From positions 1 to 64,000 of the forward strand of contig JAGXGH010000056.1 in NCBI GenBank assembly GCA_024636835.1: a DNA stretch of 64,000 bases, written 5' to 3'. The notes under the pieces were generated by a model. That model was not told the DNA's origin, did not search any database, and saw nothing but the letters and a program-made list of their open reading frames with translations. Made by a program: the position numbers and the translations under genes. Positions 1 to 64,000 of the stretch are shown here, one piece after another (positions within the stretch are counted from its first letter, which is position 1; each line of letters opens with the position of its first letter). The stretch comes from Verrucomicrobiales bacterium (GTDB lineage Bacteria; Verrucomicrobiota; Verrucomicrobiia; Verrucomicrobiales; SLCJ01).

Positions 1-212
1 ACTCTGGAACCAGCGACACCGAGATGCTGCCTGGAGCCGCTGACCATATGTGGGTCGAGACCTTGAGGCTCGGCGGAGTTACCGTAGAGGAAGATTTTCT
101 CCCGATTGGCACGCTCGACGTCGGTTTCCTTGTCGCAGCTTGAGAGCGCAAGGAGAGCAGGTAGAGCGAAAAGTAGTGCGAAGGGGTGTTTGGTGTGGAT
201 TGGGAAATTCAT
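1..212 (-). CDS. Oligopeptide ABC transporter substrate-binding lipoprotein, partial (C-terminus off the left edge)
   Basis: Only about 70 residues are visible. The N-terminus has a basic start, a hydrophobic stretch and a lipobox (Leu-Ser-Ser-Cys, Cys26), so the protein should be a lipid-anchored exported protein. After the Cys comes an acidic linker and then NSAEPQGLDPHMVSG, which matches the first strand of SBP_bac_5 peptide-binding proteins (typically 'EPxSLDPH'). It would capture peptides for an Opp/Dpp-type importer. It is transcribed away from the permease/ATPase operon starting at 499, across a 286-base shared upstream region, and that operon has its own second binding protein. The start is the ATG just before the hydrophobic segment. 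The residues after MVSG do not follow the usual family pattern closely, so the exact subfamily is uncertain. Confidence 0.75.
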   Translation of the reverse strand, partial: MNFPIHTKHPFALLFALPALLALSSCDKETDVERANREKIFLYGNSAEPQGLDPHMVSGSRQHLGVAGSR

Positions 213-498
213 TATAGGAAAATTGGTGCCGGAGTAGCTGGCAGTCAGATGCGTAGCAAGCTTCGTGCCGAGCATCAAGAGCTCGCGCCCTTTTCATTTC
301 TTGGCTCAATAAAACACCTGCCAACTAGGTGTTTGAATTGCGGGAGGATTCTGGCATAGATCGTGGTGTAAGATAGGCGATCAATAATACCTCGTCGGAA
401 TTCTTCAGGACTCTTGATTCATTGATTCAAGGGTGTTTAGGTTGGCGCTTGGTGAGGGTAATCCCATACTGGCGTAGATTGTCTTCAATGTTCTTATT

Positions 499-1890
499 AT
501 GAAAGCCTATTTCATTCGTCGTTTACTATTGGTGCCGATCACCCTGCTCGGCGTCACGATGATCGTGTTTGCGATTAGTCGTGCGGTTCCTGGTGGCCCT
601 GTTCAGATGGCGCTCCAGCAGGCAAGTCAAGGGAACGAGGATGGCAAGGGCTCCAACGATAAGACATCGGGCTCTATCGATGAGGACGAGATTGAAAAGC
701 TTGAGGAGGAGTTTGGTTATGACAAGCCAGTGGCACAGGCTTATCTACAGTGGCTGGGTCTGTGGAAGAAGGAGTCGAATATTTCAAAAGGGGAGTTCAA
801 GAGAGTGGAGCGTATCCGCAAGAGTGATATCGAAGATTCAGATTTAGAGACACTTGTTTTATTATCAGGTGAGGGGCGCATGGCAAAGATTACCCGAAGC
901 GACGCGGAGTCTACGGAAGTGAGTTCGGCTGTCTTTCTCGATACTGGCGAGCCGATTGCTGAAAATGGCTGGGAGTTTCGCATAGAGAGCCCGGACGATC
1001 GGGTGGAGCGTGCAGCGCGGCGACTCCAAAAAGGCACCCGCTTCGATGAAGAGGAGGGGCGCATCGTGATCGACCATGCTTCACCCACCGCAACTTACGC
1101 CTATCGTGCGGTTGCCTACAAAGGACGTTTCACAGGCCTGATGCAGGGCAATCTTGGCAGATCGTCATTCTATAATGATCGGGTGATCGATATGATTTTG
1201 GAGCGTATGCCGATTGCGCTGTATTTCGGATTGCTGACGGCCATCATCACCTACGGCGTTTGCATTCCACTGGGTATCGTCAAGGCATTGAAACACCGCA
1301 CGCTACTCGATAACTCGAGCTCAATCCTGATCTTTATAGGATACTCAGTGCCCGGGTTTGCACTCGGCGCGGTTCTTTTGGTTTACCTTGGTGCGCGGAT
1401 GCAGTGGTTCCCGCTCACCGGTCTGGTCTCAGCGGAATTCGACACCTTGGACACATGGAGCAAGATCAAAGATCTAGCGCATCACACTGTGCTGCCGTTG
1501 ATCGCCTACGTCACTGGTGGGTTTGCCGTGACTACAATGATGATGAAGAACAATTTGATGGACAATTTGTCAGCAGACTACGTGCGAACAGCGGTTGCAA
1601 AAGGGGTGAGCTTTCGCACAGCGGTGTTCCGCCATGCGTTTCGTAACTCATTTATTCCGATCGCTACGGGGCTCGGCAACTTGATCACGATTATCATTGG
1701 TGGATCGATGCTGATTGAGCAGGTTTTCGATATTCCAGGCTTCGGTTTGTTGCAGTTCCAAGCGATCCAAGACCGAGACATACCGGTGATCATGGGAACG
1801 CTGACCATTGCTGCATTCTTGATGCTTATCGGCAATATCCTCTCAGACTTTATTGTGTCGCTGGTCGACCCACGTATTAAATTCAACTAA
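499..1890 (+). CDS. Peptide ABC transporter permease, YejB/OppB type with large insert
   Basis: This is the first membrane subunit of the importer. Residues 7-27 form the usual first transmembrane helix. The C-terminal half (about 235-463) is a binding-protein-dependent permease domain with several membrane helices and an EAA-type cytoplasmic loop around residues 359-388 (DYVRTAVAKGVSF). The family is normally near 320-360 residues; this protein has 463 because of a roughly 170-residue charged insert (about 35-205) between helix 1 and the conserved GNLGRS segment. By topology the insert should be periplasmic. It heads an operon with the next permease 17 bases downstream. No clear Shine-Dalgarno sequence precedes the ATG. 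The assignment to the Yej-like branch is supported by the downstream long lipoprotein and paired ATPases. Confidence 0.88.
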   Translation: MKAYFIRRLLLVPITLLGVTMIVFAISRAVPGGPVQMALQQASQGNEDGKGSNDKTSGSIDEDEIEKLEEEFGYDKPVAQAYLQWLGLWKKESNISKGEFKRVERIRKSDIEDSDLETLVLLSGEGRMAKITRSDAESTEVSSAVFLDTGEPIAENGWEFRIESPDDRVERAARRLQKGTRFDEEEGRIVIDHASPTATYAYRAVAYKGRFTGLMQGNLGRSSFYNDRVIDMILERMPIALYFGLLTAIITYGVCIPLGIVKALKHRTLLDNSSSILIFIGYSVPGFALGAVLLVYLGARMQWFPLTGLVSAEFDTLDTWSKIKDLAHHTVLPLIAYVTGGFAVTTMMMKNNLMDNLSADYVRTAVAKGVSFRTAVFRHAFRNSFIPIATGLGNLITIIIGGSMLIEQVFDIPGFGLLQFQAIQDRDIPVIMGTLTIAAFLMLIGNILSDFIVSLVDPRIKFN

Positions 1891-1907
1891 GCCCGAACAC
1901 ACTTCTT

Positions 1908-3530
1908 ATGATACGAAAAATTGCTTGGGCGCTTCTGTTTCTCACTGTATTGGCGGTGATTGCAGACCCGCTTGGTCTCCAGCTACCTACTTTACGGTGG
2001 GCATTTAATGCTTCTCGGGAAATGAACTTCGGTATCGATTTCGAAACCGAACTGGGGGTGAAGGATATTTTTCCGCTCCCGGCCTACATCGGATGCGCGA
2101 TTCTAGTCATCTTCTCTGTAGTCCTCTTGGTGAAGTTTCCCCGTGGATACAAAGCGTCACCGATCACCCAGCGGCGTATTCAGCGGTTCAAAGATATTCG
2201 CCGAGGCTATGTGGCGTTTCTGATTCTGATTGGTCTTGCGTTTCTTGCCTCACTGGACCAGTTGATCGTCGGAAAGGAGGCACTCGTCGTCCGCTACAAC
2301 GGTGAACTGTTCTTCCCCGCTTTCGTACGAGAAAAACCAGAGGGAGCTGCATTCGGACTCGAAGGCGATGCGTCGAAGAGCGCACCACAGTATCGCAAGC
2401 TCCGCGAAGAGTTTGCCGATGGCGGTGCACGCGATCGCTCTGCTGACGGTGGCGACAACTGGGTGCTCATGCCTATCGTGCCTTTCGCGTCGACGAATGA
2501 TACGATTGCCGCTCAGTTACAGGAGATTGAACGCCGCGGCGACGGCTTGCTCTACGAGCCAGGTGCGAAAAAGCCGTTCAATGGTGTTGTGGCGCGGGTA
2601 TACGATGAAGACCGACCCGAGAGGATGCACACGCGCTTTCAAGTTCGTCGTGGTCTGCCTAGCGGTAGTATGAGTGGTTGGGACGACAGTGGTGTGCGTG
2701 TCTATACGGCTGATTACCGAGATGGTGAGCAGCTCTCGGAGCGTTACACAGGCGAGTCTACGCTGGATGAATTTAAGTCGCTAGGTGATGGGCTTCTGCT
2801 GGCGATCTCGCATTCCAACCCTGTCCAGCCCTTGCCCAAAAACGGGCATTTGCTGGGAACTACTTCTCAGGGCTTTGACGTTGTCGCTTATCTTTACGGT
2901 GGATTGCAGGTGAACTTCAAAGCGGCGATGATCTATATTCCGATTGTCTACGTAATCGGGATTTCGGTTGGATTGCTGATGGGGTTCTTTGGAGGAAGTT
3001 TTGACCTTGTCGTGCAACGCCTTATCGAGGTGTTTTCCAATATTCCCTTTCTCTTCGTGGTGATTATCATCAGCGAGAGCGTGCCTGACATCTACAAGGG
3101 CTTGGGGCCGATTCTTATCATTCTCATATTGTTTGGTTGGATGGGGATGACTTATCTCATGCGAACGGCCGCCCTCAAGGAAAAGGCACGAGACTACGTG
3201 GCGTCGGCACGTGTAATAGGTGCTCCAACTTCGACGATTCTGTTCAAGCATATCCTACCAAATGCGGTGGCGATTCTTGTCACGCTTATACCGTTCTCGG
3301 TCTCCGGTCTGATCATGTCACTCACTTCATTAGACTATCTCGGTTTCGGATTGCCGCAAAAATATCCAACCTGGGGGCGCTTACTCCAAGATGGTTTGAA
3401 CAACCTCTCAGCCTCGTGGTTGGCAACGTCTGCATTCCTTGCGCTCGTCACCGTGTTGATCCTCGTCACCTTTGTCGGTGAGGCGGTTCGAGAAGCTTTC
3501 GACCCCAAGAAGTTTACCACATACCAGTAA
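1908..3530 (+). CDS. Peptide ABC transporter permease, YejE/OppC type with large periplasmic insert
   Basis: This is the second membrane subunit. The N-terminal part has three hydrophobic segments (about 4-20, 62-80, 98-118). A soluble charged region (about 125-325) follows, then the classical permease domain from about residue 330, with an EAA loop near residues 427-457 (DYVASARVIGAPTSTILF then a conserved Leu-Pro). At 540 residues it is much longer than typical OppC/YejE proteins (around 300-350); the extra length is the middle soluble region. It pairs with the 463-residue permease upstream, which carries its own insert, so the two inserts may together make a periplasmic platform for the binding protein (inference). 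Its stop shares one base with the start of the next gene (TAATG), indicating translational coupling. Confidence 0.88.
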   Translation: MIRKIAWALLFLTVLAVIADPLGLQLPTLRWAFNASREMNFGIDFETELGVKDIFPLPAYIGCAILVIFSVVLLVKFPRGYKASPITQRRIQRFKDIRRGYVAFLILIGLAFLASLDQLIVGKEALVVRYNGELFFPAFVREKPEGAAFGLEGDASKSAPQYRKLREEFADGGARDRSADGGDNWVLMPIVPFASTNDTIAAQLQEIERRGDGLLYEPGAKKPFNGVVARVYDEDRPERMHTRFQVRRGLPSGSMSGWDDSGVRVYTADYRDGEQLSERYTGESTLDEFKSLGDGLLLAISHSNPVQPLPKNGHLLGTTSQGFDVVAYLYGGLQVNFKAAMIYIPIVYVIGISVGLLMGFFGGSFDLVVQRLIEVFSNIPFLFVVIIISESVPDIYKGLGPILIILILFGWMGMTYLMRTAALKEKARDYVASARVIGAPTSTILFKHILPNAVAILVTLIPFSVSGLIMSLTSLDYLGFGLPQKYPTWGRLLQDGLNNLSASWLATSAFLALVTVLILVTFVGEAVREAFDPKKFTTYQ

Positions 3531-5719
3531 TGATTTTGAATTTACAACTTCGCGCTGCGTTTGGCGCTGTGCTTTGTGCGCTAGCCTTAGCTGGGTGCGC
3601 TGAGGATTCGGCGCCCGCAGGATCTGTATCCAAAGATGGACTGGATGAGTTTATTCCGGTGTATAACGAATACATCGCCGATTGGTTGGCGCAGCAGGCT
3701 GAAGATACGAAGAAACTGATCGCCGAAAAAGAAAAACAGATCGCCAGCGCCAAAGAGGAAGGGAACCCCACCACCTCGCTCGCAGCTGAACTCGATTCCT
3801 TGACGCGCGATTTGGATCGCATCCTCTATCGCCAATCGCACGACGGGTATTTTTCCATCAAGACTTCAGCGGATGTGCCTAAGGATTTGGTCTGGCAGGA
3901 CGGCATGGATCAGCCTGAGGTCGGCGATCCTCGGGCGCTTAAGGGCGGGACGCTCAACCAACCGATGGTAACCTTTCCTCCGACATTGCGTCGCTTCGGA
4001 CCGAAATCGAACCACGGCTATCGTGGCTACTTCTACGATGACGTGGAGATGCTACTGGTCGGCATGCATCCTTTGACCGGGCAGTTTATCCCAGCAATCG
4101 CCATTCGCTGGGCAGCAGGCGCTGACGGTAGAACGATGTTCTACGAAATTGACCCCGATGCACGATATACAGATGGCTCACCAATCCTTGCGAAGGATTT
4201 CCTTCGCGGTGTCTACGTGCGTGCATCGGATAATGTAGTCGACCCATTTTACTCACAATATCTCCGCGAACAGTTTGCCAACTTCACCGTTTACTCCGAC
4301 CGCTTTTTATCCATTTCACTGCCTGAGCCGAAACCGTTACTGCCACTCTATGCGTCCATGTATCCAGCGGGCGAGAAGTTCTACAAAAACTACGGCCCCG
4401 ATTATGTCGAGCGCTACAACTGGATGCACGAGCCGAGCACCGGTCCGTATTATATCCGTCCTGAGGATGTGAAGAAGGGGCGCTCAGTAACGCTGACACG
4501 GAGCAAAGACTGGTGGCTGAAAGATCACAAGTTCTACAAAAATTTATTCAATGTCGATCGCATTCAGTTCAACCTTGTGCGGAACACATCGAAAGCTTTC
4601 GAAATGTTTCGCGCTGGTCAGATAGACTACTATCCGATTACCGCGCCAGATTATTGGTATCGTCGGTCGGAGATTCAGCCGGTGTTCGATGGCTACATTG
4701 AGCGTTATACTTTCTACAATCAGTACCCACGCGTTCCGCGTGGTCTCTATTTGAATGTCGACAAGCCTATTCTGAAAGATCCGAACATGCGGATCGGACT
4801 CGCTTATGCAACGAACTGGCAGCGAGTGATCGATGCGATCTTTAACGGAGACTTCTCTCGGTTACAGAATTTCTCTGAAGGTTTTGGGCCGTTCACCAAT
4901 CCCAATGTGAAGGCACGTCCGTTCTCGATTTCCAAGGCGCAGGAATACTTTGCCAAGGCCGGTTTTGATCGCAAGGGAGCAGATGGGATTCTGGTAAACG
5001 CGAAGGGCGAAAAACTCTCCATCCCGATCGTTTGCGATTCCAATCCACAGGTGGTTCAGATGATGGCGGTGTTGGCTGAAGAGGCAAAGAAAGCAGGTTT
5101 GGAATACCGTATCGACGGTAGGGAGCGGACATCCTCCTTTAAATATATGTCAGAGAAGAAGCACCACATCGCCTTCTCAGGGTGGGGAGTGACTCCACCA
5201 TTCCCTCGTTATTACCAGTTCCTGCACTCCTCGAATGCTTACACGGAGGAAGGAGCGGTAAAGCCAGATACAAACAATCTAAACAGTTACGCCGATCCGA
5301 AAATGGATGGTCTCACAATGCAAGTGCGCTACGCAACAGATGTCGAGACGATCAAGAAGGCATCCTGGGAGGTTCAGCAGATCATTCATGATGAAGCCTT
5401 GTTCATTCCTGGTTATGTCACCGACTTCGTGCGCGTTGGCTGTTGGCGCTGGGTGCGCTGGCCGGACACGGAGGCGATGCCATTCTGTTTTCCGGTTATT
5501 TACGAGCCATTTGATAGTCATGCATTCTGGATCGATCCGGAGATCAAAAAGGAGACACTTCAGGCGATTCAGGAGGGCAAGACCTTTCCCGAGGTGCAGC
5601 GAACCATTTCGAAATTCCGCGACTGGGAAGCGCCGCTCACTGATGAGCTTCCATTGCCACCGAGCGCGAGCGCTGATGCTCCTCAGAGCGAAGAGAACTC
5701 AACCAACAACGAGCAATGA
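3530..5719 (+). CDS. Extracellular oligopeptide-binding lipoprotein (SBP_bac_5, YejA-like)
   Basis: The 729-residue protein has a lipoprotein signal with lipobox LAGC (Cys23). A predicted coiled coil follows (about 55-105; rich in Lys/Glu/Ala), and then a long solute-binding protein family 5 domain (about 135-665), with motifs such as ALKGGTLN and YTDGSPILAKDFLRGV that are typical of peptide-binding proteins. The C-terminal tail is low-complexity and acidic. It would be tethered outside the cytoplasmic membrane and deliver peptides, or other amino-linked solutes as in YejA systems, to the two permeases. The coiled-coil spacer between lipid anchor and binding domain is unusual. Start and stop codons overlap both neighbours (TAATG upstream, ATGA downstream), so the whole five-gene set is coupled. 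Confidence 0.87.
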   Translation: MILNLQLRAAFGAVLCALALAGCAEDSAPAGSVSKDGLDEFIPVYNEYIADWLAQQAEDTKKLIAEKEKQIASAKEEGNPTTSLAAELDSLTRDLDRILYRQSHDGYFSIKTSADVPKDLVWQDGMDQPEVGDPRALKGGTLNQPMVTFPPTLRRFGPKSNHGYRGYFYDDVEMLLVGMHPLTGQFIPAIAIRWAAGADGRTMFYEIDPDARYTDGSPILAKDFLRGVYVRASDNVVDPFYSQYLREQFANFTVYSDRFLSISLPEPKPLLPLYASMYPAGEKFYKNYGPDYVERYNWMHEPSTGPYYIRPEDVKKGRSVTLTRSKDWWLKDHKFYKNLFNVDRIQFNLVRNTSKAFEMFRAGQIDYYPITAPDYWYRRSEIQPVFDGYIERYTFYNQYPRVPRGLYLNVDKPILKDPNMRIGLAYATNWQRVIDAIFNGDFSRLQNFSEGFGPFTNPNVKARPFSISKAQEYFAKAGFDRKGADGILVNAKGEKLSIPIVCDSNPQVVQMMAVLAEEAKKAGLEYRIDGRERTSSFKYMSEKKHHIAFSGWGVTPPFPRYYQFLHSSNAYTEEGAVKPDTNNLNSYADPKMDGLTMQVRYATDVETIKKASWEVQQIIHDEALFIPGYVTDFVRVGCWRWVRWPDTEAMPFCFPVIYEPFDSHAFWIDPEIKKETLQAIQEGKTFPEVQRTISKFRDWEAPLTDELPLPPSASADAPQSEENSTNNEQ

Positions 5720-6711
5720 GCGACCATATTCTTGAGGTGAGAAATCTGAAAACCGGTTTCGATACGGATAGCGGCCAAGTCGTCGCCGTTGACGATGTGT
5801 CGTTCTCTGTTCCCAAGGGTAAAACGGTCGGGATCGTCGGTGAGTCCGGCTGTGGTAAATCGGTGACGGCGATGTCAATCGTCCAATTATTGCCGCAACC
5901 CATGGGACACATTTTGGGCGGAGAGATCATCTTCAAAGGTGAAAACCTCGTCGGTGCCAGCAGTGAACGGATTCACAGTGTTCGGGGTGGCGAAATTGGT
6001 GTGATTTTTCAAGAACCAATGACCGCCTTGAACCCCGTCCATCGGATTGGCCGACAGATTACAGAGTCGATTTTACACCATAAGAAAGTGAGTAAGCGCG
6101 AGGCGCTGGTGCTTGCCGTAGAGATGCTCAAGAAGGTCGGAATTCCGGCGCCAGAGCAACGTGTGAATGAATATCCACACCAACTCTCCGGTGGCATGCG
6201 GCAGCGTGTGGTGATCGCCATTGCCTTGGCTTGTGGCCCTGCGCTACTGATTGCGGATGAGCCAACAACGGCTCTAGATGTTACGGTTCAGGCGCAGATT
6301 CTCGACTTGCTCAAGGATCTCCAGCGAGACATGGGAATGTCGACGATTATGATTACTCACGACCTCGGAGTGATTGCAGAAACCTGCGATGAAGTTGTCG
6401 TGATGTATGCCGGGCGAGTCGTCGAACGTGCGAGTGCACGCGATCTCTTTACCAACCCGACCCACGCTTACACACGAGGCTTGCTGAACTCCATCCCGCG
6501 CTTGGACAATGTGCGCAAATCGCGGCTTAATACCATTCCCGGACAAGTCGCATCAATCATGGATTTCGTTCCTGGTTGTCGGTTTTGTCAGCGAATGAAT
6601 CGTGAAGGGGAGACGCTTCAAATCCGTCCAAGCTTCGAAGAAATTGCACCTGATCACTGGGTTGAAGCTTGCCCAGTTTGCGTCAAAACGCGTGACCCAC
6701 TTTCCGTATGA
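5716..6711 (+). CDS. Peptide ABC transporter ATP-binding protein, OppD/DppD type
   Basis: This is a cytoplasmic ATPase energising the importer. Visible motifs are Walker A GESGCGKS (about residue 42), the ABC signature LSGGMRQR (about 158), Walker B LLIADEPTTALD (about 177) and the switch His in TIMITHDLG. The C-terminal oligo_HPY region ends in a cysteine cluster (PGCRFCQR ... ACPVC), a pattern seen in OppD/DppD proteins and known in some members to hold an iron-sulfur cluster or metal. Length 331 is normal. It overlaps the binding protein by ATGA and the second ATPase by ATGATG, so it is certainly co-transcribed. Confidence 0.92.
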   Translation: MSDHILEVRNLKTGFDTDSGQVVAVDDVSFSVPKGKTVGIVGESGCGKSVTAMSIVQLLPQPMGHILGGEIIFKGENLVGASSERIHSVRGGEIGVIFQEPMTALNPVHRIGRQITESILHHKKVSKREALVLAVEMLKKVGIPAPEQRVNEYPHQLSGGMRQRVVIAIALACGPALLIADEPTTALDVTVQAQILDLLKDLQRDMGMSTIMITHDLGVIAETCDEVVVMYAGRVVERASARDLFTNPTHAYTRGLLNSIPRLDNVRKSRLNTIPGQVASIMDFVPGCRFCQRMNREGETLQIRPSFEEIAPDHWVEACPVCVKTRDPLSV

Positions 6712-7772
6712 TGACCTCCACAGAGAGCCCAATTTTAACACCGCCTGAAGTTCCTGCAGGAACTCCAATCCTAGAGGCGAAAGAGCTGAAGATGCACTTC
6801 CCGGTGCGCGGTGGTGTGACCTTGCGACAAGTCGGCGCGGTGAAGGCCGTCGATGGTGTGTCGTTCCACGTCAACTCCGGCGAGACCCTAGGGCTGGTTG
6901 GTGAGTCGGGCTGTGGTAAGTCCACCCTCGGCAAATGTCTCGTCCGGCTGCATCAGCCGACGGCGGGTAGCGTGCGTTTCAAAGGGAAGGAGCTTTCAGG
7001 CATGAGTCAATCAGCATTACGTCCCTTGCGCTGCGACTTCCAAATGGTCTTCCAAGACCCTGCGGAGTCGCTGAACGCTCGGATGTCGGTCGGTCAGATC
7101 ATTGCCGAACCGCTATTGGTGCAAAAAATCGGCACCCGTGAGTCCCGTCAGAAGACGGTGGAAGAGTTGTTGAATTGTGTCGGACTTCCCAAAGGTGCGG
7201 CGCAGAAATTCTCGTTTGAGTTTTCCGGTGGTCAGCGTCAGCGGATAGGAATCGCACGTGCGCTTGCTCTCAATCCGGATCTGTTAATTCTCGATGAACC
7301 GGTTTCCGCGCTCGACGTCTCAGTGCAATCTCAGGTTCTCAATCTGTTGATGGATCTACAAAATGAGTTTGGCTTGTCCTATCTATTCATTGCCCACGAC
7401 CTCGCGGTGGTGAAGCACATCAGCGACCGCGTTGCGGTGATGTATCTCGGGAAGATTGTTGAGCTCGCGGATGCCGACACGATTTATACCAACCCGAAAC
7501 ACGCCTATACCAAAGCGTTGTTGAGTGCGATTCCTCATCCCGACCCGCTACGTGAACGCACGCACAAACCGCTGCCAGGCGATGTGCCTTCTCCGATCAA
7601 CCCACCAGAGGGGAGTGCCTTCGGTAACCGTATAAATCATCCTAACTATGAACAGACGGTAGGGATGGATTTATCTCTCGTCGAGATCGAGCCCGAACAC
7701 TTTGTCGCCGCCGACCCCTGCTGCCTTGAAGCGGAGGATTGGGCGAAAGTGCAGTCAATGCGTGCTCTTTAG
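6708..7772 (+). CDS. Peptide ABC transporter ATP-binding protein, OppF/DppF type
   Basis: This is the second ATPase, forming a heterodimer with the preceding OppD-type subunit. It has Walker A GESGCGKST (about residue 65), signature FSGGQRQR, Walker B LLILDEPVSALD and the H-loop IAHDLAVV, followed by an oligo_HPY C-terminal segment. The 354-residue length fits. A DEPVSALD Walker B is typical of OppF rather than OppD, which supports the assignment. It is the last gene of the 499-7772 operon; no obvious T-tracted terminator follows directly. Confidence 0.92.
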   Translation: MMTSTESPILTPPEVPAGTPILEAKELKMHFPVRGGVTLRQVGAVKAVDGVSFHVNSGETLGLVGESGCGKSTLGKCLVRLHQPTAGSVRFKGKELSGMSQSALRPLRCDFQMVFQDPAESLNARMSVGQIIAEPLLVQKIGTRESRQKTVEELLNCVGLPKGAAQKFSFEFSGGQRQRIGIARALALNPDLLILDEPVSALDVSVQSQVLNLLMDLQNEFGLSYLFIAHDLAVVKHISDRVAVMYLGKIVELADADTIYTNPKHAYTKALLSAIPHPDPLRERTHKPLPGDVPSPINPPEGSAFGNRINHPNYEQTVGMDLSLVEIEPEHFVAADPCCLEAEDWAKVQSMRAL

Positions 7773-8285
7773 ATGGGGTTCATTCCCGCCAAGCTCGTCA
7801 TCGAAAGTCACAACTCGCGATCAAGCCGTGGATAAAAAACATTTCGCCAGCGCATTACACGCCTGGAGGGATGCCTTTTTAGTCGTCCGTATTTAAAGAT
7901 GGCACAACCCGGGCGTCAAGAGTCAGGGAATGAAAGCTTATCACTCATCATAGGCATCGGTAAAACAGCACACCGGCACATCTCACACCGAAGTGCCACA
8001 TGCCAACCGTGACGTGACCATCTCGGAGACGCCCAGTCTGGTCTCAACTTCAACCCGTTCCGCCAATGCGGGGCGCACACTCCCTTGCTACTTCAGGCAT
8101 CAGGTAGAAAGGGGTTGAAACGCGCTCATCGCGAGGGGCACCGCCTTTTTACGCGACTAGCCCATGGGTAACGCCCTGGGTTCCTCTAACAACTATAATC
8201 TCGTGCATTCATGAATGTTTCCGGATTGAGGATAATATAGTCGACTACTGTACAGACGGTCCCCAAGCTAAATCCTAACAGAGTC
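7773..8285. other. Intergenic region between peptide importer and alginate-lyase-fold gene
   Basis: About 510 bases without a supportable gene. There are short palindromes (CCCATGGG at 8161-8168) and GC-rich patches but no hairpin with a clear T-tract. The last ~130 bases are AT-rich and could hold the promoter of the gene at 8286; no convincing -35/-10 pair was identified. Confidence 0.5.
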
Positions 8286-9497
8286 ATGAACACCATGAAT
8301 TTCCCCAACCCCACCATTGTTGCCAAAATGATGGCGATATTCTGCGCTCTGATTGCAGGAACAGTATTTGCCCAGGACACGCAGAACACGGAGGATTTCA
8401 AGCTCGTCGAAATGGAGCGCGCGAGGATTCTCAAAAAAGCGGAGAATTACCTCGATCAAGCGCCACGCACGATCGTGGATGATCGATGTGAAAGAAGCGC
8501 GGGCGGCGTGCATGATTTTTACTCCGAGGGTGATTACTGGTGGCCAAATCCGAATGACCCCGACGGCCCGTATGTCAGACGCGATGGCGAGACGAATCCT
8601 GACAACTTCGTCGCTCACCGCAAATCACTGCTTCGGCTCAGCGAGATCATCGGAACCCTCAGCTCCGCCTATTTGATCACCAACGAAGAGAAATACGCCG
8701 CCCATGCCGTGACCCATCTCAAGGCATGGTTTGTCTCTCCAGAGACCCGTATGAATCCGAATCTCTTGTATGGACAAGCGATCAAAGGACGCTACACAGG
8801 ACGAAGTATCGGGATTATCGATACGCTCCATCTTACAGAGGTTGCACTCGGCGCGAAATGGCTCAGTGATTCCCAATCGTTCAGTCCCGCTGACCAAGCC
8901 TCGGTCAAAGCATGGTTCAGCGCATACCTCAACTGGATCAACACCCACGAATACGGAATAGCCGAAAAGAACCACCCCAACAACCATGGTGTTTGCTGGT
9001 CGCTGCAGGCGGCTGCTTTTGCCCGTCTCGTGGGCGACGAAGAAATCCTCAAATGGGTCCGCAATCAATTCAAAACCGTCTATGTGAAGGAGATGATGAA
9101 CCGCAAGGGGGGATTCCCGGCCGAGCTCAAACGCACCAAATCCTATGGATATTCGCTCTTCGTCATCGATGCCATGGCGGGAGTGGCTCAAATCGCCTCC
9201 GCACCAGACGATGACCTCTGGACCTACGAGATGCCTGATGGGCGTGGAATGAAGAGAGCGATGGAATTCATCGTTCCCTTCATCATGGACAAGGAAAGTT
9301 GGCCCCAAAAACCGGATATCATGTATTGGGACGAGTGGCCGGTACGGCACCCCAGCCTGCTGCTCGCAGGTCTGAAGTTTGACAATGCGGAGTATCTGTC
9401 CACTTGGCATAAATTGGAACCAGACCCAACGGTTTACGAGGTTTTGCGCAACCTGCCGATGCGACACCCTCTGCTGTGGGCGGTAAAATCCTTCTAG
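8286..9497 (+). CDS. Alginate-lyase-fold (PF05426) exported protein
   Basis: This is a secreted (alpha/alpha)-barrel polysaccharide lyase candidate. Residues 1-29 are a signal peptide (cleavage predicted after VFA). The mature part carries hallmarks of the alginate lyase family: YWWPNP near residue 81, GRYTGRSIGIIDTLHL near 170, and NNHGVCW near 235. The Asn-His of that last motif is expected in the active site of this fold. Families PL5 and PL38 share the domain, so the substrate could be alginate, glucuronan or another uronic-acid polymer. At 403 residues it is a full-length single-domain enzyme. It stands alone, with a long upstream gap and a scarred non-coding zone downstream. It probably contributes uronate cleavage to the adjacent polysaccharide-degrading region. 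Confidence 0.85.
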   Translation: MNTMNFPNPTIVAKMMAIFCALIAGTVFAQDTQNTEDFKLVEMERARILKKAENYLDQAPRTIVDDRCERSAGGVHDFYSEGDYWWPNPNDPDGPYVRRDGETNPDNFVAHRKSLLRLSEIIGTLSSAYLITNEEKYAAHAVTHLKAWFVSPETRMNPNLLYGQAIKGRYTGRSIGIIDTLHLTEVALGAKWLSDSQSFSPADQASVKAWFSAYLNWINTHEYGIAEKNHPNNHGVCWSLQAAAFARLVGDEEILKWVRNQFKTVYVKEMMNRKGGFPAELKRTKSYGYSLFVIDAMAGVAQIASAPDDDLWTYEMPDGRGMKRAMEFIVPFIMDKESWPQKPDIMYWDEWPVRHPSLLLAGLKFDNAEYLSTWHKLEPDPTVYEVLRNLPMRHPLLWAVKSF

Positions 9498-9506
9498 GTC
9501 CAGAAA

Positions 9507-9730
9507 GAACAAGGACACCCAGGAACGAAATAGGGGTCGGGAACGGAACGAAACGAAAATAGGGGTTGGAAGAATATTGTTGTTGTGGCTGTGTTGGCTA
9601 CGCGGCTGGAAGCCACGGTCACGTTATGTTGCATTCGCGTCGCGAATAAGGCTGCGAACCACGAGAACGCGAAAACGAAGACAGAACAGCCATGATTCAC
9701 CGACATGTTAAATCATGGGTGTCCTTGTTC
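9507..9730. repeat. REP-like non-coding element bounded by 15-base inverted repeats
   Basis: The ends are a perfect 15-base inverted repeat, GAACAAGGACACCCA at 9507-9521 and its reverse complement at 9716-9730. Inside are two imperfect direct repeats, AACGAAATAGGGGTCGG at 9524-9540 and AACGAAAATAGGGGTTGG at 9552-9569, and a 15-base palindrome ATTCGCG-T-CGCGAAT at 9633-9647. There is no transposase. Palindromic and GGGGTC-type repeats of this kind resemble REP sequences mobilised by Y1-type (RAYT) transposases; that is inference. The right end coincides exactly with the point where the cas1 fragment loses its reading frame. Confidence 0.6.
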
Positions 9731-9881
9731 ATTTTCCAGAGAATGAGGTAATGACGATGGCGGCGACGTCCTCAAGCGGCAGTGATTTAGTGGGCTCGCC
9801 ATCGACCCGGCAGGTGAGCTGCCTGTCCTTGCAGGAAAGCGAGCAAGACGGGGCGTCGATACTGACAATGTGGTAGGACAT
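9729..9881 (-). pseudogene. cas1: Truncated cas1 (CRISPR integrase N-terminus)
   Basis: The minus-strand frame from the ATG at 9881 begins MSYHIVSIDAPSCSLSC, then has QLTCRVDG, SLPLEDVAAIVIT and SFS. This is the N-terminal beta-domain of Cas1, of the form seen in Verrucomicrobia and other type II-like systems. The frame stops after about 50 residues; the normal protein is near 300 and continues with the helical catalytic domain, so no Glu/His/Asp active site is present. The break lies at the edge of the REP-like repeat. No cas2, cas9 or CRISPR array was seen on either side: the sequence upstream on this strand is occupied by a divergent antitoxin gene. It is best read as the relic of a lost CRISPR-Cas locus. 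Confidence 0.72.
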
Positions 9882-9943
9882 GACACCTGGCGCAGGGTTG
9901 ATGCGGATTGACATCTTGGGCGATGTGCGTCATTAGTGTCAAC

Positions 9944-10189
9944 ATGAAAAAGGTGACGACACGGGAGGCGCAACATCATCTATCAAAAGTGTTGGAGATG
10001 GTGGAGGCTGGCGAGGACGTGGTCATCACGCGACGTGGGAAGGCGGTGGCACGGATTGAGCGCTATCGGGAGGAAGTGGGTAAACCCTTTGTCGTGCCAG
10101 ATTTTGTACGCCTGCGTGAAGAGTTGGGAACCTATGAGGTGAAAGGCGATGGAGAGAATGAGGTGCTGAGACAAAGGGGTGAAATGTAA
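9944..10189 (+). CDS. Type II antitoxin, Phd/YefM family
   Basis: An 81-residue protein starting MKKVTTREAQHHLSKVLEMV with EDVVITRRGKAVARI, the standard Phd/YefM fold that both binds DNA and neutralises a toxin. The C-terminal part (about 50-81) is charged and probably the toxin-wrapping tail. An earlier in-frame ATG exists at 9908, but the family consensus starts at MKKVTTREA. The stop overlaps the toxin start by one base (TAATG), the usual antitoxin-first arrangement, and the complex should repress its own promoter, which lies in the gap shared with the cas1 remnant. Confidence 0.9.
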   Translation: MKKVTTREAQHHLSKVLEMVEAGEDVVITRRGKAVARIERYREEVGKPFVVPDFVRLREELGTYEVKGDGENEVLRQRGEM

Positions 10190-10638
10190 TGGTCTTTTGT
10201 GATACCAGCTTACTCTTGAGTCTTTACGTGGCAGATCGTTGGAGTGTCGAGGCAACGCTTTTGGTGTCGACTTTGCGCGAGCCATTGGTATGGACACCAT
10301 GGCATGAATTGGAAATCAGTGCTGCGCTTGAAGCCCGAGTAGGACGCCGGTTAACGAGCCGCGACGAGGCAGACAACATATATTCAGTGATACGGCAGCA
10401 TCGAGATGACGGTTTTTTGCGACTTGTCTATCCCTCTTCTTGGCCCGAGGTTTTCAGGTCAGGTTCAGAGTTGGCCACGCGTCATGGGGCCAAGAACCTC
10501 AATCGCGGTATGGATGTCCTGCATGTCGCACTTTGCATGACCTTAAAGATTGAGACGTTTTGGTCGATGGATGGGCGGCAGAGGGGATTGGCGGAAGATG
10601 TGGGATTGCGTCTTAATCCGCTGGGACGTGACCAGTGA
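10189..10638 (+). CDS. VapC-type PIN-domain toxin ribonuclease
   Basis: A 149-residue PIN-domain protein, normal for VapC. The acidic metal-binding residues are in place: Asp5 in CDTS, Glu42 in HELEI, Asp109 in MDVLHVA and Asp128 in SMDGRQ. PIN toxins cut RNA (tRNA, rRNA or mRNA depending on member) when the antitoxin is lost. It is translationally coupled to the Phd-type antitoxin. The pair appears intact and may stabilise this scarred stretch of the chromosome. Confidence 0.9.
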   Translation: MVFCDTSLLLSLYVADRWSVEATLLVSTLREPLVWTPWHELEISAALEARVGRRLTSRDEADNIYSVIRQHRDDGFLRLVYPSSWPEVFRSGSELATRHGAKNLNRGMDVLHVALCMTLKIETFWSMDGRQRGLAEDVGLRLNPLGRDQ

Positions 10639-10688
10639 GTCTTGGCTGGACAGGTTGTAGCCCTGCAGCCAATAGAGACGAGGGGATC

Positions 10689-10703
10689 GAACTAGGACAC
10701 CCA
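10689..10703 (+). repeat. Third copy of the REP-like end motif
   Basis: GAACTAGGACACCCA differs at one base from the 15-base end of the element at 9507-9730. It lies just beyond the toxin gene, so the cas1 remnant and the toxin-antitoxin pair are bracketed by copies of this motif. Confidence 0.5.
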
Positions 10704-10905
10704 CTGAATCTCGGTTGCGCACTGAGATTATCTTGCAGATGCGCAGGGGCAGTAAGAATGAGGGATACTTTTACCAGAAGGGCTGAAAGGACAAGAAGGG
10801 GAAGCGTAGGAGGCTGTTACTGTAGACAAGCGTGGAAGCGTGGAAGAATTCTTTATCCCTTTATCCCTGCTTTACATCCATGAGCCATTGTTTAATTTTC
10901 ATAAG

Positions 10906-12180
10906 ATGAACACTTTCCTGGTTCCATTGGTTGCACTCTGCCTTCTCGGTTCATCACTCTTAGGCGTAGAACCGATCCCACAGCGGGTATGGACATCGAA
11001 AGCGGGTACGACCCTCGAGGCCTCTGCATTGAAGATGACTCCGGGAAAAGTGCATCTGAAAGCAGCAGATGGTCGCCTCCTGGAGGTTCCTCTGGATCAG
11101 CTTGTGGATGCAGATCAAAAGGTCCTTCTCGAGCACTTTCCCGACCCTAAGTTCGAGGTTCCCGACTTTGAACCGCCAGCCGGTCTTTCTCAGCCAACGG
11201 GTCAGGTGATAGCCAGTGTCGCAGCCGATGACACCTCCCATTATCACTTATATATCCCAAAGTCGATCGCGGCGGATACCCCGGCACCATTCCTCTTTTT
11301 CAACGGTGCCGGTGGAATGAATCCGAAAGCCGTTGAACAATATATCAAGGCATCAGAGCTCACCGGTATGGTGATAACCGGCTCCGAAGAGAACTCCAAC
11401 CGCAGAGATCATAATTTAATTGTGAACTCAACCGCGGCGTGTATTCAGCACATCAACCAAACGCTACCAGTGGCGAAAAACCGGATGTTTTTTACAGGAG
11501 GTTCCGGCGGTGGTGCCCGGACGTTTCTTTTCGCGGACAAATATTCTGAGGATTGCGCGGGTGCGATGCCATACATCGGATATATACCAGATGGTGCCGG
11601 AATCGCTCGAAACACGTGTTTTTATGTGATTGGCGGGGCGAGGGATTTTAATCGTTATGCATCGGCGATCGCTGCCAAGCGATATGGCAAGATGGCCTCA
11701 TACCGTCCTTACAGAGGAGGGCATGCACCACCTCCTCCAGAGGATGATGTTTTCACGGAGGGTATTATCTGGCTCTACACAAAACATCTCTATGAGAAAA
11801 TGGAGGGTGCATCTCCCGAAAAGGCACGCTTTGAGGCGCGGTTTTTGAATTACCTCATCACGGATCTCAAGGACAAACCCTGGCAGGCATACTTCTGGAC
11901 GGACCACCTGCTCAACACCTGTAAACTTTCCGGATTGGCCGCAGGGCCATTTGAAAGTCTACGTAAGAAGTTGGCGGAGGATTCAAAGAACGTTGCTTAC
12001 CTTGAAGGTCTTCGGGATCTGGAGAAGTTGGCCATGGATGAATACCAGATTCAGGGAGGGACCAAACGTGGCCATACGACGGATTCGATCACTCGTAAGG
12101 CGGAAAGGTTGGCTGAAAAATATGCAGGGATTCCCGAGATTGAAAAAATCGCCACAGAGATGGGGCAAGCGACAGATTAA
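10906..12180 (+). CDS. Exported SHD1-domain alpha/beta hydrolase
   Basis: A 424-residue protein. The chosen ATG begins a signal peptide (about 1-20), whereas the longer frame from 10840 would bury it. Residues about 28-75 (RVWTSKAGTTLEA, VPLDQL) match the SLA1 homology domain 1 repeats common in Planctomycetes and Verrucomicrobia exported proteins. From about 100 there is an alpha/beta hydrolase core: oxyanion-type FFNGAGG and nucleophile motif GGSGGGA (about 199-205). The C-terminal 130 residues are helical and charged. The likely activity is an esterase or peptidase acting outside the cytoplasm; the substrate is unknown. It is a single gene between the toxin-antitoxin pair and the GH28-like enzyme. 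Confidence 0.7.
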   Translation: MNTFLVPLVALCLLGSSLLGVEPIPQRVWTSKAGTTLEASALKMTPGKVHLKAADGRLLEVPLDQLVDADQKVLLEHFPDPKFEVPDFEPPAGLSQPTGQVIASVAADDTSHYHLYIPKSIAADTPAPFLFFNGAGGMNPKAVEQYIKASELTGMVITGSEENSNRRDHNLIVNSTAACIQHINQTLPVAKNRMFFTGGSGGGARTFLFADKYSEDCAGAMPYIGYIPDGAGIARNTCFYVIGGARDFNRYASAIAAKRYGKMASYRPYRGGHAPPPPEDDVFTEGIIWLYTKHLYEKMEGASPEKARFEARFLNYLITDLKDKPWQAYFWTDHLLNTCKLSGLAAGPFESLRKKLAEDSKNVAYLEGLRDLEKLAMDEYQIQGGTKRGHTTDSITRKAERLAEKYAGIPEIEKIATEMGQATD

Positions 12181-12260
12181 GGTTGATGCGAATTTTCACC
12201 CACAGTGAGAACGTTGGGCGCAGCGAATAGTCAGTTTTTTTTCGTAACCGGTAGATATCA

Positions 12261-12357
12261 AATCTTGGTAATGATCTGACGCGAGCGGGAGTTGATTCGA
12301 TTGATAGTCAACGAGTTGTGCGCGTAGAAAAGTCATCTTTTTATTCGAAGACGGTAT
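12261..12357 (-). repeat. Copy A of a ~97-base conserved leader/regulatory element
   Basis: Read on the minus strand, this stretch aligns without gaps to 27165-27261. The shared blocks are ATACCG, AAAAGATGACTTTTCT (12326-12341), CGCGCACAA, TCGTT and a 25-base identical block at 12261-12285. It contains a small palindrome AAAAG-4-CTTTT. Here it faces away from the GH28-like gene at 12461 and toward the end of the preceding hydrolase gene. It is either a two-way operator or the orphaned leader of a lost gene. Confidence 0.7.
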
Positions 12358-12460
12358 GAAACAAAGTGTATTCGATGCGCGCTATTAAGATGGGGTTTTT
12401 CCCTGCAGAGTCCGTTCTTGAAGTCATCCCGCCCACGGGTAAGCGTATTATAAATAATTC

Positions 12461-13990
12461 ATGAGCCATTCATACCTCATCGTCATCTTGTTCATCACCT
12501 TCTGTTTGATGCGGTTTAGCACCGCACGGGCTGAGCTCATCACCTACGACTTTCCTTCGGATTTTTCCAAGAGTGAAAGGGTTCAGGTACGTATCGATGA
12601 TCAGCCTGTGCAAGCCTACCACACCGAAAAAGGCGCGTTTCTCAGCTTCGGGATGACTGCGCCTGTCGAGCTTGTCGTTACATATAAAGCACCTCCGAAG
12701 GAAGTCATCATTCGCCCGCTGAGCGCAGACATCACGGCGACCCTCGCTGGCAATACCTGCACGTTCAAACTTCCTCGGTCGATGAACCTCAGTGTCGAAG
12801 CCGATGGAGACCTTTCGTATCCCTTGTTCATCTTCGCCAACCCGGAACTTACTAATGTCCCGAGTAAATCCGACCCGAAGGTCAAGTATTATGAAGCCGG
12901 GAAAATCCATGAAGCTGGGGAAATTATCCTCAAGGATGATGAAACCCTCTACCTCGAAGGCGGAGCAGTCGTGCGAGGTGTTGTCCGTGCCCGAAATGCC
13001 CGCAACGTCACCATCCGCGGTGCGGGCATCCTGGACGCCTCTACACGGAAACACAAAATTAACATGCTCGTCTTTCGGGAGTGTGAAAATGTTTTGTTGG
13101 AAAATGTATTTATCCTGGATTCCTTTGGCTGGACCATCCACTTGAGCGGATCGGAAAAGATCCAGCTTACCAACACACGCGTGCTCGCCTGGCGGGCAAA
13201 CTGCGACGGTCTCGACATCGAATACTCTAAAAACGTCCGCGTGGACGGATGCTTCTGGCAAACCACCGACGACTGTGTTGCGGTCAAAGCCATCTATCCA
13301 CCAGGCCTGACCGGTATTCCTTTCGAGGAAATGATCAACCCGGAAACGCTCGGTAAACACAAGGTACCGCGGATCGAGGGCGATGTGGTCGGCGATATAC
13401 TCATTACGAATTCCGTGCTATCCAACGCCAAGGGCCAAACCTTTGAAATCGGGTTTGAACTTCGGGTCGATAAAGTCAGCGGCATCACGTTCCGCAACTG
13501 CGATGTCATCCATGGTGGGATTGGATTCAGTATTCACAATGGCGACCGAGCCATTATCGAAAACATGCTGCTCGATGACATCCGTGTTGAACAGAGCAAC
13601 CGCCTGATCGACTTCACTCTTGGTCTTTCGATTTACAGTGACGATTGCCCGGGGCCATACCGTCGAAGCAACCCGAATCGCGTCGCCGTGCCCAAGGAGC
13701 ATCGACCCGTGCATGCAAACAACGTCTACCAATGGTATGTCCCTTTAAAGCAAGACTTGAAAAAATATCAAGCCAACCGAGGACTGATACGCAACATCAC
13801 CGTGCGCAACATGAAAGTAGTCAGTCCTCCCCGCCACGATTCGATAATCAGCGGCTATGACAACAAGCACAATATCTCAAGCGTCACCTTCGAAGGGCTT
13901 GAGATCGCAGGTGAAAAAATTCTCTCCGTCGAGGATAGCGGCATGTATCTCAAGCACGTCGAGGACATCCGCTTCCTCTCTGGGAAATAG
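12461..13990 (+). CDS. GH28-like right-handed beta-helix glycoside hydrolase
   Basis: A 509-residue secreted protein with a signal peptide (about 1-24) and an N-terminal beta domain (about 25-145). A right-handed beta-helix of the polygalacturonase type follows. Key motifs: NCDG at 247-250 (Asp249) and TTDDCVAVK with Asp270/Asp271, matching the NTDG and DD catalytic motifs of family GH28. The GHG motif expected about 25-50 residues later is not present; at that point the sequence reads GQTFEIGFELR. The enzyme may therefore act on a substrate other than pectin; related beta-helix enzymes cleave rhamnogalacturonan and other uronic- or deoxysugar polymers. It is preceded by the copy A repeat element and followed by a convergent SGNH gene. 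Confidence 0.78.
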   Translation: MSHSYLIVILFITFCLMRFSTARAELITYDFPSDFSKSERVQVRIDDQPVQAYHTEKGAFLSFGMTAPVELVVTYKAPPKEVIIRPLSADITATLAGNTCTFKLPRSMNLSVEADGDLSYPLFIFANPELTNVPSKSDPKVKYYEAGKIHEAGEIILKDDETLYLEGGAVVRGVVRARNARNVTIRGAGILDASTRKHKINMLVFRECENVLLENVFILDSFGWTIHLSGSEKIQLTNTRVLAWRANCDGLDIEYSKNVRVDGCFWQTTDDCVAVKAIYPPGLTGIPFEEMINPETLGKHKVPRIEGDVVGDILITNSVLSNAKGQTFEIGFELRVDKVSGITFRNCDVIHGGIGFSIHNGDRAIIENMLLDDIRVEQSNRLIDFTLGLSIYSDDCPGPYRRSNPNRVAVPKEHRPVHANNVYQWYVPLKQDLKKYQANRGLIRNITVRNMKVVSPPRHDSIISGYDNKHNISSVTFEGLEIAGEKILSVEDSGMYLKHVEDIRFLSGK

Positions 13991-14099
13991 ACTGGTTCAC
14001 GTTTTACTAGGGTTCGAAAGCACCAGGCTATTTCCAGTCGTCTGTTCGGAAAGGAGAGGCAGGTAGCCCGTCTTTGTTCATGAGAGAATAGATTTGTTG

Positions 14100-15377
14100 T
14101 TACTTTTCATCTGAAGCCCGTCTTTCAAGGCCTTGGGTAACAGCGTCGGCCACGGCATTACCGAGGACCGCTTGAAGTTCCTTACTCCAGAAGTGGACGT
14201 CGCTTCCTTTCCACCATTTTTCCATGGCTTTGGATTCGGTGATGGTTTTGTGTAAGTCGTTGACGAGGATGTCCGGGTGCTTGCTGATGACCTCCATGGC
14301 GGCTTTGTTATAGACAGCCGCCTCGCCCTTGCGGCGAGCATATTTACCACGGCTGCTGTTTGGCACCGGGGTTGTTGCACACCAGATCAAGGTGGCGCCG
14401 GTCTTTTTCATGATGGCGATTTCCTTCTCCAGGTTCGTTTTGTAATCCTCGATGGATACTTGGTGTTCCCCCCAGGATTTGGTTTTCTCATCGTAGGGTT
14501 GTTTTAGGTCGTGGAGTCCGTGGTTGAACTGAATCACATCCCAGTGCAGTCCTTTTTGGGTGTAATCGCCGAGCCAGAGTTCCATGGCGCTAACGCCACG
14601 ATCGGACGGCCCACCATTGCCTTCGACCCGGTAATAGTTTGCTTTGCCGGCGAGCGCGCTCTTGGCGGCTTCGTGGTAGTTCATGCTGATCGAATCGCCG
14701 ACAATCAAGACACGGGGCAGCTTCGGGTCGTCCAATACACGAGGGTCGGGGAGGGGAGAGATCTCCGCGCGATCCAAGACAAAGTGGCCGTCGGTTTCCT
14801 TACCATGCACGGTAGTTTCCCAAAAACCCTTGTCTAGCTCAGCTGCCGATGCGGGAGAGAGAATGCTGATTACGTTGTTGCGCTTGGTCAGTGAGACTTT
14901 CACGGGCTTGCCATTGATCTCAACCGTTCCGCTACGGACATGTTTTGGATCGGGGGTGAACCAGGCAACCAGACTGCTGCGATCCTCCGCCATGCCGGTG
15001 GCGGATTTCTCTTGGGTTAGCACCTTGGCCTCTTTGGTTAAGAAGGGTTTGCCATGCGCTGCGGCATTGGCTTGCTCTTTGTTTAGCATTGGAAAATAGG
15101 TAACCACACGACCTTCGATCCCATTGAAATCCTCCTGTCGAACGACCTTGGAGAATTTGGTTTGATCGGTCCAATCAACGGTGTGTCTGGACTTACCTTC
15201 GTTGGTTTGAGGGTCCAGAACGGTTTCTTTTAAGAGCTCGAAGCTTTTCTTGGCCAAGTTGACCTTGAAAATTTTACCGCGTGCACCATTCAGGTCTTCG
15301 GCTGAGGCAAGATGGCATAACCCGAGTCCAGTGATGCAGAGTGCAACTGCCAGAGTGCTTGTCTTGATTGGTTTCAT
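14100..15377 (-). CDS. Exported SGNH/GDSL-type hydrolase (carbohydrate esterase candidate)
   Basis: About 425 residues from the ATG in front of MKPIKTS, which gives a clean signal peptide ending in ASA; the frame is open to an ATG at 15407. Residues about 30-210 are an uncharacterised beta-rich region. The SGNH core follows: VGDSIS with the nucleophile Ser (about 228), Gly and Asn in QFNHGLHD, and the C-terminal Asp-His in SDVHFW (about 394). Such enzymes remove acetyl or other acyl groups from sugars. It lies 43 bases downstream of the GH78 gene on the same strand, so the two are probably co-transcribed: debranching plus deacylation of one polysaccharide. Confidence 0.82.
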   Translation of the reverse strand: MKPIKTSTLAVALCITGLGLCHLASAEDLNGARGKIFKVNLAKKSFELLKETVLDPQTNEGKSRHTVDWTDQTKFSKVVRQEDFNGIEGRVVTYFPMLNKEQANAAAHGKPFLTKEAKVLTQEKSATGMAEDRSSLVAWFTPDPKHVRSGTVEINGKPVKVSLTKRNNVISILSPASAAELDKGFWETTVHGKETDGHFVLDRAEISPLPDPRVLDDPKLPRVLIVGDSISMNYHEAAKSALAGKANYYRVEGNGGPSDRGVSAMELWLGDYTQKGLHWDVIQFNHGLHDLKQPYDEKTKSWGEHQVSIEDYKTNLEKEIAIMKKTGATLIWCATTPVPNSSRGKYARRKGEAAVYNKAAMEVISKHPDILVNDLHKTITESKAMEKWWKGSDVHFWSKELQAVLGNAVADAVTQGLERRASDEK

Positions 15378-15420
15378 GATGTTGATCATTCTCATAGAAT
15401 AGGCCATTGCTCATATGGGA

Positions 15421-17637
15421 CTAGGGTTTTGAACTCAGAAAGCGATGCTCTCCCGATCCCACTCCGGAAATCCGCAGGAATTCGCCATCGACTTCTCCTT
15501 CAACCGGTTTGCCATCCATGTGGACAACGTTATAACCATCGCGGATAGGTACATAAACTTCGGCCGTGGTGTTGGCCGGGATGTTAACAGTGAGCGCGAA
15601 CGCCCCCTCAGGCTTCTGATTAAATGACACGTAAACCGGCCCGCGAATCGTCGGGGTTTTCAGCGATCCGCTGCGGAGTGAGCCAACTTGTGGTTTGATT
15701 TCTATCCGGCCAAAGCCTGGCTCGAGCGGAGTCACGCCCATTAACCTTCTTGGGATGATGTTTGCCGGGACAGCGCCCCAGGCATGGTTCCAGTCCTGGT
15801 TGCCCTTGAATTGATTTCCCCAAGCCTCCATGGTGATCGTCGATCCTTCACGGATCATGTTCCACCAGCTGCGCTTCTCTTTTGAGTTCAATAAAGAGAG
15901 CGCATAATCGTCCTCACCGGCCAGATATAAGCCGTCCATCAGGTATTGCGCGCCATACACGCTGCAGGCCATTTTTCTGGATTTTACAAATTTGGTGACA
16001 CTCGCTATCCGATCTGCCGGTACCAGTCCGAAAGCCAGCGGCCACATGTTGGCGTGTAAGGACGCGTGTTTGCTTCCTTCGCCGTCGATATAGACGCCGC
16101 GCTTGGTGTCGAATAGCTTCTCGTTGATCATCTTCCCGACTTCGGCGGCTTTTTTCTCAAACTCAGCGGCATCCGCATCCTCGCCCAGTGCTTTGGCCAT
16201 TTTGGCAAACAGCACACAAGTTCGGTAATGGAAAGCGTTGACCACAGTGTTGATCGGCTTCAGGTCATAACCGTCTCGTTCGCCTTTCGGCCAATCGACA
16301 ATATCACGAAGTTTGTCGATATGGATCTTTTTGAATACTTCCTCAGGGATGTTGCTGGTACTGATCAATCCGTCGGCACGCGCTAATTCGTGCAGCGTCT
16401 TTGCCTTCAGGTCTTCGTAATAGCGAGCCATGGACTCTTTGTCCCCTGTGTATTCATAATCGGCCCACGCCATCAGCACGGAGTGATGAGCCCACTCGGT
16501 TGGCCAAGTAGGATTCATGATCAAATACTCATGAGTATACCGCGGTAGTGTGTATTCGCGGTCGGTTCCGTAGTGGCAAAGCTGGTTGATATAAGCATCC
16601 GCCTCGTAAGGGATGCGTTCACGGTCGCCGTCCACGTAAACCCCGCAAAAACTCGTCGCTTTGATTGAATATTTCGAAATATCCCAAACCGCATTCAAGG
16701 TCTCATCGGAGCTGGTGAAACTTGCAGCATCCTCGTCGAATGGATAATGAACGGCGACCATCACGACCGAATCGATCTTTAATTCGGCGGGTGACTCACT
16801 GATCTCACAATAGCGGAACGGCATGACCTCACCGACGGAGGGGGGCATCTTGATGGCAGCGCCTCCTGTGTTTCTTTTATCCGGGGTGATTTTCACGGTG
16901 TATGTTCCCAGTCCTTTTTTTACTGGCACCGTCATCACGCGGTAGCGTCGTGTGCCGCCCGGTTTGCGGTTCACCCGCTCTTTTTTTGGAGCCTTTTCTT
17001 CTCCCAAGTGCACCTCAATGTTGGCGGCAACCGGGCTGTCGATTTTAAGGGTTACGGTGCCGAAGGCGGCTTTGCCAAAATCATAATAGAAGTGACCGTC
17101 GGCCACTTTCTCAAACTTCACCGCTTTTCGCTCCTCACTCACTGGTAGATAGCGGTTGGGAAGCACATCACCTTGCTTACCCGAGAGTTCGATGTCCGCA
17201 TCGATTTCTTCATGCATATGAAATTGCTGTGGTGCGGACCATTGTGAAGGTGTCTCTGATTTGAGAAATGTCCGAACCTTCCACCAGTACGACGCCCCGG
17301 CCTGCAGCGGGGCTCCCTTGTATTCGACCGCTACAGATTGCGAGGACGCTACCCGTCCACTGTCCCACAGGTCGCCGGTGTTTGCGTTCAACTTGGATTC
17401 GGAGCTTGCCACCAGAATCTGATAGCCCGTCTGCAATTCGTTTTTGGCCGGTGAATTGACCACCCAGCTAAAGTCCGGTTGAGAATCGGTGATTGCCGTC
17501 CGCTCCGGGTGTGCCATCAGTTCGCACATTAAGCCAGTGGGCGTATTTTCAACAGCGGCCCGGCATACCCCTGTAGAGAGAGCCATGGCAGTAAGAAGAT
17601 AGGTTACGGTGGGGGTGTATTTGCGTATCAAACTCAT
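15421..17637 (-). CDS. Alpha-L-rhamnosidase (GH78)
   Basis: About 738 residues if translation starts at the MMSLIRK methionines, which place a signal peptide (ending CRA) at the N-terminus; the frame extends upstream to 17742. Domain order: fibronectin-like N-terminal region (GLMCELMAHPE, about 30-140), beta-sandwich with YDFGKAAFGTV, then an (alpha/alpha)6 barrel. The GH78 acidic motif reads DGDRERIPYEAD (about 335-346). Next come HHSVLMAWADYEYTGD and the C-terminal cap with ITMEAWG and HAWGAVP. It should release terminal rhamnose, or another 6-deoxy sugar, from polysaccharide side chains in the periplasm or outside. The neighbours are an SGNH esterase downstream and a XylR-type regulator upstream. 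Confidence 0.9.
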   Translation of the reverse strand: MSLIRKYTPTVTYLLTAMALSTGVCRAAVENTPTGLMCELMAHPERTAITDSQPDFSWVVNSPAKNELQTGYQILVASSESKLNANTGDLWDSGRVASSQSVAVEYKGAPLQAGASYWWKVRTFLKSETPSQWSAPQQFHMHEEIDADIELSGKQGDVLPNRYLPVSEERKAVKFEKVADGHFYYDFGKAAFGTVTLKIDSPVAANIEVHLGEEKAPKKERVNRKPGGTRRYRVMTVPVKKGLGTYTVKITPDKRNTGGAAIKMPPSVGEVMPFRYCEISESPAELKIDSVVMVAVHYPFDEDAASFTSSDETLNAVWDISKYSIKATSFCGVYVDGDRERIPYEADAYINQLCHYGTDREYTLPRYTHEYLIMNPTWPTEWAHHSVLMAWADYEYTGDKESMARYYEDLKAKTLHELARADGLISTSNIPEEVFKKIHIDKLRDIVDWPKGERDGYDLKPINTVVNAFHYRTCVLFAKMAKALGEDADAAEFEKKAAEVGKMINEKLFDTKRGVYIDGEGSKHASLHANMWPLAFGLVPADRIASVTKFVKSRKMACSVYGAQYLMDGLYLAGEDDYALSLLNSKEKRSWWNMIREGSTITMEAWGNQFKGNQDWNHAWGAVPANIIPRRLMGVTPLEPGFGRIEIKPQVGSLRSGSLKTPTIRGPVYVSFNQKPEGAFALTVNIPANTTAEVYVPIRDGYNVVHMDGKPVEGEVDGEFLRISGVGSGEHRFLSSKP

Positions 17638-17961
17638 CATAGGGTAGGGCATAGCAGATATTACGCAGCTATACGTGGTTTTTATCAATACCTCTTTCGG
17701 GCGAATGTAGGTAGAATGCGACATCCGACCCAGACGGTGCACCTGTAAACGAGGATCGTATTCACCCTAGACCTGTCGAATGAACTGCAGGAACGGATTT
17801 AACTGGCGTATTCACTATCAATAGCATCCGAGTTGGAGGACGTGTCGGAACTGTTGACCCGCTTTAGGAATAAACCAACTCAGCTAATGTTGCAGTCGGT
17901 GATGCAAACTATGCCTTATTCATAATCTTTGGTAAAAAGGTGTAATGTTCTCTGCTGGCGG

Positions 17962-19041
17962 TTACTTTTTTCGTGTGGAAGGAGCGGGGCCGATCGTGCC
18001 GCCTATAACCAGTCGCGCATTTGTCGCATTCTTTTTGTGGTCGTCCTTATTCCGACTGACGTTTCGGGCCCACTTGAGTAATCGCCGGAGAGCGGACCGG
18101 GAATCCCAGTGGATATGGGTGACCTCCGGTACACACCAATCAAAATTCATACTGGTATCGGTGCAGGCCAGTGACACGTCCTCGGGTGTGGAGATCTTCA
18201 GGCTGGAAAGATGCTGCATGACCGCGAAGAATAACTGCGGCTGGGCGACGATCAGTGCGGTGGGCGGAGTGTGACGAAAAAGGGAATCGATGGCCAAGCG
18301 TAGCTCTTCAGGGTTATCACCCCAGTCAGGAAGGTTGTAGGTGCCCGTTGGGATGCCTTTATTTTGTAGGCTATCGAGGAACAATTCTTCCAATCGTCCC
18401 GGAACGGGCTTGCGACGCTCCTCGCGCACGATCATCACGATGCGCCGGTGACCAAGATCAACCAAGCGGTCCACCAGATTTCTTAGTGCGACAGCTTTTG
18501 TCACGGCGAAGCTTGGTAACGCTACCTCGGTCAATCGTCCAAACAACGCAAAAGCTGGAAACGGTTGCGTAGCAAACCATTGCAGAACGTCAAGAGGCCC
18601 GGCAATGACAATCCAAGCATCAGCCTCTACGGTCTCAACGTAGCGGGCGATGCGGTTCACGTCCATTCCCAACTCCTCCATGGTTTTGTAGGTAAATTCT
18701 GCATCATGCCCCTCATCATGGAGGCGGCTGACCAGACTCAGGAGGTAGTCCGCCTTTCTGTCCCATGCTTCGTAGAGCAGGATCTTCACTCTCAAGCTAG
18801 TGGGGCGTGGCGCTATTTGTGACAGCACAATCCGACGCTTCCTACCCGGACCTTGCGAAACCAGTAGGCCTTCCTTAGACAGCCTTTGCATGGCGGTCTC
18901 TATCGTCCAGTGACTGCATCCCAGTTCTTCGGCAAGGCTGTCGCGTCCGGGCAGCGTTTCAAGCCACCGGCCATCCGTCATGCCTTCACGCAACAGGTCT
19001 GTCACCTGATCGGTTAAGGAAGAAAATTTCTTCAAACTCAT
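17962..19041 (-). CDS. GntR/LacI hybrid transcriptional regulator, XylR type
   Basis: A 359-residue protein. Residues 1-75 are a GntR winged helix (LPGRDSLAEELGCSHWTIET then a QRLSKEGLL wing). Residues about 85-350 are a sugar-binding periplasmic-binding-protein fold like that of LacI/XylR (LGHRRIVMIVREERRKP, ALIVAQPQL, SLACTD). It should bind a mono- or oligosaccharide and control adjacent catabolic genes. It sits within a minus-strand series: esterase (19199), this regulator, GH78, SGNH. Two direct repeats of CTGTCAGG lie 8-28 bases upstream of its start and may be its own operator. A decapitated paralogue lies at 46561. Confidence 0.85.
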   Translation of the reverse strand: MSLKKFSSLTDQVTDLLREGMTDGRWLETLPGRDSLAEELGCSHWTIETAMQRLSKEGLLVSQGPGRKRRIVLSQIAPRPTSLRVKILLYEAWDRKADYLLSLVSRLHDEGHDAEFTYKTMEELGMDVNRIARYVETVEADAWIVIAGPLDVLQWFATQPFPAFALFGRLTEVALPSFAVTKAVALRNLVDRLVDLGHRRIVMIVREERRKPVPGRLEELFLDSLQNKGIPTGTYNLPDWGDNPEELRLAIDSLFRHTPPTALIVAQPQLFFAVMQHLSSLKISTPEDVSLACTDTSMNFDWCVPEVTHIHWDSRSALRRLLKWARNVSRNKDDHKKNATNARLVIGGTIGPAPSTRKK

Positions 19042-19049
19042 GCTTCATG

Positions 19050-19069
19050 CTGTCAGGTAAACTGTCAGG
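19050..19069 (-). promoter_or_regulatory. Direct repeat CTGTCAGG x2 upstream of the XylR-type regulator
   Basis: CTGTCAGG occurs at 19050-19057 and again at 19062-19069, one helical turn apart (12 bases), directly upstream of the regulator's ATG on the minus strand. The position and phasing suggest an operator, possibly autoregulatory. A partial match (CCTGTCAG) occurs near 20320 upstream of the sialate-esterase gene. Confidence 0.35.
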
Positions 19070-19198
19070 CTGGCAAGAGGATTTGGATAAAGGCGTCTCT
19101 CGCGAAAAGCACTTTCCTGGCAGCCTCTCAGCTTTGATTCATTGGGCGATTTGGTCGGACCCTTGATAGCGATTTTCGAGGAGAACAGCAACGCATCA

Positions 19199-20122
19199 TT
19201 ACTTGAGGCATCCTCGCTTTTTCAGCCATCCGTCGAAAACTCCTTCCCAAGACGGATTTTTGTTAAAGGCATTGGGGCCGTGTCCGCCCTGTTCGAAAAT
19301 TACGCAGGCGGCGGGAACCTTGTTGGCGACCAAGGCCTGATAAAACCGCAGGCTGTTCTCAATGTTCACCGTTCGATCATCGGTGCAATGTAGTAGGAAA
19401 CAGGGCGGTGTCTCGGCCGTCACCTGAAGTTCACTGGAATAGCGCTCGACCAAATCTTCGTCGCCGATCAAGTTTCGTCGCGAGCCTTTATGAGTGATCT
19501 CCTCGTCCATGCTGATCACCGGATAGAATAGAATAGCGAAGTCCGGGCGTGAACTCATGCGCTCAATCGCATCGTCGCTTTTCGCATCCCCGGAATCAAA
19601 CACCGTAGCCACCGTGCTGGCCAAATGACCTCCCGCCGAAAATCCCCAGACACCCACACGCTTTGGGTCGATCCCCCAATCGGTCGCCTTAGCCCGAGTC
19701 ATACGAATCGCTCTTCGTGCATCATTAGCCGGAATCAAATAGTGATGGTTCGGTAAACGGTATTTCAGCACCACTGTGGTGATCCCGCGTTCATTTAGTA
19801 TTTCGGCTATGGCTTTGCCCTCGCCATCAACACATACCACCCCGTATCCACCGCCCGGAATTACGACCACAGCCGCGCCTGTGGCCTTTTTCTCAGGTGC
19901 CCGATAAACGGTTAGCGTAGGGATGCTAATATTGCCGATACATGCGCGAACGGTTTCAGGTCCCTTCAGGCCATTGCTGTCGGGGGCACCCTTCGGCCAC
20001 AAGAGTTGCGGTTGGGGTGCTGGTTGAGGTTCCGCGAATACGGTGGCTCCACTGGTAAAAATTAGAGCCGCTACCCACGCGCAGACCCTCATCTGCCAAT
20101 TGCTAAAAATTTGCTGTTTCAT
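19199..20122 (-). CDS. Exported alpha/beta hydrolase, acetyl-esterase type (BD-FAE/Aes-like)
   Basis: A 307-residue protein with a signal peptide (about 1-30) and an alpha/beta-hydrolase fold. Catalytic elements are visible: oxyanion motif IPGGGYG (about 88), nucleophile elbow GFSAGG (about 160), acid Asp in CTDDRTV (about 245) and His in GGHGP (about 279). Relatives act as acetylxylan or feruloyl esterases on plant and algal polysaccharides. It is the first gene of the minus-strand series that continues with the XylR-type regulator and GH78. It probably deacetylates the polymer before glycosidase attack. Confidence 0.85.
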   Translation of the reverse strand: MKQQIFSNWQMRVCAWVAALIFTSGATVFAEPQPAPQPQLLWPKGAPDSNGLKGPETVRACIGNISIPTLTVYRAPEKKATGAAVVVIPGGGYGVVCVDGEGKAIAEILNERGITTVVLKYRLPNHHYLIPANDARRAIRMTRAKATDWGIDPKRVGVWGFSAGGHLASTVATVFDSGDAKSDDAIERMSSRPDFAILFYPVISMDEEITHKGSRRNLIGDEDLVERYSSELQVTAETPPCFLLHCTDDRTVNIENSLRFYQALVANKVPAACVIFEQGGHGPNAFNKNPSWEGVFDGWLKKRGCLK

Positions 20123-20475
20123 TGAGTGAACAGATTAGCCGCGAGGTTTCAGCGTCGGAAAGATAAAAAACGGTGAATAATGGATTCTTCCCACGTTTCC
20201 CTGTCTTTTTTCACACATAATCTATGTGGCAGAAGAGTGTCTTTAGAATGCCGAGGTTCGAATAGAGAGGGAGGATCGTGTTTCTGCCTTAAATGGCTCT
20301 TCATTCCACCTTCCTATAGCCTGTCAGTCATCCATACAGGTCAAGAAATTGGCTTTTTCTGTCGATCTGCCATACCCAGTGGAAAGGTCTCCATTCTTTG
20401 CCACGTTCAAAATACCAGAATATAGCTTTAAGAGCTGATATCATCATTCATCATCCAGCCACGATCCACACCACC
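20123..20475. other. Divergent intergenic region, no gene seen
   Basis: About 350 AT-rich bases between the divergent esterase (minus) and sialate-esterase (plus) genes. No conserved frame is visible. There is a short inverted repeat CCTGT...ACAGG around 20320-20340. It must contain the promoters of both genes. Confidence 0.45.
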
Positions 20476-22386
20476 ATGAAGCGAACAGCACACTCACTGA
20501 CTATTGTTCTCACTAGTCTCCTTCTCACACTCACACCGTCAGTATCGGCGCAGACATTGGTCATGGGTGAGGATTCCATCGACGTGCCAGCCATGAAGAG
20601 CGGCTTGTGTGTTCACAACCTCTTCCAGTCCAACATGGTCTTGCAACGTGACCAGCCCATCCAGGTCTGGGGATGGGCCGACAAGGGCTCGGAGGTCAAG
20701 GCTGCCTTCGCAGGCAAGCAAGTGAGTGCGCAACCCGACAGTTCCAGCCGCTGGGTGGTCGAATTTCCAGCGATGCCCGCCAACTCGACCCCGCAGACGA
20801 TGGAGATCGCCTGCGGCAAGGAATCCGTCCACATTGAGAACATCCTCATCGGTGATGTTTGGCTGCTCGGTGGGCAAAGTAACATGGAACACCCCATCTC
20901 CAGAGTGGAGGATGGTCAGTTGGAGATCATGTCGGCGAACTACCCGAATATTCGGCACCTCACGGTTCCGCAACCCAATGGCTACGAGCCGCTGGCGAAT
21001 TTTCCCCGCCTGATGGAGTGGCACAGTTTCTTCCGAACCCATTACCGCAAAGGCTACTGGGATGTGTGCACGCCGGAGACCGTGCCCGAGCTGTCGGCCA
21101 TCGGCTATATCTTTGCGAAACGCCTTCACATGGCTAGCGGAGTGCCGATTGGGATTATTGACGCTTCACGTGGCGGCACCTGCTTGGAAACATGGATACC
21201 CACCTCCGTGCTGGAAGGGATAGACACCCCGGAGGTCAAAGCCAAGCTCGCTGAATGGGATAAAAAGATTGCGGACTATGACCCTGCGAAGGATCTCGAA
21301 GATCAAAAGAACCGTTACCGCAATAAGGTCGAAGCGATGAAGCAGAATGGACAGGAAATCCCCGTAGAGTTGAAGGAGCCAACCGAGCCACGTCCATGTC
21401 CAGCTTTCGATATGAACCGTCCGGGTAATGCCTACGCCAGCATCCTTAACCCGCTCTCGGGCCTGAAGATCAAGGGCGCCATCTGGCACCAAGGCTACAA
21501 CAATGCCATGGTGCTCGGTGGTCACGTGATGTATTATCAGGTTTTTGACGACATGATCGCCTCATGGAGAAAAGCTTTTGGCGATCCGGACATGCCATTT
21601 GGAATCATCTCTCTGTGCACCGATGGGGAACCTCAGACTTTGGACAATTATCTGGAGATGATGATTAACGAAGGTATGTACGTCCGCCAGGTTCAGTATC
21701 AGACATTTCTCGACTTTCAGAAAGCTGGTGATAAAAACATGGGCTTTGCCAGCAGCTACGATATGCGTCGTGATTGGTATCACCCTCAGCTGAAGATACC
21801 TGTTGGCGAGCGCATCGCCCGCTGGGCCTTAGCCACTCAATATGGGAAAGGTAATCTCAAGTGGGAACCCCCGGTCATCGGTAAGGTAGACTCGAGCGAG
21901 GGCACCCTTGTTCTCACTTTCAATGAGCCCGTTGGCTGCCTGAAAGGTGATGTGATTGAAGGATTCGCTATCGCTGGTGAAGATCGCCGTTTTCAGCCGG
22001 CGAAGGCTGAATACCAAGTCATTGGCAAGGACGGTAAAGGACGCCCTCAAGTTAACGAACGCGTACTGGTGCTTTCCAGTCCTCATGTTAGTGCGCCCGT
22101 TCACTATCGCTATGCCTGGGGGCGAAACCCGATGGGCAACCTGAAACCTCGATATACCCAGGATGGCCCGCCGCTGGCCACTAAGCGCAGCGATGACTGG
22201 CCGATGAACGAGGTTCCCGTCAAATTCGGTGAAGAGATCGATCGAGAGACCACGAATCAGGCCCGCCAAGCCCACAAACTTTTCGATGCGGAGAGACGGG
22301 TCAACGATGCCCAACTCTTGATCGACGCTGAGCAGGAAAGCACTTCAAAGGCGATGGAGGATTGGAAGAAAAAGTGGGGTCGTTAA
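20476..22386 (+). CDS. Sialate O-acetylesterase family (SASA) protein
   Basis: A 636-residue exported protein. The ATG at 20476 follows directly with a signal peptide (MKRTAHSLTIVL ... VSAQ). A beta-sandwich follows (about 40-120; HNLFQSNMVLQRDQPIQVWG), then the SGNH-type SASA domain with nucleophile motif LLGGQSNME (about 131). The second block includes RGGTCLETW, and the third GAIWHQGYNNA. Enzymes of this architecture deacetylate sugars, including non-sialate substrates in environmental bacteria. The last ~60 residues are a charged helix. It lies upstream of the sigma/FecR pair and is probably part of the same polysaccharide response. Confidence 0.85.
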   Translation: MKRTAHSLTIVLTSLLLTLTPSVSAQTLVMGEDSIDVPAMKSGLCVHNLFQSNMVLQRDQPIQVWGWADKGSEVKAAFAGKQVSAQPDSSSRWVVEFPAMPANSTPQTMEIACGKESVHIENILIGDVWLLGGQSNMEHPISRVEDGQLEIMSANYPNIRHLTVPQPNGYEPLANFPRLMEWHSFFRTHYRKGYWDVCTPETVPELSAIGYIFAKRLHMASGVPIGIIDASRGGTCLETWIPTSVLEGIDTPEVKAKLAEWDKKIADYDPAKDLEDQKNRYRNKVEAMKQNGQEIPVELKEPTEPRPCPAFDMNRPGNAYASILNPLSGLKIKGAIWHQGYNNAMVLGGHVMYYQVFDDMIASWRKAFGDPDMPFGIISLCTDGEPQTLDNYLEMMINEGMYVRQVQYQTFLDFQKAGDKNMGFASSYDMRRDWYHPQLKIPVGERIARWALATQYGKGNLKWEPPVIGKVDSSEGTLVLTFNEPVGCLKGDVIEGFAIAGEDRRFQPAKAEYQVIGKDGKGRPQVNERVLVLSSPHVSAPVHYRYAWGRNPMGNLKPRYTQDGPPLATKRSDDWPMNEVPVKFGEEIDRETTNQARQAHKLFDAERRVNDAQLLIDAEQESTSKAMEDWKKKWGR

Positions 22387-22546
22387 TAGGGGACACGCTG
22401 AGTTGAAGAAATAGGCATACGAGCCACATCATCGGACCATAAACGACAGGGAGATATTCCCTCGGCTATGCTGAGAGGATTCTGGGGGGTTTTAGTATCG
22501 TGCAGTGTTTCAGACATACGATCCGCTACGTCGGTGACATCAAAGT

Positions 22547-22574
22547 TGTTACCTTTTCGAGTTTTTGGGTATCA
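22547..22574 (+). promoter_or_regulatory. Putative ECF promoter of the sigma gene (autoregulatory)
   Basis: GTTACCTT followed by 12 bases and GGTATCA. The core ACCTT-13-GTAT matches in sequence and spacing the element found upstream of the three PEP-CTERM genes (GTAACCTT, 12 bases, GGTATTA). The -10-like end lies only 5-10 bases before the two candidate ATGs, so the transcript would be leaderless or nearly so. Confidence 0.5.
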
Positions 22575-22578
22575 TCCA

Positions 22579-23103
22579 ATGCATATGGGTGAATTTTCCA
22601 AGCTAATCACAGAGAGCCAACAGAAGCTGTATGGCTACATCTTCTCGTTGCTCGGCGATTCCTCTGCCACCTGGGATGTGCTTCAGGAGACCAATATTGT
22701 TCTGCTTAGGAAAAAAGGGGAGTTTCGCAAGGGCAGTAATTTCACCGCTTGGGCTTTCGCTGCCGCCCGTTTCCAGACTCTCGCCTATTTGCGGGATCGC
22801 TCGCGGGAACCGGTGACCCTACTCACCCCTGAATTGATCGAGTTGTTTGCCGAGGATTCGGAGGCAGAGGCAACGCGATTTGACAGCCGACTCTCAGCTC
22901 TCGGAAAATGCATTGCCCGGCTTCCCGAAAAAAGCCGTAGCCTTGTCGATCTTCACTATAACCAGCGGGTCGGAATGAAGGAAATCGCGGAGTCCCTCAA
23001 TCAAACCCAAAATGCGATCAAGCAGGCTATTTTCCGAATCCGCAGGGCGCTACAGGATTGCATCGAAACCGCTGAAACATCATCAACATCCCATACCGAC
23101 TAA
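22579..23103 (+). CDS. ECF RNA polymerase sigma factor, Rhodopirellula/Verrucomicrobium family
   Basis: About 174 residues (172 if the second ATG at 22585 is used). Region 2 spans about 10-80 (QQKLYGYIFSLLGD, VLQETNIVLLRK, FTAWAFAAARFQ). Region 4 has a helix-turn-helix near the C-terminus (MKEIAESLNQTQNAIKQAIF). This is the family in which LQETN is conserved in the -10-recognition helix. It should direct polymerase to a small regulon. Its stop shares one base with the FecR-LamG gene (TAATG), the standard sigma/anti-sigma arrangement. The putative promoter in front resembles that of the PEP-CTERM genes, pointing to autoregulation. A longer frame from 22468 lacks family similarity and is not used. 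Confidence 0.9.
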   Translation: MHMGEFSKLITESQQKLYGYIFSLLGDSSATWDVLQETNIVLLRKKGEFRKGSNFTAWAFAAARFQTLAYLRDRSREPVTLLTPELIELFAEDSEAEATRFDSRLSALGKCIARLPEKSRSLVDLHYNQRVGMKEIAESLNQTQNAIKQAIFRIRRALQDCIETAETSSTSHTD

Positions 23104-24641
23104 TGCAAAACGAACATCCAGATGACTTTGTCAGCGCAATAGAACGCACCATGATGAGGATTCGTGATGGCGAGGCGAATGAGGCTGAAATCGAAGCCTT
23201 CCGCACGCTGCTTTACGAAAACCGTGAGGCGCGGCTGGCGTACCTTCGGGCGAACCAGCTCGATTGCATGCTCGGCATGGTTGATTCCGGGTTTGAAGCC
23301 AATACACTCGAACAGATCGGGGGGCGTCCTATCAGAGGAATTCGAATACCCATGGTTATTGCTGGAATGGCTGTCGCAGCAGCGGTGGTATTGCTTATGG
23401 CCATGTGGCCTGGGAACCAAAAGCAGGAATTGGGAATCACGGAACCGCCAATCGCAACTCTAACCTCCGCTCCCGATTCGGTCATCAATGGCAGAGCCCC
23501 GAACGGGACGGATATTATCGAGCCAGGCGTCTACTCATTCGGCAAAGGAGTCGCCGAGATCACCTTTGCGAAAGGCGCGCAGGTCGTTCCCGAAGGCCCT
23601 TGTTCCTTCGAGATCATCGACGCCATGACGATGTCGCTCAATCATGGAAAACTTTGGGCGTACTGTCCCGAGCAGGCGCATGGATTCGAAGTTCTATCAC
23701 CCGACGGGAGGAAGATTATCGATCTTGGAACCGAATTCGGGGTCGAGGTGCAGGAAACGGGCACCATGAACGTCCACGTTTTCGAAGGCATTATCGATGT
23801 TGTGGATGAAGAGTCCGGCAAGAAAGCTCTGGATGCCGGTCAAGCTATTAAATGGACGGCAGGCAAGAGTCCCGGGTTAGCCATTGAGGCAGACTTCGAC
23901 AAGTTTGTGACCGCCAGCGACCTAACCAGGAAGCGCTTCAGGGACTATCGGACTTGGATGTCTGAACGGGACGATATGCTCCTCCATTACCACTTTGCCA
24001 AAGCCCAAGAGGCAGTTGTTAGCAATGAGGCTGCCGCAGCAATGGAGAACACGGCCGGCAGGATTATCGGTGCGGATCTGGTCGGTGGACGTTCGCCCGT
24101 GATGCCCGCTCTGCAATTTGAAAACGCCGGCGATTCCATCGCTTTCCAGCTAGACGTCGCAAATTCGCTGCCTGGATTCACGATCGCCATGTGGGTGAAG
24201 GTGGATCGGCTCGAAAACTCCTACGCAACGCTTCTCAACTCGGAAGGGTGGGAGCCCGGCGACGTCCATTTTCAGGTCGGTCGTGACGGCAGCCTGCGTT
24301 CCGGAATCAATGGTATTAACTCTTTCGTCTGCAGCTCGGGATCCGTCCGCCCGGGGCAATGGCAATTGTTGGCAGTGACATGGGATCTCGGCAGCAAGAC
24401 TCCCTTGTTTTCGGTCAATGGCCAAATTGTCTCCAGTCGACCAAATCCTCGCTATGAAAAGGGATCGGTGGATTCGAAGGTCCTCTTCGGGGAATCCAGA
24501 ATCGGCACTTGGGACGGCAATAAGTACGACCAGCCCGATCGGGTTCGAGATCTAAAAGCCCGGGTCGATGAGGTCATGATTTTCCGGCGGTTGATCACCG
24601 AGGACGAGCTTACCGAAATCTACGAGAGAGGGCGCCCCTGA
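23103..24641 (+). CDS. FecR-LamG membrane protein, probable anti-sigma/sugar sensor
   Basis: A 512-residue single-pass protein. The cytoplasmic N-terminus (about 1-80; charged helices ending NQLDCMLGMV) could bind the sigma factor. One transmembrane helix lies at about 84-102. A FecR domain (about 130-236) follows, with the typical IIDLGTEFGVEV and VHVFEGIIDV motifs. The C-terminal LamG/concanavalin-like lectin domain (about 345-510; GFTIAMWVKVD, GQWQLLAVTWD, ARVDEVMIF) would lie outside the membrane. In FecR systems the periplasmic part relays a signal to the anti-sigma region. The LamG lectin fold suggests that the signal here is a carbohydrate (inference). It is translationally coupled to the ECF sigma gene. 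Confidence 0.85.
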   Translation: MQNEHPDDFVSAIERTMMRIRDGEANEAEIEAFRTLLYENREARLAYLRANQLDCMLGMVDSGFEANTLEQIGGRPIRGIRIPMVIAGMAVAAAVVLLMAMWPGNQKQELGITEPPIATLTSAPDSVINGRAPNGTDIIEPGVYSFGKGVAEITFAKGAQVVPEGPCSFEIIDAMTMSLNHGKLWAYCPEQAHGFEVLSPDGRKIIDLGTEFGVEVQETGTMNVHVFEGIIDVVDEESGKKALDAGQAIKWTAGKSPGLAIEADFDKFVTASDLTRKRFRDYRTWMSERDDMLLHYHFAKAQEAVVSNEAAAAMENTAGRIIGADLVGGRSPVMPALQFENAGDSIAFQLDVANSLPGFTIAMWVKVDRLENSYATLLNSEGWEPGDVHFQVGRDGSLRSGINGINSFVCSSGSVRPGQWQLLAVTWDLGSKTPLFSVNGQIVSSRPNPRYEKGSVDSKVLFGESRIGTWDGNKYDQPDRVRDLKARVDEVMIFRRLITEDELTEIYERGRP

Positions 24642-24785
24642 TAGGTTGGTCTTCTACTCGCTCCCCCCGCCTTTTTTTCTTACCGAGGAGAGCCCGCAGG
24701 GGGGTATTCATCGAGCTGAGTAAAAAAGTAAATTCCTGGTATTACACCGACGGTTGCAAGTCCCTTTCCTTCGCAAAATCGCTCC

Positions 24786-26231
24786 ATGAATCCCATCCCA
24801 ATCAAACTCCTCGCGCAGCCGCTGCGAATCATCACTGTCAGTTTGGCTCTGGTGTTCAGTTTGCATGCAGGCGAGGCCAACCGCCCGGCCATAGACGAGG
24901 CCAGTAGTTCCCCCAACATTCTCTTCATCTTTGCCGACGACTGGGGCTTTGGCGACCTTGGCTGTCACGGCAATCCGGTGGTGGAGACGCCCCACCTCAA
25001 CATGCTGGCCAGCCAAGGCACGGACTTCCAACAATTCACGGTGGCCAGTGGAGTTTGTTCACCCAGTCGCACGGCTCTGTTGACCGGGCACTTTCCCGCC
25101 CGCTACCGCATCAATCGTCATTTTCACCATGTGCGCCACCACATGGCCAACGGCATGCCTGATTGGTTGAGTCCCGACGCGTCGATGTTGCCACGGGTGC
25201 TCGGTAATCACGGCTACACCACCTGCCACTTTGGCAAGTGGCACTTGACCAACATCGAGATTCCGGACGCGCCCAAGCCCGACCTCTACGGCTACCAAAA
25301 GCACGCTGTATTCAACGGCCCAGGCAATCAGATCAAACCGGAACAAGTCTTTGACCAGGCCATCGAGGTGATCCGCAACGCGGACAATCAGCCGTTTTTC
25401 ATCAATCTGTGGATACACGAAACGCACACGCCCCACTATCCCAAGCCCGAGCTGATGAAGCATTACCAAGCCAAGGGACTCAGTGAGCGAGAGAGCGTGT
25501 ATCCGGCGGTGGTGACGAATGCCGACCGCGAGATCGGACGGGTGCTCAAGGCGCTCGATGAGGAAGGCTTGTCCGACAACACGCTGGTGATCTTCAGCAG
25601 TGACAATGGTCCGGAGTCGGTATTGGAGAAAACCGGCAAGACCATAACCCACAAGCAAATGGATCCGGGTTTGAACACCTGGTACTCGCTCGGTTCGTCC
25701 GGAGGGCTGAGGGGTCGCAAGCGCAGCCTCCACGAGGGCGGGATCCGGGTGCCGTTATTGGTGCGTTGGCCGAAAAAGGTCGCCGCCGGGAAAGTCGACA
25801 AAGAGACTGTCATCACCGGGGTGGATTGGTTCCCGACCCTTTGCAATATTGCGGGAGCACCTTTGCCGCAGGGCTATCAGCCGGACGGTGAAGATCGCAG
25901 CCCGGCTCTGCTCAATGCATCCTCCGTCAAGAACGGGGTATCTGATGGCCTGCAACGCCGCAAGCCGATCTTCTGGTATTGGCCAACGGGCCGGGGAGGC
26001 GACAACTGGCCGCAAGCGGCCATTCGCGACGGTGACTGGAAACTGCTCAAGACCCTGGATGGCAAGCGCACGGAGCTCTACCGCATCCCGGCGGATCGCG
26101 CCGAGGCGAACAATCTCGCGGATCAAAAACCGGAGCTGGCCAAGCAACTCGACCAACAACTCGAAGCTTGGCTCAAGCAGTTGCCAGAGAAGCCCGATCC
26201 CGCATGCTTCTCAAACTTGCGCAGCCGCTAG
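24786..26231 (+). CDS. Sulfatase, family S1 (formylglycine type)
   Basis: A 481-residue exported sulfatase. Signal peptide about 1-27. NILFIFADDWGFGD carries the calcium ligands Asp51/Asp52. CSPSR with Cys91 is the cysteine-type C-x-P-S-R site that is converted to formylglycine. The other block GHFPARYRINRH follows, and FGKWHLTN and SSDNGPES are further active-site segments. It should remove sulfate esters from a polysaccharide in the periplasm or outside and needs a formylglycine-generating enzyme encoded elsewhere. It lies downstream of the sigma/FecR pair and upstream of the first PEP-CTERM gene. Length and motifs are complete. Confidence 0.93.
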   Translation: MNPIPIKLLAQPLRIITVSLALVFSLHAGEANRPAIDEASSSPNILFIFADDWGFGDLGCHGNPVVETPHLNMLASQGTDFQQFTVASGVCSPSRTALLTGHFPARYRINRHFHHVRHHMANGMPDWLSPDASMLPRVLGNHGYTTCHFGKWHLTNIEIPDAPKPDLYGYQKHAVFNGPGNQIKPEQVFDQAIEVIRNADNQPFFINLWIHETHTPHYPKPELMKHYQAKGLSERESVYPAVVTNADREIGRVLKALDEEGLSDNTLVIFSSDNGPESVLEKTGKTITHKQMDPGLNTWYSLGSSGGLRGRKRSLHEGGIRVPLLVRWPKKVAAGKVDKETVITGVDWFPTLCNIAGAPLPQGYQPDGEDRSPALLNASSVKNGVSDGLQRRKPIFWYWPTGRGGDNWPQAAIRDGDWKLLKTLDGKRTELYRIPADRAEANNLADQKPELAKQLDQQLEAWLKQLPEKPDPACFSNLRSR

Positions 26232-26265
26232 CCGATCCCGAAAGGCTCGGTCAGTTTTTCACTCC

Positions 26266-26302
26266 AGTTTCGTAACCTTCCGTAACTTTTTGGTATTAGA
26301 GG
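26266..26302 (+). promoter_or_regulatory. ECF-type promoter upstream of PEP-CTERM gene 1
   Basis: TTTCGTAACCTTC, then CGTAACTTTTT, then GGTATTAGAGG. It is nearly identical to sites at 30246 and 32926, each upstream of a PEP-CTERM gene. The AAC-containing upstream block and the GTATTA block are separated as in ECF promoters. The distance to the ATG at 26357 is about 55 bases. Confidence 0.7.
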
Positions 26303-26356
26303 ATAATGGTGAATTCTCAAACGCCGTTAACCCTCAGATAAATAAACACCACACCG

Positions 26357-27076
26357 ATGAAAATGACGAAAAAACTGCCCATTCGCTTCCTGTTGTCTGC
26401 CTTCGGGGCCGGCGTCATGCTATTCTTGGTTCCGCTCGCTAATGCTGCGGTTGTCGTTGCGTCTTACAATTTCACCTCTGGATCGGCGGCGAGCAATGAT
26501 AGCGAAACCAATACATCGGCCACAGGCATCACCTTCGGCTCTGGGATTTCGGGTGCAGCATTTGCCAACAACCGACTGGAAATTGGCGGTGACGATACGA
26601 CCACCGCAGGATCGGGTAACAACCTCAACGGAGAATTGACCACAGCAATTTCCGGCAATGGTTATGCAACGTTTACCGTCACGATTCCGAGCGATGTTTC
26701 CGTCAATCTGACCAGCGTTCAGTTCGATTACGGCACCGGAGGTTCCCTCGGTGCCTTCAGGTTTGGTATCGGTGCGTTCAGTGACAAAACCGGATTCACA
26801 CTAGGCGACCAATTCTATGACAGGTTTCAATCGACTGGAACTACGAGTTACCCCGCTGAGCAAACTAGTTTAGCCGGAGAAGCCGCGTTGCAAAACCTCA
26901 CGAACACCTCGGTAGAATTTCGAATTTACATTGGTGACGAAAGCGGATCGCCCGATCGGATTCACTTCTTCGATAATATTAGTCTGTCGGGCGACGTGTC
27001 CGTTATCCCTGAACCGAGCTCGACATCGCTTATGGTCGGCATCCTCAGCCTTCTGATGATCCGCCGACGACGGTAG
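26357..27076 (+). CDS. PEP-CTERM sorting-domain protein 1
   Basis: A 239-residue exported protein. The signal peptide (LLSAFGAGVMLFLVPLANA) closely resembles that of the second PEP-CTERM protein. The mature domain is beta-rich, with many Ser/Thr/Gly and few Cys, and no catalytic motif was recognised. The C-terminus is a classical PEP-CTERM signal: VIPEPSS, hydrophobic helix, then four arginines. Such tails are cleaved by an exosortase and the protein is delivered to the cell surface or exopolysaccharide; no exosortase gene is in this window. It is controlled by the shared ECF-like promoter and sits between the sulfatase and the GH43-like gene. It could be a structural or binding component for the polysaccharide (inference). 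Confidence 0.85.
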   Translation: MKMTKKLPIRFLLSAFGAGVMLFLVPLANAAVVVASYNFTSGSAASNDSETNTSATGITFGSGISGAAFANNRLEIGGDDTTTAGSGNNLNGELTTAISGNGYATFTVTIPSDVSVNLTSVQFDYGTGGSLGAFRFGIGAFSDKTGFTLGDQFYDRFQSTGTTSYPAEQTSLAGEAALQNLTNTSVEFRIYIGDESGSPDRIHFFDNISLSGDVSVIPEPSSTSLMVGILSLLMIRRRR

Positions 27077-27164
27077 TAACCGTTTGAGGCTTCCGTAGCT
27101 TGGGTCACGAAGCCTTCCTTGTCGTAGAACTATCCTTTCCATCGCGCATGCTCATTCCATTGTG

Positions 27165-27261
27165 ATACCGATCTTCATTTAAAAGATGACTTTTCTCCGC
27201 GCACAAGTCGTTCTCAATCAACCCAATCCCCGTCCACTCGCGTCAGATCATTACCAAGATT
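27165..27261 (+). repeat. Copy B of a ~97-base conserved leader/regulatory element
   Basis: It aligns without gaps to the reverse complement of 12261-12357. It contains AAAAGATGACTTTTCT at 27181-27196 and the 25-base identical block at 27237-27261, ending 4 bases before the ATG of the GH43-like gene. Here it occupies the full upstream region and 5' leader of a gene, so it is probably the functional version. Confidence 0.7.
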
Positions 27262-27265
27262 GGGT

Positions 27266-28327
27266 ATGACACGCCACCTCTTGCTGACGCTATTCGGCAT
27301 CGGTCTTCTGGCCTCGTCCATCTTGGCGGGCCCGACGCAGGAGGCGGTTGACGATTCTCTCGACCTGGGTCAACGCATGCTTCCAGTGCCTCGCAGCGCA
27401 TGCTTCCAGGATCCCGGATACTTCACCTGGTGCGGGTCGATGATTCAGGGAGATGATGAGAAATACTATCTCTGTTATTCCCGCTGGCCCTACGAGAAGA
27501 AGATGAGTGGCTGGGTTACTTACTCGGAAGTCGCGCTGGCGGTAGCGGATCATCCCCTCGGGCCTTATCGCCATCACTCGGTCCTGCTTCATGGCCGCGG
27601 CAAAGGTCACTTCGACGGCACCATGATCCACAACCCCCATGTCCACAAGTTTGGCGATAAATTCTACCTCTACTACGTGGGTGCCAGCGATGCGGGCTCT
27701 TTTCGCGCCACCCGCCTCACTCAACGAATCGGCGTCGCCGTCGCGGACTCGATCCTTGGCCCCTGGCAGCGGTTTGACCAACCGCTGATCGATGTCACCC
27801 CCGATTCATTTGATGCCGCCCTTACCACCAACCCCTCCGTCACCTATTTCAAGGGCCGCTACATCATGGTCTACAAATGCCAGGGTAAGGACGGCAAGGT
27901 GTTCCATGGCGTCGCTTTTTCCGACTCACCCACCGGCCCGTTTGTGAAGCATTCCCGGCCGATTTTTACCGACCCCAGGAGCCCGTTCCCGGCAGAAGAC
28001 CCTTTCCTTTTCACCTACAAGGGCAAGCTTTACACCATACTTTCCGACAACAAGGTGTTCACTGATATCAAGCAAGCTCTGTGCTTGTTCGAATCGGAAG
28101 ACGGGGTGGATTGGAAACTTTCCAAGCATGCGATCATCTCCGACCGCACGATCCAGTGGGCTGACGGTAGCACTGAGAAGCTTGGCGATCTGGAGCGTCC
28201 ACAGATCTTTTTCGACCGCAACGGAGAGCCAGCCGTGCTGTTTTGCGCAGCCACCCATGGCAAACGGGCCCCGGGCAACACCTTCAATATTCAAATTCCC
28301 CTCAACCCCACCTTGCTAAAGCCATAA
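27266..28327 (+). CDS. GH43-like five-bladed propeller protein (exported)
   Basis: A 353-residue protein with a signal peptide (about 1-21). Repeated blade motifs are typical of the GH43/GH117-like clan: FTWCGSMIQGDD, YYLCYSRWP, FDGTMIHNPHVHKF, FYLYYVG, ADSILGPWQRF, FPAEDPFLF and LERPQIFF. Acidic residues occur at expected places, but the family cannot be fixed by eye, and some relatives in sulfatase clusters act on galactans or anhydrosugars. The true start is ATG 27266; an upstream TTG would add two residues. The 97-base element at 27165 forms its leader. The next gene, a fucosidase, follows after 51 bases, so the two are probably one transcript. Confidence 0.72.
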   Translation: MTRHLLLTLFGIGLLASSILAGPTQEAVDDSLDLGQRMLPVPRSACFQDPGYFTWCGSMIQGDDEKYYLCYSRWPYEKKMSGWVTYSEVALAVADHPLGPYRHHSVLLHGRGKGHFDGTMIHNPHVHKFGDKFYLYYVGASDAGSFRATRLTQRIGVAVADSILGPWQRFDQPLIDVTPDSFDAALTTNPSVTYFKGRYIMVYKCQGKDGKVFHGVAFSDSPTGPFVKHSRPIFTDPRSPFPAEDPFLFTYKGKLYTILSDNKVFTDIKQALCLFESEDGVDWKLSKHAIISDRTIQWADGSTEKLGDLERPQIFFDRNGEPAVLFCAATHGKRAPGNTFNIQIPLNPTLLKP

Positions 28328-28378
28328 GTCTTTTGCTCCGCCGCAAATACTGAAAAGCAAATTCCTGACCCTAGAATT

Positions 28379-30157
28379 ATGACAAATCCGACTTTATCCG
28401 CCCTTCGTTGGCTTGCTCTGTGTTTGTCTTTCCTAGTCAGCATCCATGCCGAGGAACGGATGGATGAAATGTGGGGGGAAAGCACGGTAAAGCTCAGAGC
28501 GGCTGATGCCGAAAAGGGTCAACTTTTCGACAAAGGCAACTACGCCATGTTCATCCACTGGGGGCTGTATTCGCAGTTGGCCAACAAGGTGGATGGCAAG
28601 ACCTACTACGGGATCGGGGAGTGGATCATGAATCCAAGAATGGCCAACATCCCGCCTGAGCAATACAAGAAGCTGGCGGGCGAATTCAATCCGACCCGAT
28701 TCGATGTCAAGGCCATTGCGCGTCTGGCCAAGGATGCGGGGATGAAATACGTCATCATCACCAGCAAGCACCACGACGGTTTTGCGATGTATGATTCCGC
28801 CGCCTGCGATTTCAATGTGGTGGACGCGACACCGTGGAAGATGGATCCAATGAAGGAGTTGGCGGCCGCGTGCCGTGAACTTGGGCTCGGGTTTGGGTTC
28901 TACTATTCGCACAACCAGGACTGGACCTTTCCCGGTGGCGGTGGCGGACCGAAGCTGGATGCCGAGGGCAAGCCTGCGAGCTTTGACGACTATTTTCTCA
29001 AAAAGTGCCTGCCGCAGGTCGAGGAAATCACCAGTCAATACGGGCCGATCGAGTTGGTGTGGTTCGACACCCCGGGGCGGATGCCAAAGAAATATGCCGA
29101 GCAGTTGGTGGCGGTGGTGCGCAAGAACCAGCCCAAGGCATTGGTTTCCGGTCGTGTGGGTCACGGACTTGGCGACTACCAGTCGCTGGGAGACATGGAG
29201 GTGCCGCATCGCAATATTGAGGGGATGTGGGAAAGTGTCGATACCACCAACGACTCCTGGGCCTATGCCTGGTATGACGAATGCTGGAAGACTCCCGATG
29301 AGATTCTGCGGCGCTTGATCAGTTGCGTGGCGAGGGGTGGTACCTACATGCTCAACATCGGCCCGCGAGGGGACGGATCGGTGCCGGAACGCGCTGCACG
29401 CTCGCTGCGTGAATCGGGTGCCTGGATCCATCGCTACCCGCAGGTGGTTTATGATACGGCTTCCTCACCCTGGAAGCATGCACTCCCGTGGGGCGATGTG
29501 ACGGTCAAAGGCAAGCGCCTGTTCCTTTCGGTCTTCGATTGGCCGGCGTCCGGCAAACTCTATCTGCCCGGGCTCGAGACCCGGGTGGTTTCGGCCAAAT
29601 TGCTGGATGGAAAATCCGCGAGCGAGTTGACTCATGAGCGCCTTCATGGATGGACGGTTGTGGAGTTGCCGGCCCGTGCACCGGAGCGCTTGGTGTCGGT
29701 GATTGAGTTGGCGTTGGAAGCCGAGCCGGTGGTCGACACCACCTTTGGGCTCGATCCGAATGGAGCCACTACTGTGCTTGCCGAGTTCGCTGAGGTCGCT
29801 GGTGCCAAGGGTTCGAAAAAGCACTGGATGGAGAAATTCGGCGAATGGAAGACCGCTTACCACATTCACCAATGGAAGCCCGAATCCAGCGTCACGTTCG
29901 AAGTCGAGGTGCTCGCGGCTGGCGATTACATGGTGGACCTCAACTACGCCGGAGAAGGGCGCTATGTCTGGAGTGTCGGGGTGGTCGGCGGCGAACGAAT
30001 CCAAAACCAGCAGAACTCATCGGCGATATATCAAGATCACCCAATCGGTTGGCTTCGCTTCCCTCAGCCCGGAAAACACAAGGTCGAGGTCAAGTGCGTG
30101 GATGGCAATCTCGACAGTGCGAGCCTACGGGCCATCCGGTTCACACCTGTTTTCTGA
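28379..30157 (+). CDS. Alpha-L-fucosidase (GH29) 1
   Basis: A 592-residue exported enzyme. Signal peptide ends IHA (about 24). The (beta/alpha)8 barrel has FIHWGLYSQ, GEWIMN, YVIITSKHHDGFAM, and the nucleophile Asp230 in ELVWFDTPG. The barrel closes with GTYMLNIGPRGDG. A beta-sandwich follows, and a further C-terminal domain (about 460-592) resembles a carbohydrate-binding module. It releases fucose with retention of configuration. It is intact, in contrast to the third fucosidase at 52668, and lies between the GH43-like gene and the second PEP-CTERM promoter. Confidence 0.93.
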   Translation: MTNPTLSALRWLALCLSFLVSIHAEERMDEMWGESTVKLRAADAEKGQLFDKGNYAMFIHWGLYSQLANKVDGKTYYGIGEWIMNPRMANIPPEQYKKLAGEFNPTRFDVKAIARLAKDAGMKYVIITSKHHDGFAMYDSAACDFNVVDATPWKMDPMKELAAACRELGLGFGFYYSHNQDWTFPGGGGGPKLDAEGKPASFDDYFLKKCLPQVEEITSQYGPIELVWFDTPGRMPKKYAEQLVAVVRKNQPKALVSGRVGHGLGDYQSLGDMEVPHRNIEGMWESVDTTNDSWAYAWYDECWKTPDEILRRLISCVARGGTYMLNIGPRGDGSVPERAARSLRESGAWIHRYPQVVYDTASSPWKHALPWGDVTVKGKRLFLSVFDWPASGKLYLPGLETRVVSAKLLDGKSASELTHERLHGWTVVELPARAPERLVSVIELALEAEPVVDTTFGLDPNGATTVLAEFAEVAGAKGSKKHWMEKFGEWKTAYHIHQWKPESSVTFEVEVLAAGDYMVDLNYAGEGRYVWSVGVVGGERIQNQQNSSAIYQDHPIGWLRFPQPGKHKVEVKCVDGNLDSASLRAIRFTPVF

Positions 30158-30245
30158 TGAGTTTCCAGCGAACTCTTTGCCTGATGGGGAGGCCTGGAAA
30201 CTTTCCAAGGGTAAGGAAATGAGACAGCCCCAAAAAACTTACTCC

Positions 30246-30282
30246 CATTTCGTAACCTTCCGTGACCTTTTGGTATTAGAGG
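30246..30282 (+). promoter_or_regulatory. ECF-type promoter upstream of PEP-CTERM gene 2
   Basis: TTTCGTAACCTTC, CGTGACCTTTT, GGTATTAGAGG. It differs from the sites at 26266 and 32926 at only a few bases with identical spacing. It is about 65 bases before the likely start at 30347. Confidence 0.7.
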
Positions 30283-30346
30283 GTGGCAATGATCCGCATT
30301 GAGGGCTCAAACGCCTAAAAACCTCGTAAGTATGAGCACCAAGTCC

Positions 30347-31105
30347 ATGAAAACAACCAACAAACTGCCCTTTCAACTTTCGTTCGTTGCTTTTGGGGTG
30401 GGCGCCATGCTGTCCTTTGCTCCGCTCGCAAAGGCCGCGGTGATCACTTGGGGCAGCGCAACCGACGTTGTCAGCACCCTCGATGTCTCTACCAACGGAA
30501 CGACTGTAGAAGCGTTTAACATTGGTTACGAGTACACTGGCGCTATAGTTCCCACGCCCCCTGCACTCTCAACGGTGACAGTGAACTCGGTGATATTTGC
30601 GGCACTAGCTGGACCTTCCCCCCTGACAGAGACCAATGGCGGCGCCTACGGCTTTCTGGCGGGTAAAACCACGGGGAACACCGATTATAACTCGCTTCTG
30701 AATTCGGCTGCTTATGGTGGTGGAACCGGCACCGTCGATATGACCCTCGGAGGAGGAAACCTGGTAAATGGGCAGCAGTACGAGATTCAGCTCTGGTATG
30801 TCGATGTAAGAACAGAGGGTGTTGATACACGCGCCATGATATTTGGCGACGGAGAGATCACTGAAAGTTCCGTTAGTGTTTCAAGCGGAATCTTCGGTCC
30901 CAGCGGGACGCTCGGGCAGTATACCATAGGGACATTCACCGCCGACGGAATCAATCAGACCCTGAGCCTAACCCCCGGCGTAGCGCCCAACGCTTTTGGT
31001 AACTCCCAATTAAACGCCTACCAGATCCGCGCCGTTCCCGAGCCATCGGCTGCATCCCTTGTTGGTCTTTGCGGTCTCGCATTGATTCTGCGCAGACGTA
31101 GGTAG
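30347..31105 (+). CDS. PEP-CTERM sorting-domain protein 2
   Basis: About 252 residues from the ATG giving MKTTNKLPFQLSFVAF, whose signal peptide parallels PEP-CTERM protein 1; ATGs at 30332 and 30299 are in frame but less likely. The mature part (about 25-225) is beta-rich with no Cys cluster (AVITWGSATDVV, GGAYGFLAGKTTGN, LWYVDVR). The end reads VPEPSAASLVG, a hydrophobic helix and RRRR, the PEP-CTERM/exosortase signal. A strong terminator follows at 31134. It should be a surface or matrix protein made under the shared ECF-type promoter; the molecular function is unknown. Confidence 0.85.
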   Translation: MKTTNKLPFQLSFVAFGVGAMLSFAPLAKAAVITWGSATDVVSTLDVSTNGTTVEAFNIGYEYTGAIVPTPPALSTVTVNSVIFAALAGPSPLTETNGGAYGFLAGKTTGNTDYNSLLNSAAYGGGTGTVDMTLGGGNLVNGQQYEIQLWYVDVRTEGVDTRAMIFGDGEITESSVSVSSGIFGPSGTLGQYTIGTFTADGINQTLSLTPGVAPNAFGNSQLNAYQIRAVPEPSAASLVGLCGLALILRRRR

Positions 31106-31133
31106 GTTCTGCGCTGACATTTTCAAAAGCTTC

Positions 31134-31168
31134 ATCGGCTCTCTCCCTTAGGGAGGGGCCGATTTTTT
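31134..31168 (+). terminator. Rho-independent terminator
   Basis: The stem ATCGGC + CTCTCCC pairs with GGGAGGG + GCCGAT around a TTA loop, followed by six T. It ends the PEP-CTERM gene 2 transcript. Confidence 0.88.
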
Positions 31169-31277
31169 ATAGCCGATATAAGCGCGCCGTTTTCATAAGC
31201 ATCACATCATTCTGGGCATATTTACCGAAGGATGCGGCCTACTTCGTTCAAGCAGCCCGGAAGCCCGTTTTTTTTCA

Positions 31278-32903
31278 ATGACACTTCCATCGTCAATATT
31301 ACCAAAAAGCCTGATAGCCCTCACATGCTTGACTAATCTACTCACACTGAGTGCCGCTCTGGCCGTATCGAAAGAAGAATCCCAGCCCTATGACGGCAGT
31401 TGGGAGTCCCTGCAGCAGATGCCCGTGCCCGCATGGTTTGATGACGGCAAGATCGGGATCTTCATCCATTGGGGCCCCTACAGCGCAATTGGTTATGTAA
31501 AAGGTAATCGCGGTTACGCCGAGCATGTACCCAAACATATTTATAACGATCCAAAACACTATTACCCTTACCTAAAAGAACGTTGGGGCGAAACCCCTCC
31601 TAAGTTCGGGTACAAAGATATCATTCCGGAGTTCAAAGCGGAGAATTGGGATCCCGATCAGTGGGCGGCACTCTTTGCTGAAGTGGGTGCCAAATATGTC
31701 GTGCTAACGGCGGAGCATCATGATGGCTGGGCCAACTGGGATTCCGACCTGACGCCTTGGAATGCGGTGGATAAGGGTCCCAAACGCGACATCGTCGGCG
31801 ATTTGGGAAAAGCGGTGAGAGCGCAAGGACTGAAATATGCCCCCTCCTATCATCGTGAACGGCACACGGGGTTCTTCGCCAAAGAGCAGTACGCCGTGCA
31901 CAGCGAACCTCACCCGGATATTGCCGAAGAAATTAAGCGTATGCCAGAGGCGGCCACGCTCTACGGACCGTTCAGCTACGATAAAGCTTTCGTGGATGAC
32001 TACGTGGCCCGCTGGAAAGAGATTCAAACGAAATATAAGCCCGATATGCTGTGGTTGGATGATTTTCCCATCTTCACCCGCGATGGCAATGATGTGCGGG
32101 CCGGAAAAATGCAGCCGGAGATCAAATATTTCGATGATCAGGTTCGTGGGATGATCACCGACTTTATGAACGATGGCGCGGCACGCGGTGCCGATGTCTA
32201 CGTCAACAACAAGGGAGCTAACCGCAACTGGCCGGCTGGGGTCGGATGTTTGGAGAAAGATAATCTCAAACTCAAGGTGATCGGCCCAAAATGGCAGAGT
32301 TGCACGACATTCGGCACGTCATTTGGATACCTGGCCGCCGAAGAAAATCCGAACTATGCGTGGAAAAAGACCGCTGAGGAGGTGATTCACGAAATGGTCG
32401 AAGTCATCAGCCGCAACGGCAACTTCTTGATCAACATAGGGCCCAAAGCGGATGGAACCATCCCGGCCTGGCAGGTTGAGCGGTTGCGCGAGATGGGTGC
32501 CTGGTTAAAAATCAACGGCGATGCCATTTATGGATCACGTTATTGGAAGGTAGATATGCAGCGGAACGAACAGCTCTCTTTCACTACGAAAGGGAAAACG
32601 CTCTACGCGATCAAAAGCGCTAAACCGGCTGCTCCTTTCACGATTGAAGCGACTACGGGCTGGACCGCCGGTCAGGTAAAGTCAGTCAAGTTGCTCGGTT
32701 CCAATGACGCGGTGAATTGGGAGATGACTCCCCGCGGGTTACAGATCACGCCACCATCCAATCTCGGAAAAAGCATGTTCGCATGGACTTTCGCAATTTT
32801 GACGACCGAAGAGCAGCACCACTCCAATTCCATTCAAATAGATGCCAGCAAAGCGCTAAAAGGAACGAAGAAAGTGGATCTAGAGGGTGCTTACGACAAG
32901 TGA
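31278..32903 (+). CDS. Alpha-L-fucosidase (GH29) 2
   Basis: A 541-residue exported enzyme with signal peptide about 1-29. GH29 motifs: IGIFIHWGPYSAIG, YVVLTAEHHDGWANWDS, nucleophile Asp261 in DMLWLDDF, and NGNFLINIGPKADG. It differs clearly from fucosidase 1, so it is not a recent duplication and may have a different linkage specificity. The C-terminal beta domain (about 415-541) is shorter than in fucosidase 1. It stands after a terminator and before PEP-CTERM gene 3; its own promoter should lie in 31170-31277. Confidence 0.93.
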   Translation: MTLPSSILPKSLIALTCLTNLLTLSAALAVSKEESQPYDGSWESLQQMPVPAWFDDGKIGIFIHWGPYSAIGYVKGNRGYAEHVPKHIYNDPKHYYPYLKERWGETPPKFGYKDIIPEFKAENWDPDQWAALFAEVGAKYVVLTAEHHDGWANWDSDLTPWNAVDKGPKRDIVGDLGKAVRAQGLKYAPSYHRERHTGFFAKEQYAVHSEPHPDIAEEIKRMPEAATLYGPFSYDKAFVDDYVARWKEIQTKYKPDMLWLDDFPIFTRDGNDVRAGKMQPEIKYFDDQVRGMITDFMNDGAARGADVYVNNKGANRNWPAGVGCLEKDNLKLKVIGPKWQSCTTFGTSFGYLAAEENPNYAWKKTAEEVIHEMVEVISRNGNFLINIGPKADGTIPAWQVERLREMGAWLKINGDAIYGSRYWKVDMQRNEQLSFTTKGKTLYAIKSAKPAAPFTIEATTGWTAGQVKSVKLLGSNDAVNWEMTPRGLQITPPSNLGKSMFAWTFAILTTEEQHHSNSIQIDASKALKGTKKVDLEGAYDK

Positions 32904-32925
32904 AAGAATCAGTTTTTTTGCTCCA

Positions 32926-32962
32926 ATTCGGTAACCTTCCGTAACTTTTTGGTATTAGAGGG
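32926..32962 (+). promoter_or_regulatory. ECF-type promoter upstream of PEP-CTERM gene 3
   Basis: ATTCGGTAACCTTCC, GTAACTTTTT, GGTATTAGAGG, followed by GTGGCAAT as at 30282. This is the third near-identical copy, about 50 bases before the ATG at 33011. Confidence 0.7.
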
Positions 32963-33010
32963 TGGCAATTGTCTACAAGGAAGACTCAGGTACCGTAAAC
33001 CCGCACAAAT

Positions 33011-33838
33011 ATGATGACTACCCGTTCCAAACTCACCACGCTTACCCTTTGCTCTCTGGCCGCAGGCTTTCTGCCAGCTCAGGCGGCGGTTCTCATCGAC
33101 CACACTTTCGATGGAGTCGCCAACGACACCGGTCCGGCGTTTCAAGAAGTGCAAAACACCTCAGGAACAGCAGGAACAGCAAACCTGAGTACCGGCGAGA
33201 TCAAGCTGGGGAATTTTGATAGCAGCAACGTTGGCTTCAATAACGTCAGCACGGTCAATGTGACGGCGCTCGATCCGACCGCCACCGGGTTTACTGCCAC
33301 CTTCTATGTGACCAGCACAACTGCGGACGTGTCGTCATTGCTCTACAACGGCATGTTCTTCGGTGTGGTTTCCGGCACCGCCGCTACGGGAACCGGCGGC
33401 AGTAATCTCTGGGTCAACAATCCAGATGCCTTTGGCTACGTCGCTGGCAGCGGCGCATACGGTGACCATCTGATGCGCCAGGACGGCACTACAGATGCGA
33501 ATTCCACAAATTCATCCCTGACGACCACGCAGCCGACCGACGCTTCGTTCAAAGACGGCTTCACACTCTCCCTCAGTATGTTCAATGACAATTCCTGGTC
33601 AATCACCTCCACTGGCTTGAGCACGAATCTGAATGGTAGCGGCAGCCTGAACACCGCCGCTTTCTCCTACGCGGACATCGTCAATGATCTAGGGCTCTAC
33701 GTTAGCCTACAGGGTCAAGCGGGCAACCCCACCATTACCATGAACCGGATGACCCTAGAAAGCGTTGCCGTACCTGAGCCATCTTCCGCACTGCTCTGCC
33801 TTGGAGGCTTGGGTCTTTTGCTCCGTCGCAGACGTTGA
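33011..33838 (+). CDS. PEP-CTERM sorting-domain protein 3
   Basis: A 275-residue exported protein with a signal peptide ending PAQA (about 25). The mature beta-rich domain (VLIDHTFDGVANDTG, TGFTATFYVTS, DGFTLSLSMFNDNSWSI) has a LamG/jelly-roll look common among PEP-CTERM proteins. The C-terminus is VPEPSSALLCLGG, hydrophobic, RRRR. It should be exported, exosortase-processed and surface-associated. It is the third member of the group with the conserved ECF-type promoter. No enzyme motif was recognised. Confidence 0.85.
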   Translation: MMTTRSKLTTLTLCSLAAGFLPAQAAVLIDHTFDGVANDTGPAFQEVQNTSGTAGTANLSTGEIKLGNFDSSNVGFNNVSTVNVTALDPTATGFTATFYVTSTTADVSSLLYNGMFFGVVSGTAATGTGGSNLWVNNPDAFGYVAGSGAYGDHLMRQDGTTDANSTNSSLTTTQPTDASFKDGFTLSLSMFNDNSWSITSTGLSTNLNGSGSLNTAAFSYADIVNDLGLYVSLQGQAGNPTITMNRMTLESVAVPEPSSALLCLGGLGLLLRRRR

Positions 33839-34069
33839 GAACTGCTCGCGGCCAGTGGCGAATCACGGGCGGATTGGCAACGCCCAATCCACACGGCCAA
33901 AACACCGCAAAGCCTTATAAACACCGACTTGCCGTCGGAGGCCTACTGCTGGAATACCATTTTCCCATCGCCACCGCGTGATAGGTTGGTCTTCCCGTGT
34001 CGTTTTCCCGCGGTTGGATCACGCCCATGACCTACACCAGATGGAGCAGCAAATTCATCATAATCCCTT

Positions 34070-37000
34070 ATGTTCATAGATCCGCATCGAATGACCATAT
34101 TGTTTTCGACCTGTGCGGCTGTGCTATCTGGTTTCTTCGCCACCCCTTCTCAGGCTACCAACTACGACAATGGCTATGTTTGGGAGCGATCCACAAATTG
34201 GACCGTGAACGGCACTTCCCCGGATCCATCAAGCAAACAGGATGATCAAGGAACGGTTGTCTGGAATTACACCTATGTCTCGGGCGGAAGCTTAATCAAT
34301 GACACTGGCACCAACAAATGGTGGTCCCTTGCCCGCACGAATATGACGGCAGGCGAATGGTATGGCGCACCCGTATTTTTGAGTGGTTCGAGCCTCCCTT
34401 ACTTCAGTCAGGGCGCCGCGCAGATGCATACCAACGCCATCGATACCGCGCCCCTGGCGGTGTGGACATGCCCGGTGGACAACGCCGAGATCGAAATCGG
34501 GGGGAGGGTGTCCTGGCGCGGAGGGGGCGGAACCAATACCGCCTCGGCGGATTATGTCTTGGCCTTGCGACGGGCGGCGGACAGCAGTTGGCAAGTGCTG
34601 GATTCCGCTGTGTTTGTCCCGAATGGCGGCACCTCGCCGGGCTACACCCGCGAGTATTCCGGAGCACAGGCTTTGGCGCCTCTCAGTCTCTCGCAGGGCG
34701 ATCAACTTGTCTGGGGATTCAAGCGGCATTCAAATTTCACCAGCAACGGCGGCTGGATCAATATGAACGACAGCCTCACGTTCACTTTGGGATACAGTAC
34801 CTCCATTGCCGATGTGGAGGTCTACGCCCCGCTCTCGGGAAGCTCGAAGGCCATCTTTACCCTCGATCTCAATCGTCCGGACGCCGGGATCATCACGGTG
34901 GATTATGCCACAGCCGACGGAACCGCCCTTGCGGGGACAGACTACGCGGCGACCAGCGGCACCCTGGAGTTTACGCCGGGTGAGACCACCAAGACGATTT
35001 CGGTTCCGATCATGGCTGTCACGGAAGCCCAGAACGCCAAAAGCTTCTCGCTGACATTGTCGAATCCGGTCGGAGTGGATTTGGGCAGAGCGACCGCCAC
35101 ATGCACGATTCTTAGCAACGTCGTGGCGCCGGTGACTGGGTTGACGGCGATTCCCATGGGCACCTCGGGCATCGATCTGGCCTGGATTGAACCCGCCGCT
35201 CTTCCGGGTGGCTATCAGGTGGAGCGATCAATCGCTGGAGGTGGCTGGACGATCCTGGCCACGCTCCCGACCGGGACGAACACCTATCGGGATATCAACA
35301 TCGTGCCGGATGCGTCCTACAGTTATCGGATCACTTCCTTCAATGATGCCGCCTCCAACTCCTCATCGGTGGCACAGGCCACAATGCCTTCCAAAGCGAA
35401 TACCTTGCCCCCCAGCGCTTTTGGGATGGTCCGTGACTACGGCAGCACCTGGTGGGCCGGCGGCTCACGCGGATCAGCGGTTTGGCATGTGAAAACCAGC
35501 CGTTACGCCATGACTTTCAACAGCGGTTCGCTCAGCCTCACCTCGATTTTTCCGCTGGAGGAAACGCTTCCGGAAACAACGGCACTGGATCAGCCCCAGA
35601 GCGAAAGTTTTCCCGCTTCCGCCCCCTCGAGCAGCCTCTCCGCCACCATGACCTCATCGGGATCGAGCGTTGTGATTCAGCCAGCTGCGACCAATACCAA
35701 CAACACGCACTTACTGAATAACGGAAAATTCTACCAACGGCGCTGGGTGAAAATCAAAACCAACTCAGGACCCGCCCTCAACACCGCGCAAAGTGGATAC
35801 GAGGTCATTGCCTGGCCCGACCGGGTCTCCATCATCTGCCGGGTGGTGCCTACCTCATCCGTCACCGGGGGAAGCCTGACCATGACCCTGAACCTGGACA
35901 GCATCTTCGACGAACTCTCCGGCAGCGGAGTGGCACAGGCTCTCGCCGCAACCGATGACAGCGGGTATGTCGTCTTCAAGAGTGCCGGAAGTGATACCAT
36001 CACCGTCGACCCCACCAATTCCCGCGTCACCATCGAAACCGACGCGGGCACTTGGAATGCTGATGAAGAACGCACTGTCGGTCTGGTCATCTATCCATCC
36101 AACGATGTGGCCCAGACTCTTCCGGTGGCGGACCAAATCGAAAGTGGTTCGCTCACTGTTACGGCGGTCCAAACCGCTCCAGTCAATGTAACGATTACCC
36201 CTTCATACGAACTCGATTATGGCTACTACGAAATCCTGATGCCCACGAACACAAGGGCGGACGATTCGAATCGGATTGAACGCAACCAGGTCACGATTCA
36301 AAATCCCACGTCCTCCCCTCAGCTCGCGCGTCTTGCATTTAACAAGGGGGCGTTTGGCAAACAGGCCGGGATCTCCTGTTTTCTTCGAGATATGGATGGC
36401 AACCCACTGGGAATCCCCGTTCAGCTTTCTAAAAACTGGCACAATGCGACCAGCGACCGATGGATCGGTTCCTGGTTCAATGGAATGACCCTGCTCACGA
36501 TTCCGCCCAATACCACGCTGCAATTTGAAGCCGTCGTTCTCGGGCAAAACTATGCCGGGATACCAGCCGCCAGCCATGCCCAGCTTAGCCTGGTGGGTTG
36601 GGGCGGCAACGGTAACCACCAGTGGGATGAATCCGCCATCGGTTGCTGGGGAGAGACTCTTGTTTATGATCCGGATTCCGCTCTGGCAGGCGCCATCGGC
36701 ACCGATTCACGCCCGATGCTCCTGTTGCGCAACACCGGCGACGAGAAACAATGGACGGGGAATTACGGCGGGTGCGATTTCCTGCGTTACTACGACGGGG
36801 GTGGCACCCGCCGTTATCAAAAACGGATCCGCAGTTGGTATCAGCGCTATGGGCCCAATCTCACGGATGTCACCTACGCCGGCGAAACCGATAACTCCCT
36901 CATCGACTTTAAATACAGCACAAGCATCTATCGCTCCAACGACTACGTCCGCGGACGGCACCACATCCGCTATGACGTCAAGAGCGACGCTTCGTTTAAC

Positions 37001-38497
37001 CGGATGGTTTTCTTCCAAATGGCTTCGGACAATTACAACTACAATGCGGGCACGGCGCATGCCTACGGCTACGCCGGTGATTTGTCACCCACCCAGACAT
37101 GGACGACCGCGGGACCCTCCACGCCAGTTGAACTGACAGGAGCACTTCCCTGGTTTTCCACCCTGAATTGTCCGGTCGACAGTCGGGTTCCAAGCCAAAC
37201 AGGAGCCCAGCGGGGATTCATCATTCGCTCATGGAATGCGCGCATCAACGGGCAGGACAATGTGTCGCCCTATTTTGTCGCCAACGGTTCCCGCGTCGAT
37301 CTGGTCCCGCCCCCGGGTGTGACCGCGCTCAAGGCGGGCGACTACATTGAAGCCGAGATTGAACGGGTTTATTTCGGGCAGGCAGCAAGTGCCTACTATG
37401 GCGAGGACGATCATTTCCGGACCGCGTTGCAGGATTACGGCAACCAGCACGAGATGGTGATGCGCGAAGCCGTTGGCAACGATCTCTCGGTGAATGTAAG
37501 CATCGGCACGCTGGAAAAGAGCTATCCGGTGCAAATCAGAACGTCGGACAACACCGCCGAGTTCAGCATCACCGGCGGGATAGGTTATATGCCCATCACC
37601 CTCACGGGCTTGACCGATTACCGTAGTCCTTTGTTGGAGGAAAACAGTGGAGGTGCCTGGGTCGCCCTCGGCGCGACAACCGGCGGCGGCAATGCCTGGC
37701 AGGCTGATTACGAACCGGAAAGCGGCACCTGGCAGCTGACCATCAACGTCAGGCTCGACGACGCAGCCTATCAGGATATCACCGCGTTACGCGACAGCGC
37801 CGCCACCCGGACCTTCCGGTTCCGACAGGCCGGTGCGCCCTCCGCGACGGTGGCTCCGTCTGGACCCGCAGTGCCCGGCGTGCCCATGCCGCAGGAGATC
37901 AACCTTTCCTCCCCGGACACAGACGTATCCTCTATCAGCGTGTATGCCATCTCGTCCGACAACACGCTGATTTCGAACCAGAATCTGTCAGTCACGGGCA
38001 GTGGGGCGAACCGAACCTTTACCTTCACTCCGAATCCCGGAATGCAGGGATCGGCTTCCATCACCCTCTACATCGTCGATGTGGATGGCCGGGTGACGGT
38101 TTGGACACTCCCGGTGAACGTCAATGCCCGCTTGGCATGGGAGGCGGCCTATCTGGAAGGCATCACGGATCCAAATCTTATCGACGATGGCGAGGATCCT
38201 GACGGCGACGGAATGATCAACCTATGGGAGTATCAGGCAGGCACCAATCCTTTGGATCCATCCGATTTTCTCTCAATCTCAAACTTTGAGCCTTTCGTGT
38301 CACCCAGTAAACATAGTTTCCATATCTCTGGCCGTGCTGGCCGCGCCTATTGTCTCGAACGCGCCCCCGATTTGAAGACATGGGGCGACATTACAGAGAG
38401 TGAAACCTTGCCCAGTGACCAAACGATCACCTTGGAGGATCTCAACCCGCCCGCAAGCGATAGCTTGTTTTACCGCGTACGGCCTATTGCGCCGTGA
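34070..38497 (+). CDS. Giant exported multidomain protein (Calx-beta, Fn3, unassigned core, Ig-like)
   Basis: 1475 residues; an in-frame ATG at 34091 places the signal peptide (MTILFSTCAAVLSGF) directly at the start and may be the true one. Visible order: N-terminal beta region (30-235), Calx-beta (about 240-347; FTLDLNRPDAGIITVDYATA and TDYAATSGTLEFTPGE), fibronectin III (about 352-438), and a core of roughly 800 residues (440-1250) with no family that I recognise (GSTWWAGGSRGSAVWH, LVGWGGNGNHQWDESAIG, GGCDFLRYYDGGGTRRYQKR, RYDVKSDASFNRMVFFQMA). Then come an Ig-like domain (about 1253-1350), a DPDGDGMINLWEYQAGTNP calcium-binding motif (about 1370-1400) and a short C-terminal beta domain common in Verrucomicrobia. 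The location in the degradation region suggests a polysaccharide-acting or surface-binding role (inference). Confidence 0.75.
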   Translation: MFIDPHRMTILFSTCAAVLSGFFATPSQATNYDNGYVWERSTNWTVNGTSPDPSSKQDDQGTVVWNYTYVSGGSLINDTGTNKWWSLARTNMTAGEWYGAPVFLSGSSLPYFSQGAAQMHTNAIDTAPLAVWTCPVDNAEIEIGGRVSWRGGGGTNTASADYVLALRRAADSSWQVLDSAVFVPNGGTSPGYTREYSGAQALAPLSLSQGDQLVWGFKRHSNFTSNGGWINMNDSLTFTLGYSTSIADVEVYAPLSGSSKAIFTLDLNRPDAGIITVDYATADGTALAGTDYAATSGTLEFTPGETTKTISVPIMAVTEAQNAKSFSLTLSNPVGVDLGRATATCTILSNVVAPVTGLTAIPMGTSGIDLAWIEPAALPGGYQVERSIAGGGWTILATLPTGTNTYRDINIVPDASYSYRITSFNDAASNSSSVAQATMPSKANTLPPSAFGMVRDYGSTWWAGGSRGSAVWHVKTSRYAMTFNSGSLSLTSIFPLEETLPETTALDQPQSESFPASAPSSSLSATMTSSGSSVVIQPAATNTNNTHLLNNGKFYQRRWVKIKTNSGPALNTAQSGYEVIAWPDRVSIICRVVPTSSVTGGSLTMTLNLDSIFDELSGSGVAQALAATDDSGYVVFKSAGSDTITVDPTNSRVTIETDAGTWNADEERTVGLVIYPSNDVAQTLPVADQIESGSLTVTAVQTAPVNVTITPSYELDYGYYEILMPTNTRADDSNRIERNQVTIQNPTSSPQLARLAFNKGAFGKQAGISCFLRDMDGNPLGIPVQLSKNWHNATSDRWIGSWFNGMTLLTIPPNTTLQFEAVVLGQNYAGIPAASHAQLSLVGWGGNGNHQWDESAIGCWGETLVYDPDSALAGAIGTDSRPMLLLRNTGDEKQWTGNYGGCDFLRYYDGGGTRRYQKRIRSWYQRYGPNLTDVTYAGETDNSLIDFKYSTSIYRSNDYVRGRHHIRYDVKSDASFNRMVFFQMASDNYNYNAGTAHAYGYAGDLSPTQTWTTAGPSTPVELTGALPWFSTLNCPVDSRVPSQTGAQRGFIIRSWNARINGQDNVSPYFVANGSRVDLVPPPGVTALKAGDYIEAEIERVYFGQAASAYYGEDDHFRTALQDYGNQHEMVMREAVGNDLSVNVSIGTLEKSYPVQIRTSDNTAEFSITGGIGYMPITLTGLTDYRSPLLEENSGGAWVALGATTGGGNAWQADYEPESGTWQLTINVRLDDAAYQDITALRDSAATRTFRFRQAGAPSATVAPSGPAVPGVPMPQEINLSSPDTDVSSISVYAISSDNTLISNQNLSVTGSGANRTFTFTPNPGMQGSASITLYIVDVDGRVTVWTLPVNVNARLAWEAAYLEGITDPNLIDDGEDPDGDGMINLWEYQAGTNPLDPSDFLSISNFEPFVSPSKHSFHISGRAGRAYCLERAPDLKTWGDITESETLPSDQTITLEDLNPPASDSLFYRVRPIAP

Positions 38498-38751
38498 GAA
38501 ATGAAGGCTAAGTATCACAAATGATCACGTCGAAATGATGAAAAGGGGTCGTTTCCTAATTCTTGTGATTGATACACAGGGTTAGGAGTCATAGCCGAAG
38601 GACTGAGTTAAGCGGGTTTTAAGAAGTTGTGGAGAATCGCGACCAGTTCACAAACGGGCGAGGACGCACGCGCTCTTTGAGAGAAGCACCTGATGGCGCT
38701 ATTAAAACGGTGCCAAGCGAGTCATGCCTAAAGCTCGGCCACAGGCTAGTA

Positions 38752-39772
38752 CGATCGTCCCTCTATACGGTGGCGAGTTTTCATACGAGCTATACTGGGT
38801 CTCTAGAGGGTCTCCCATAGCTCTTATAAGTCTCACGGACGTCTGCCAAACAGCCTCACAGTCCACTAGTTTATCTAAAACATGAGCCTCTTGAATACCT
38901 TGGAGATCGAGGGCTACCAGGGCTGTCATTTTAGTGCCATAGGTTACGCCAATATGGCCGCTCGTATGCTGCCTGTGGTCAGTCGCGACTTCTATGGAGT
39001 TGCTTCCGGCGTTATCACCCCACCCAACCTGCAACGTGCTTACTTCACCTCTGGTGCGAGGACCGCCATCGCTTTGGAATTCGACCAAGCCATGAGTTGG
39101 AATGCTAATTCGCTCTTTAATTGGTATGTGGATGACGACAACAGCCCTGTTAGTTCTGGGAGTGTAGCCGGAAACACAGTCACCCTCCAATTGTCCAGCC
39201 CCGCTGCCGCAAATGCCACCATTGACTACTTACAGGATGATTCGTGGTCATCTTCGGAACCGGTTTCGACCCTTGTGCATGGTGTAAACGGCCTGCCCGC
39301 CTTCACATTTGCCGATGTGCCGATCGAGACACTCACCTTGTATGAAGCGTGGATCAATTTAAAGAATCTCACTGGTAATACTGCAGATGGCGAGGCCGAT
39401 CCAGATTTCGATGGATTGAAAAATGCCCTCGAGTTTGTCTTGGGCGGCGAGCCAAATCCATCTGCCCCGGGTTCCAACTCGTCTTCCCTCATGCCGATTG
39501 CCACCCACAACTCATCGGGCGATTTGATTTTCTCTTTCCAACGCAAAACTTCATCAGTGAGTGGCGTGGATCTCAGCTTCCGCTGGTCCACTGACCTGAT
39601 ATTTCCAGCAACCAATACCGTGCAGATCGGCGCGGTGAGTGCTTCATACGACGGTATCAGTGTCGCGATTAGCAGCCTCGATGCTGAAACCGATTCGATT
39701 GTCATCACCGTCCCCGAATCCAAGGTGGTCGACGGGAAGTTGTTTGGTCGCCTCAGTGCTCTGTTGTTGTAA
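38752..39772 (+). pseudogene. Decayed SGNH/sialate-acetylesterase-type gene, 3' part
   Basis: The open frame from the ATG at 38882 begins EIEGYQGCHFSAIGYANMA ... VSRDFYG. This is the C-terminal catalytic-His block of SASA/SGNH esterases, not a protein start. It continues with a beta domain and a Verrucomicrobia-type tail (GEADPDFDGLKNALEFVLGG). Upstream, another frame at about 38752-38872 reads YGGEFSYELYW and SPIALIS, resembling an internal esterase block, and ends in a stop; the GQSNM block is missing. The gene therefore seems to have lost its 5' half and acquired at least one frameshift. Sequence 38498-38751 shows nothing coding. The 297-residue distal frame may still be expressed but cannot be a working esterase. 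Confidence 0.6.
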
Positions 39773-39818
39773 GATTTATAGTTTTTCAAACGAACTAAAG
39801 ATATTGACCGAAACATAT

Positions 39819-42233
39819 ATGATCTTTACCAAACTCACTTTTCTGGCCTCGTTGCTGGTAGCCACTTCGCTCGTCACTTCCTCTCAAGCAGCGGGGGGCA
39901 ACGGCAGTATGGAAAATCCTGATTTCACCAAGGGTGAAAAAATACCGGAAGGCGCAACCCACGACTGGACGCTCGGTGCCACCGGTGCCCGCGGGTGGAT
40001 CTACAGCGATCGACTGGAGACTTCTGATGCCCGCCAGATCGCCATCACCAAAGTCGATCAAGGGTCGCCAGCTGATGGTATACTCAAGACAGGCGATGCT
40101 GTTTTAGGTATCGCTGGCAAACCTTTCTCTTGCGATGCGCGAGTTGAGTTCGGAAAAGCGCTGACCGTTGCCGAATCCGACCAGGGGAAGGGGAGTCTTT
40201 CTCTGATTCGTTGGCGCGATGGTCAACAGGAAAATGTCGTTATCAATCTCCCCGTCCTCGGGAACTACAGCGCGACGGCGCCCTATGATTGTCCGAAGTC
40301 CAAACATATCCTCGAACGTGGTTGCGCGGCTTTAGCGAAGCGCATGGAAGAACCTAACTACGGAAGTCAATACCCGATTAGCCGCTCGCTCAACGCCTTG
40401 GCTCTACTCGCAAGTGGTGACCCCGCCTATCTTCCCATCATTAAAAAAGAAGCGGAATGGGCATCGAACTATACCGCCGATGGGATGGTCACTTGGGCTT
40501 ACGGCTACGTCATCATGATGCTGGCCGAATACCACATCGCGTCCGGCGACGACTCGATCATGCCCGGCCTCAATCGCCTCGCGCTCGAGGCGGCGAAGGG
40601 TCAAAGCGTCGTTGGCTCTTGGGGGCACGGGTTCGCGGGCGAAGACGGCCGCCTAGGCGGATACGGCATGATGAATGCGCCGGGAGTGACACTCACAATA
40701 TCGCTGGTTCTAGCGCGTGAGGCTGGGGTCAAAGCCCCTGAGTTAGACCTGGCCATTGAGCGCAGCCTTAAGCTTCTGCGCTTCTATATTGGCAAGGGAT
40801 CGATCCCTTATGGTGACCACAGTCCATGGATTCAAAATCACGATGACAACGGCAAAAATGGTATGGCAGCCGTGCTTTTTAGCCTGGTTAAAGAAAACGA
40901 GGGTGCCGAATATTTTTCTCGCATGTCTCTCGCTTGTCATGGCAATGAGCGCGATACCGGACATACGGGCAATTTCTGGAACATGACTTGGGCAATCCCC
41001 GGAGTCGTCCAGTCCGGTCCTAACGCAACTGGTGCATGGATGAGTGAATTTGGAGCCTGGTATTTCGACCTCGCCCGTCGCTGGGATGGAAATTTTCCAC
41101 ACCAAGGACCACCGCAGCCGAGAGCAGATGCGACCGGAAGTTGGGACGCTACCGGGGCGTATTTGTTGGCCTACGCGATGCCTCTCAAGAAGACTTTATT
41201 GACCGGAAAGCATAATACGCGGACTCCACAAATCAGTGAAGATGAAGCAAAGAGCATCATCATCGATGGTCGTGGCTGGACAAATAAGCATCGCGAGGAA
41301 TTTTATGACGGCTTGAGTGTGGACGAGCTTTTCGAACGCCTTACCAGTTGGTCACCGGTGGTTCGTGAGCGGGCGGCCATGGCTCTCGCTCGAAAAAAAG
41401 TCGACCCAGCGCCTGTGGCTGCCTTGGTGGAAATGCTCGAGTCTAGCGATCTGAATGCACGCTATGGCGCATGCACGGCGTTTTCCATGCTCGGAGAAGC
41501 CTCGGCTCCCGCTGTGCCGGTTTTACAAGTTTGCCTTCAAGATGAGGATCTTTGGCTGCGCATCAAAGCGGCTGAAGCGTTGGCTAAGATCGGCGAACCT
41601 GCAATGTATGTCCTGCCGGATCTGTTGAAGATGATCTCAAAGGAGTCCTCTCCAAGCGACCCGCGGGGTATGGAACAGCGTTACATCACGAGTGCTGTCT
41701 TTGGCGATATGCTTCGTCGATCCAGTTTAGAGTCAGTCGATAAAGATCTGCTCCGCAAAGCCGTGGCGGCAGGACTAGAGAATCAAGATGGACGTGCTCG
41801 CGGTACGATTAGCATCGTCTATGAGAAATTGAGCCTTGAAGAAATAAAACCACTTATACCCGCTATCCTTGAGGCCATCGAGACACCCGCACCAAGCGGC
41901 ATCATGTTCGCCAATCAGATTCGTGTTGCCGGGCTCCGCGTCTTGAGCAAACACCATGTCGAGTCAGGAATTCAAGCCTGTGCGGACTACCTTCTGAAAC
42001 AGAACCCTTGGGCGAGCCAGATTCGTACTCCGGAAATTCTTGAGATACTCCTCAATTATGGCGTACATGCCCAATCCGCGATCCCATCACTGGAGCGCGC
42101 CGCTGCTTTCTTTGAGGCTGGAGAGGTCGACTTTCCAATGAACCTCAGTCAGCAAAAGGCGGCTGCGGTTCGTGCGGCGATAGTCAAGATCCAATCATCC
42201 GAAGACCGCCCGGAACTGATCCGCATCGATTGA
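39819..42233 (+). CDS. DUF6288/HEAT-repeat exported protein with PDZ-like domain
   Basis: 804 residues from the ATG at 39819, which starts a clean signal peptide (LTFLASLLVATSLVTSSQAA). A PDZ-like region follows (about 45-145; IAITKVDQGSPADGILKTGD and VLGIAGKPF). Next is an alpha-helical-toroid-like domain (about 150-460; DUF6288, with SWGHGFAGEDGRLGGYGMMN and NHDDNGKNGMAAVLF). The last 300 residues are HEAT repeats (VRERAAMALARK, LWLRIKAAEALAKIGEPA). The function of DUF6288 is unknown; its fold suggests processing of, or binding to, a polymer, with PDZ and HEAT parts for protein contacts. It is flanked by two esterase remnants, so the neighbourhood has been rearranged, but this gene is complete. 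Confidence 0.75.
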   Translation: MIFTKLTFLASLLVATSLVTSSQAAGGNGSMENPDFTKGEKIPEGATHDWTLGATGARGWIYSDRLETSDARQIAITKVDQGSPADGILKTGDAVLGIAGKPFSCDARVEFGKALTVAESDQGKGSLSLIRWRDGQQENVVINLPVLGNYSATAPYDCPKSKHILERGCAALAKRMEEPNYGSQYPISRSLNALALLASGDPAYLPIIKKEAEWASNYTADGMVTWAYGYVIMMLAEYHIASGDDSIMPGLNRLALEAAKGQSVVGSWGHGFAGEDGRLGGYGMMNAPGVTLTISLVLAREAGVKAPELDLAIERSLKLLRFYIGKGSIPYGDHSPWIQNHDDNGKNGMAAVLFSLVKENEGAEYFSRMSLACHGNERDTGHTGNFWNMTWAIPGVVQSGPNATGAWMSEFGAWYFDLARRWDGNFPHQGPPQPRADATGSWDATGAYLLAYAMPLKKTLLTGKHNTRTPQISEDEAKSIIIDGRGWTNKHREEFYDGLSVDELFERLTSWSPVVRERAAMALARKKVDPAPVAALVEMLESSDLNARYGACTAFSMLGEASAPAVPVLQVCLQDEDLWLRIKAAEALAKIGEPAMYVLPDLLKMISKESSPSDPRGMEQRYITSAVFGDMLRRSSLESVDKDLLRKAVAAGLENQDGRARGTISIVYEKLSLEEIKPLIPAILEAIETPAPSGIMFANQIRVAGLRVLSKHHVESGIQACADYLLKQNPWASQIRTPEILEILLNYGVHAQSAIPSLERAAAFFEAGEVDFPMNLSQQKAAAVRAAIVKIQSSEDRPELIRID

Positions 42234-42288
42234 TGCCGCATTTGTCATGTCTTCCTCAACGTAGACGACACCATCAAAAAAAGAACTC

Positions 42289-42378
42289 ATGCCCGACAGT
42301 CTGCACCCCAACATTCCCGGCTATCGCGCCTGGGCGGAAGCCATGGAACCGACCATCAAAAAGATGCTCGGAGAATGA
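42289..42378 (+). pseudogene. C-terminal remnant of a GDSL-family esterase (29 codons)
   Basis: ATG-PDSLHPNIPGYRAWAEAMEP-stop region: the L-H-P-N-x-x-G-Y-x-x-W-A block with the catalytic Asp-x-x-His (here Asp3, His6) followed by a final helix is the standard end of PAF-acetylhydrolase-like GDSL enzymes. Nothing else of that enzyme is present. Its stop overlaps the start of the next gene (ATGA), suggesting that the lost esterase was once translationally coupled to the GH78-type enzyme. Confidence 0.7.
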
Positions 42379-44978
42379 TGAAATCGAGATCCTTGTTTGT
42401 TAGTTTGGGTGCTTGCCTGATGCTGCACCCAGCGGTGGATGTCCGTGCGGCAGAAATGCCGCACCATCACACCCTATCCCTCGAAGCCAGATCACTGATC
42501 GCCCAGCCTTATCCCTATGTCAGCGGTGGAGAGTTCTCGGGCGAGGCCCTCCCGGCTTCACCAGATCCACTGGTCGCATACCGCTGGCCGAATCCACGCG
42601 CAGCCGACGGGCTTCAAGTTTTTCTCATTAAACCAAAGTTTTTCGAATCCGACTCAGCGACTTCTTTTGCCAAGCTCGACTCGCTCGCGACCGAGTCGCC
42701 CAGCGTGGAAGTTCGTGGCACCGGTTCGATCCGATTGGACTTCGGGGCTGAGTACGCCGCCTGGCTGGAATTCGACAGCCCGGATTGCCCTGGCGGTGTC
42801 GAGATGAGTATCAGCGAATACAACGAACCGGCCATCGTCAACAAGATGCCTGAGCACCCGATCAAGACGCTGGCTCCGGTGAAGCATGGCAATACCTACC
42901 GACTCGAACTGAACAAGGATCTCTACGAAGGGGTGCGCTTCGGCTGGATTCATGTCCGCAATTTTACCAAGCCTTGGCACATCACCGGTGTGCGGTTGGT
43001 GTGCCAGACGAAACCGGTGAACTACGAGGGAAGTTTCTCATGCAGTGACCCCATGTTGACACGGGTTTGGTATACTGGGGCTTATGTGGTGCGACTCAAC
43101 CTGCTCAAAGATTACATCGGAGCCATTCTTATGGACCGTGGCGACCGGCACTCGTGGACGGGAGACGCCCACCCCACGCAAGCGGCATCCCTGGTGGCCT
43201 TTGGCAATTATGATTTTATTCGCCATAACATTGAGCGAACATCAGGCAAAGATGGAATTTTGAGCTACCGGCTTTATTGGGCTTTAAGCGTGCTGGACTA
43301 TTGGCGCTATACCGGAGACTCCGCGCTGCTGGAAAAATACATCGATAACATCTGCACGCGTCTCGACGAGGCCTATGAAGTCTATGGCACGGAGCCCGAG
43401 CACGTGTTCTACGGATGGGACGAACGCCTCGGAGCCGGCTTTGATGTGAGGAAACGGCCGACCTCAGAAGTACATAATACCTACAAAATGCTTTCCATCG
43501 AATGCTGGAGAGCCTTCGCGGAAGCCATGGGTGTGTTGGGGCGCCATGAACTTGAGGAAACATATCAGGGTTACGTGAAGGAGAAAACAGCCGACCTGAA
43601 ACAGAATCCGAATTGGTATCAGAACTTCGGCATCCACGCTTTGTCCGGTGCGGTCAATGCGGGCTCCATCGATAATGCGGAGCAAGCAAAGATTCGATGC
43701 ATTGAATTCAATGACCGGGTCCAGCGGCTGTCGTTCTCGCCCTTCAACCAGTATTTCATCCTCCAAGCCATGGCGGACCTGAACCTCTATGATGAGGCAC
43801 ACACTTCCATCTTAGACCTTTGGGGTGGGCAGATCGAGTATGGCGGCACCACATTCTTCGAGGTGTTTCGGCCCAGTTGGACCAATGCTTTGGGCAAGAA
43901 CGATCCAGTTCCTAACAACCAATGCGGGTACACCAGCCTAGCACATCCCTGGGGTGCAGGAGTGGTCAAATGGCTCAGCGAGGAAGTGCTTGGCATCAAG
44001 CCGCTATCCCCAGGATTCGACAGCTATGAAATCGTCCCTCATCTCGGACGAACCCTCACATGGGTCAAAGGCTCTGTGCCCACGCCCCATGGTGAAATCC
44101 GCCTGCACCTCAATACAGCCAAAGGAACCGCCGTCATGTCGGCACCCGCGGGAACGACCGGCCGGATCGGGATCCCTAAAATTGGCAAAAAAATGGATTC
44201 GATCACCTTCAATAAAACGCTCGTCTGGGATGGGTCATTCCACTCTGTGGCAGGCGTTGCAGGAGCAACGGAAGACGCCGATTTTGTCTACCTCAACGGC
44301 GTGCAGGCCGGAACCCACCAGCTGAACTTTGTTCACTCCGGCACAGCCGCTGCCTATATCGCCCCAGCCATGCATTATGAGACATCATGCGTCGCGATCG
44401 ACACCCTCACTCAAGGCAACTGGGGTGGAAAATACGGAAAGGATGGGCATGTGCTCGTCCGCTACGCTGGCGAAAAGGAGGATATCCAAGCCCTTCCCGC
44501 TTATGTCAAATCCGTCTCTTACGACAAAAGCCGGGGTGTCCGGTGGGCCGTTGATGTTGATGATCCACGCGCGCTGGCACCGAACCCCAACAATGGTTTT
44601 CCGCGAATCGCCGCAAGCGTCCACACTTCCAATGGTGGGCCCACCGATGTCATCCGTGCCTGGCATAGCCAACCACTCACCCTCAACATCGAATTGAAGG
44701 AACGCCGTCCCTATCGGGTCGCGCTTCACCTCGTCGACTGGGACCGCCTTGGGCGCAGCATAGCGGTTGAGATGTTTGATGCCTCCTCTCTCAAACTTCT
44801 CGCCCCAGTTCAAGTGATCAAGGATCACACGAATGGCGTCTATCTCGTTTACGAATATGACCAATCTGTCAGGTTCCGCATCCAGCAGATCAGGGGTGCC
44901 AACGCGACCCTTAGCGGCATCTTTTTCGACCCTGCGAGTAGTGGCAAGTTAATGCCCGGTGATCCCAAGAAGAAATAA
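42375..44978 (+). CDS. Alpha-L-rhamnosidase-like glycosidase (GH78 type) 2
   Basis: An 867-residue exported protein (start ATGATG; signal peptide ends VRAA). A beta-sandwich (about 90-210; SIRLDFGAEYAAWLEF) precedes the (alpha/alpha)6 barrel, whose acidic motif is MDRGDRHSWTGDAHP (about 253-267), equivalent to the DxxER..W.GD signature. Other hallmarks are FYGWDERLGAGFD, WGGQIEYGGTTFFEVF and CGYTSLAHPWGAG, and a C-terminal beta cap SPGFDSYEIVPHLG. After it, about 200 further residues (650-867; WGGKYGKDGHVLVRYAGE, NIELKERRPYRVALHLVDWD) form an added carbohydrate-binding-like domain. It is clearly different from the GH78 enzyme at 15421. It probably removes terminal deoxy sugars from the same class of polymer. 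Confidence 0.85.
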   Translation: MMKSRSLFVSLGACLMLHPAVDVRAAEMPHHHTLSLEARSLIAQPYPYVSGGEFSGEALPASPDPLVAYRWPNPRAADGLQVFLIKPKFFESDSATSFAKLDSLATESPSVEVRGTGSIRLDFGAEYAAWLEFDSPDCPGGVEMSISEYNEPAIVNKMPEHPIKTLAPVKHGNTYRLELNKDLYEGVRFGWIHVRNFTKPWHITGVRLVCQTKPVNYEGSFSCSDPMLTRVWYTGAYVVRLNLLKDYIGAILMDRGDRHSWTGDAHPTQAASLVAFGNYDFIRHNIERTSGKDGILSYRLYWALSVLDYWRYTGDSALLEKYIDNICTRLDEAYEVYGTEPEHVFYGWDERLGAGFDVRKRPTSEVHNTYKMLSIECWRAFAEAMGVLGRHELEETYQGYVKEKTADLKQNPNWYQNFGIHALSGAVNAGSIDNAEQAKIRCIEFNDRVQRLSFSPFNQYFILQAMADLNLYDEAHTSILDLWGGQIEYGGTTFFEVFRPSWTNALGKNDPVPNNQCGYTSLAHPWGAGVVKWLSEEVLGIKPLSPGFDSYEIVPHLGRTLTWVKGSVPTPHGEIRLHLNTAKGTAVMSAPAGTTGRIGIPKIGKKMDSITFNKTLVWDGSFHSVAGVAGATEDADFVYLNGVQAGTHQLNFVHSGTAAAYIAPAMHYETSCVAIDTLTQGNWGGKYGKDGHVLVRYAGEKEDIQALPAYVKSVSYDKSRGVRWAVDVDDPRALAPNPNNGFPRIAASVHTSNGGPTDVIRAWHSQPLTLNIELKERRPYRVALHLVDWDRLGRSIAVEMFDASSLKLLAPVQVIKDHTNGVYLVYEYDQSVRFRIQQIRGANATLSGIFFDPASSGKLMPGDPKKK

Positions 44979-45047
44979 ACCGCCACACCGAGCGGGTGAT
45001 GCCGCAAAATGATCGCTCTGTAAGTTCTGCGGAGTAAGGTTCGTATG

Positions 45048-45109
45048 CTCAATATTCAACTGTCGTTTATCGACGCACCTCAATATTCAACTGTCGTTTA
45101 TCGACGCAC
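45048..45109 (+). repeat. Two perfect 31-base tandem repeats
   Basis: Each unit begins CTCAATATTCAACTGTCG and ends TTTATCGACGCAC; the copies are identical and adjoining, and end 8 bases before the ATG at 45118. The length is close to three helical turns, so the repeats could be twin regulator sites or a recent duplication in the 5' leader. Confidence 0.9.
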
Positions 45110-45117
45110 CTATTTTT

Positions 45118-46560
45118 ATGATGATGAAACCACCCACAAAACGTCTATTCTCCCTGCTTGTCGCCCTGCTTTGTAGTGTGAACGTGTTTGCCGATGCCTC
45201 TCCCGTCAAAGTCTACATCCTTTCCGGTCAGTCCAATATGGTCGGCATCGGCCAGGTCGATGGTGGCGGCACCCGATGGGGGAAGGAGATCATTGACCCC
45301 GTGCTGTCAGTTTACCCGGGGACACCCGACAGTTCGATAGACTATGACAAGATGGAGGCAATCGAAACCCTCAAGCTCGAAAGCTTCGGTGGCGTCAAGC
45401 CAACGCCTTATCCGGAAGGCGGTGTGCACGTGGTGCGTGGACAGGTGCAAATGCCGGAAACCGGAGTCTACGAGTTCCGCCCAGGGCATGGCGCTTCAAC
45501 CGAAAATATCATGCTCGTCGATGGCAAGGAAGTTTACCGCAAGTTGCCGGGTGGGGAAGCCGTGTTCACCTCGATTAAGCTCGAAGGCGGGAAGAAGGTT
45601 TCCTTCAAGATTACCTATCTGAATAATCAAGCAAATGGACTGGGTTGGGTTGCCCGACTGGACATCCCCGGCACCCTGAAGTCAGTGGTCAACTACGACG
45701 GTAAGTTCAAATACCTTGTCGACGATAAGGGCAATTTCGTCCCTCGCGATGATGTTTATTACGAAGGTGTCGTGACTGATGTGGGTAGCGACTGGCTGGG
45801 AGTAATCGATGGTAATATCGGACCTGAACTAGGCTTTGGCCACGAGCTTGGCAACTTCCACGAGGAGCCTGTGCTGATTCTAAAAACGAGCCAAGGCAAC
45901 CGCTCACTGTCATGGGACTTCCTGCCTCCGGGATCCAAGAGTTTCGAGCACACCGATGAAGAGGGAAAAACTTGGGTGTATGCAGGATACAAGCAATCGC
46001 CAAATCGCTGGGAGAAGGGCACCGAACCCGAGCCGATCAATTGGTATGCAGGCAAACAATACGACGAATGCTTCGACGCCGCCAAGGAGGTGCTCGCCAA
46101 CTTCGACAAGCAATTCCCGCAGTGGGAAGGTCGCGGTTATGAAATCGCTGGTTTTGGGTGGTGGCAGGGACACAAGGATGGTGGCGAACAAGGCACCGGC
46201 ACCGCAGGTCTTGCAGCCACTAAATACGAGGAGAACCTCGTTCAACTGATCAATACACTGCGAAAAGAATTCGATGCGCCTAACGCCCCCTTCGTAGTGG
46301 CGACCTGTGGATTTGGTGGTGGCAAGACCTGGGAGTCAGGCAGCAGTGCTGATACGATCTTCAAAGCTCAGATGAATGTCGGTGACCCCGCCAAACATCC
46401 AGAGTTCAAAGGTACGGTGAAGTCCGTCGACATCCGCGACTTCTACCGCGCGCCGGAAATCTCTCCGCGCAATCAAGGGTTCCATTACAACGGCAACGCC
46501 GAGACCTACATGCTCGTCGGCGAAGCGATGGGTGAGGCGATGGTGGAGATGGAGAAATAA
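45118..46560 (+). CDS. SASA-type esterase with inserted PA14-like domain
   Basis: A 480-residue exported protein. Signal peptide about 1-26. The SGNH nucleophile block VYILSGQSNMVG (Ser at about 38) is separated from the next catalytic block IGPELGFGHELG (about 238) by a roughly 150-residue beta-rich insert (VHVVRGQVQMPETGVYEFRP, NIMLVDGKEVYRK, KKVSFKITYLNNQAN) resembling a PA14/CBM-like carbohydrate-binding module. The third block GFGWWQGHKDG and the final FHYNGNAETYMLVG supply remaining active-site residues. Related enzymes remove acetyl groups from polysaccharide sugars; the insert may give binding specificity. The tandem repeat at 45048 is directly upstream. Confidence 0.83.
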   Translation: MMMKPPTKRLFSLLVALLCSVNVFADASPVKVYILSGQSNMVGIGQVDGGGTRWGKEIIDPVLSVYPGTPDSSIDYDKMEAIETLKLESFGGVKPTPYPEGGVHVVRGQVQMPETGVYEFRPGHGASTENIMLVDGKEVYRKLPGGEAVFTSIKLEGGKKVSFKITYLNNQANGLGWVARLDIPGTLKSVVNYDGKFKYLVDDKGNFVPRDDVYYEGVVTDVGSDWLGVIDGNIGPELGFGHELGNFHEEPVLILKTSQGNRSLSWDFLPPGSKSFEHTDEEGKTWVYAGYKQSPNRWEKGTEPEPINWYAGKQYDECFDAAKEVLANFDKQFPQWEGRGYEIAGFGWWQGHKDGGEQGTGTAGLAATKYEENLVQLINTLRKEFDAPNAPFVVATCGFGGGKTWESGSSADTIFKAQMNVGDPAKHPEFKGTVKSVDIRDFYRAPEISPRNQGFHYNGNAETYMLVGEAMGEAMVEMEK

Positions 46561-47160
46561 TCAGCCATCAATAAACTTTGCCACTGTTAGACCTTGTCTT
46601 CGGTCATCCTTGCAGCGGGCGATATTGTTGATCCATTTGACGATCCGACGCACCATCGGTGTGTGATCCCAGTAGATGTGAGCAATGCTTGGAGCGCACC
46701 ATTTGAAACTAGGATGGAACTCGGTGCAGATCAGTGCCACTTCTTTGATTGAAGGATTCTTTTTCCTGGCGATGAAGTTTTGCACGGCAAGAAATAGAAT
46801 CCAGTCGCCGATGAGAATTGCGGATGGTGGAGTGATTCGGAAAAGTGACTCTAGACAATCCCGTAGCCCCATGTCGGTCTCCGCCCAGTCAGGCAGGTTG
46901 TAAGCACCGGTCGAGATTCCCCTGTTTTCGAGTTCCTCGAGAAAAACCTGCTCGAACTTTCCAAGATTAGGTTTTCGACGCTCCTCGCGTGTCAGCAACA
47001 CGATGCTCCGGTGCCCCTTGTCTGTGAGGCTTTGGATCGCCTGTCGCAGGGCCACTAACATGTCGGGCCCGGTTCCGGCGATTGGCAGATCCTGCATCGT
47101 CCCAAACATGGCGAAACAAGGAAGCGATTGCATCAGGACAGCCAATAATACACTGGGGCC
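46561..47160 (-). pseudogene. Decapitated XylR-type regulator (effector domain only)
   Basis: About 200 codons homologous to the sugar-binding half of the regulator at 17962: LTREERRKPNLGKFEQVFLE, STGAYNLPDW, FRITPPSAILIG, ALICTE and the same C-terminal helix. The GntR helix-turn-helix and the first part of the effector domain are missing. The homology begins abruptly at GPSVLLAV (near 47155), where the sequence switches to an unrelated frame. It cannot bind DNA in the usual way. It lies convergent to the SASA gene with the stop codons almost touching. A fusion to some other protein cannot be excluded, but the lack of a proper start argues for a pseudogene. Confidence 0.75.
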
Positions 47161-47301
47161 ATTTCGTCGGTTTTGAATCCGGGAGGGATGACTTCCATGT
47201 CGTCCGTGACTTTCCTTCAACGTCACCCACCATTCCAGACCCGAAGTTTCCCCGAGCGCCGTACAAAGTCACGGACATTTGAAAAGCATCCCTCTCGGCT
47301 T
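47161..47301 (-). pseudogene. Unidentified coding fragment joined to the broken regulator
   Basis: The frame directly after the sulfatase stop reads AERDAFQMSVTLYGARGN, GDVEGKSRTTWKS and SLPDSKPTKWPQ, which looks like genuine protein sequence, then enters the regulator homology out of frame near 47155. I do not recognise the family. It looks like a piece of another gene brought next to the regulator by a deletion. Confidence 0.4.
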
Positions 47302-49512
47302 TTACTCCTTGTCACCATAGACTGGTGGCTTCCAGTCTTTGGGGAGCTTGCCTTGTGGGCGGACACCGTAGGCTGTCTTAGGAATCGGGCTTTCTTCAGG
47401 AGTGATCAGAGGAAGATTATCGGGCAGGTGCTTGATGCGGAAGTCCTTGAATTGAACCTCCATAGGTGGGCCGGCGTGAACCTGAACGGCGAGAACGCCA
47501 TCCAGCGAGCGACCTTGCTCGTCGAGATCGATAAGATCGGCGGTTGGCTTGCCGTCGATCCAATGCTGGTGGTGGTTACCCTTTACGAGGATGCGGAAGT
47601 CGTGCCACTCGCCCGGCGCGGGGTCGGTAACGGGCATTTCTCCTATGACCCATGACTGTCCATCGGGATCAATGATCACCTTTTCTCCGGCGTGGGACAG
47701 GATTCTGCGACCACGTTCTTCGTAGAGCATACCATTGTATTCTGGAACGTTGGCGACAACGTCACATTGATAGCCCGAAAGCACATCGAGTCCGAACTCC
47801 GGACGTTGTGTGCTGCGGTACTGGATGCCGCTATTCCCACCAGGTGTAATCTTCACTTTCACACGGAGGTCGAAATTGCGGATCGTGCTGCCTTTCCAAG
47901 CAAGGAAATGGTTCCTCTTGAGTGAGCCGTCGGCGGTTCCGGTGATGGCACCATCCTTGACGGACCAGTATTCCGATTCTCCGGCCCAGCCTTTGAGCGT
48001 CTTGCCATTGAAGAGATGCACGAATCCTTCCTTATCGGCATGGTGGCTGACCATCGCGGTGGATACGGGATGCGGAGTCGTCGAGGGGTTGAATCCGCCC
48101 TTCAGTGGCAGTAGGGGGCCACCGTATTCATCGACTTTGGCTGCGGCGCGGGCACGCATGTCCTTGAGGACATCCGCATAGTCTGGATCCTTGGCTAGGT
48201 TTACCAGTTCATCGGGGTCCTTATGTAGGTCGTGGAGGAATTCCACATCGTGATCGAAGTAGCGGGCATACTTGAAATGGTCATTTCGAATGCCCTCGAA
48301 GGCCGGGATCCGGTCGCGCACTGCGAAGTGTTCGTGGTAGGTATCGGTTCTCCAGTCGTCTGGTTTCTTGCCATTAACGATGGCTTGCAGGCTACGCCCT
48401 TGATAACGTTCGGGTGGTTTGATTCCGGCCCAATCGAGGAATGTTGCGGGAAAGTCGAGGTTCAGGGCGGGGGCGTCGGTCACTTTACCACGCTCACTTT
48501 TTGGCACGCGGGGATCAGTGATAATCAGGGGAACACGGAGAGACTCCTCGAAATGCGACCATTTTCCAGCAAGTCCTCGATTTCCCATCAAGTAGCCGTT
48601 GTCCGCGGAATAGACGATGATCGTGTTGTCGGCTAGACCGGCTTCGTCGAGCGCCTTGAGAAAGCGACCGATGGCTCCATCGATGCCGCTGACCATGCGG
48701 TAGTAGGACCGGATGTTCGTCTGATACTTTTCCGGGGTGTTCCAACGCCAGAAATATCGCTCTCTGGTGATCGAGGTTTGCAGGCATTCGGGAAGGCTCT
48801 CGAAAGTGGATGGGGAGTTGAGGCGTGGAGGCGCGATGGTGATGTCGTCATACATACCATCGACAGATTGTGGCCAGGGGAAGTGACCGATGCCTGGCCG
48901 ACGATCATTATCCTCGGCGTGACAGGCATTGAACCAGAGGTTGAGGGCAAAGGGTTTGTCTTTCGGTTGGCTCTGAATGAATTCGATGCCGCGGTCGACG
49001 ATAAGTTCGGTCTCGTGACGCAAGCTGCCATCGGGTTGTTTTTTGAAGTAAGGGTCGCGGGAAATGGCCTCAAATTCGTCGAAGTGATCTTCGCGATTCC
49101 AGCCTTCAGGCATCATTGCGTGCCACTTACCGAAGTAGCCGGTGCGGTAGCCATTCTCGTGAAGAATGTCAGAGTAAAGAGTTTCCACGGCTTCGGGCCG
49201 GGCGACATCCGGTTTGGCTTTGGTGCCGTACGTGCGTCCGGTAAGCCCGGTGAGGATTACCGTCCGGCTCACCCAACAAATGGGTTGACTGACGAACGCA
49301 TTCTCGAAGCGGGTCCCTTGTTCAGCGAGTTTGTCGATGTTCGGCGTTTTTATCACGTCATTTCCATAGCACCCAAGGGTGTTGATGCTTTGGTCGTCTG
49401 TGAAAAAGAAGACAATGTTCGGACGCTCGTTCGCACCAGCTGTCGAGCTAGCGAGGGTGAAGGCTAGAGCGAATTTGGCGATGGTGGCACTCAGAATGAA
49501 GATCGATTTCAT
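47302..49512 (-). CDS. Sulfatase fused to DUF1080 (3-keto-disaccharide hydrolase) domain
   Basis: A 736-residue exported two-domain protein. Signal peptide ends AGA (about 27). S1 sulfatase domain (about 30-480): NIVFFFTDDQ with Asp39/Asp40, the modification site region PICWVSRTVILTG with Cys79 and Arg83, YFGKWHAMMPEGW and YSADNGYLMGN. The core motif is C-W-V-S-R, so the usual third-position Pro/Ala is Val, a departure from C-x-P-S-R. From about 492 to 715 there is a DUF1080 beta-jelly-roll (FVHLFNGKTLKGWAG, GNSGIQYRS, GYQCDVV, EWHDFRILVKGN), known in related proteins to hydrolyse 3-keto-glycosides or bind sugars. It is the distal gene of a three-gene minus-strand set with a PhoD-like phosphatase and a dehydrogenase. 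Confidence 0.9.
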   Translation of the reverse strand: MKSIFILSATIAKFALAFTLASSTAGANERPNIVFFFTDDQSINTLGCYGNDVIKTPNIDKLAEQGTRFENAFVSQPICWVSRTVILTGLTGRTYGTKAKPDVARPEAVETLYSDILHENGYRTGYFGKWHAMMPEGWNREDHFDEFEAISRDPYFKKQPDGSLRHETELIVDRGIEFIQSQPKDKPFALNLWFNACHAEDNDRRPGIGHFPWPQSVDGMYDDITIAPPRLNSPSTFESLPECLQTSITRERYFWRWNTPEKYQTNIRSYYRMVSGIDGAIGRFLKALDEAGLADNTIIVYSADNGYLMGNRGLAGKWSHFEESLRVPLIITDPRVPKSERGKVTDAPALNLDFPATFLDWAGIKPPERYQGRSLQAIVNGKKPDDWRTDTYHEHFAVRDRIPAFEGIRNDHFKYARYFDHDVEFLHDLHKDPDELVNLAKDPDYADVLKDMRARAAAKVDEYGGPLLPLKGGFNPSTTPHPVSTAMVSHHADKEGFVHLFNGKTLKGWAGESEYWSVKDGAITGTADGSLKRNHFLAWKGSTIRNFDLRVKVKITPGGNSGIQYRSTQRPEFGLDVLSGYQCDVVANVPEYNGMLYEERGRRILSHAGEKVIIDPDGQSWVIGEMPVTDPAPGEWHDFRILVKGNHHQHWIDGKPTADLIDLDEQGRSLDGVLAVQVHAGPPMEVQFKDFRIKHLPDNLPLITPEESPIPKTAYGVRPQGKLPKDWKPPVYGDKE

Positions 49513-49555
49513 GGAAATGTTTAGGCTGTAATAGGCTTTGAGTTGGTCTTTTGTG

Positions 49556-50614
49556 CTACTTGAACTCCATCTCTGAAAACTTGAGCGGGTGGTGAAGAAT
49601 CTTCTCGCCGTCCTTGTTGATGATACTCAGTTCGAGCGACTTGTTTGCCCAATCGATTTCAATAAGGCCGGCGTTTTGAACTGGGTGTGAATCACCAATT
49701 CGGTATGAGTTGGTGGCGGCTGCCCAACCTTTTTGGGTATTGGTCAGACCGCTGCTGGTGAGATCAAAAAATGGGTAGCCATCGAGATCCCGTTTCGACA
49801 ATTCGGCGAAGTGAACGTCGCCCGAGATCGCGAAAGTGTGATTCGCATTGTGCTTCTTTAGTAGTTCGAAAAGACGCTTTCTTTCGTGCGGAACATTCCC
49901 CCAATTTTCCATGCCTTTTTCATGGGCGAGCACTTGGATACTGCTGCCGATGATACGAATATCAGCGGGAACTTGAAGTTGTTCCTCAAGCCATTTCCAT
50001 TGAGTCTCGCCAAGAAGAGTCAACGACGCGTCTTCGGTTGGCTTATACCAACCAACAGTTCCCTTTGCTTTCGGACCTTTTGCACCTGGTAGCACATCGC
50101 GAAAGTAACGGGTGTCGAGGAGCAATATCTGAACCGTCTTACCTGGGGTTCCGAAGGTGTATGAGCCATAGACTCCTTCACGCTTACGCCTCGGGGAATC
50201 GTCGGCGTCTTTGAAAAAGTCGAGGAAGATCTGCTGCGACTCTTTACGCTTTTTGTAGGTCTTACCGCCGTCGTTTACTCCGTAATCATGATCGTCCCAA
50301 GTGGCTAACACGGTCGTGCTTTCACGGAGTTTTTGAAAATCCTCAAGATCGCCAAGTTCAGACCATTTCTTCTTTAATAGTTCCATATCCTCGGTATCGC
50401 CGTAAATGTTATCGCCGAGGAAAACAAACACATCGGGATTCTCTTTCAGCACTGCCTCAAACATCGGGCTACGTCCTTTCCTGGGATCGCTGCATGAACC
50501 GAAAGCGATTTTTTGGATGATTTCTGATTCGTGGAAGTCGCTTTCCATTTCCGCATGTGCGGTAGTGAATAGTCCGGCCGAGAGTGCAGCGAGTGCGAAT
50601 GTTTGACGTATCAT
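49556..50614 (-). CDS. Exported PhoD-like phosphatase/phosphodiesterase
   Basis: A 352-residue protein with signal peptide (about 1-21). Metal-binding motifs of the PhoD/alkaline phosphatase D family: FGSCSDPRKG, VFLGDNIYGD, ATWDDHDYGVND, SGDVHFAEL and a DLTSSGLT segment. It should hydrolyse phosphate esters outside the cytoplasm. Homologues are commonly found beside sulfatases in Planctomycetes and Verrucomicrobia. It lies 43 bases upstream of the sulfatase-DUF1080 gene and 61 bases downstream of the dehydrogenase, so the three probably form an operon. Confidence 0.87.
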   Translation of the reverse strand: MIRQTFALAALSAGLFTTAHAEMESDFHESEIIQKIAFGSCSDPRKGRSPMFEAVLKENPDVFVFLGDNIYGDTEDMELLKKKWSELGDLEDFQKLRESTTVLATWDDHDYGVNDGGKTYKKRKESQQIFLDFFKDADDSPRRKREGVYGSYTFGTPGKTVQILLLDTRYFRDVLPGAKGPKAKGTVGWYKPTEDASLTLLGETQWKWLEEQLQVPADIRIIGSSIQVLAHEKGMENWGNVPHERKRLFELLKKHNANHTFAISGDVHFAELSKRDLDGYPFFDLTSSGLTNTQKGWAAATNSYRIGDSHPVQNAGLIEIDWANKSLELSIINKDGEKILHHPLKFSEMEFK

Positions 50615-50675
50615 GAGGTCTTTGGAAATGGGCGTTTCTAGCTCGTGGAGAGGTGAAACAATCGTCCATTGGGTA

Positions 50676-51671
50676 TTAGTGACTCACCAGCACACTGCGA
50701 TCGAAGTAGTCGAGAAGTCTGCGGGTAGCAGACTCCAACTGCCTTGGGATGCTTTCCTTGGTCAGCCCTCCGACGTGAGGAGTGATGATGGTTTTTGGGT
50801 GGGTGAGGATCGGGTTGTCAGGATCAGGTGGCTCGCACGGCATCACATCGGCTGCGTAGCAAGCCAATCGGTCGCTGTCCAAAGCCTTGAGTAATGCAGC
50901 TTCGTCAATCAGCGCGGCACGACTGGTGTTGACCAAAATGGTGCCGCTTTTTATCGCCGCGAAGGCGTCCGCATCAATCATGTTACGAGTCTCAGCGGTG
51001 AGGGGGGCGTGCAGAGAAATGAACGGGCACTCAGCCATGATCGATTGCAGCTCGGTGTGTTGAGTCACTGCGACGTCGGGACAGGTGTCATCGTCTTCCC
51101 AATGACGGCGAAATCCATGAACGTGCATGCCAAGAGCTGCTGCGACTTTGGCGACGGTGCACCCGATTCCGCCATAGCCGATGATACCGAAATTTTTACC
51201 GCGAAGCTCCACTCCCTGGCGTCTTCGCCAAATGCCGCTCTTGGTCTCGATACTACTGGTAACAATATTTCGAGCTGCTGCGAGTGTCAGTGCGATGGCA
51301 TGTTCGGCCACGGCTTCCTGGGTAAGGCCAGCCGTGTTGAACACATCGACTCCCAGGTTTTTACAGGCTTCGAGGTCGATGGATGCTGTGCCGGCGCCCA
51401 CCTTGGTGATCATTTTGAGACGAGGAATCGCCTTCTCGATGACCTTGACCGTGATGTCATCAGGATCACAAAAGATGGCGTCGACGTCTCCCACAAGTTC
51501 GAGCAGTTCGGATTCGGGAAGTGGGCCTTTTCTTTTGACGACTTCGAACCCACCGCTCTTCAACAAATCGTGATGAGCGCCGGGGTTTGATTGAAATACC
51601 GAAGAGGTGAGAAGAATAACAGGGGTGCTCATCGTAGTGGAAAGCGCTGCCGAAGGGGAATTCATGTGCAT
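50676..51671 (-). CDS. D-isomer-specific 2-hydroxyacid dehydrogenase
   Basis: A cytoplasmic NAD-dependent oxidoreductase of the phosphoglycerate/hydroxypyruvate dehydrogenase type. The Rossmann motif GIIGYGGIGCTVA (about 163) and catalytic residues are in place: Arg in VNTSRAALID, a Glu region after MPCEPP, and His in TPHVGGLT. The frame from 51671 has a modest AAGGA upstream; an internal ATG at 51632 (MSTPVILL) is the alternative and gives a more typical family start. Being first in the minus-strand set with a phosphatase and a sulfatase, it may process a sugar-acid product, but the substrate cannot be read from sequence. Confidence 0.88.
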   Translation of the reverse strand: MHMNSPSAALSTTMSTPVILLTSSVFQSNPGAHHDLLKSGGFEVVKRKGPLPESELLELVGDVDAIFCDPDDITVKVIEKAIPRLKMITKVGAGTASIDLEACKNLGVDVFNTAGLTQEAVAEHAIALTLAAARNIVTSSIETKSGIWRRRQGVELRGKNFGIIGYGGIGCTVAKVAAALGMHVHGFRRHWEDDDTCPDVAVTQHTELQSIMAECPFISLHAPLTAETRNMIDADAFAAIKSGTILVNTSRAALIDEAALLKALDSDRLACYAADVMPCEPPDPDNPILTHPKTIITPHVGGLTKESIPRQLESATRRLLDYFDRSVLVSH

Positions 51672-51850
51672 CTTTTCGACATCCTTTTATCATAGATATT
51701 TGAGCGCGTTTGGCAATCTAAACAAGTGTTTCGCGGGTGAGTCTCGAAGTTAGATCGCATTACACGTCGCTGATAGCCTTTCAGGCACAGGCAAAGGAGC
51801 GAGAAGATAGGAGGTGACAAAATCCTTGGATGAGGCACTGTCAATCAAGT

Positions 51851-52123
51851 ATGGAAGGTAAATCTCCGGCAAATCCTCAAGAATCCCGTCAGAAAGGTGT
51901 GCAGCCTGTTGATGCGATATTGTCTGACGATGGAATCGAAAACCACACATTGGTCGAGGTTTCGACGGAGCACTTGACGCACAAGATGGTGCAAAAGGCG
52001 CGCAAGGGTAGGCAGCTTACACGGAACGTGCAGAACAAAGTGCTCAACGCCCTCAATGCTATCCGACAACAGCGCGATCTCGAGCCGCTGCGTCTTCCCG
52101 ATTTGTTCAATTACAAAGGGTAG
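51851..52123 (+). CDS. Small conserved hypothetical protein (90 aa)
   Basis: The frame from the ATG at 51851 (another at 51830; a strong AGGAGGTG lies at 51809-51816, rather far from either). The core EHLTHKMVQKARKGRQLT followed by VQNKVLNALNAI resembles short verrucomicrobial proteins in which a helix-turn-helix-like 'HK.VQKARKGR.LT' segment is conserved. It is basic and helical, so possibly DNA- or RNA-binding. It is divergent from the dehydrogenase gene and followed by a hairpin. Function unknown. Confidence 0.6.
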   Translation: MEGKSPANPQESRQKGVQPVDAILSDDGIENHTLVEVSTEHLTHKMVQKARKGRQLTRNVQNKVLNALNAIRQQRDLEPLRLPDLFNYKG

Positions 52124-52146
52124 GGGGGGGCATGCTTACTGAAGCG

Positions 52147-52205
52147 AAATTGATCAGAGTCCCAGCCGACTGTAATGGATTCTCCATTCCCTCTGATCAA
52201 TTTTT
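52147..52205 (+). terminator. Long-stem hairpin/terminator after the small basic protein
   Basis: The 13-base arms AAATTGATCAGAG (52147-52159) and CTCTGATCAATTT (52191-52203) are perfect complements, with a 31-base loop containing a smaller ATGGA...TCCAT hairpin; the 3' arm runs into a T-tract. It is a plausible rho-independent terminator 24 bases after the stop at 52123. Confidence 0.65.
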
Positions 52206-52667
52206 CGAGTGAATACGGACACTTGGACGAAACTGGACGAACTCAAATCCATAGGCCGGGCGGTCTGTGTGGGAGATTGTGGAATTTCTTGCTTCATCGA
52301 TAATGTCATCTACCTGACCAGTGTCAGAACACGGTCTTGACTGGTTTCAGGAGTGAGTGTGCGTCTTGCGAGATCGTGCCCTGATTCAGGGCGAGGCTTT
52401 GACATTGGGTAATGAGTTGGATTGGCTTGATGGATGGTATTCGCAGGGGTCATTGGGGCGGCGTTGCCGGCTTGTTGGCAGTGAAAATCCTCCATAGTAA
52501 AAACAACAATATCGCCCCGCTAAGACCTGCTAAGCCAAATTGCTTTAGCAAGATGTGTGATTGTTCTTTTTTTGAGGACTCAGGGAGAAGTTTTTCACAG
52601 TTTGACTCGATGATTGCCGTATTCAAGCAGCGGACTAAGTTTGTATCTCAACAACTCAACCGAATCA
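52206..52667. other. Intergenic region upstream of the third fucosidase
   Basis: About 460 bases with no convincing gene. The last 100 bases are AT-rich and precede the fucosidase ATG, so presumably hold its promoter; none of the ECF-type elements or the 97-base repeat is present here. Confidence 0.45.
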
Positions 52668-53783
52668 ATGACCACCCGCCAAAACACATCCCTCATGGTC
52701 GCAATTGCAACCATTAGCCTCGGCATGAGCACCCTCTTCGCCGGCACCGACGCCCCCTCCCTCATGCTCACCGACGAACTCATCCCTGAAACCAAAGAGC
52801 AGAAGGACGCTCGCATGGAGTGGTGGCGCGACGCGCGCTTCGGTATGCTCATCTGCTGGGGGACCTATGCGGTGCCGGCCGGCATCTATGAAGGCAAGCC
52901 GACCAAGGCCCTCGGCGAGTGGATCATGAGGACCGATAAAATCCCTCTGTCGATCTACGAGACCTACGCCCAGAAGTTCAACCCAGTGAAATACGACGCC
53001 GAGCGGTGGGTCAAGATGGCAAAGGACGCCGGCATGAAATACATCGTCATCACCGCCAAGCACCACGACGGTTTCTGCCTCTGGGACTCGAAGCTAACCG
53101 ACTACGACGTCGTCGATGCCACCCCTTACGGCAAAGACTTGCTCAAGCCTCTCGCCGAGGCATGCAAAAAACACGGCATCAAACTCTGCATGTATTACTC
53201 GATCATCGATTGGCACCAACCCTATGCCAACCGCGACGAATGGAACAAGGATGACAACAATCCGAATAAGGATTGGGACAAATACCTTAACGACTATATG
53301 GTCCCCCAACTCAAGGAACTGCTCACCAACTACGGAGACATCGCTGTAGTCTGGTTCGACGGCGATTGGATCAAGGATTGGACCGAACCACAGGGAAAAG
53401 GGGTCTACAATCTGTTGCGAACCATTCAGCCGAGTCTGATTATCAACAACCGCGTCAGCGCGGGTCGAAATGGCATGGCCGGCATGAGTAAGGATGAGAC
53501 CTTTGCCGGCGACTTCGGTACCCCGGAACAAGAAATCCCTGCCAAAGGCATGCCCGGAGTCGACTGGGAAACCTGCATGACGATGAACGATACCTGGGGG
53601 TATCGCACCGACGATCATAATTGGAAGTCGAACGAAACGCTCATCCGCCAGTTGATCGACACCTCGAGTAAGGGCGGTAACTTCCTGCTCAAGTTGTTGC
53701 CTAATTACCCAAATACGGTAAATTTGGTCGTGAATCCTCTGTTCAATATGGATTGCAGAGCGTCGAACTCCTCACACGCCTAG
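52668..53783 (+). pseudogene. Alpha-L-fucosidase (GH29) 3, 3'-truncated at island junction
   Basis: From the ATG at 52668 the protein has a signal peptide, MLICWGTYAVPAG, GEWIMRTDK, YIVITAKHHDGFCLWDS and the nucleophile Asp231 in AVVWFDGDW. After GGNFLL (about residue 342), where the family continues with N-V-G-P, the sequence becomes unrelated (KLLPNYPNTVN ... SNSSHA) and stops 30 residues later, its TAG touching the stop of the convergent ImmA/IrrE gene. The end of the barrel and the whole C-terminal beta domain are lost, so activity is unlikely. The break near 53692 marks the left edge of the defence island. Confidence 0.8.
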
Positions 53784-54670
53784 CGGCGAGGCCGAAATCT
53801 GCCTTCCTGCCACCTATCGATATAATCGTCGCTTCTCTCGCTTTCATCCTCATCTTCTTCAGGCGCCGGCTCGGTCACCAACACTGTAAGTGTTCTTCTG
53901 TAGCTGCCTAGGCCGACGACGTCTTCTTCGACTTCCTGATGGGAGGCGCCGGGGAACCATTGATTGAGCAGTGAACCTTCGAGAGCAATGGCGCATGACT
54001 GGACCCAATCCTCGTTGGATCCAAGGCGGCAGGTGGGAACCTCTGCTGGAACTGCATCCCTCCTTCTCAGCCAGTCGATACCTGGGAGCTGTTTGAAGGA
54101 TTGTGATGCGGTCATGAACTCTACAGTGCCATTGTGAGAGACGACCACTGCAATGCATTCGTCGGTGACTTCACAATACCGAATGGCGGAAGCGACTAAT
54201 GAGCTCTCACAGCTATTAGCCATCTGCTTGATTGTCTGAAAACCAGGGATGGCACTTTTGATGACTGGAGCAATAAGTGTCCATGGCATGAGCAGCTCTG
54301 CTGCAAATGTATCTGCCTCACGTTCAAAGCGATCTTTGGAAATGAATCCTGATCGGGAATAGTGTGAACCTTCAGCGAGTAACGCTGAGGGGTGGTCATC
54401 GATGAAGTAATGCCCCAGTTCATGCGCAACCGTGAAATTCTCAAAACCATCATTCTTGATAGCAGTCGAATACCCAATCCCAAATGAATTTCCCGCTATC
54501 ATCAAGCAGCCTGAAATGTCAACCTGCGGCGGATCGAATGGCATCAGCTTAATACCAAGCTTTGTTGCCAACTGCTTAGGTCGTACGGGCAGCGAGTTTA
54601 AAAAACCATGCTCGGCCAGAACTTTCCGAGCCTTCTGCTGGATGGCCTTCAGTCGAGAGCGAGGAATCAT
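53780..54670 (-). CDS. ImmA/IrrE-family zinc metalloprotease
   Basis: A 296-residue cytoplasmic protein. The zinc motif HELGH (His83-Glu84 ... His87) lies in FTVAHELGHYFID, with FEREADTFAAELLMP as the third-ligand helix. These are hallmarks of ImmA/IrrE (COG2856) proteases, which cleave a partner XRE repressor in response to DNA damage or another signal. It overlaps the XRE gene by ATGA, so it forms a classical repressor/antirepressor switch of integrative elements. The C-terminal ~120 residues are longer than minimal ImmA and may be sensory. It probably controls the divergent cassette starting at 55170. Confidence 0.9.
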   Translation of the reverse strand: MIPRSRLKAIQQKARKVLAEHGFLNSLPVRPKQLATKLGIKLMPFDPPQVDISGCLMIAGNSFGIGYSTAIKNDGFENFTVAHELGHYFIDDHPSALLAEGSHYSRSGFISKDRFEREADTFAAELLMPWTLIAPVIKSAIPGFQTIKQMANSCESSLVASAIRYCEVTDECIAVVVSHNGTVEFMTASQSFKQLPGIDWLRRRDAVPAEVPTCRLGSNEDWVQSCAIALEGSLLNQWFPGASHQEVEEDVVGLGSYRRTLTVLVTEPAPEEDEDESERSDDYIDRWQEGRFRPRR

Positions 54671-55026
54671 TTGTCACCGGACTTTCGCTGGCTCTCTTTC
54701 TCCCAGAGAGTTTTCGCCATGGACTCCAGTAGCTCAAAACTCTGTTCAGAGAGATTTTCTGCGTGGCGGAAGAGCTGCTTGGCGCGTGGTGCTGCGCTTA
54801 AGCCTTGCCCGTGCTGCTCCTCATCAATTCTTCCCAGCAAGTAATCCACGCTAACAGTGAGAGCGTCGGATAGCTTGCGTAGGTTGTCGAATGAGGGCGA
54901 TCGCTGACCTGTTTCAAAATGCGAGATGGCGGCGGCTTGCAGGCCGGCTATGGCTGCAAGTTCGGATTGGGTGAGTCCCTTGGACTCACGAGTCTTCTTC
55001 AGGCGATCCTTGAATATTTCAGTCAT
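54667..55026 (-). CDS. XRE-family transcriptional repressor
   Basis: A 119-residue protein. A Cro/C1-type helix-turn-helix spans about 8-65 (LTQSELAAIAGLQAAAIS, SFDNLRKLSDALTVSVDYLLG), followed by a charged helical tail with no second domain. It is coupled to the ImmA/IrrE protease gene. The upstream gap, shared with a divergent small gene, carries a 12-base inverted repeat that is the likely operator. By analogy to ICE and prophage switches it would silence the CD-NTase cassette until cleaved (inference). Confidence 0.9.
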   Translation of the reverse strand: MTEIFKDRLKKTRESKGLTQSELAAIAGLQAAAISHFETGQRSPSFDNLRKLSDALTVSVDYLLGRIDEEQHGQGLSAAPRAKQLFRHAENLSEQSFELLESMAKTLWEKESQRKSGDK

Positions 55027-55058
55027 AGTCGATTTTTCTTGCTACAGCACTACGGATA

Positions 55059-55114
55059 CGTATAGTTTTCCTTAACGGAAAAAAATCCCGTTTCTTCAGC
55101 AAGAAAACTATACG
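55059..55114. promoter_or_regulatory. Nested palindrome between divergent XRE and CBASS cassette
   Basis: The arms CGTATAGTTTTC (55059-55070) and GAAAACTATACG (55103-55114) are perfect complements 32 bases apart; inside them is a second pair AACGG/CCGTT. The position in the divergent promoter region suggests a two-site operator for the XRE repressor controlling both directions. Confidence 0.65.
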
Positions 55115-55169
55115 CTTTCGGCATGCTGATGCAACACAAACCGTTAAACCACCATAACCACTAAAGACC

Positions 55170-55415
55170 ATGAAAAACCGAAAAGTAACGAGCAAATCAG
55201 TCGCCTCCGATGCGGCTCGAACATTGCAGGACCCCAATGCTTCCTCAGTGGCCAAGAGCCTTGCCGCCAGCGCCCTGTCGCAACGCACGGCTACCCACCA
55301 GACTGGCTCCCAGATGGAGGACTTGGCGTCGAAGGTACTGGATAGTCAAAAATATAGCCCGAAAACCAAGTCCCTCGCTGGGTCAGTTCTGAGCCAATCA
55401 AATAAGCAACGATAA
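55170..55415 (+). CDS. Small Ala/Ser-rich protein leading the CBASS cassette
   Basis: An 81-residue basic protein with two similar segments: SDAARTLQDPNASSVAKSLA followed by ASALSQ, and ASKVLDSQKYSPKTKSLAG followed by SVLSQ, i.e. an internal duplication of about 35 residues. The pattern (A..L.....S...KSLA.S.LSQ) suggests a short helical repeat. Proteins of this kind are found on integrative elements but I know no function. It is first in the plus-strand cassette, directly after the operator, and a strong hairpin separates it from the CD-NTase gene. Confidence 0.65.
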   Translation: MKNRKVTSKSVASDAARTLQDPNASSVAKSLAASALSQRTATHQTGSQMEDLASKVLDSQKYSPKTKSLAGSVLSQSNKQR

Positions 55416-55430
55416 CGCGGCTCTACGTTT

Positions 55431-55456
55431 CACCGCTTCGGGTTGCCGGAGCGGTG
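55431..55456 (+). other. Strong GC hairpin between small gene and CD-NTase
   Basis: CACCGCT pairs with AGCGGTG, with a further CGG/CCG pairing and a GTTG loop. There is no T-tract, so it is not a simple terminator; it could be an mRNA-stabilising or attenuating element. Confidence 0.5.
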
Positions 55457-55499
55457 GTGCGAGAAGCCGAAGAGGCAAAAGGATAACAACTAGAATTCA

Positions 55500-56828
55500 A
55501 TGGAGACTTCAACTTCCTCTAAGCAAACAATGACCACATCCGAGATGTTCTCGGGGTTTCTCGGAAATCTTGTCATTGATAACAGAACTAAAATCAGTGG
55601 TCGCTACGGAAGGATCACTGCGGCACTCAACCGGAAATTCAGAGATACTGGTTCGACTACTGCCAATTCCATTCAGATTGGATCTTATGGGCGTCGTACT
55701 GGAATCAGGGGGCTTTCCGACCTCGATATGATCTACATTCTCCCAAAGGGAGAGTGGGATCGCCTGAAAAATGATCAGTACAAAGCGTTGGCAGAGACTA
55801 AGGCGGCGATTGAGGCTACTTATCCGTCCACTTCGATAATAGTTGACCGCCTTGTTGTGGTCGTGAGCTTTGAAAGCTACGTGATTGAGGTCCAGCCTTG
55901 TTTCGAGCAGGACGACGGTTCGTTCCTATACCCTGATACGAAGAGGAAGGAATGGTTACCCACATTGCCAAGAGAAGAGATGGCGGCGGTTGACGACAGG
56001 GACAATAATACGAACGGCAACCTTCGTGATCTGTGCAAGATGACACGTGCATGGCGAAACAAGCATGGTCTGAAAATGGGCGGGCTGCTGATTGACACGC
56101 TTGCCTTTCAATTCATCGGGAGCACGAGCGACTACGACAACACGTCCTATTCGAAACATGACGAGATGGTGCATGATTTCTTTGATTACTTGGCTAATGA
56201 GCCAAAGGACAAATCTCATTACAAGGCTCCAGGGAGCGGTCAGAATGTTCGCATCAAAAAGCGCTTTCAGAGGAAAGCAAAGCGGGCAGCGGAGTTATGC
56301 CAGCAAGCCATCGATGCCGCTAGTCAGGCCAATTGTAATGCGAAATGGCGTAAAGTGTTTGGTCGTCCGTTCCCGCTGACACAGGAAACCTCCAAAGTTG
56401 CTGCAAGTATCTTTTCCGAATCTGCCACTTGGCGTAACACAGAGGAATTCATCGAAAATTCATTTCCGATTGATGTGCGTTACGACTTGAAAATTGACTG
56501 CACAGTATCACAAAAGGCTCACCGGTCGTTCCAGTTGAGGGAGTTCCTCAGCATGGGTCTTCGACTGGCCCGCTACAAAACTTTGAGCTTCTACATCGAT
56601 AGGCTGGATACTGAGCTTCGAGAGCCTTATGACATACGCTGGAAGGTTCTGAACCGAGGTGATCGGGCGCGAGAACTGGACTGTATCCGAGGTCAGATTC
56701 GGATCGGAGGGAAAACCATTTCTGAGCGAACCAGTTTTTTTGGTGACCACCTGGTTGAATGCTACATTATCAAAGAAGGTGTGGTGGTTGCAAAGGATCG
56801 CGTCTACGTCCCAATTCAAAATTCATGA
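55500..56828 (+). CDS. CD-NTase (CBASS cyclic oligonucleotide synthase) with AGS-C sensor domain
   Basis: A 442-residue protein. The polymerase-beta nucleotidyltransferase core has QIGSYGRRTG (Gly61-Ser62), then SDLDMIYIL with Asp74 and Asp76, and a third acid Glu130 in VIEVQP. The OAS-like helical domain follows. The last ~65 residues (YDIRWKVLNRGDRARELDC, RGQIRI, GDHLVECYIIKEGV, AKDRVYVPI) match the AGS-C domain, the C-terminal sensor module attached to SMODS-type CD-NTases. On phage infection such enzymes make a cyclic di- or trinucleotide that opens or activates an effector. The adjoining SLATT gene overlaps by ATGA. No Cap2/Cap3 or HORMA/TRIP13 genes are present, so this resembles a minimal (type I) CBASS. 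Confidence 0.9.
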   Translation: METSTSSKQTMTTSEMFSGFLGNLVIDNRTKISGRYGRITAALNRKFRDTGSTTANSIQIGSYGRRTGIRGLSDLDMIYILPKGEWDRLKNDQYKALAETKAAIEATYPSTSIIVDRLVVVVSFESYVIEVQPCFEQDDGSFLYPDTKRKEWLPTLPREEMAAVDDRDNNTNGNLRDLCKMTRAWRNKHGLKMGGLLIDTLAFQFIGSTSDYDNTSYSKHDEMVHDFFDYLANEPKDKSHYKAPGSGQNVRIKKRFQRKAKRAAELCQQAIDAASQANCNAKWRKVFGRPFPLTQETSKVAASIFSESATWRNTEEFIENSFPIDVRYDLKIDCTVSQKAHRSFQLREFLSMGLRLARYKTLSFYIDRLDTELREPYDIRWKVLNRGDRARELDCIRGQIRIGGKTISERTSFFGDHLVECYIIKEGVVVAKDRVYVPIQNS

Positions 56829-57421
56829 ACAAGTCGCATTTGCTCCGTGAAATCGCCAACGCTGGCTATAATGCCGGTTTTGGAGCAAAGAAGAGCTTCG
56901 CCAGCTATGACATTCTGATGAAGGCGCCCAGCGCCATTGGCTGGTGTCTTACTTCATTAGGGGTGCTTGGACTTGTTTTCGATTGCTTGTCGAACAAGAC
57001 AGTATCAGCGGCGGCTCTTTGCATAGGCTTTTTGACGACGTATCTCAGTTATGCGTCAAAGCATTTGAAAAAGCTCGATGCTTCAGGAAACGAACTGACT
57101 AATATACGTAACGACCTTAGCATGCTCTATGGTCGAGTGAGCGAAGCCGAAGAGCCAATTGCAGAAGACTACGTAATGCAGTTGGCTACATTGCAGAAAC
57201 GCATCTCGAAGGCGTCAGTCAGCAATCAGGTGGTGTTCAGTGGATGGCTCGCTCACATCAAGTTTTTCGGAGAATCTCAAATCCAATGGATTGATACGGA
57301 ATTGAAATTTCATTGGTGGAAGGACAAGGTGCCGGCGACTTTCAAACTCTTTGCGGCATGTGTCCTTTTGGTGGGCGCTATCGCCGCGCTGATTTTATTG
57401 ATCTCGGACGCATACAACTGA
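56825..57421 (+). CDS. SLATT-domain membrane effector
   Basis: A 198-residue protein. MNKSHLLREIANAGYNAGFG then KKSFASYDIL leads into two adjoining transmembrane helices (about 38-57 and 60-80). A coiled-coil helical region (about 85-160; LTNIRNDLSMLYGRVSEAEE) and a C-terminal transmembrane helix (about 172-194) follow. This is the layout of SLATT proteins, predicted pore-forming effectors associated with SMODS nucleotidyltransferases. It would be triggered by the CD-NTase product and disrupt the inner membrane, causing abortive infection. The start is the ATG overlapping the CD-NTase stop; an upstream in-frame ATG at 56759 lies inside that gene and is unlikely. Confidence 0.88.
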   Translation: MNKSHLLREIANAGYNAGFGAKKSFASYDILMKAPSAIGWCLTSLGVLGLVFDCLSNKTVSAAALCIGFLTTYLSYASKHLKKLDASGNELTNIRNDLSMLYGRVSEAEEPIAEDYVMQLATLQKRISKASVSNQVVFSGWLAHIKFFGESQIQWIDTELKFHWWKDKVPATFKLFAACVLLVGAIAALILLISDAYN

Positions 57422-57524
57422 AAGTGATTGCGGATTGACCTTAAACCATGCAAATAATATATATTAGGTAGGGTGGCAACTCGTTGCATCAGCACTAAAT
57501 CAAAAATAATAGACACTGATTATC

Positions 57525-57830
57525 ATGAATAAATGGGCAGACTACGGCATTTCAGAGGTTCGTTACGACTCTGATCACACACACATAACAATGGTTCGGG
57601 TGCGTCCTGATAACGGGGATGAATTTGGTCCATCGGAAGATCGCAGGAGAGAAGATGTTGTGGATGAAATCAAAAAAGGGACTTCTTACATCACCATCAT
57701 TAAAAATGAGAAGGGCGATTGGACCAAAGGGCAGGCTGTCATTGTGGTCGAGGTCAATGGTGTGGAGTACATCAAGACAGTCGATAACGATACGGAATCT
57801 GACAACTTGGAAGAGCTTCCTGAATTTTAA
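57525..57830 (+). CDS. DUF3892 domain protein
   Basis: A 101-residue acidic protein. YGISEVRYDSDHTHI, RREDVVDEIKKGTSYIT, VVEVNGVEYIKT and SDNLEELPEF fit the DUF3892 pattern (a small beta-rich domain of unknown function often found near defence and mobile genes). It lies 103 bases after the SLATT gene, with an AT-rich possible promoter (ATATATTA near 57460) in the gap, so it may be expressed separately. It could be an accessory or regulator of the CBASS cassette; this is untested inference. Confidence 0.75.
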   Translation: MNKWADYGISEVRYDSDHTHITMVRVRPDNGDEFGPSEDRRREDVVDEIKKGTSYITIIKNEKGDWTKGQAVIVVEVNGVEYIKTVDNDTESDNLEELPEF

Positions 57831-57836
57831 GGCATC

Positions 57837-58055
57837 ATGGATGATGAATTGAAAAAAGCATACGATAGGGTCATCGGTGGTTCTCAACCGCAACCAGTGA
57901 ATGACGAGCTCACCGTTCTCCGGAAGCTAAACAGTCAGGCTTCCATTAATGCTGTGCAGAGGGAAAGCTACATCAAGGGTTTGGAGCAATTGGTCGACGA
58001 CATGAAACTTCGAATATCTGACCTAGAAAGGATCCTAAATTCAGGAGATAGCTAA
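57837..58055 (+). CDS. Small coiled-coil protein
   Basis: A 72-residue acidic protein, 6 bases after the DUF3892 gene and thus co-transcribed. Residues about 22-70 form a heptad-rich helix (LTVLRKLNSQASINAVQRES, LEQLVDDMKLRISDLERIL), suggesting an oligomerising coiled coil. No known family recognised. It is the last plus-strand gene of the cassette; the next gene is convergent. Confidence 0.65.
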   Translation: MDDELKKAYDRVIGGSQPQPVNDELTVLRKLNSQASINAVQRESYIKGLEQLVDDMKLRISDLERILNSGDS

Positions 58056-58162
58056 GGGTTAGGTCAAGAAATTTTGGCTGCAATGCTCTCCCCAACTTAT
58101 GCTTCAACAGCTCACATTCACCTTGAAGCCTTATTGCTGCGTGATTCTACGGGCTTATAGGG

Positions 58163-58627
58163 TTAGTATTCCTGGGAAAAAAGCAGGGTTGTCAAGGCTC
58201 TATCTGCCTCGGTGACGCAGTAGATTTTGAGGTCGTTGACTATGTAAGAACTGAAGATCCTGGAGCCATGTTTCAAGGCATCTTCATTGGCCTTTTTATC
58301 TTCGTCGCATAGGTCGCCCCAGTCTCCACAGTGGTGTCTCAACAAAAAATGACCTAGATCGATGCCGTTTTCTTCGGCCCACCTAATTACGGCGGCGGTA
58401 GCGTATGTGAGTCCAATCTCAAAACGAGGTTCAGGGGGCGATTCGGGCTGCGTGGTAAATCCGCTCATAATCATGGCAGCACGTGACAAGGCTACTTCTT
58501 GGTCTTTGATGGTGCGCTGTGGGTCAGGTGTGTTGGGGTCAAGAGTTACCATACACCAGGGATTATCGCCCAAGAGGGGCGACGAAAGGTGCCCATCCGA
58601 GCGGGTTATGTTATCATCCGGTAGCAT
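58163..58627 (-). CDS. Plasmid-type conserved hypothetical protein
   Basis: Up to 154 residues; the conserved part is the C-terminal 100: LTYATAAVIRWAEENGIDLG, LLRHHCGDWGDLCDEDKKAN, ALKHGSRIFSSY and TEADRALTTLLFSQEY. This pattern (HxxGDWGDL...D...N..AL..G.RI.S.Y...ITEADR..TT.L...EY) is a small protein widely found on plasmids and integrative elements; its role is unknown. The start is uncertain, with a later Met at AMIMSG possible. Its presence supports a mobile origin of this segment. Confidence 0.75.
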   Translation of the reverse strand: MLPDDNITRSDGHLSSPLLGDNPWCMVTLDPNTPDPQRTIKDQEVALSRAAMIMSGFTTQPESPPEPRFEIGLTYATAAVIRWAEENGIDLGHFLLRHHCGDWGDLCDEDKKANEDALKHGSRIFSSYIVNDLKIYCVTEADRALTTLLFSQEY

Positions 58628-60112
58628 ACCCTAGCACCTACGAAAGGCTGTAACACGCCCGGACTTAGGGTATTCAACAACGCGCCGGTCGATTCACTAA
58701 CAAGATTTCGTATACGCAACCAATGACACATTGGTTTTGCGAACGCGAAAACCGATACTGACCACCAGCCGCCGCAGGGTGCGGGAGTCAAGGGTTCCCG
58801 CAGGAGAGAGGAAGCTGCACAAGTGATCGACGGGAGGCACGACCAAAGAGAACGCGGAAGCAACGAGCGACGAGGACAACACTTGACGCCCGTAGCACCC
58901 GGAGGCGGCAGCGCGAGCCAGTGAGCTCATTTCGTCTATAGCTCACCCGATGCGAGCCTTTGCCTCTCCGCCGCAACGGGGGCATGCGGCACGGGCTGGA
59001 ATGAGGCACGTAAGCAAGCCGGTGTCGCAGTGGGGTGGGATTGTGGCAGGAGTTTTACGCGGTTTGGGGTGCGGAGCTTCATGGGTGGGAGGCTTCCGGA
59101 AGGGCATGGCGACGGCGGGCGCAGCGGAGCGAAGTCTTTGGGGCAGAAGGTGAGGCACGAACCACCCGACGTCGCGATGCCTATCCGGAAGGCTTGAGGT
59201 TTGCTCCCCGCGATAGCGCAGATCCGCTTAGGAGGTTTTTTCAACTTTGTGTATACCGTACGTGACAAGCTTTGCGTGAATGGGTAGCACACCGTTAGAG
59301 AGAGATAGATAGTCTGGTCTTGATGTCGGCTGTCTCGACGGAGAGCGATAGCGATCGGCGAGTCTGCCGGGAGTGATTGAGATTTTTTTTGGGTAGTAAG
59401 ATAGCCGAACCCACGGGCGGACGTTACGGAGGAGCGCGGCTAGGCTCGGAGGGAGTGGTGATTTGAAAGTGGTTTGAGGTTTAATGTTGGTAAGACTTCA
59501 TTTGGTTGAATGTATCCCGAAGCCGAGTTGTGGCATCCGACGTCGCGGTAGCCGGTGAGGATCGTTTCGTAGGGCTTTACTGATGGCGGTATGCACGTAG
59601 CAAAGCGGAGGCATTCCGCGCCATGTCGTTTTATTGGTTGAGAGTGATTGCCAGGCACGGTTGTTGAGTGAGAGGCGGACGTAGGCGCGAGACGGAGACA
59701 ACGAGCAATCAACAACGGTGTATTGGCCTTGGGATATTGTGACGTTCAGGCGTTGCGGACAGAGTCCGATGAGAGGGGGCAAGCCGCATGAAATAGGCTT
59801 GTGGGGGAGATATTTCTTCTCCCCCATCAAATCGAAAGGTGTATAACACTATTAAGCGGACGGAGGCATTTGTTGATTTATAGCGTAAGCTGTTCGTGAG
59901 TCAGTCCCTATCTTCTCGCGAGCCATCTCCCTGCTGATCATTACTGCGGCAAGGCATCGCGTAAATCCTTCGACCCAATGACGACCTGCACATCGTTTTC
60001 TGCAGCTTTTCCGGCCAGCTATCCCTTGCAGATCTGGGCGTGCCTGTGAGATATACAATATTGAGGAGTGTCGTAGAATCGTATAGTTCTCTCCATGCAC
60101 CCACCTATATCC
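58628..60112. other. 1.5 kb without a convincing gene; GC-rich structured part plus decayed-looking DNA
   Basis: 58750-59250 is noticeably GC-rich and full of short repeats; on the minus strand one frame ends IPARAACPRCGGEAKARIG, which looks like a zinc-ribbon tail but has no recognisable body. 59250-60100 has only frames without family resemblance. A hairpin occurs at 58715-58741. It is probably the remains of mobile elements or an unrecognised structured RNA. Confidence 0.5.
58715..58741 (+). repeat. Perfect-stem hairpin in the non-coding island segment
   Basis: AACCAATG (58718-58725) and CATTGGTT (58729-58736) pair around a three-base loop, and the pairing can extend through CGCAA/TTGCG with a bulge. 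It could be part of an attachment site or a structured transcript. Confidence 0.5.
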
Positions 60113-60850
60113 ATGAAGAAAATCACCGCCGAAGACTTTGAAAAGGCCATCATGCTTGATCCCGCATGGGCTTCAAAACTCAACGAACCCGTCGAAATTA
60201 CGACTTTTTGTGAGATTACCAGTAGCGACATCTCGCACCTTTCCCCTCACCTTCATTTCACAGGCAAGAACTGTTGCGGCATGGTTGCAGAATTCTGGTT
60301 TTGCCAAAACTTAAAAGTGGTTCAAGGCACTTTTCATGGAGGAGTTAGTTTTAGCCAAGCCGGCATTGAACGAATTGACTACGAAAGTTTTGCGGTAACA
60401 GAATGTAGGGGAGTCGCCGCCACCACTTTCTCTAGCTGCTTCGATCTTAAAGTGGCGGAGGGCACCTTCGCAGGCCCTGTGTATTTTAGTTCTTGCGGTA
60501 TTGAAAGAATTGATCCAAAAAAACTCATCATCACTCCAACTGGTGAAAAGGGTATGGTTGCTATTTTTGATGAGTGCCCCCGTCTTAAAGTGGTCGAAGG
60601 TAAGTTTCCAGGATCTGTAGTCTTTGATCACTGCAACATTGAAAGACTAGGAATGCTCGAAGTAGAAACCGATGTTAGAGGACAAACGGCTTCCTTCATC
60701 AATTGCCCTAGCCTGTCCTTACGCACATCACCCATGGAGACCCTCCAATCCCTTGCCCAAGGAGAGGTAACCGGCATAGACGTCCAAGCCGAAATTGATC
60801 GTAGAATTATGATGGAGTTCATCAAGTCTACCCCTGATGTCGAGATATAA
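60113..60850 (+). CDS. Repeat protein with three 'LKVxEGxFxGxVxF..C.IERI' units
   Basis: A 245-residue cytoplasmic-looking protein (no signal). After an N-terminal cap (MKKITAEDFEKAIMLDPAWA, KLNEPVEIT) there are three units of about 47 residues: CQNLKVVQGTFHGGVSF...GIERI, CFDLKVAEGTFAGPVYF...GIERI and CPRLKVVEGKFPGSVVF...NIERL, each followed by a short strand pair. The C-terminus is helical. The repeats resemble leucine-rich or pentapeptide-like solenoids known from hypothetical proteins of Verrucomicrobia. The start is the second Met, at 60113. It is isolated between non-coding DNA and the convergent cysteine desulfurase. Function unknown; possibly a protein-binding solenoid. Confidence 0.7.
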   Translation: MKKITAEDFEKAIMLDPAWASKLNEPVEITTFCEITSSDISHLSPHLHFTGKNCCGMVAEFWFCQNLKVVQGTFHGGVSFSQAGIERIDYESFAVTECRGVAATTFSSCFDLKVAEGTFAGPVYFSSCGIERIDPKKLIITPTGEKGMVAIFDECPRLKVVEGKFPGSVVFDHCNIERLGMLEVETDVRGQTASFINCPSLSLRTSPMETLQSLAQGEVTGIDVQAEIDRRIMMEFIKSTPDVEI

Positions 60851-60938
60851 CCGATTGTGTTATTCACTCCGTATGTTGGGCGGCGATGATGTGAGAGGTA
60901 GAATTAACGTTCAGTTAATCGAGGGCCAACATGCCAAG

Positions 60939-62078
60939 TTAAACAATGCTCTGCAAGATGTCTGATATTTTCGCAACATCAGCCCGCGTTGAATAGCGAG
61001 ATAGCGAGAAGCGAAGCGTGTTACGAGCTACTTGAAACGGAATTCCCATTGCAGTTACCACGTGAGATGGTTCGTCGCTACCTCTAGAGCACGCCGATCC
61101 AGTAGAGGTAACGATCCCGTGCTCTAGTAGCATGTGAACGAGCATTTCACCTTCGTGTTTTTGAAATAGAAGCAGAGTTGTGTTCGGAAGTCTGTGGGCA
61201 TTCGCGCTGAGAATTTGGATTCCGAGATTCTTTGAGGCAATGGAGGATTCCAGAGAGTCCCGCAGATTCCGGGTTTCTTGAACGTTGGGTAAATACGCAG
61301 ACGCGAGTTCAGCTGCTGTTGCTATTCCAGCCGCAAGAGCGGGGTTTTCTGTTCCCGCTCTCATTCCGGCTTGTTGGCTTCCTCCATATATTAGAGGATT
61401 GAGGCGGGTGCCTTGGCGAATGAAGAGCGCTCCTATTCCTTTCGGACCGTGAAATTTATGGGCGGAAAGTGATAACAAATCGACTTGTTGAAATGCAGTA
61501 TTGAGGTCGATAGGGACTTTGCCAACGGCTTGAGTTGCGTCCGAATGAAATAGAGTAGATGGACTATGCCGCTTCACTATATTCGCGGCCTCCTTGAGAG
61601 GTTGGATCACGCCAGTTTCATTGTTGGCGAAGATGATAGAGACGAGTGCGGTGTCGGTGGTCACTAGATTGCTAAGAGCATCCAGATCGATCAGTCCGTC
61701 CTGGTGGACGGGAATTCGATCAAATCGTATTTTGGGATTCCATTGAGTTAATGCACTCGCGGTTTCGAGAATCGACGGATGTTCGATTGCTGAGATCAGA
61801 ATGTGGCAAGTTCCGGTTTGGCGAATGGACTCAAGTGCTACAGATTGTAACACCCAGTTATTAGATTCCGTGGCTCCTGACGTAAGACAAAATTCCTCGG
61901 GATCTCCTCCAAGAAGATTGGACAGAGCTTCTTTCGCTGAATGGATGGGTTGAGATGCACCGAACAGCTCTCCTGCGACTGATGCGGGATTGAGATAGTT
62001 CTCCTTCCAGTATGGAAGCATGGCTTCAACAACAGTTGGGTCAGGTTGTGTTGTGGCGTTGTTATCGAGGTAGATCAT
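60939..62078 (-). CDS. dndA: Cysteine desulfurase (DndA/IscS-like)
   Basis: A 379-residue PLP enzyme of class V. MIYLDNNATTQPDPTV, His100, Asp180 and the Schiff-base Lys208 in SAHKFHGPKG are present, and the catalytic loop STGSACSRGS holds Cys330. It transfers sulfur from cysteine as a persulfide. It overlaps the FtsK/DptH-like gene by ATGA and is the last gene of an operon entering from the right. That context suggests a dedicated sulfur donor for DNA phosphorothioation (DndA) rather than the housekeeping IscS; the symbol is therefore context-based. Confidence 0.75.
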   Translation of the reverse strand: MIYLDNNATTQPDPTVVEAMLPYWKENYLNPASVAGELFGASQPIHSAKEALSNLLGGDPEEFCLTSGATESNNWVLQSVALESIRQTGTCHILISAIEHPSILETASALTQWNPKIRFDRIPVHQDGLIDLDALSNLVTTDTALVSIIFANNETGVIQPLKEAANIVKRHSPSTLFHSDATQAVGKVPIDLNTAFQQVDLLSLSAHKFHGPKGIGALFIRQGTRLNPLIYGGSQQAGMRAGTENPALAAGIATAAELASAYLPNVQETRNLRDSLESSIASKNLGIQILSANAHRLPNTTLLLFQKHEGEMLVHMLLEHGIVTSTGSACSRGSDEPSHVVTAMGIPFQVARNTLRFSLSRYSTRADVAKISDILQSIV

Positions 62079-64000
62079 GCTTCATATTGCTTGGCAATGC
62101 TGCGCACTAATGGTTCGAGATCCAGATCGGGATCTGTGAAAGGAACCTGAATAGGAATGAGTTTCCCCTCTAGCTTCGCGAGCATGTGCCCTTTTCCAAG
62201 TAGCCTTTCTGCTGCAGAGTTTTTCTCGCCCGTTGCAATTTCAGCGGTTCCTTTGTCAGAAACTTTCAGGGTCAGACGGTTGCCGAGTTGCGAACGTAGC
62301 TGCATTGGCATGACGGTGTTGTCAGGCCGTTGAAGTCCGAAGGTCATAAAAATACCTGCCGCTCTGCTTTTGATACCTAGACTGCTCACACTCTGGGTAA
62401 TTGATTCCGCGTATTCCTTGTCGAGCATCCATTCAGCAAACTCATCTTGAAGATAGAAGATCGTTGGAAGGTTCTTCCCTGTTTTTTTACGATAGGCACG
62501 AATATCCTTACTACCCGTTTGCTCGAATAGTTTGTAGCGAGCCTCCATTTCCGTGACAAGCTCGGTGAGTAATTTTGCAGATTCTTCCTTGTCGGTGACA
62601 ATTGCTCCGCTGCCGGCTTGCAAGTGCGGCAACTCCTTGAGCCCGAAATAATCCACACCGCTTTTGCCGTCGACTAGATGGACATGGGTATTATCAGGAC
62701 TACGGGTTAAACCGATGTATAGCAGCATACTTTGAAGCAGAACGGATTTACCCGAACCTGTCGCACCTGAAACCAAGGTGTGAGGGTCTACGAAAGGATC
62801 GAGCATCTGGGGCATTCCGTCCTCTTCCCGCACTCCAACCATAATGGCCTCCGAATCAGGATCATGTTTAACTGATGTTAGGATATTTTCGAATACCTGA
62901 GCGGTATGGAGCATTTTCCGTTGTGGCCGGGTAACCATGACGGAGATTATTCCGACACCTGGGGTGACACGAAGAATGTCGATTCCGTAAGTCGTGAGGA
63001 ATTCTGGAGCGGCATCTTCAACTTTTTTTATGGTTAGATCAGGTCCGCCTTTGAAGGTGACGATAGCCGCGTTGGGAGTGATCACCGGTGAATGCTCTTC
63101 CGAAATTTTGGAAGACATGCCCTTGTCACGCATTGCGGATTTAAGAGCATCAACAACATCTTCAAGCCATTGATTTCCCTCCAACGATTCGCTAGAGAAA
63201 CTTTTGCTCCTAGCTGCGAGAATACCCATCGGGGAAGTGTCTGCTTCGTTTTGTGACGAGGACGGTTTAGCAGTCGTATCGGCTTTCGATTCTACTATTT
63301 CGACTGAGCTCTCGGATTGAGATTCTACTGCTGCGTTTTCGGATTGGCTGGTAGGTGATTCTAAAGGCGTATCTGGTGCCGGGATTGGAAGGCAAGCCGG
63401 ATCTAGCGGGGTATCGCTGTTGCTTTCTTCGAGAAAACGAATTGGAGCTTTCCCAAATCCCGTGTGTCCGTTCCTTAGCCTGAGTTTCCTTGCCTCCTCA
63501 AAGTTTCCATCTCTGAAATAGGCAATGAGTGAGTTGGTGTCTTGGGCGTTAAAGACTTCCTGCTGAGCAATCACATCCTCAGTGTCTGAAACTTCGATTC
63601 CGGTAGTTTCATAGGAGCTGTCGGAATCATGCACGAACACATGTGAATCGCCCCATACCGCGAATGAACATTCGCGGCGTCTGACAAATCCGCGCCACAG
63701 GCTGGGAGAATAGCTATGCTGCCCGCCAGTGTTAGTCAGACGGGACAGGATCATGTCTGAAATTCTGGCAAGCCAAAGCCCTTGATCCAGCGGAGGAAGT
63801 TTGGATGAAAGGGCGCGAGAGATTTGTTTAAGGGTGTCTTTTAGCTGCTTCGCTGACGTCTTCTTGCTCTCAGCCAACCCGGCACTATTGACGTATTTTG
63901 CCTCGGTTACGATGATGTCTAGATGTGGTGATCCATCATGCTTGTAGGTCGGTGCAATAACGAGCAAGTCGGCTAGTTTATCGCCACTGGGCTTACCTAG
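62075..64000 (-). CDS. FtsK/DptH-like DNA translocase, partial (N-terminus off the right edge)
   Basis: At least 641 residues, open to the window edge (a TTG at 63967 could be read as a start, but the frame and homology continue upstream). The visible N-terminal part includes HLDIIVTEAKYV, an Asp...Glu-x-Lys arrangement like the PD-(D/E)xK nuclease core. A low-complexity Ser/Glu linker (about 190-260) follows. The C-terminal ATPase has Walker A GATGSGKSVLLQS (about 397) and Walker B TIFYLQDEFAEWM (about 505), with SRAAGIFMTFGLQRP typical of FtsK-type motors. The combination nuclease-like plus FtsK, coupled to a cysteine desulfurase, resembles DptH of the Dnd phosphorothioation-dependent restriction system. 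Other FtsK/HerA defence proteins remain possible. Confidence 0.7.
   Translation of the reverse strand, partial: LGKPSGDKLADLLVIAPTYKHDGSPHLDIIVTEAKYVNSAGLAESKKTSAKQLKDTLKQISRALSSKLPPLDQGLWLARISDMILSRLTNTGGQHSYSPSLWRGFVRRRECSFAVWGDSHVFVHDSDSSYETTGIEVSDTEDVIAQQEVFNAQDTNSLIAYFRDGNFEEARKLRLRNGHTGFGKAPIRFLEESNSDTPLDPACLPIPAPDTPLESPTSQSENAAVESQSESSVEIVESKADTTAKPSSSQNEADTSPMGILAARSKSFSSESLEGNQWLEDVVDALKSAMRDKGMSSKISEEHSPVITPNAAIVTFKGGPDLTIKKVEDAAPEFLTTYGIDILRVTPGVGIISVMVTRPQRKMLHTAQVFENILTSVKHDPDSEAIMVGVREEDGMPQMLDPFVDPHTLVSGATGSGKSVLLQSMLLYIGLTRSPDNTHVHLVDGKSGVDYFGLKELPHLQAGSGAIVTDKEESAKLLTELVTEMEARYKLFEQTGSKDIRAYRKKTGKNLPTIFYLQDEFAEWMLDKEYAESITQSVSSLGIKSRAAGIFMTFGLQRPDNTVMPMQLRSQLGNRLTLKVSDKGTAEIATGEKNSAAERLLGKGHMLAKLEGKLIPIQVPFTDPDLDLEPLVRSIAKQYEA

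Follow-up and report, generated by a model that had tools for sequence, protein, structure and literature searches.

The window analysed in this work, a 64,000-nucleotide stretch of a Verrucomicrobiales genome, contains four sites of one sequence motif, which are most probably (about 0.8 by our estimate) promoters recognized by an ECF sigma factor encoded at the same locus. This sigma factor, held by a membrane partner, would form a self-activating circuit that switches on three neighbouring PEP-CTERM genes. The proposal draws on the identity, rarity and position of the sites, on their conservation across phyla and co-variation with the sigma clade, on gene order and on domain make-up, which were read directly from the DNA and its translations. 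A local self-activating circuit is well supported because the pairing of sigma and PEP-CTERM genes is conserved in two phyla and because other motif pairs were found at related loci.

In the 5.54-Mb genome, the exact motif GTAACCTT-N12-GGTATTA occurs only three times, each copy being situated 55–60 nt before a PEP-CTERM gene. These candidate ECF-type promoters, all on the forward strand and with zero mismatches to the motif, occupy positions 26272..26298, 30252..30278 and 32931..32957 in front of PEP-CTERM genes 1, 2 and 3, respectively; GGTAT ends 60, 55 and 55 nt ahead of the respective start codons (for gene 2, 55 nt to ATG 30332 or, alternatively, 70 nt to ATG 30347). The fourth site (22548..22574, forward strand) precedes the sigma gene and reads GTTACCTT-N12-GGTATCA, with two mismatches relative to the PEP-CTERM sites; it is a predicted autoregulatory promoter of the form GTTACC-N14-GGTAT, in the equivalent place to which the orthologues carry GTAACC-N13-15-GGTAT. 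Eight sigma genes, this one and its orthologues, are preceded by an AAC-type -35 element standing about 15–16 nt from a -10 element. The reversed exact motif gave no matches in the 5.54-Mb genome, and shuffled window sequences gave none for the motif itself. With up to two mismatches allowed, nine places were found in 5.54 Mb, four of which are inside these 10.4 kb. Although 72 PEP-CTERM matches were detected in the genome, the site-bearing genes are the three located beside this sigma gene. An earlier note on this DNA had reported the motif upstream of all four genes and had proposed a genome-wide scan as a check. All four sites proved to be real, the sigma copy with two mismatches and the positions given for them 1–6 bases too early, and the scan showed that the motif is not equally frequent elsewhere, exact copies being present only before PEP-CTERM genes.

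The three exact window copies share 93–100% identity across 27 bases and 83–100% across the following six, while past approximately base 33 and upstream of approximately base -20 the identity falls to chance or near-chance values, so that the near-identity over about 40 bases noticed earlier was about right. The flanks of genes 2 and 3 retain 60–67% identity to base 85 in the ungapped register, owing to a GAGGGTGGCAAT stretch. The similarity might merely have been left by recent duplications that copied the beginnings of PEP-CTERM genes and be devoid of regulatory meaning, as genes 1 and 2 encode similar signal peptides (44% over 59 aa) and the spacers are nearly identical. Such an origin is highly improbable, since the identity is at or near chance outside the ~33 bases, gene 3 is unrelated to genes 1 and 2, the sigma gene also possesses a site, and the pairing recurs across phyla with unrelated PEP-CTERM proteins. 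The nearly identical spacer of the three sites contains a 10-bp direct repeat, GTAACCTTCC GTAACTTTTT. A direct repeat in the spacer is not required by an ECF site. This repeat, together with the conserved spacer, would be expected if the sites were operators at which a separate transcription factor recognizes the GTAAC direct repeat and controls both the PEP-CTERM genes and the sigma gene. We regard operators as an unlikely explanation, since the repeat is missing from the sigma site and from every orthologous site, where the outer blocks alone are kept with a spacer of 13–15 nt, and since the sites stand at promoter distance upstream of sigma start codons and track the sigma clade. For the promoters proposed here, the near-identical window spacers suggest a recent spread of one promoter copy, and a second DNA-binding protein could account for the spacer identity and the repeat.

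The sigma gene (22585..23103, forward strand) encodes a member of the TIGR02989 family (the Rhodopirellula/Verrucomicrobium family) by the curated NCBIfam cut-off (141.9 bits versus 124.55), and both the Sigma70_r2 and r4_2 domains were found by profile search. Its start is likely ATG 22585 or 22579, with GGTAT ending 12 or 6 nt earlier; the longest open reading frame, from 22468, would place the promoter within the gene, and the real start is probably elsewhere. The next reading frame (23103..24641, forward strand) overlaps the sigma stop codon and encodes a putative anti-sigma factor with a helical N-terminus, a transmembrane segment at about residues 82–100, a FecR-like beta domain and a LamG/concanavalin-like domain; we infer that it is translationally coupled to the sigma factor and acts as its anti-sigma. 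In the window protein, the match to FecR falls below the Pfam cut-off (15.2 versus 24), and those of the partners at the orthologous loci L092 and L093 are above it. The AlphaFold model of the window protein displays N-terminal helices, a transmembrane segment, a beta domain and a lectin-like domain, and profile matches were obtained with solved FecR-like putative anti-sigma structures and with an arabinanase C-terminal domain. Fold search returned propeller-plus-lectin proteins with whole-chain TM scores of about 0.27, for which the lectin-like part alone is informative. A putative anti-sigma of the same plan follows 37 of the 37 sigma genes examined, overlapping or within 12 bases, with the transmembrane segment near residue 80–100.

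Relatives of the sigma factor were revealed in three Verrucomicrobiota and four Planctomycetota by a GTDB genome scan, and a search at the phylum level added the genome G123. Seven orthologues carry GTAACC-N13-15-GGTAT (GTAACT in L093) just upstream of the sigma start; L094, the most distant relative, has no comparable site. None of the 31 other TIGR02989-type sigma genes (L094 and 30 sigma genes of the window genome and of two relatives, 28 of these 30 being covered by the scan) possesses it (Fisher 1.6e-8), and the eight carriers, the window included, form one clade with support of 95/72. In seven of these eight, the block ends 6–14 nt before the likely sigma start codon (38 nt in L093), and leaderless or near-leaderless sigma messages are therefore predicted. 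G123, L089 (one mismatch), L090 and L093 have a second site, situated upstream of a PEP-CTERM gene; in L088, it is found in the equivalent place, at a contig end. The orthologous locus L092 contains no PEP-CTERM gene carrying the site, and the contig of L091 is too short to show a second site or its absence. Apart from their sorting signals, most of the proteins encoded by the site-bearing PEP-CTERM genes are unrelated to one another; two pairs are exceptions, namely window gene 2 and its G123 homologue (40% over 246 aa) and the proteins of L089 and L090 (71%). The genes for the latter two (L089:8231-10270, forward; L090:4313-6277, reverse) join PATR autotransporter-type beta-strand repeats to the PEP-CTERM signal, with a G8/cadherin-domain gene alongside.

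In seven genomes, 27 strict motif sites were counted, 12 of them in sigma loci, versus 17 for the reversed control; the strict sites outside sigma loci are thus at background level, and many of those 15 lie within open reading frames. In G633 and G636, the strict motif is represented by the two copies of the locus only. A longer motif, GTWACCTT-N12-GGTATYA, was also tried across the order (289 genomes) and was abandoned, as it gave three unrelated single matches; the short form is the conserved one. Searches covering 388 genomes of Verrucomicrobiota, 392 of Planctomycetota and 213 of the order to which L090 belongs, performed with strict cut-offs and a capped number of scored candidates per genome, so that others were possibly missed, added at least one orthologue, that of G123. 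No further orthologue was detected in the genus of G123 with a query whose middle part was approximate (73% match to the real protein), which makes this a weak negative.

The association with PEP-CTERM genes extends to paralogous sigma factors. PEP-CTERM genes occur within 11 kb of all 14 strong TIGR02989 loci in the window genome and in G006, a member of the same genus, and of 4 of the 18 such loci in G123. The latter genome encodes about 28 TIGR02989 sigma factors above the cut-off, most of the examined ones being without PEP-CTERM neighbours; at one of its loci (G123_1879, L206), a possible cognate site precedes a gene for a protein with a pilin-like N-terminus. A two-block score with a maximum of 13 served to compare the region upstream of each sigma gene with those upstream of PEP-CTERM genes. 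Scores of at least 12.5 were reached by 9 of 32 cognate pairs versus 1.2% of non-cognate ones, and the observed total was matched in none of 20,000 permutations of the pairing (permutation p = 5e-5); without the window locus, the values were 9 of 29 and 0.7%. Among non-PEP genes of the same loci, after removal of two that overlapped the sigma region itself, only 4 of 168 reached 12.5 (Fisher 1e-5 against 9 of 32); these four include genes for an alpha-L-fucosidase, a sulfatase and a cadherin/metalloprotease protein. The slot right after the FecR-like gene gave the same outcome as the PEP-CTERM comparison. This is a conservative measure: even the window locus scores no more than 11 of 13, its sigma and PEP-CTERM sites being unlike at the -35 element and at the base before GGTAT. 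About half of the sigma/PEP-CTERM loci (e.g., G006_1756, G006_1171 and own_C117) have no clear shared motif by this test. Pairs read by eye, along with GTTACC/GTAACC..GGTAT of the window, include GTAACGTTT..CTAT (C110), TGTCGAA..G(G/A)C(A/T)(A/T)T (C123), GTTAACG..GTCCAT (G006_799, sigma and three PEP-CTERM genes), GTTAACG..CGAAATA (G006_3051), GTAATAC..CCGCAT (G006_3251, sigma and two PEP-CTERM genes) and GTTAACGTTT..CTTATTGG (G123_2565); for C123, C126 and C85, the motifs found in this way are weaker and do not stand out in the two-block score. The promoter code thus seems to differ from one paralogous circuit to another.

At the window locus, the PEP-CTERM genes are interspersed with genes of polysaccharide degradation, all on the forward strand. 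PEP-CTERM gene 1 (26357..27076) encodes a protein with the C-terminus VIPEPSSTSLMVGILSLLMIRRRR, a weak NF038120 match and no Pfam match, its assignment resting on the signal peptide and C-terminus as read from the sequence and on this weak profile; the products of genes 2 (30332..31105) and 3 (33011..33838) pass TIGR02595. A sulfatase gene (24786..26231) stands ahead of gene 1, a GH43-like gene (27260..28327) and a first alpha-L-fucosidase gene (GH29; 28379..30157) lie between genes 1 and 2, and a second alpha-L-fucosidase gene (31278..32903) lies between genes 2 and 3; each of the four is without an ECF site in front. The element AAAGYAAATTCCTG, located at 24725-24738 and 28354-28367 shortly upstream of the sulfatase and first alpha-L-fucosidase genes, was considered as possibly shared by the hydrolases; it was dropped, as it has three matches when at most two mismatches are allowed, a number equalled in 4 of 100 shuffles. 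Genes for alpha-L-rhamnosidase-like and sialate-esterase-like proteins flank the sigma locus (15421-17742, reverse; 20398-22386, 42375-44978 and 45118-46560, forward). As such genes surround the locus, its gene content suggests a target polysaccharide that contains fucose and rhamnose together with sulfate or acetyl groups.

The whole locus, including the sulfatase, GH43 and GH29 genes, might come under the circuit by read-through starting at the PEP-CTERM promoters, and the circuit would then be mainly a switch for polysaccharide utilisation; we hold this as a tentative possibility, compatible with the main reading, as both can be true. The hydrolase genes follow PEP-CTERM gene 1 directly, and no terminator was detected between them by a simple scan. 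In addition, G006 has an alpha-L-fucosidase gene, and possibly a sulfatase gene, with cognate sites, and genes for sulfatases and glycosidases abound at the Planctomycetota locus L093. On the other hand, none of the window hydrolase genes has a site, gaps of 170–230 bp follow every PEP-CTERM gene, and a terminator-like hairpin with a T run (31140..31158, forward strand) is situated downstream of gene 2, by the same simple scan, in which the total hairpin count is no higher than in shuffles. At L093, one protein (L093:4578-7199, reverse) combines a sulfatase domain with a GH10 domain. The earlier note had claimed a sigma circuit governing surface proteins and polysaccharide degradation together. 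Control of the PEP-CTERM genes is well supported by the pairing in two phyla and by the sister pairs; joint control of degradation is supported only in part, the window hydrolases being site-free.

According to the self-activating circuit proposed here, the partner protein would hold the sigma factor at the membrane and sense the outside by its FecR-like and LamG-like lectin domains, the signal being perhaps a glycan. Once released, the sigma factor would bind the four sites and transcribe its own operon, with a predicted start almost on the start codon (leaderless or near-leaderless), and the three PEP-CTERM genes, with a leader of about 50 nt each. An exosortase, likely encoded in this genome because of its 72 PEP-CTERM matches, would then sort the PEP-CTERM proteins to the cell surface. 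The genome and its relatives contain several sigma/FecR/PEP-CTERM modules, each paralogous sigma factor apparently having its own promoter sequence. We lean slightly towards a broader generalization, in which Verrucomicrobiota and some Planctomycetota would possess parallel insulated sigma/FecR-LamG/PEP-CTERM modules with private promoter codes and their own lectin-like sensors, one polymer each. If so, each environmental polymer would call up its own set of exosortase-sorted proteins, plus hydrolases in some loci.

The PEP-CTERM domain was first met in Verrucomicrobium spinosum, with 65 copies, and the 2006 description found a common sigma-54 regulatory motif in Proteobacteria only (PMC1569441). 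The sigma/promoter pairing suggests a way to control PEP-CTERM genes outside Proteobacteria, and would provide a concrete answer to a question left open since that study. In the open-access literature, we came across no account of PEP-CTERM genes being controlled by an ECF sigma factor, and neither a promoter code nor a class of targets published for TIGR02989. Our results propose a likely regulatory role for this large uncharacterised family, which numbers tens of copies in single genomes of some relatives. The natural sigma/promoter pairs, with apparently differing specificities, may be of use in orthogonal gene circuits, and the pairing offers a means of predicting jointly acting surface proteins and hydrolases.

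Among known systems, PEP-CTERM genes of Proteobacteria are controlled by sigma-54 with PrsK/PrsR (PMC1569441, PMC9850573). Both systems have a common promoter-type DNA motif upstream of PEP-CTERM genes, but the motif is of the ECF -35/-10 type here; sigma-54-like -24/-12 sites number 67 in the window versus 64 expected, none of them before the three PEP-CTERM genes. The insulated modules, if real, would be a non-proteobacterial counterpart of that control. FecI/FecR resembles the present system in gene order, an ECF sigma gene being followed by one for a membrane protein whose extracytoplasmic domain is FecR-like, as well as in local targets, and differs from it in that here the partner has a LamG-like domain, the targets are PEP-CTERM genes and the sigma factor is predicted to activate its own gene. 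No TonB-dependent receptor was found among the window genes scanned, which are a subset. The likeness to polysaccharide utilisation loci of Bacteroidetes, drawn in the earlier note, holds for the logic, a sigma circuit acting locally in the vicinity of genes for hydrolases and sulfatases; it does not extend to SusC, SusD or the TonB receptor, which are absent from the scanned subset of genes, and the promoter sites here stand mostly before PEP-CTERM genes. The SigI/RsgI systems of cellulolytic clostridia likewise comprise several autoregulated paralogous sigma factors; each shares an operon with a membrane-bound anti-sigma factor, whose sensory portion lies outside the cell, and has a promoter specificity of its own (PMC6056542). 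They differ in that the sigma factor here is of the TIGR02989 and not of the SigI type, a FecR/LamG protein takes the place of RsgI (the profile search gave no match to an RsgI domain), and the targets are mostly PEP-CTERM genes instead of cellulosome genes. Furthermore, both promoter elements seem to be paralogue-specific here, whereas SigI specificity was placed upstream of the A-tract in the -35 element (PMC6056542). On this comparison, we consider clostridial SigI/RsgI to be at least as close a parallel as the Bacteroidetes loci.
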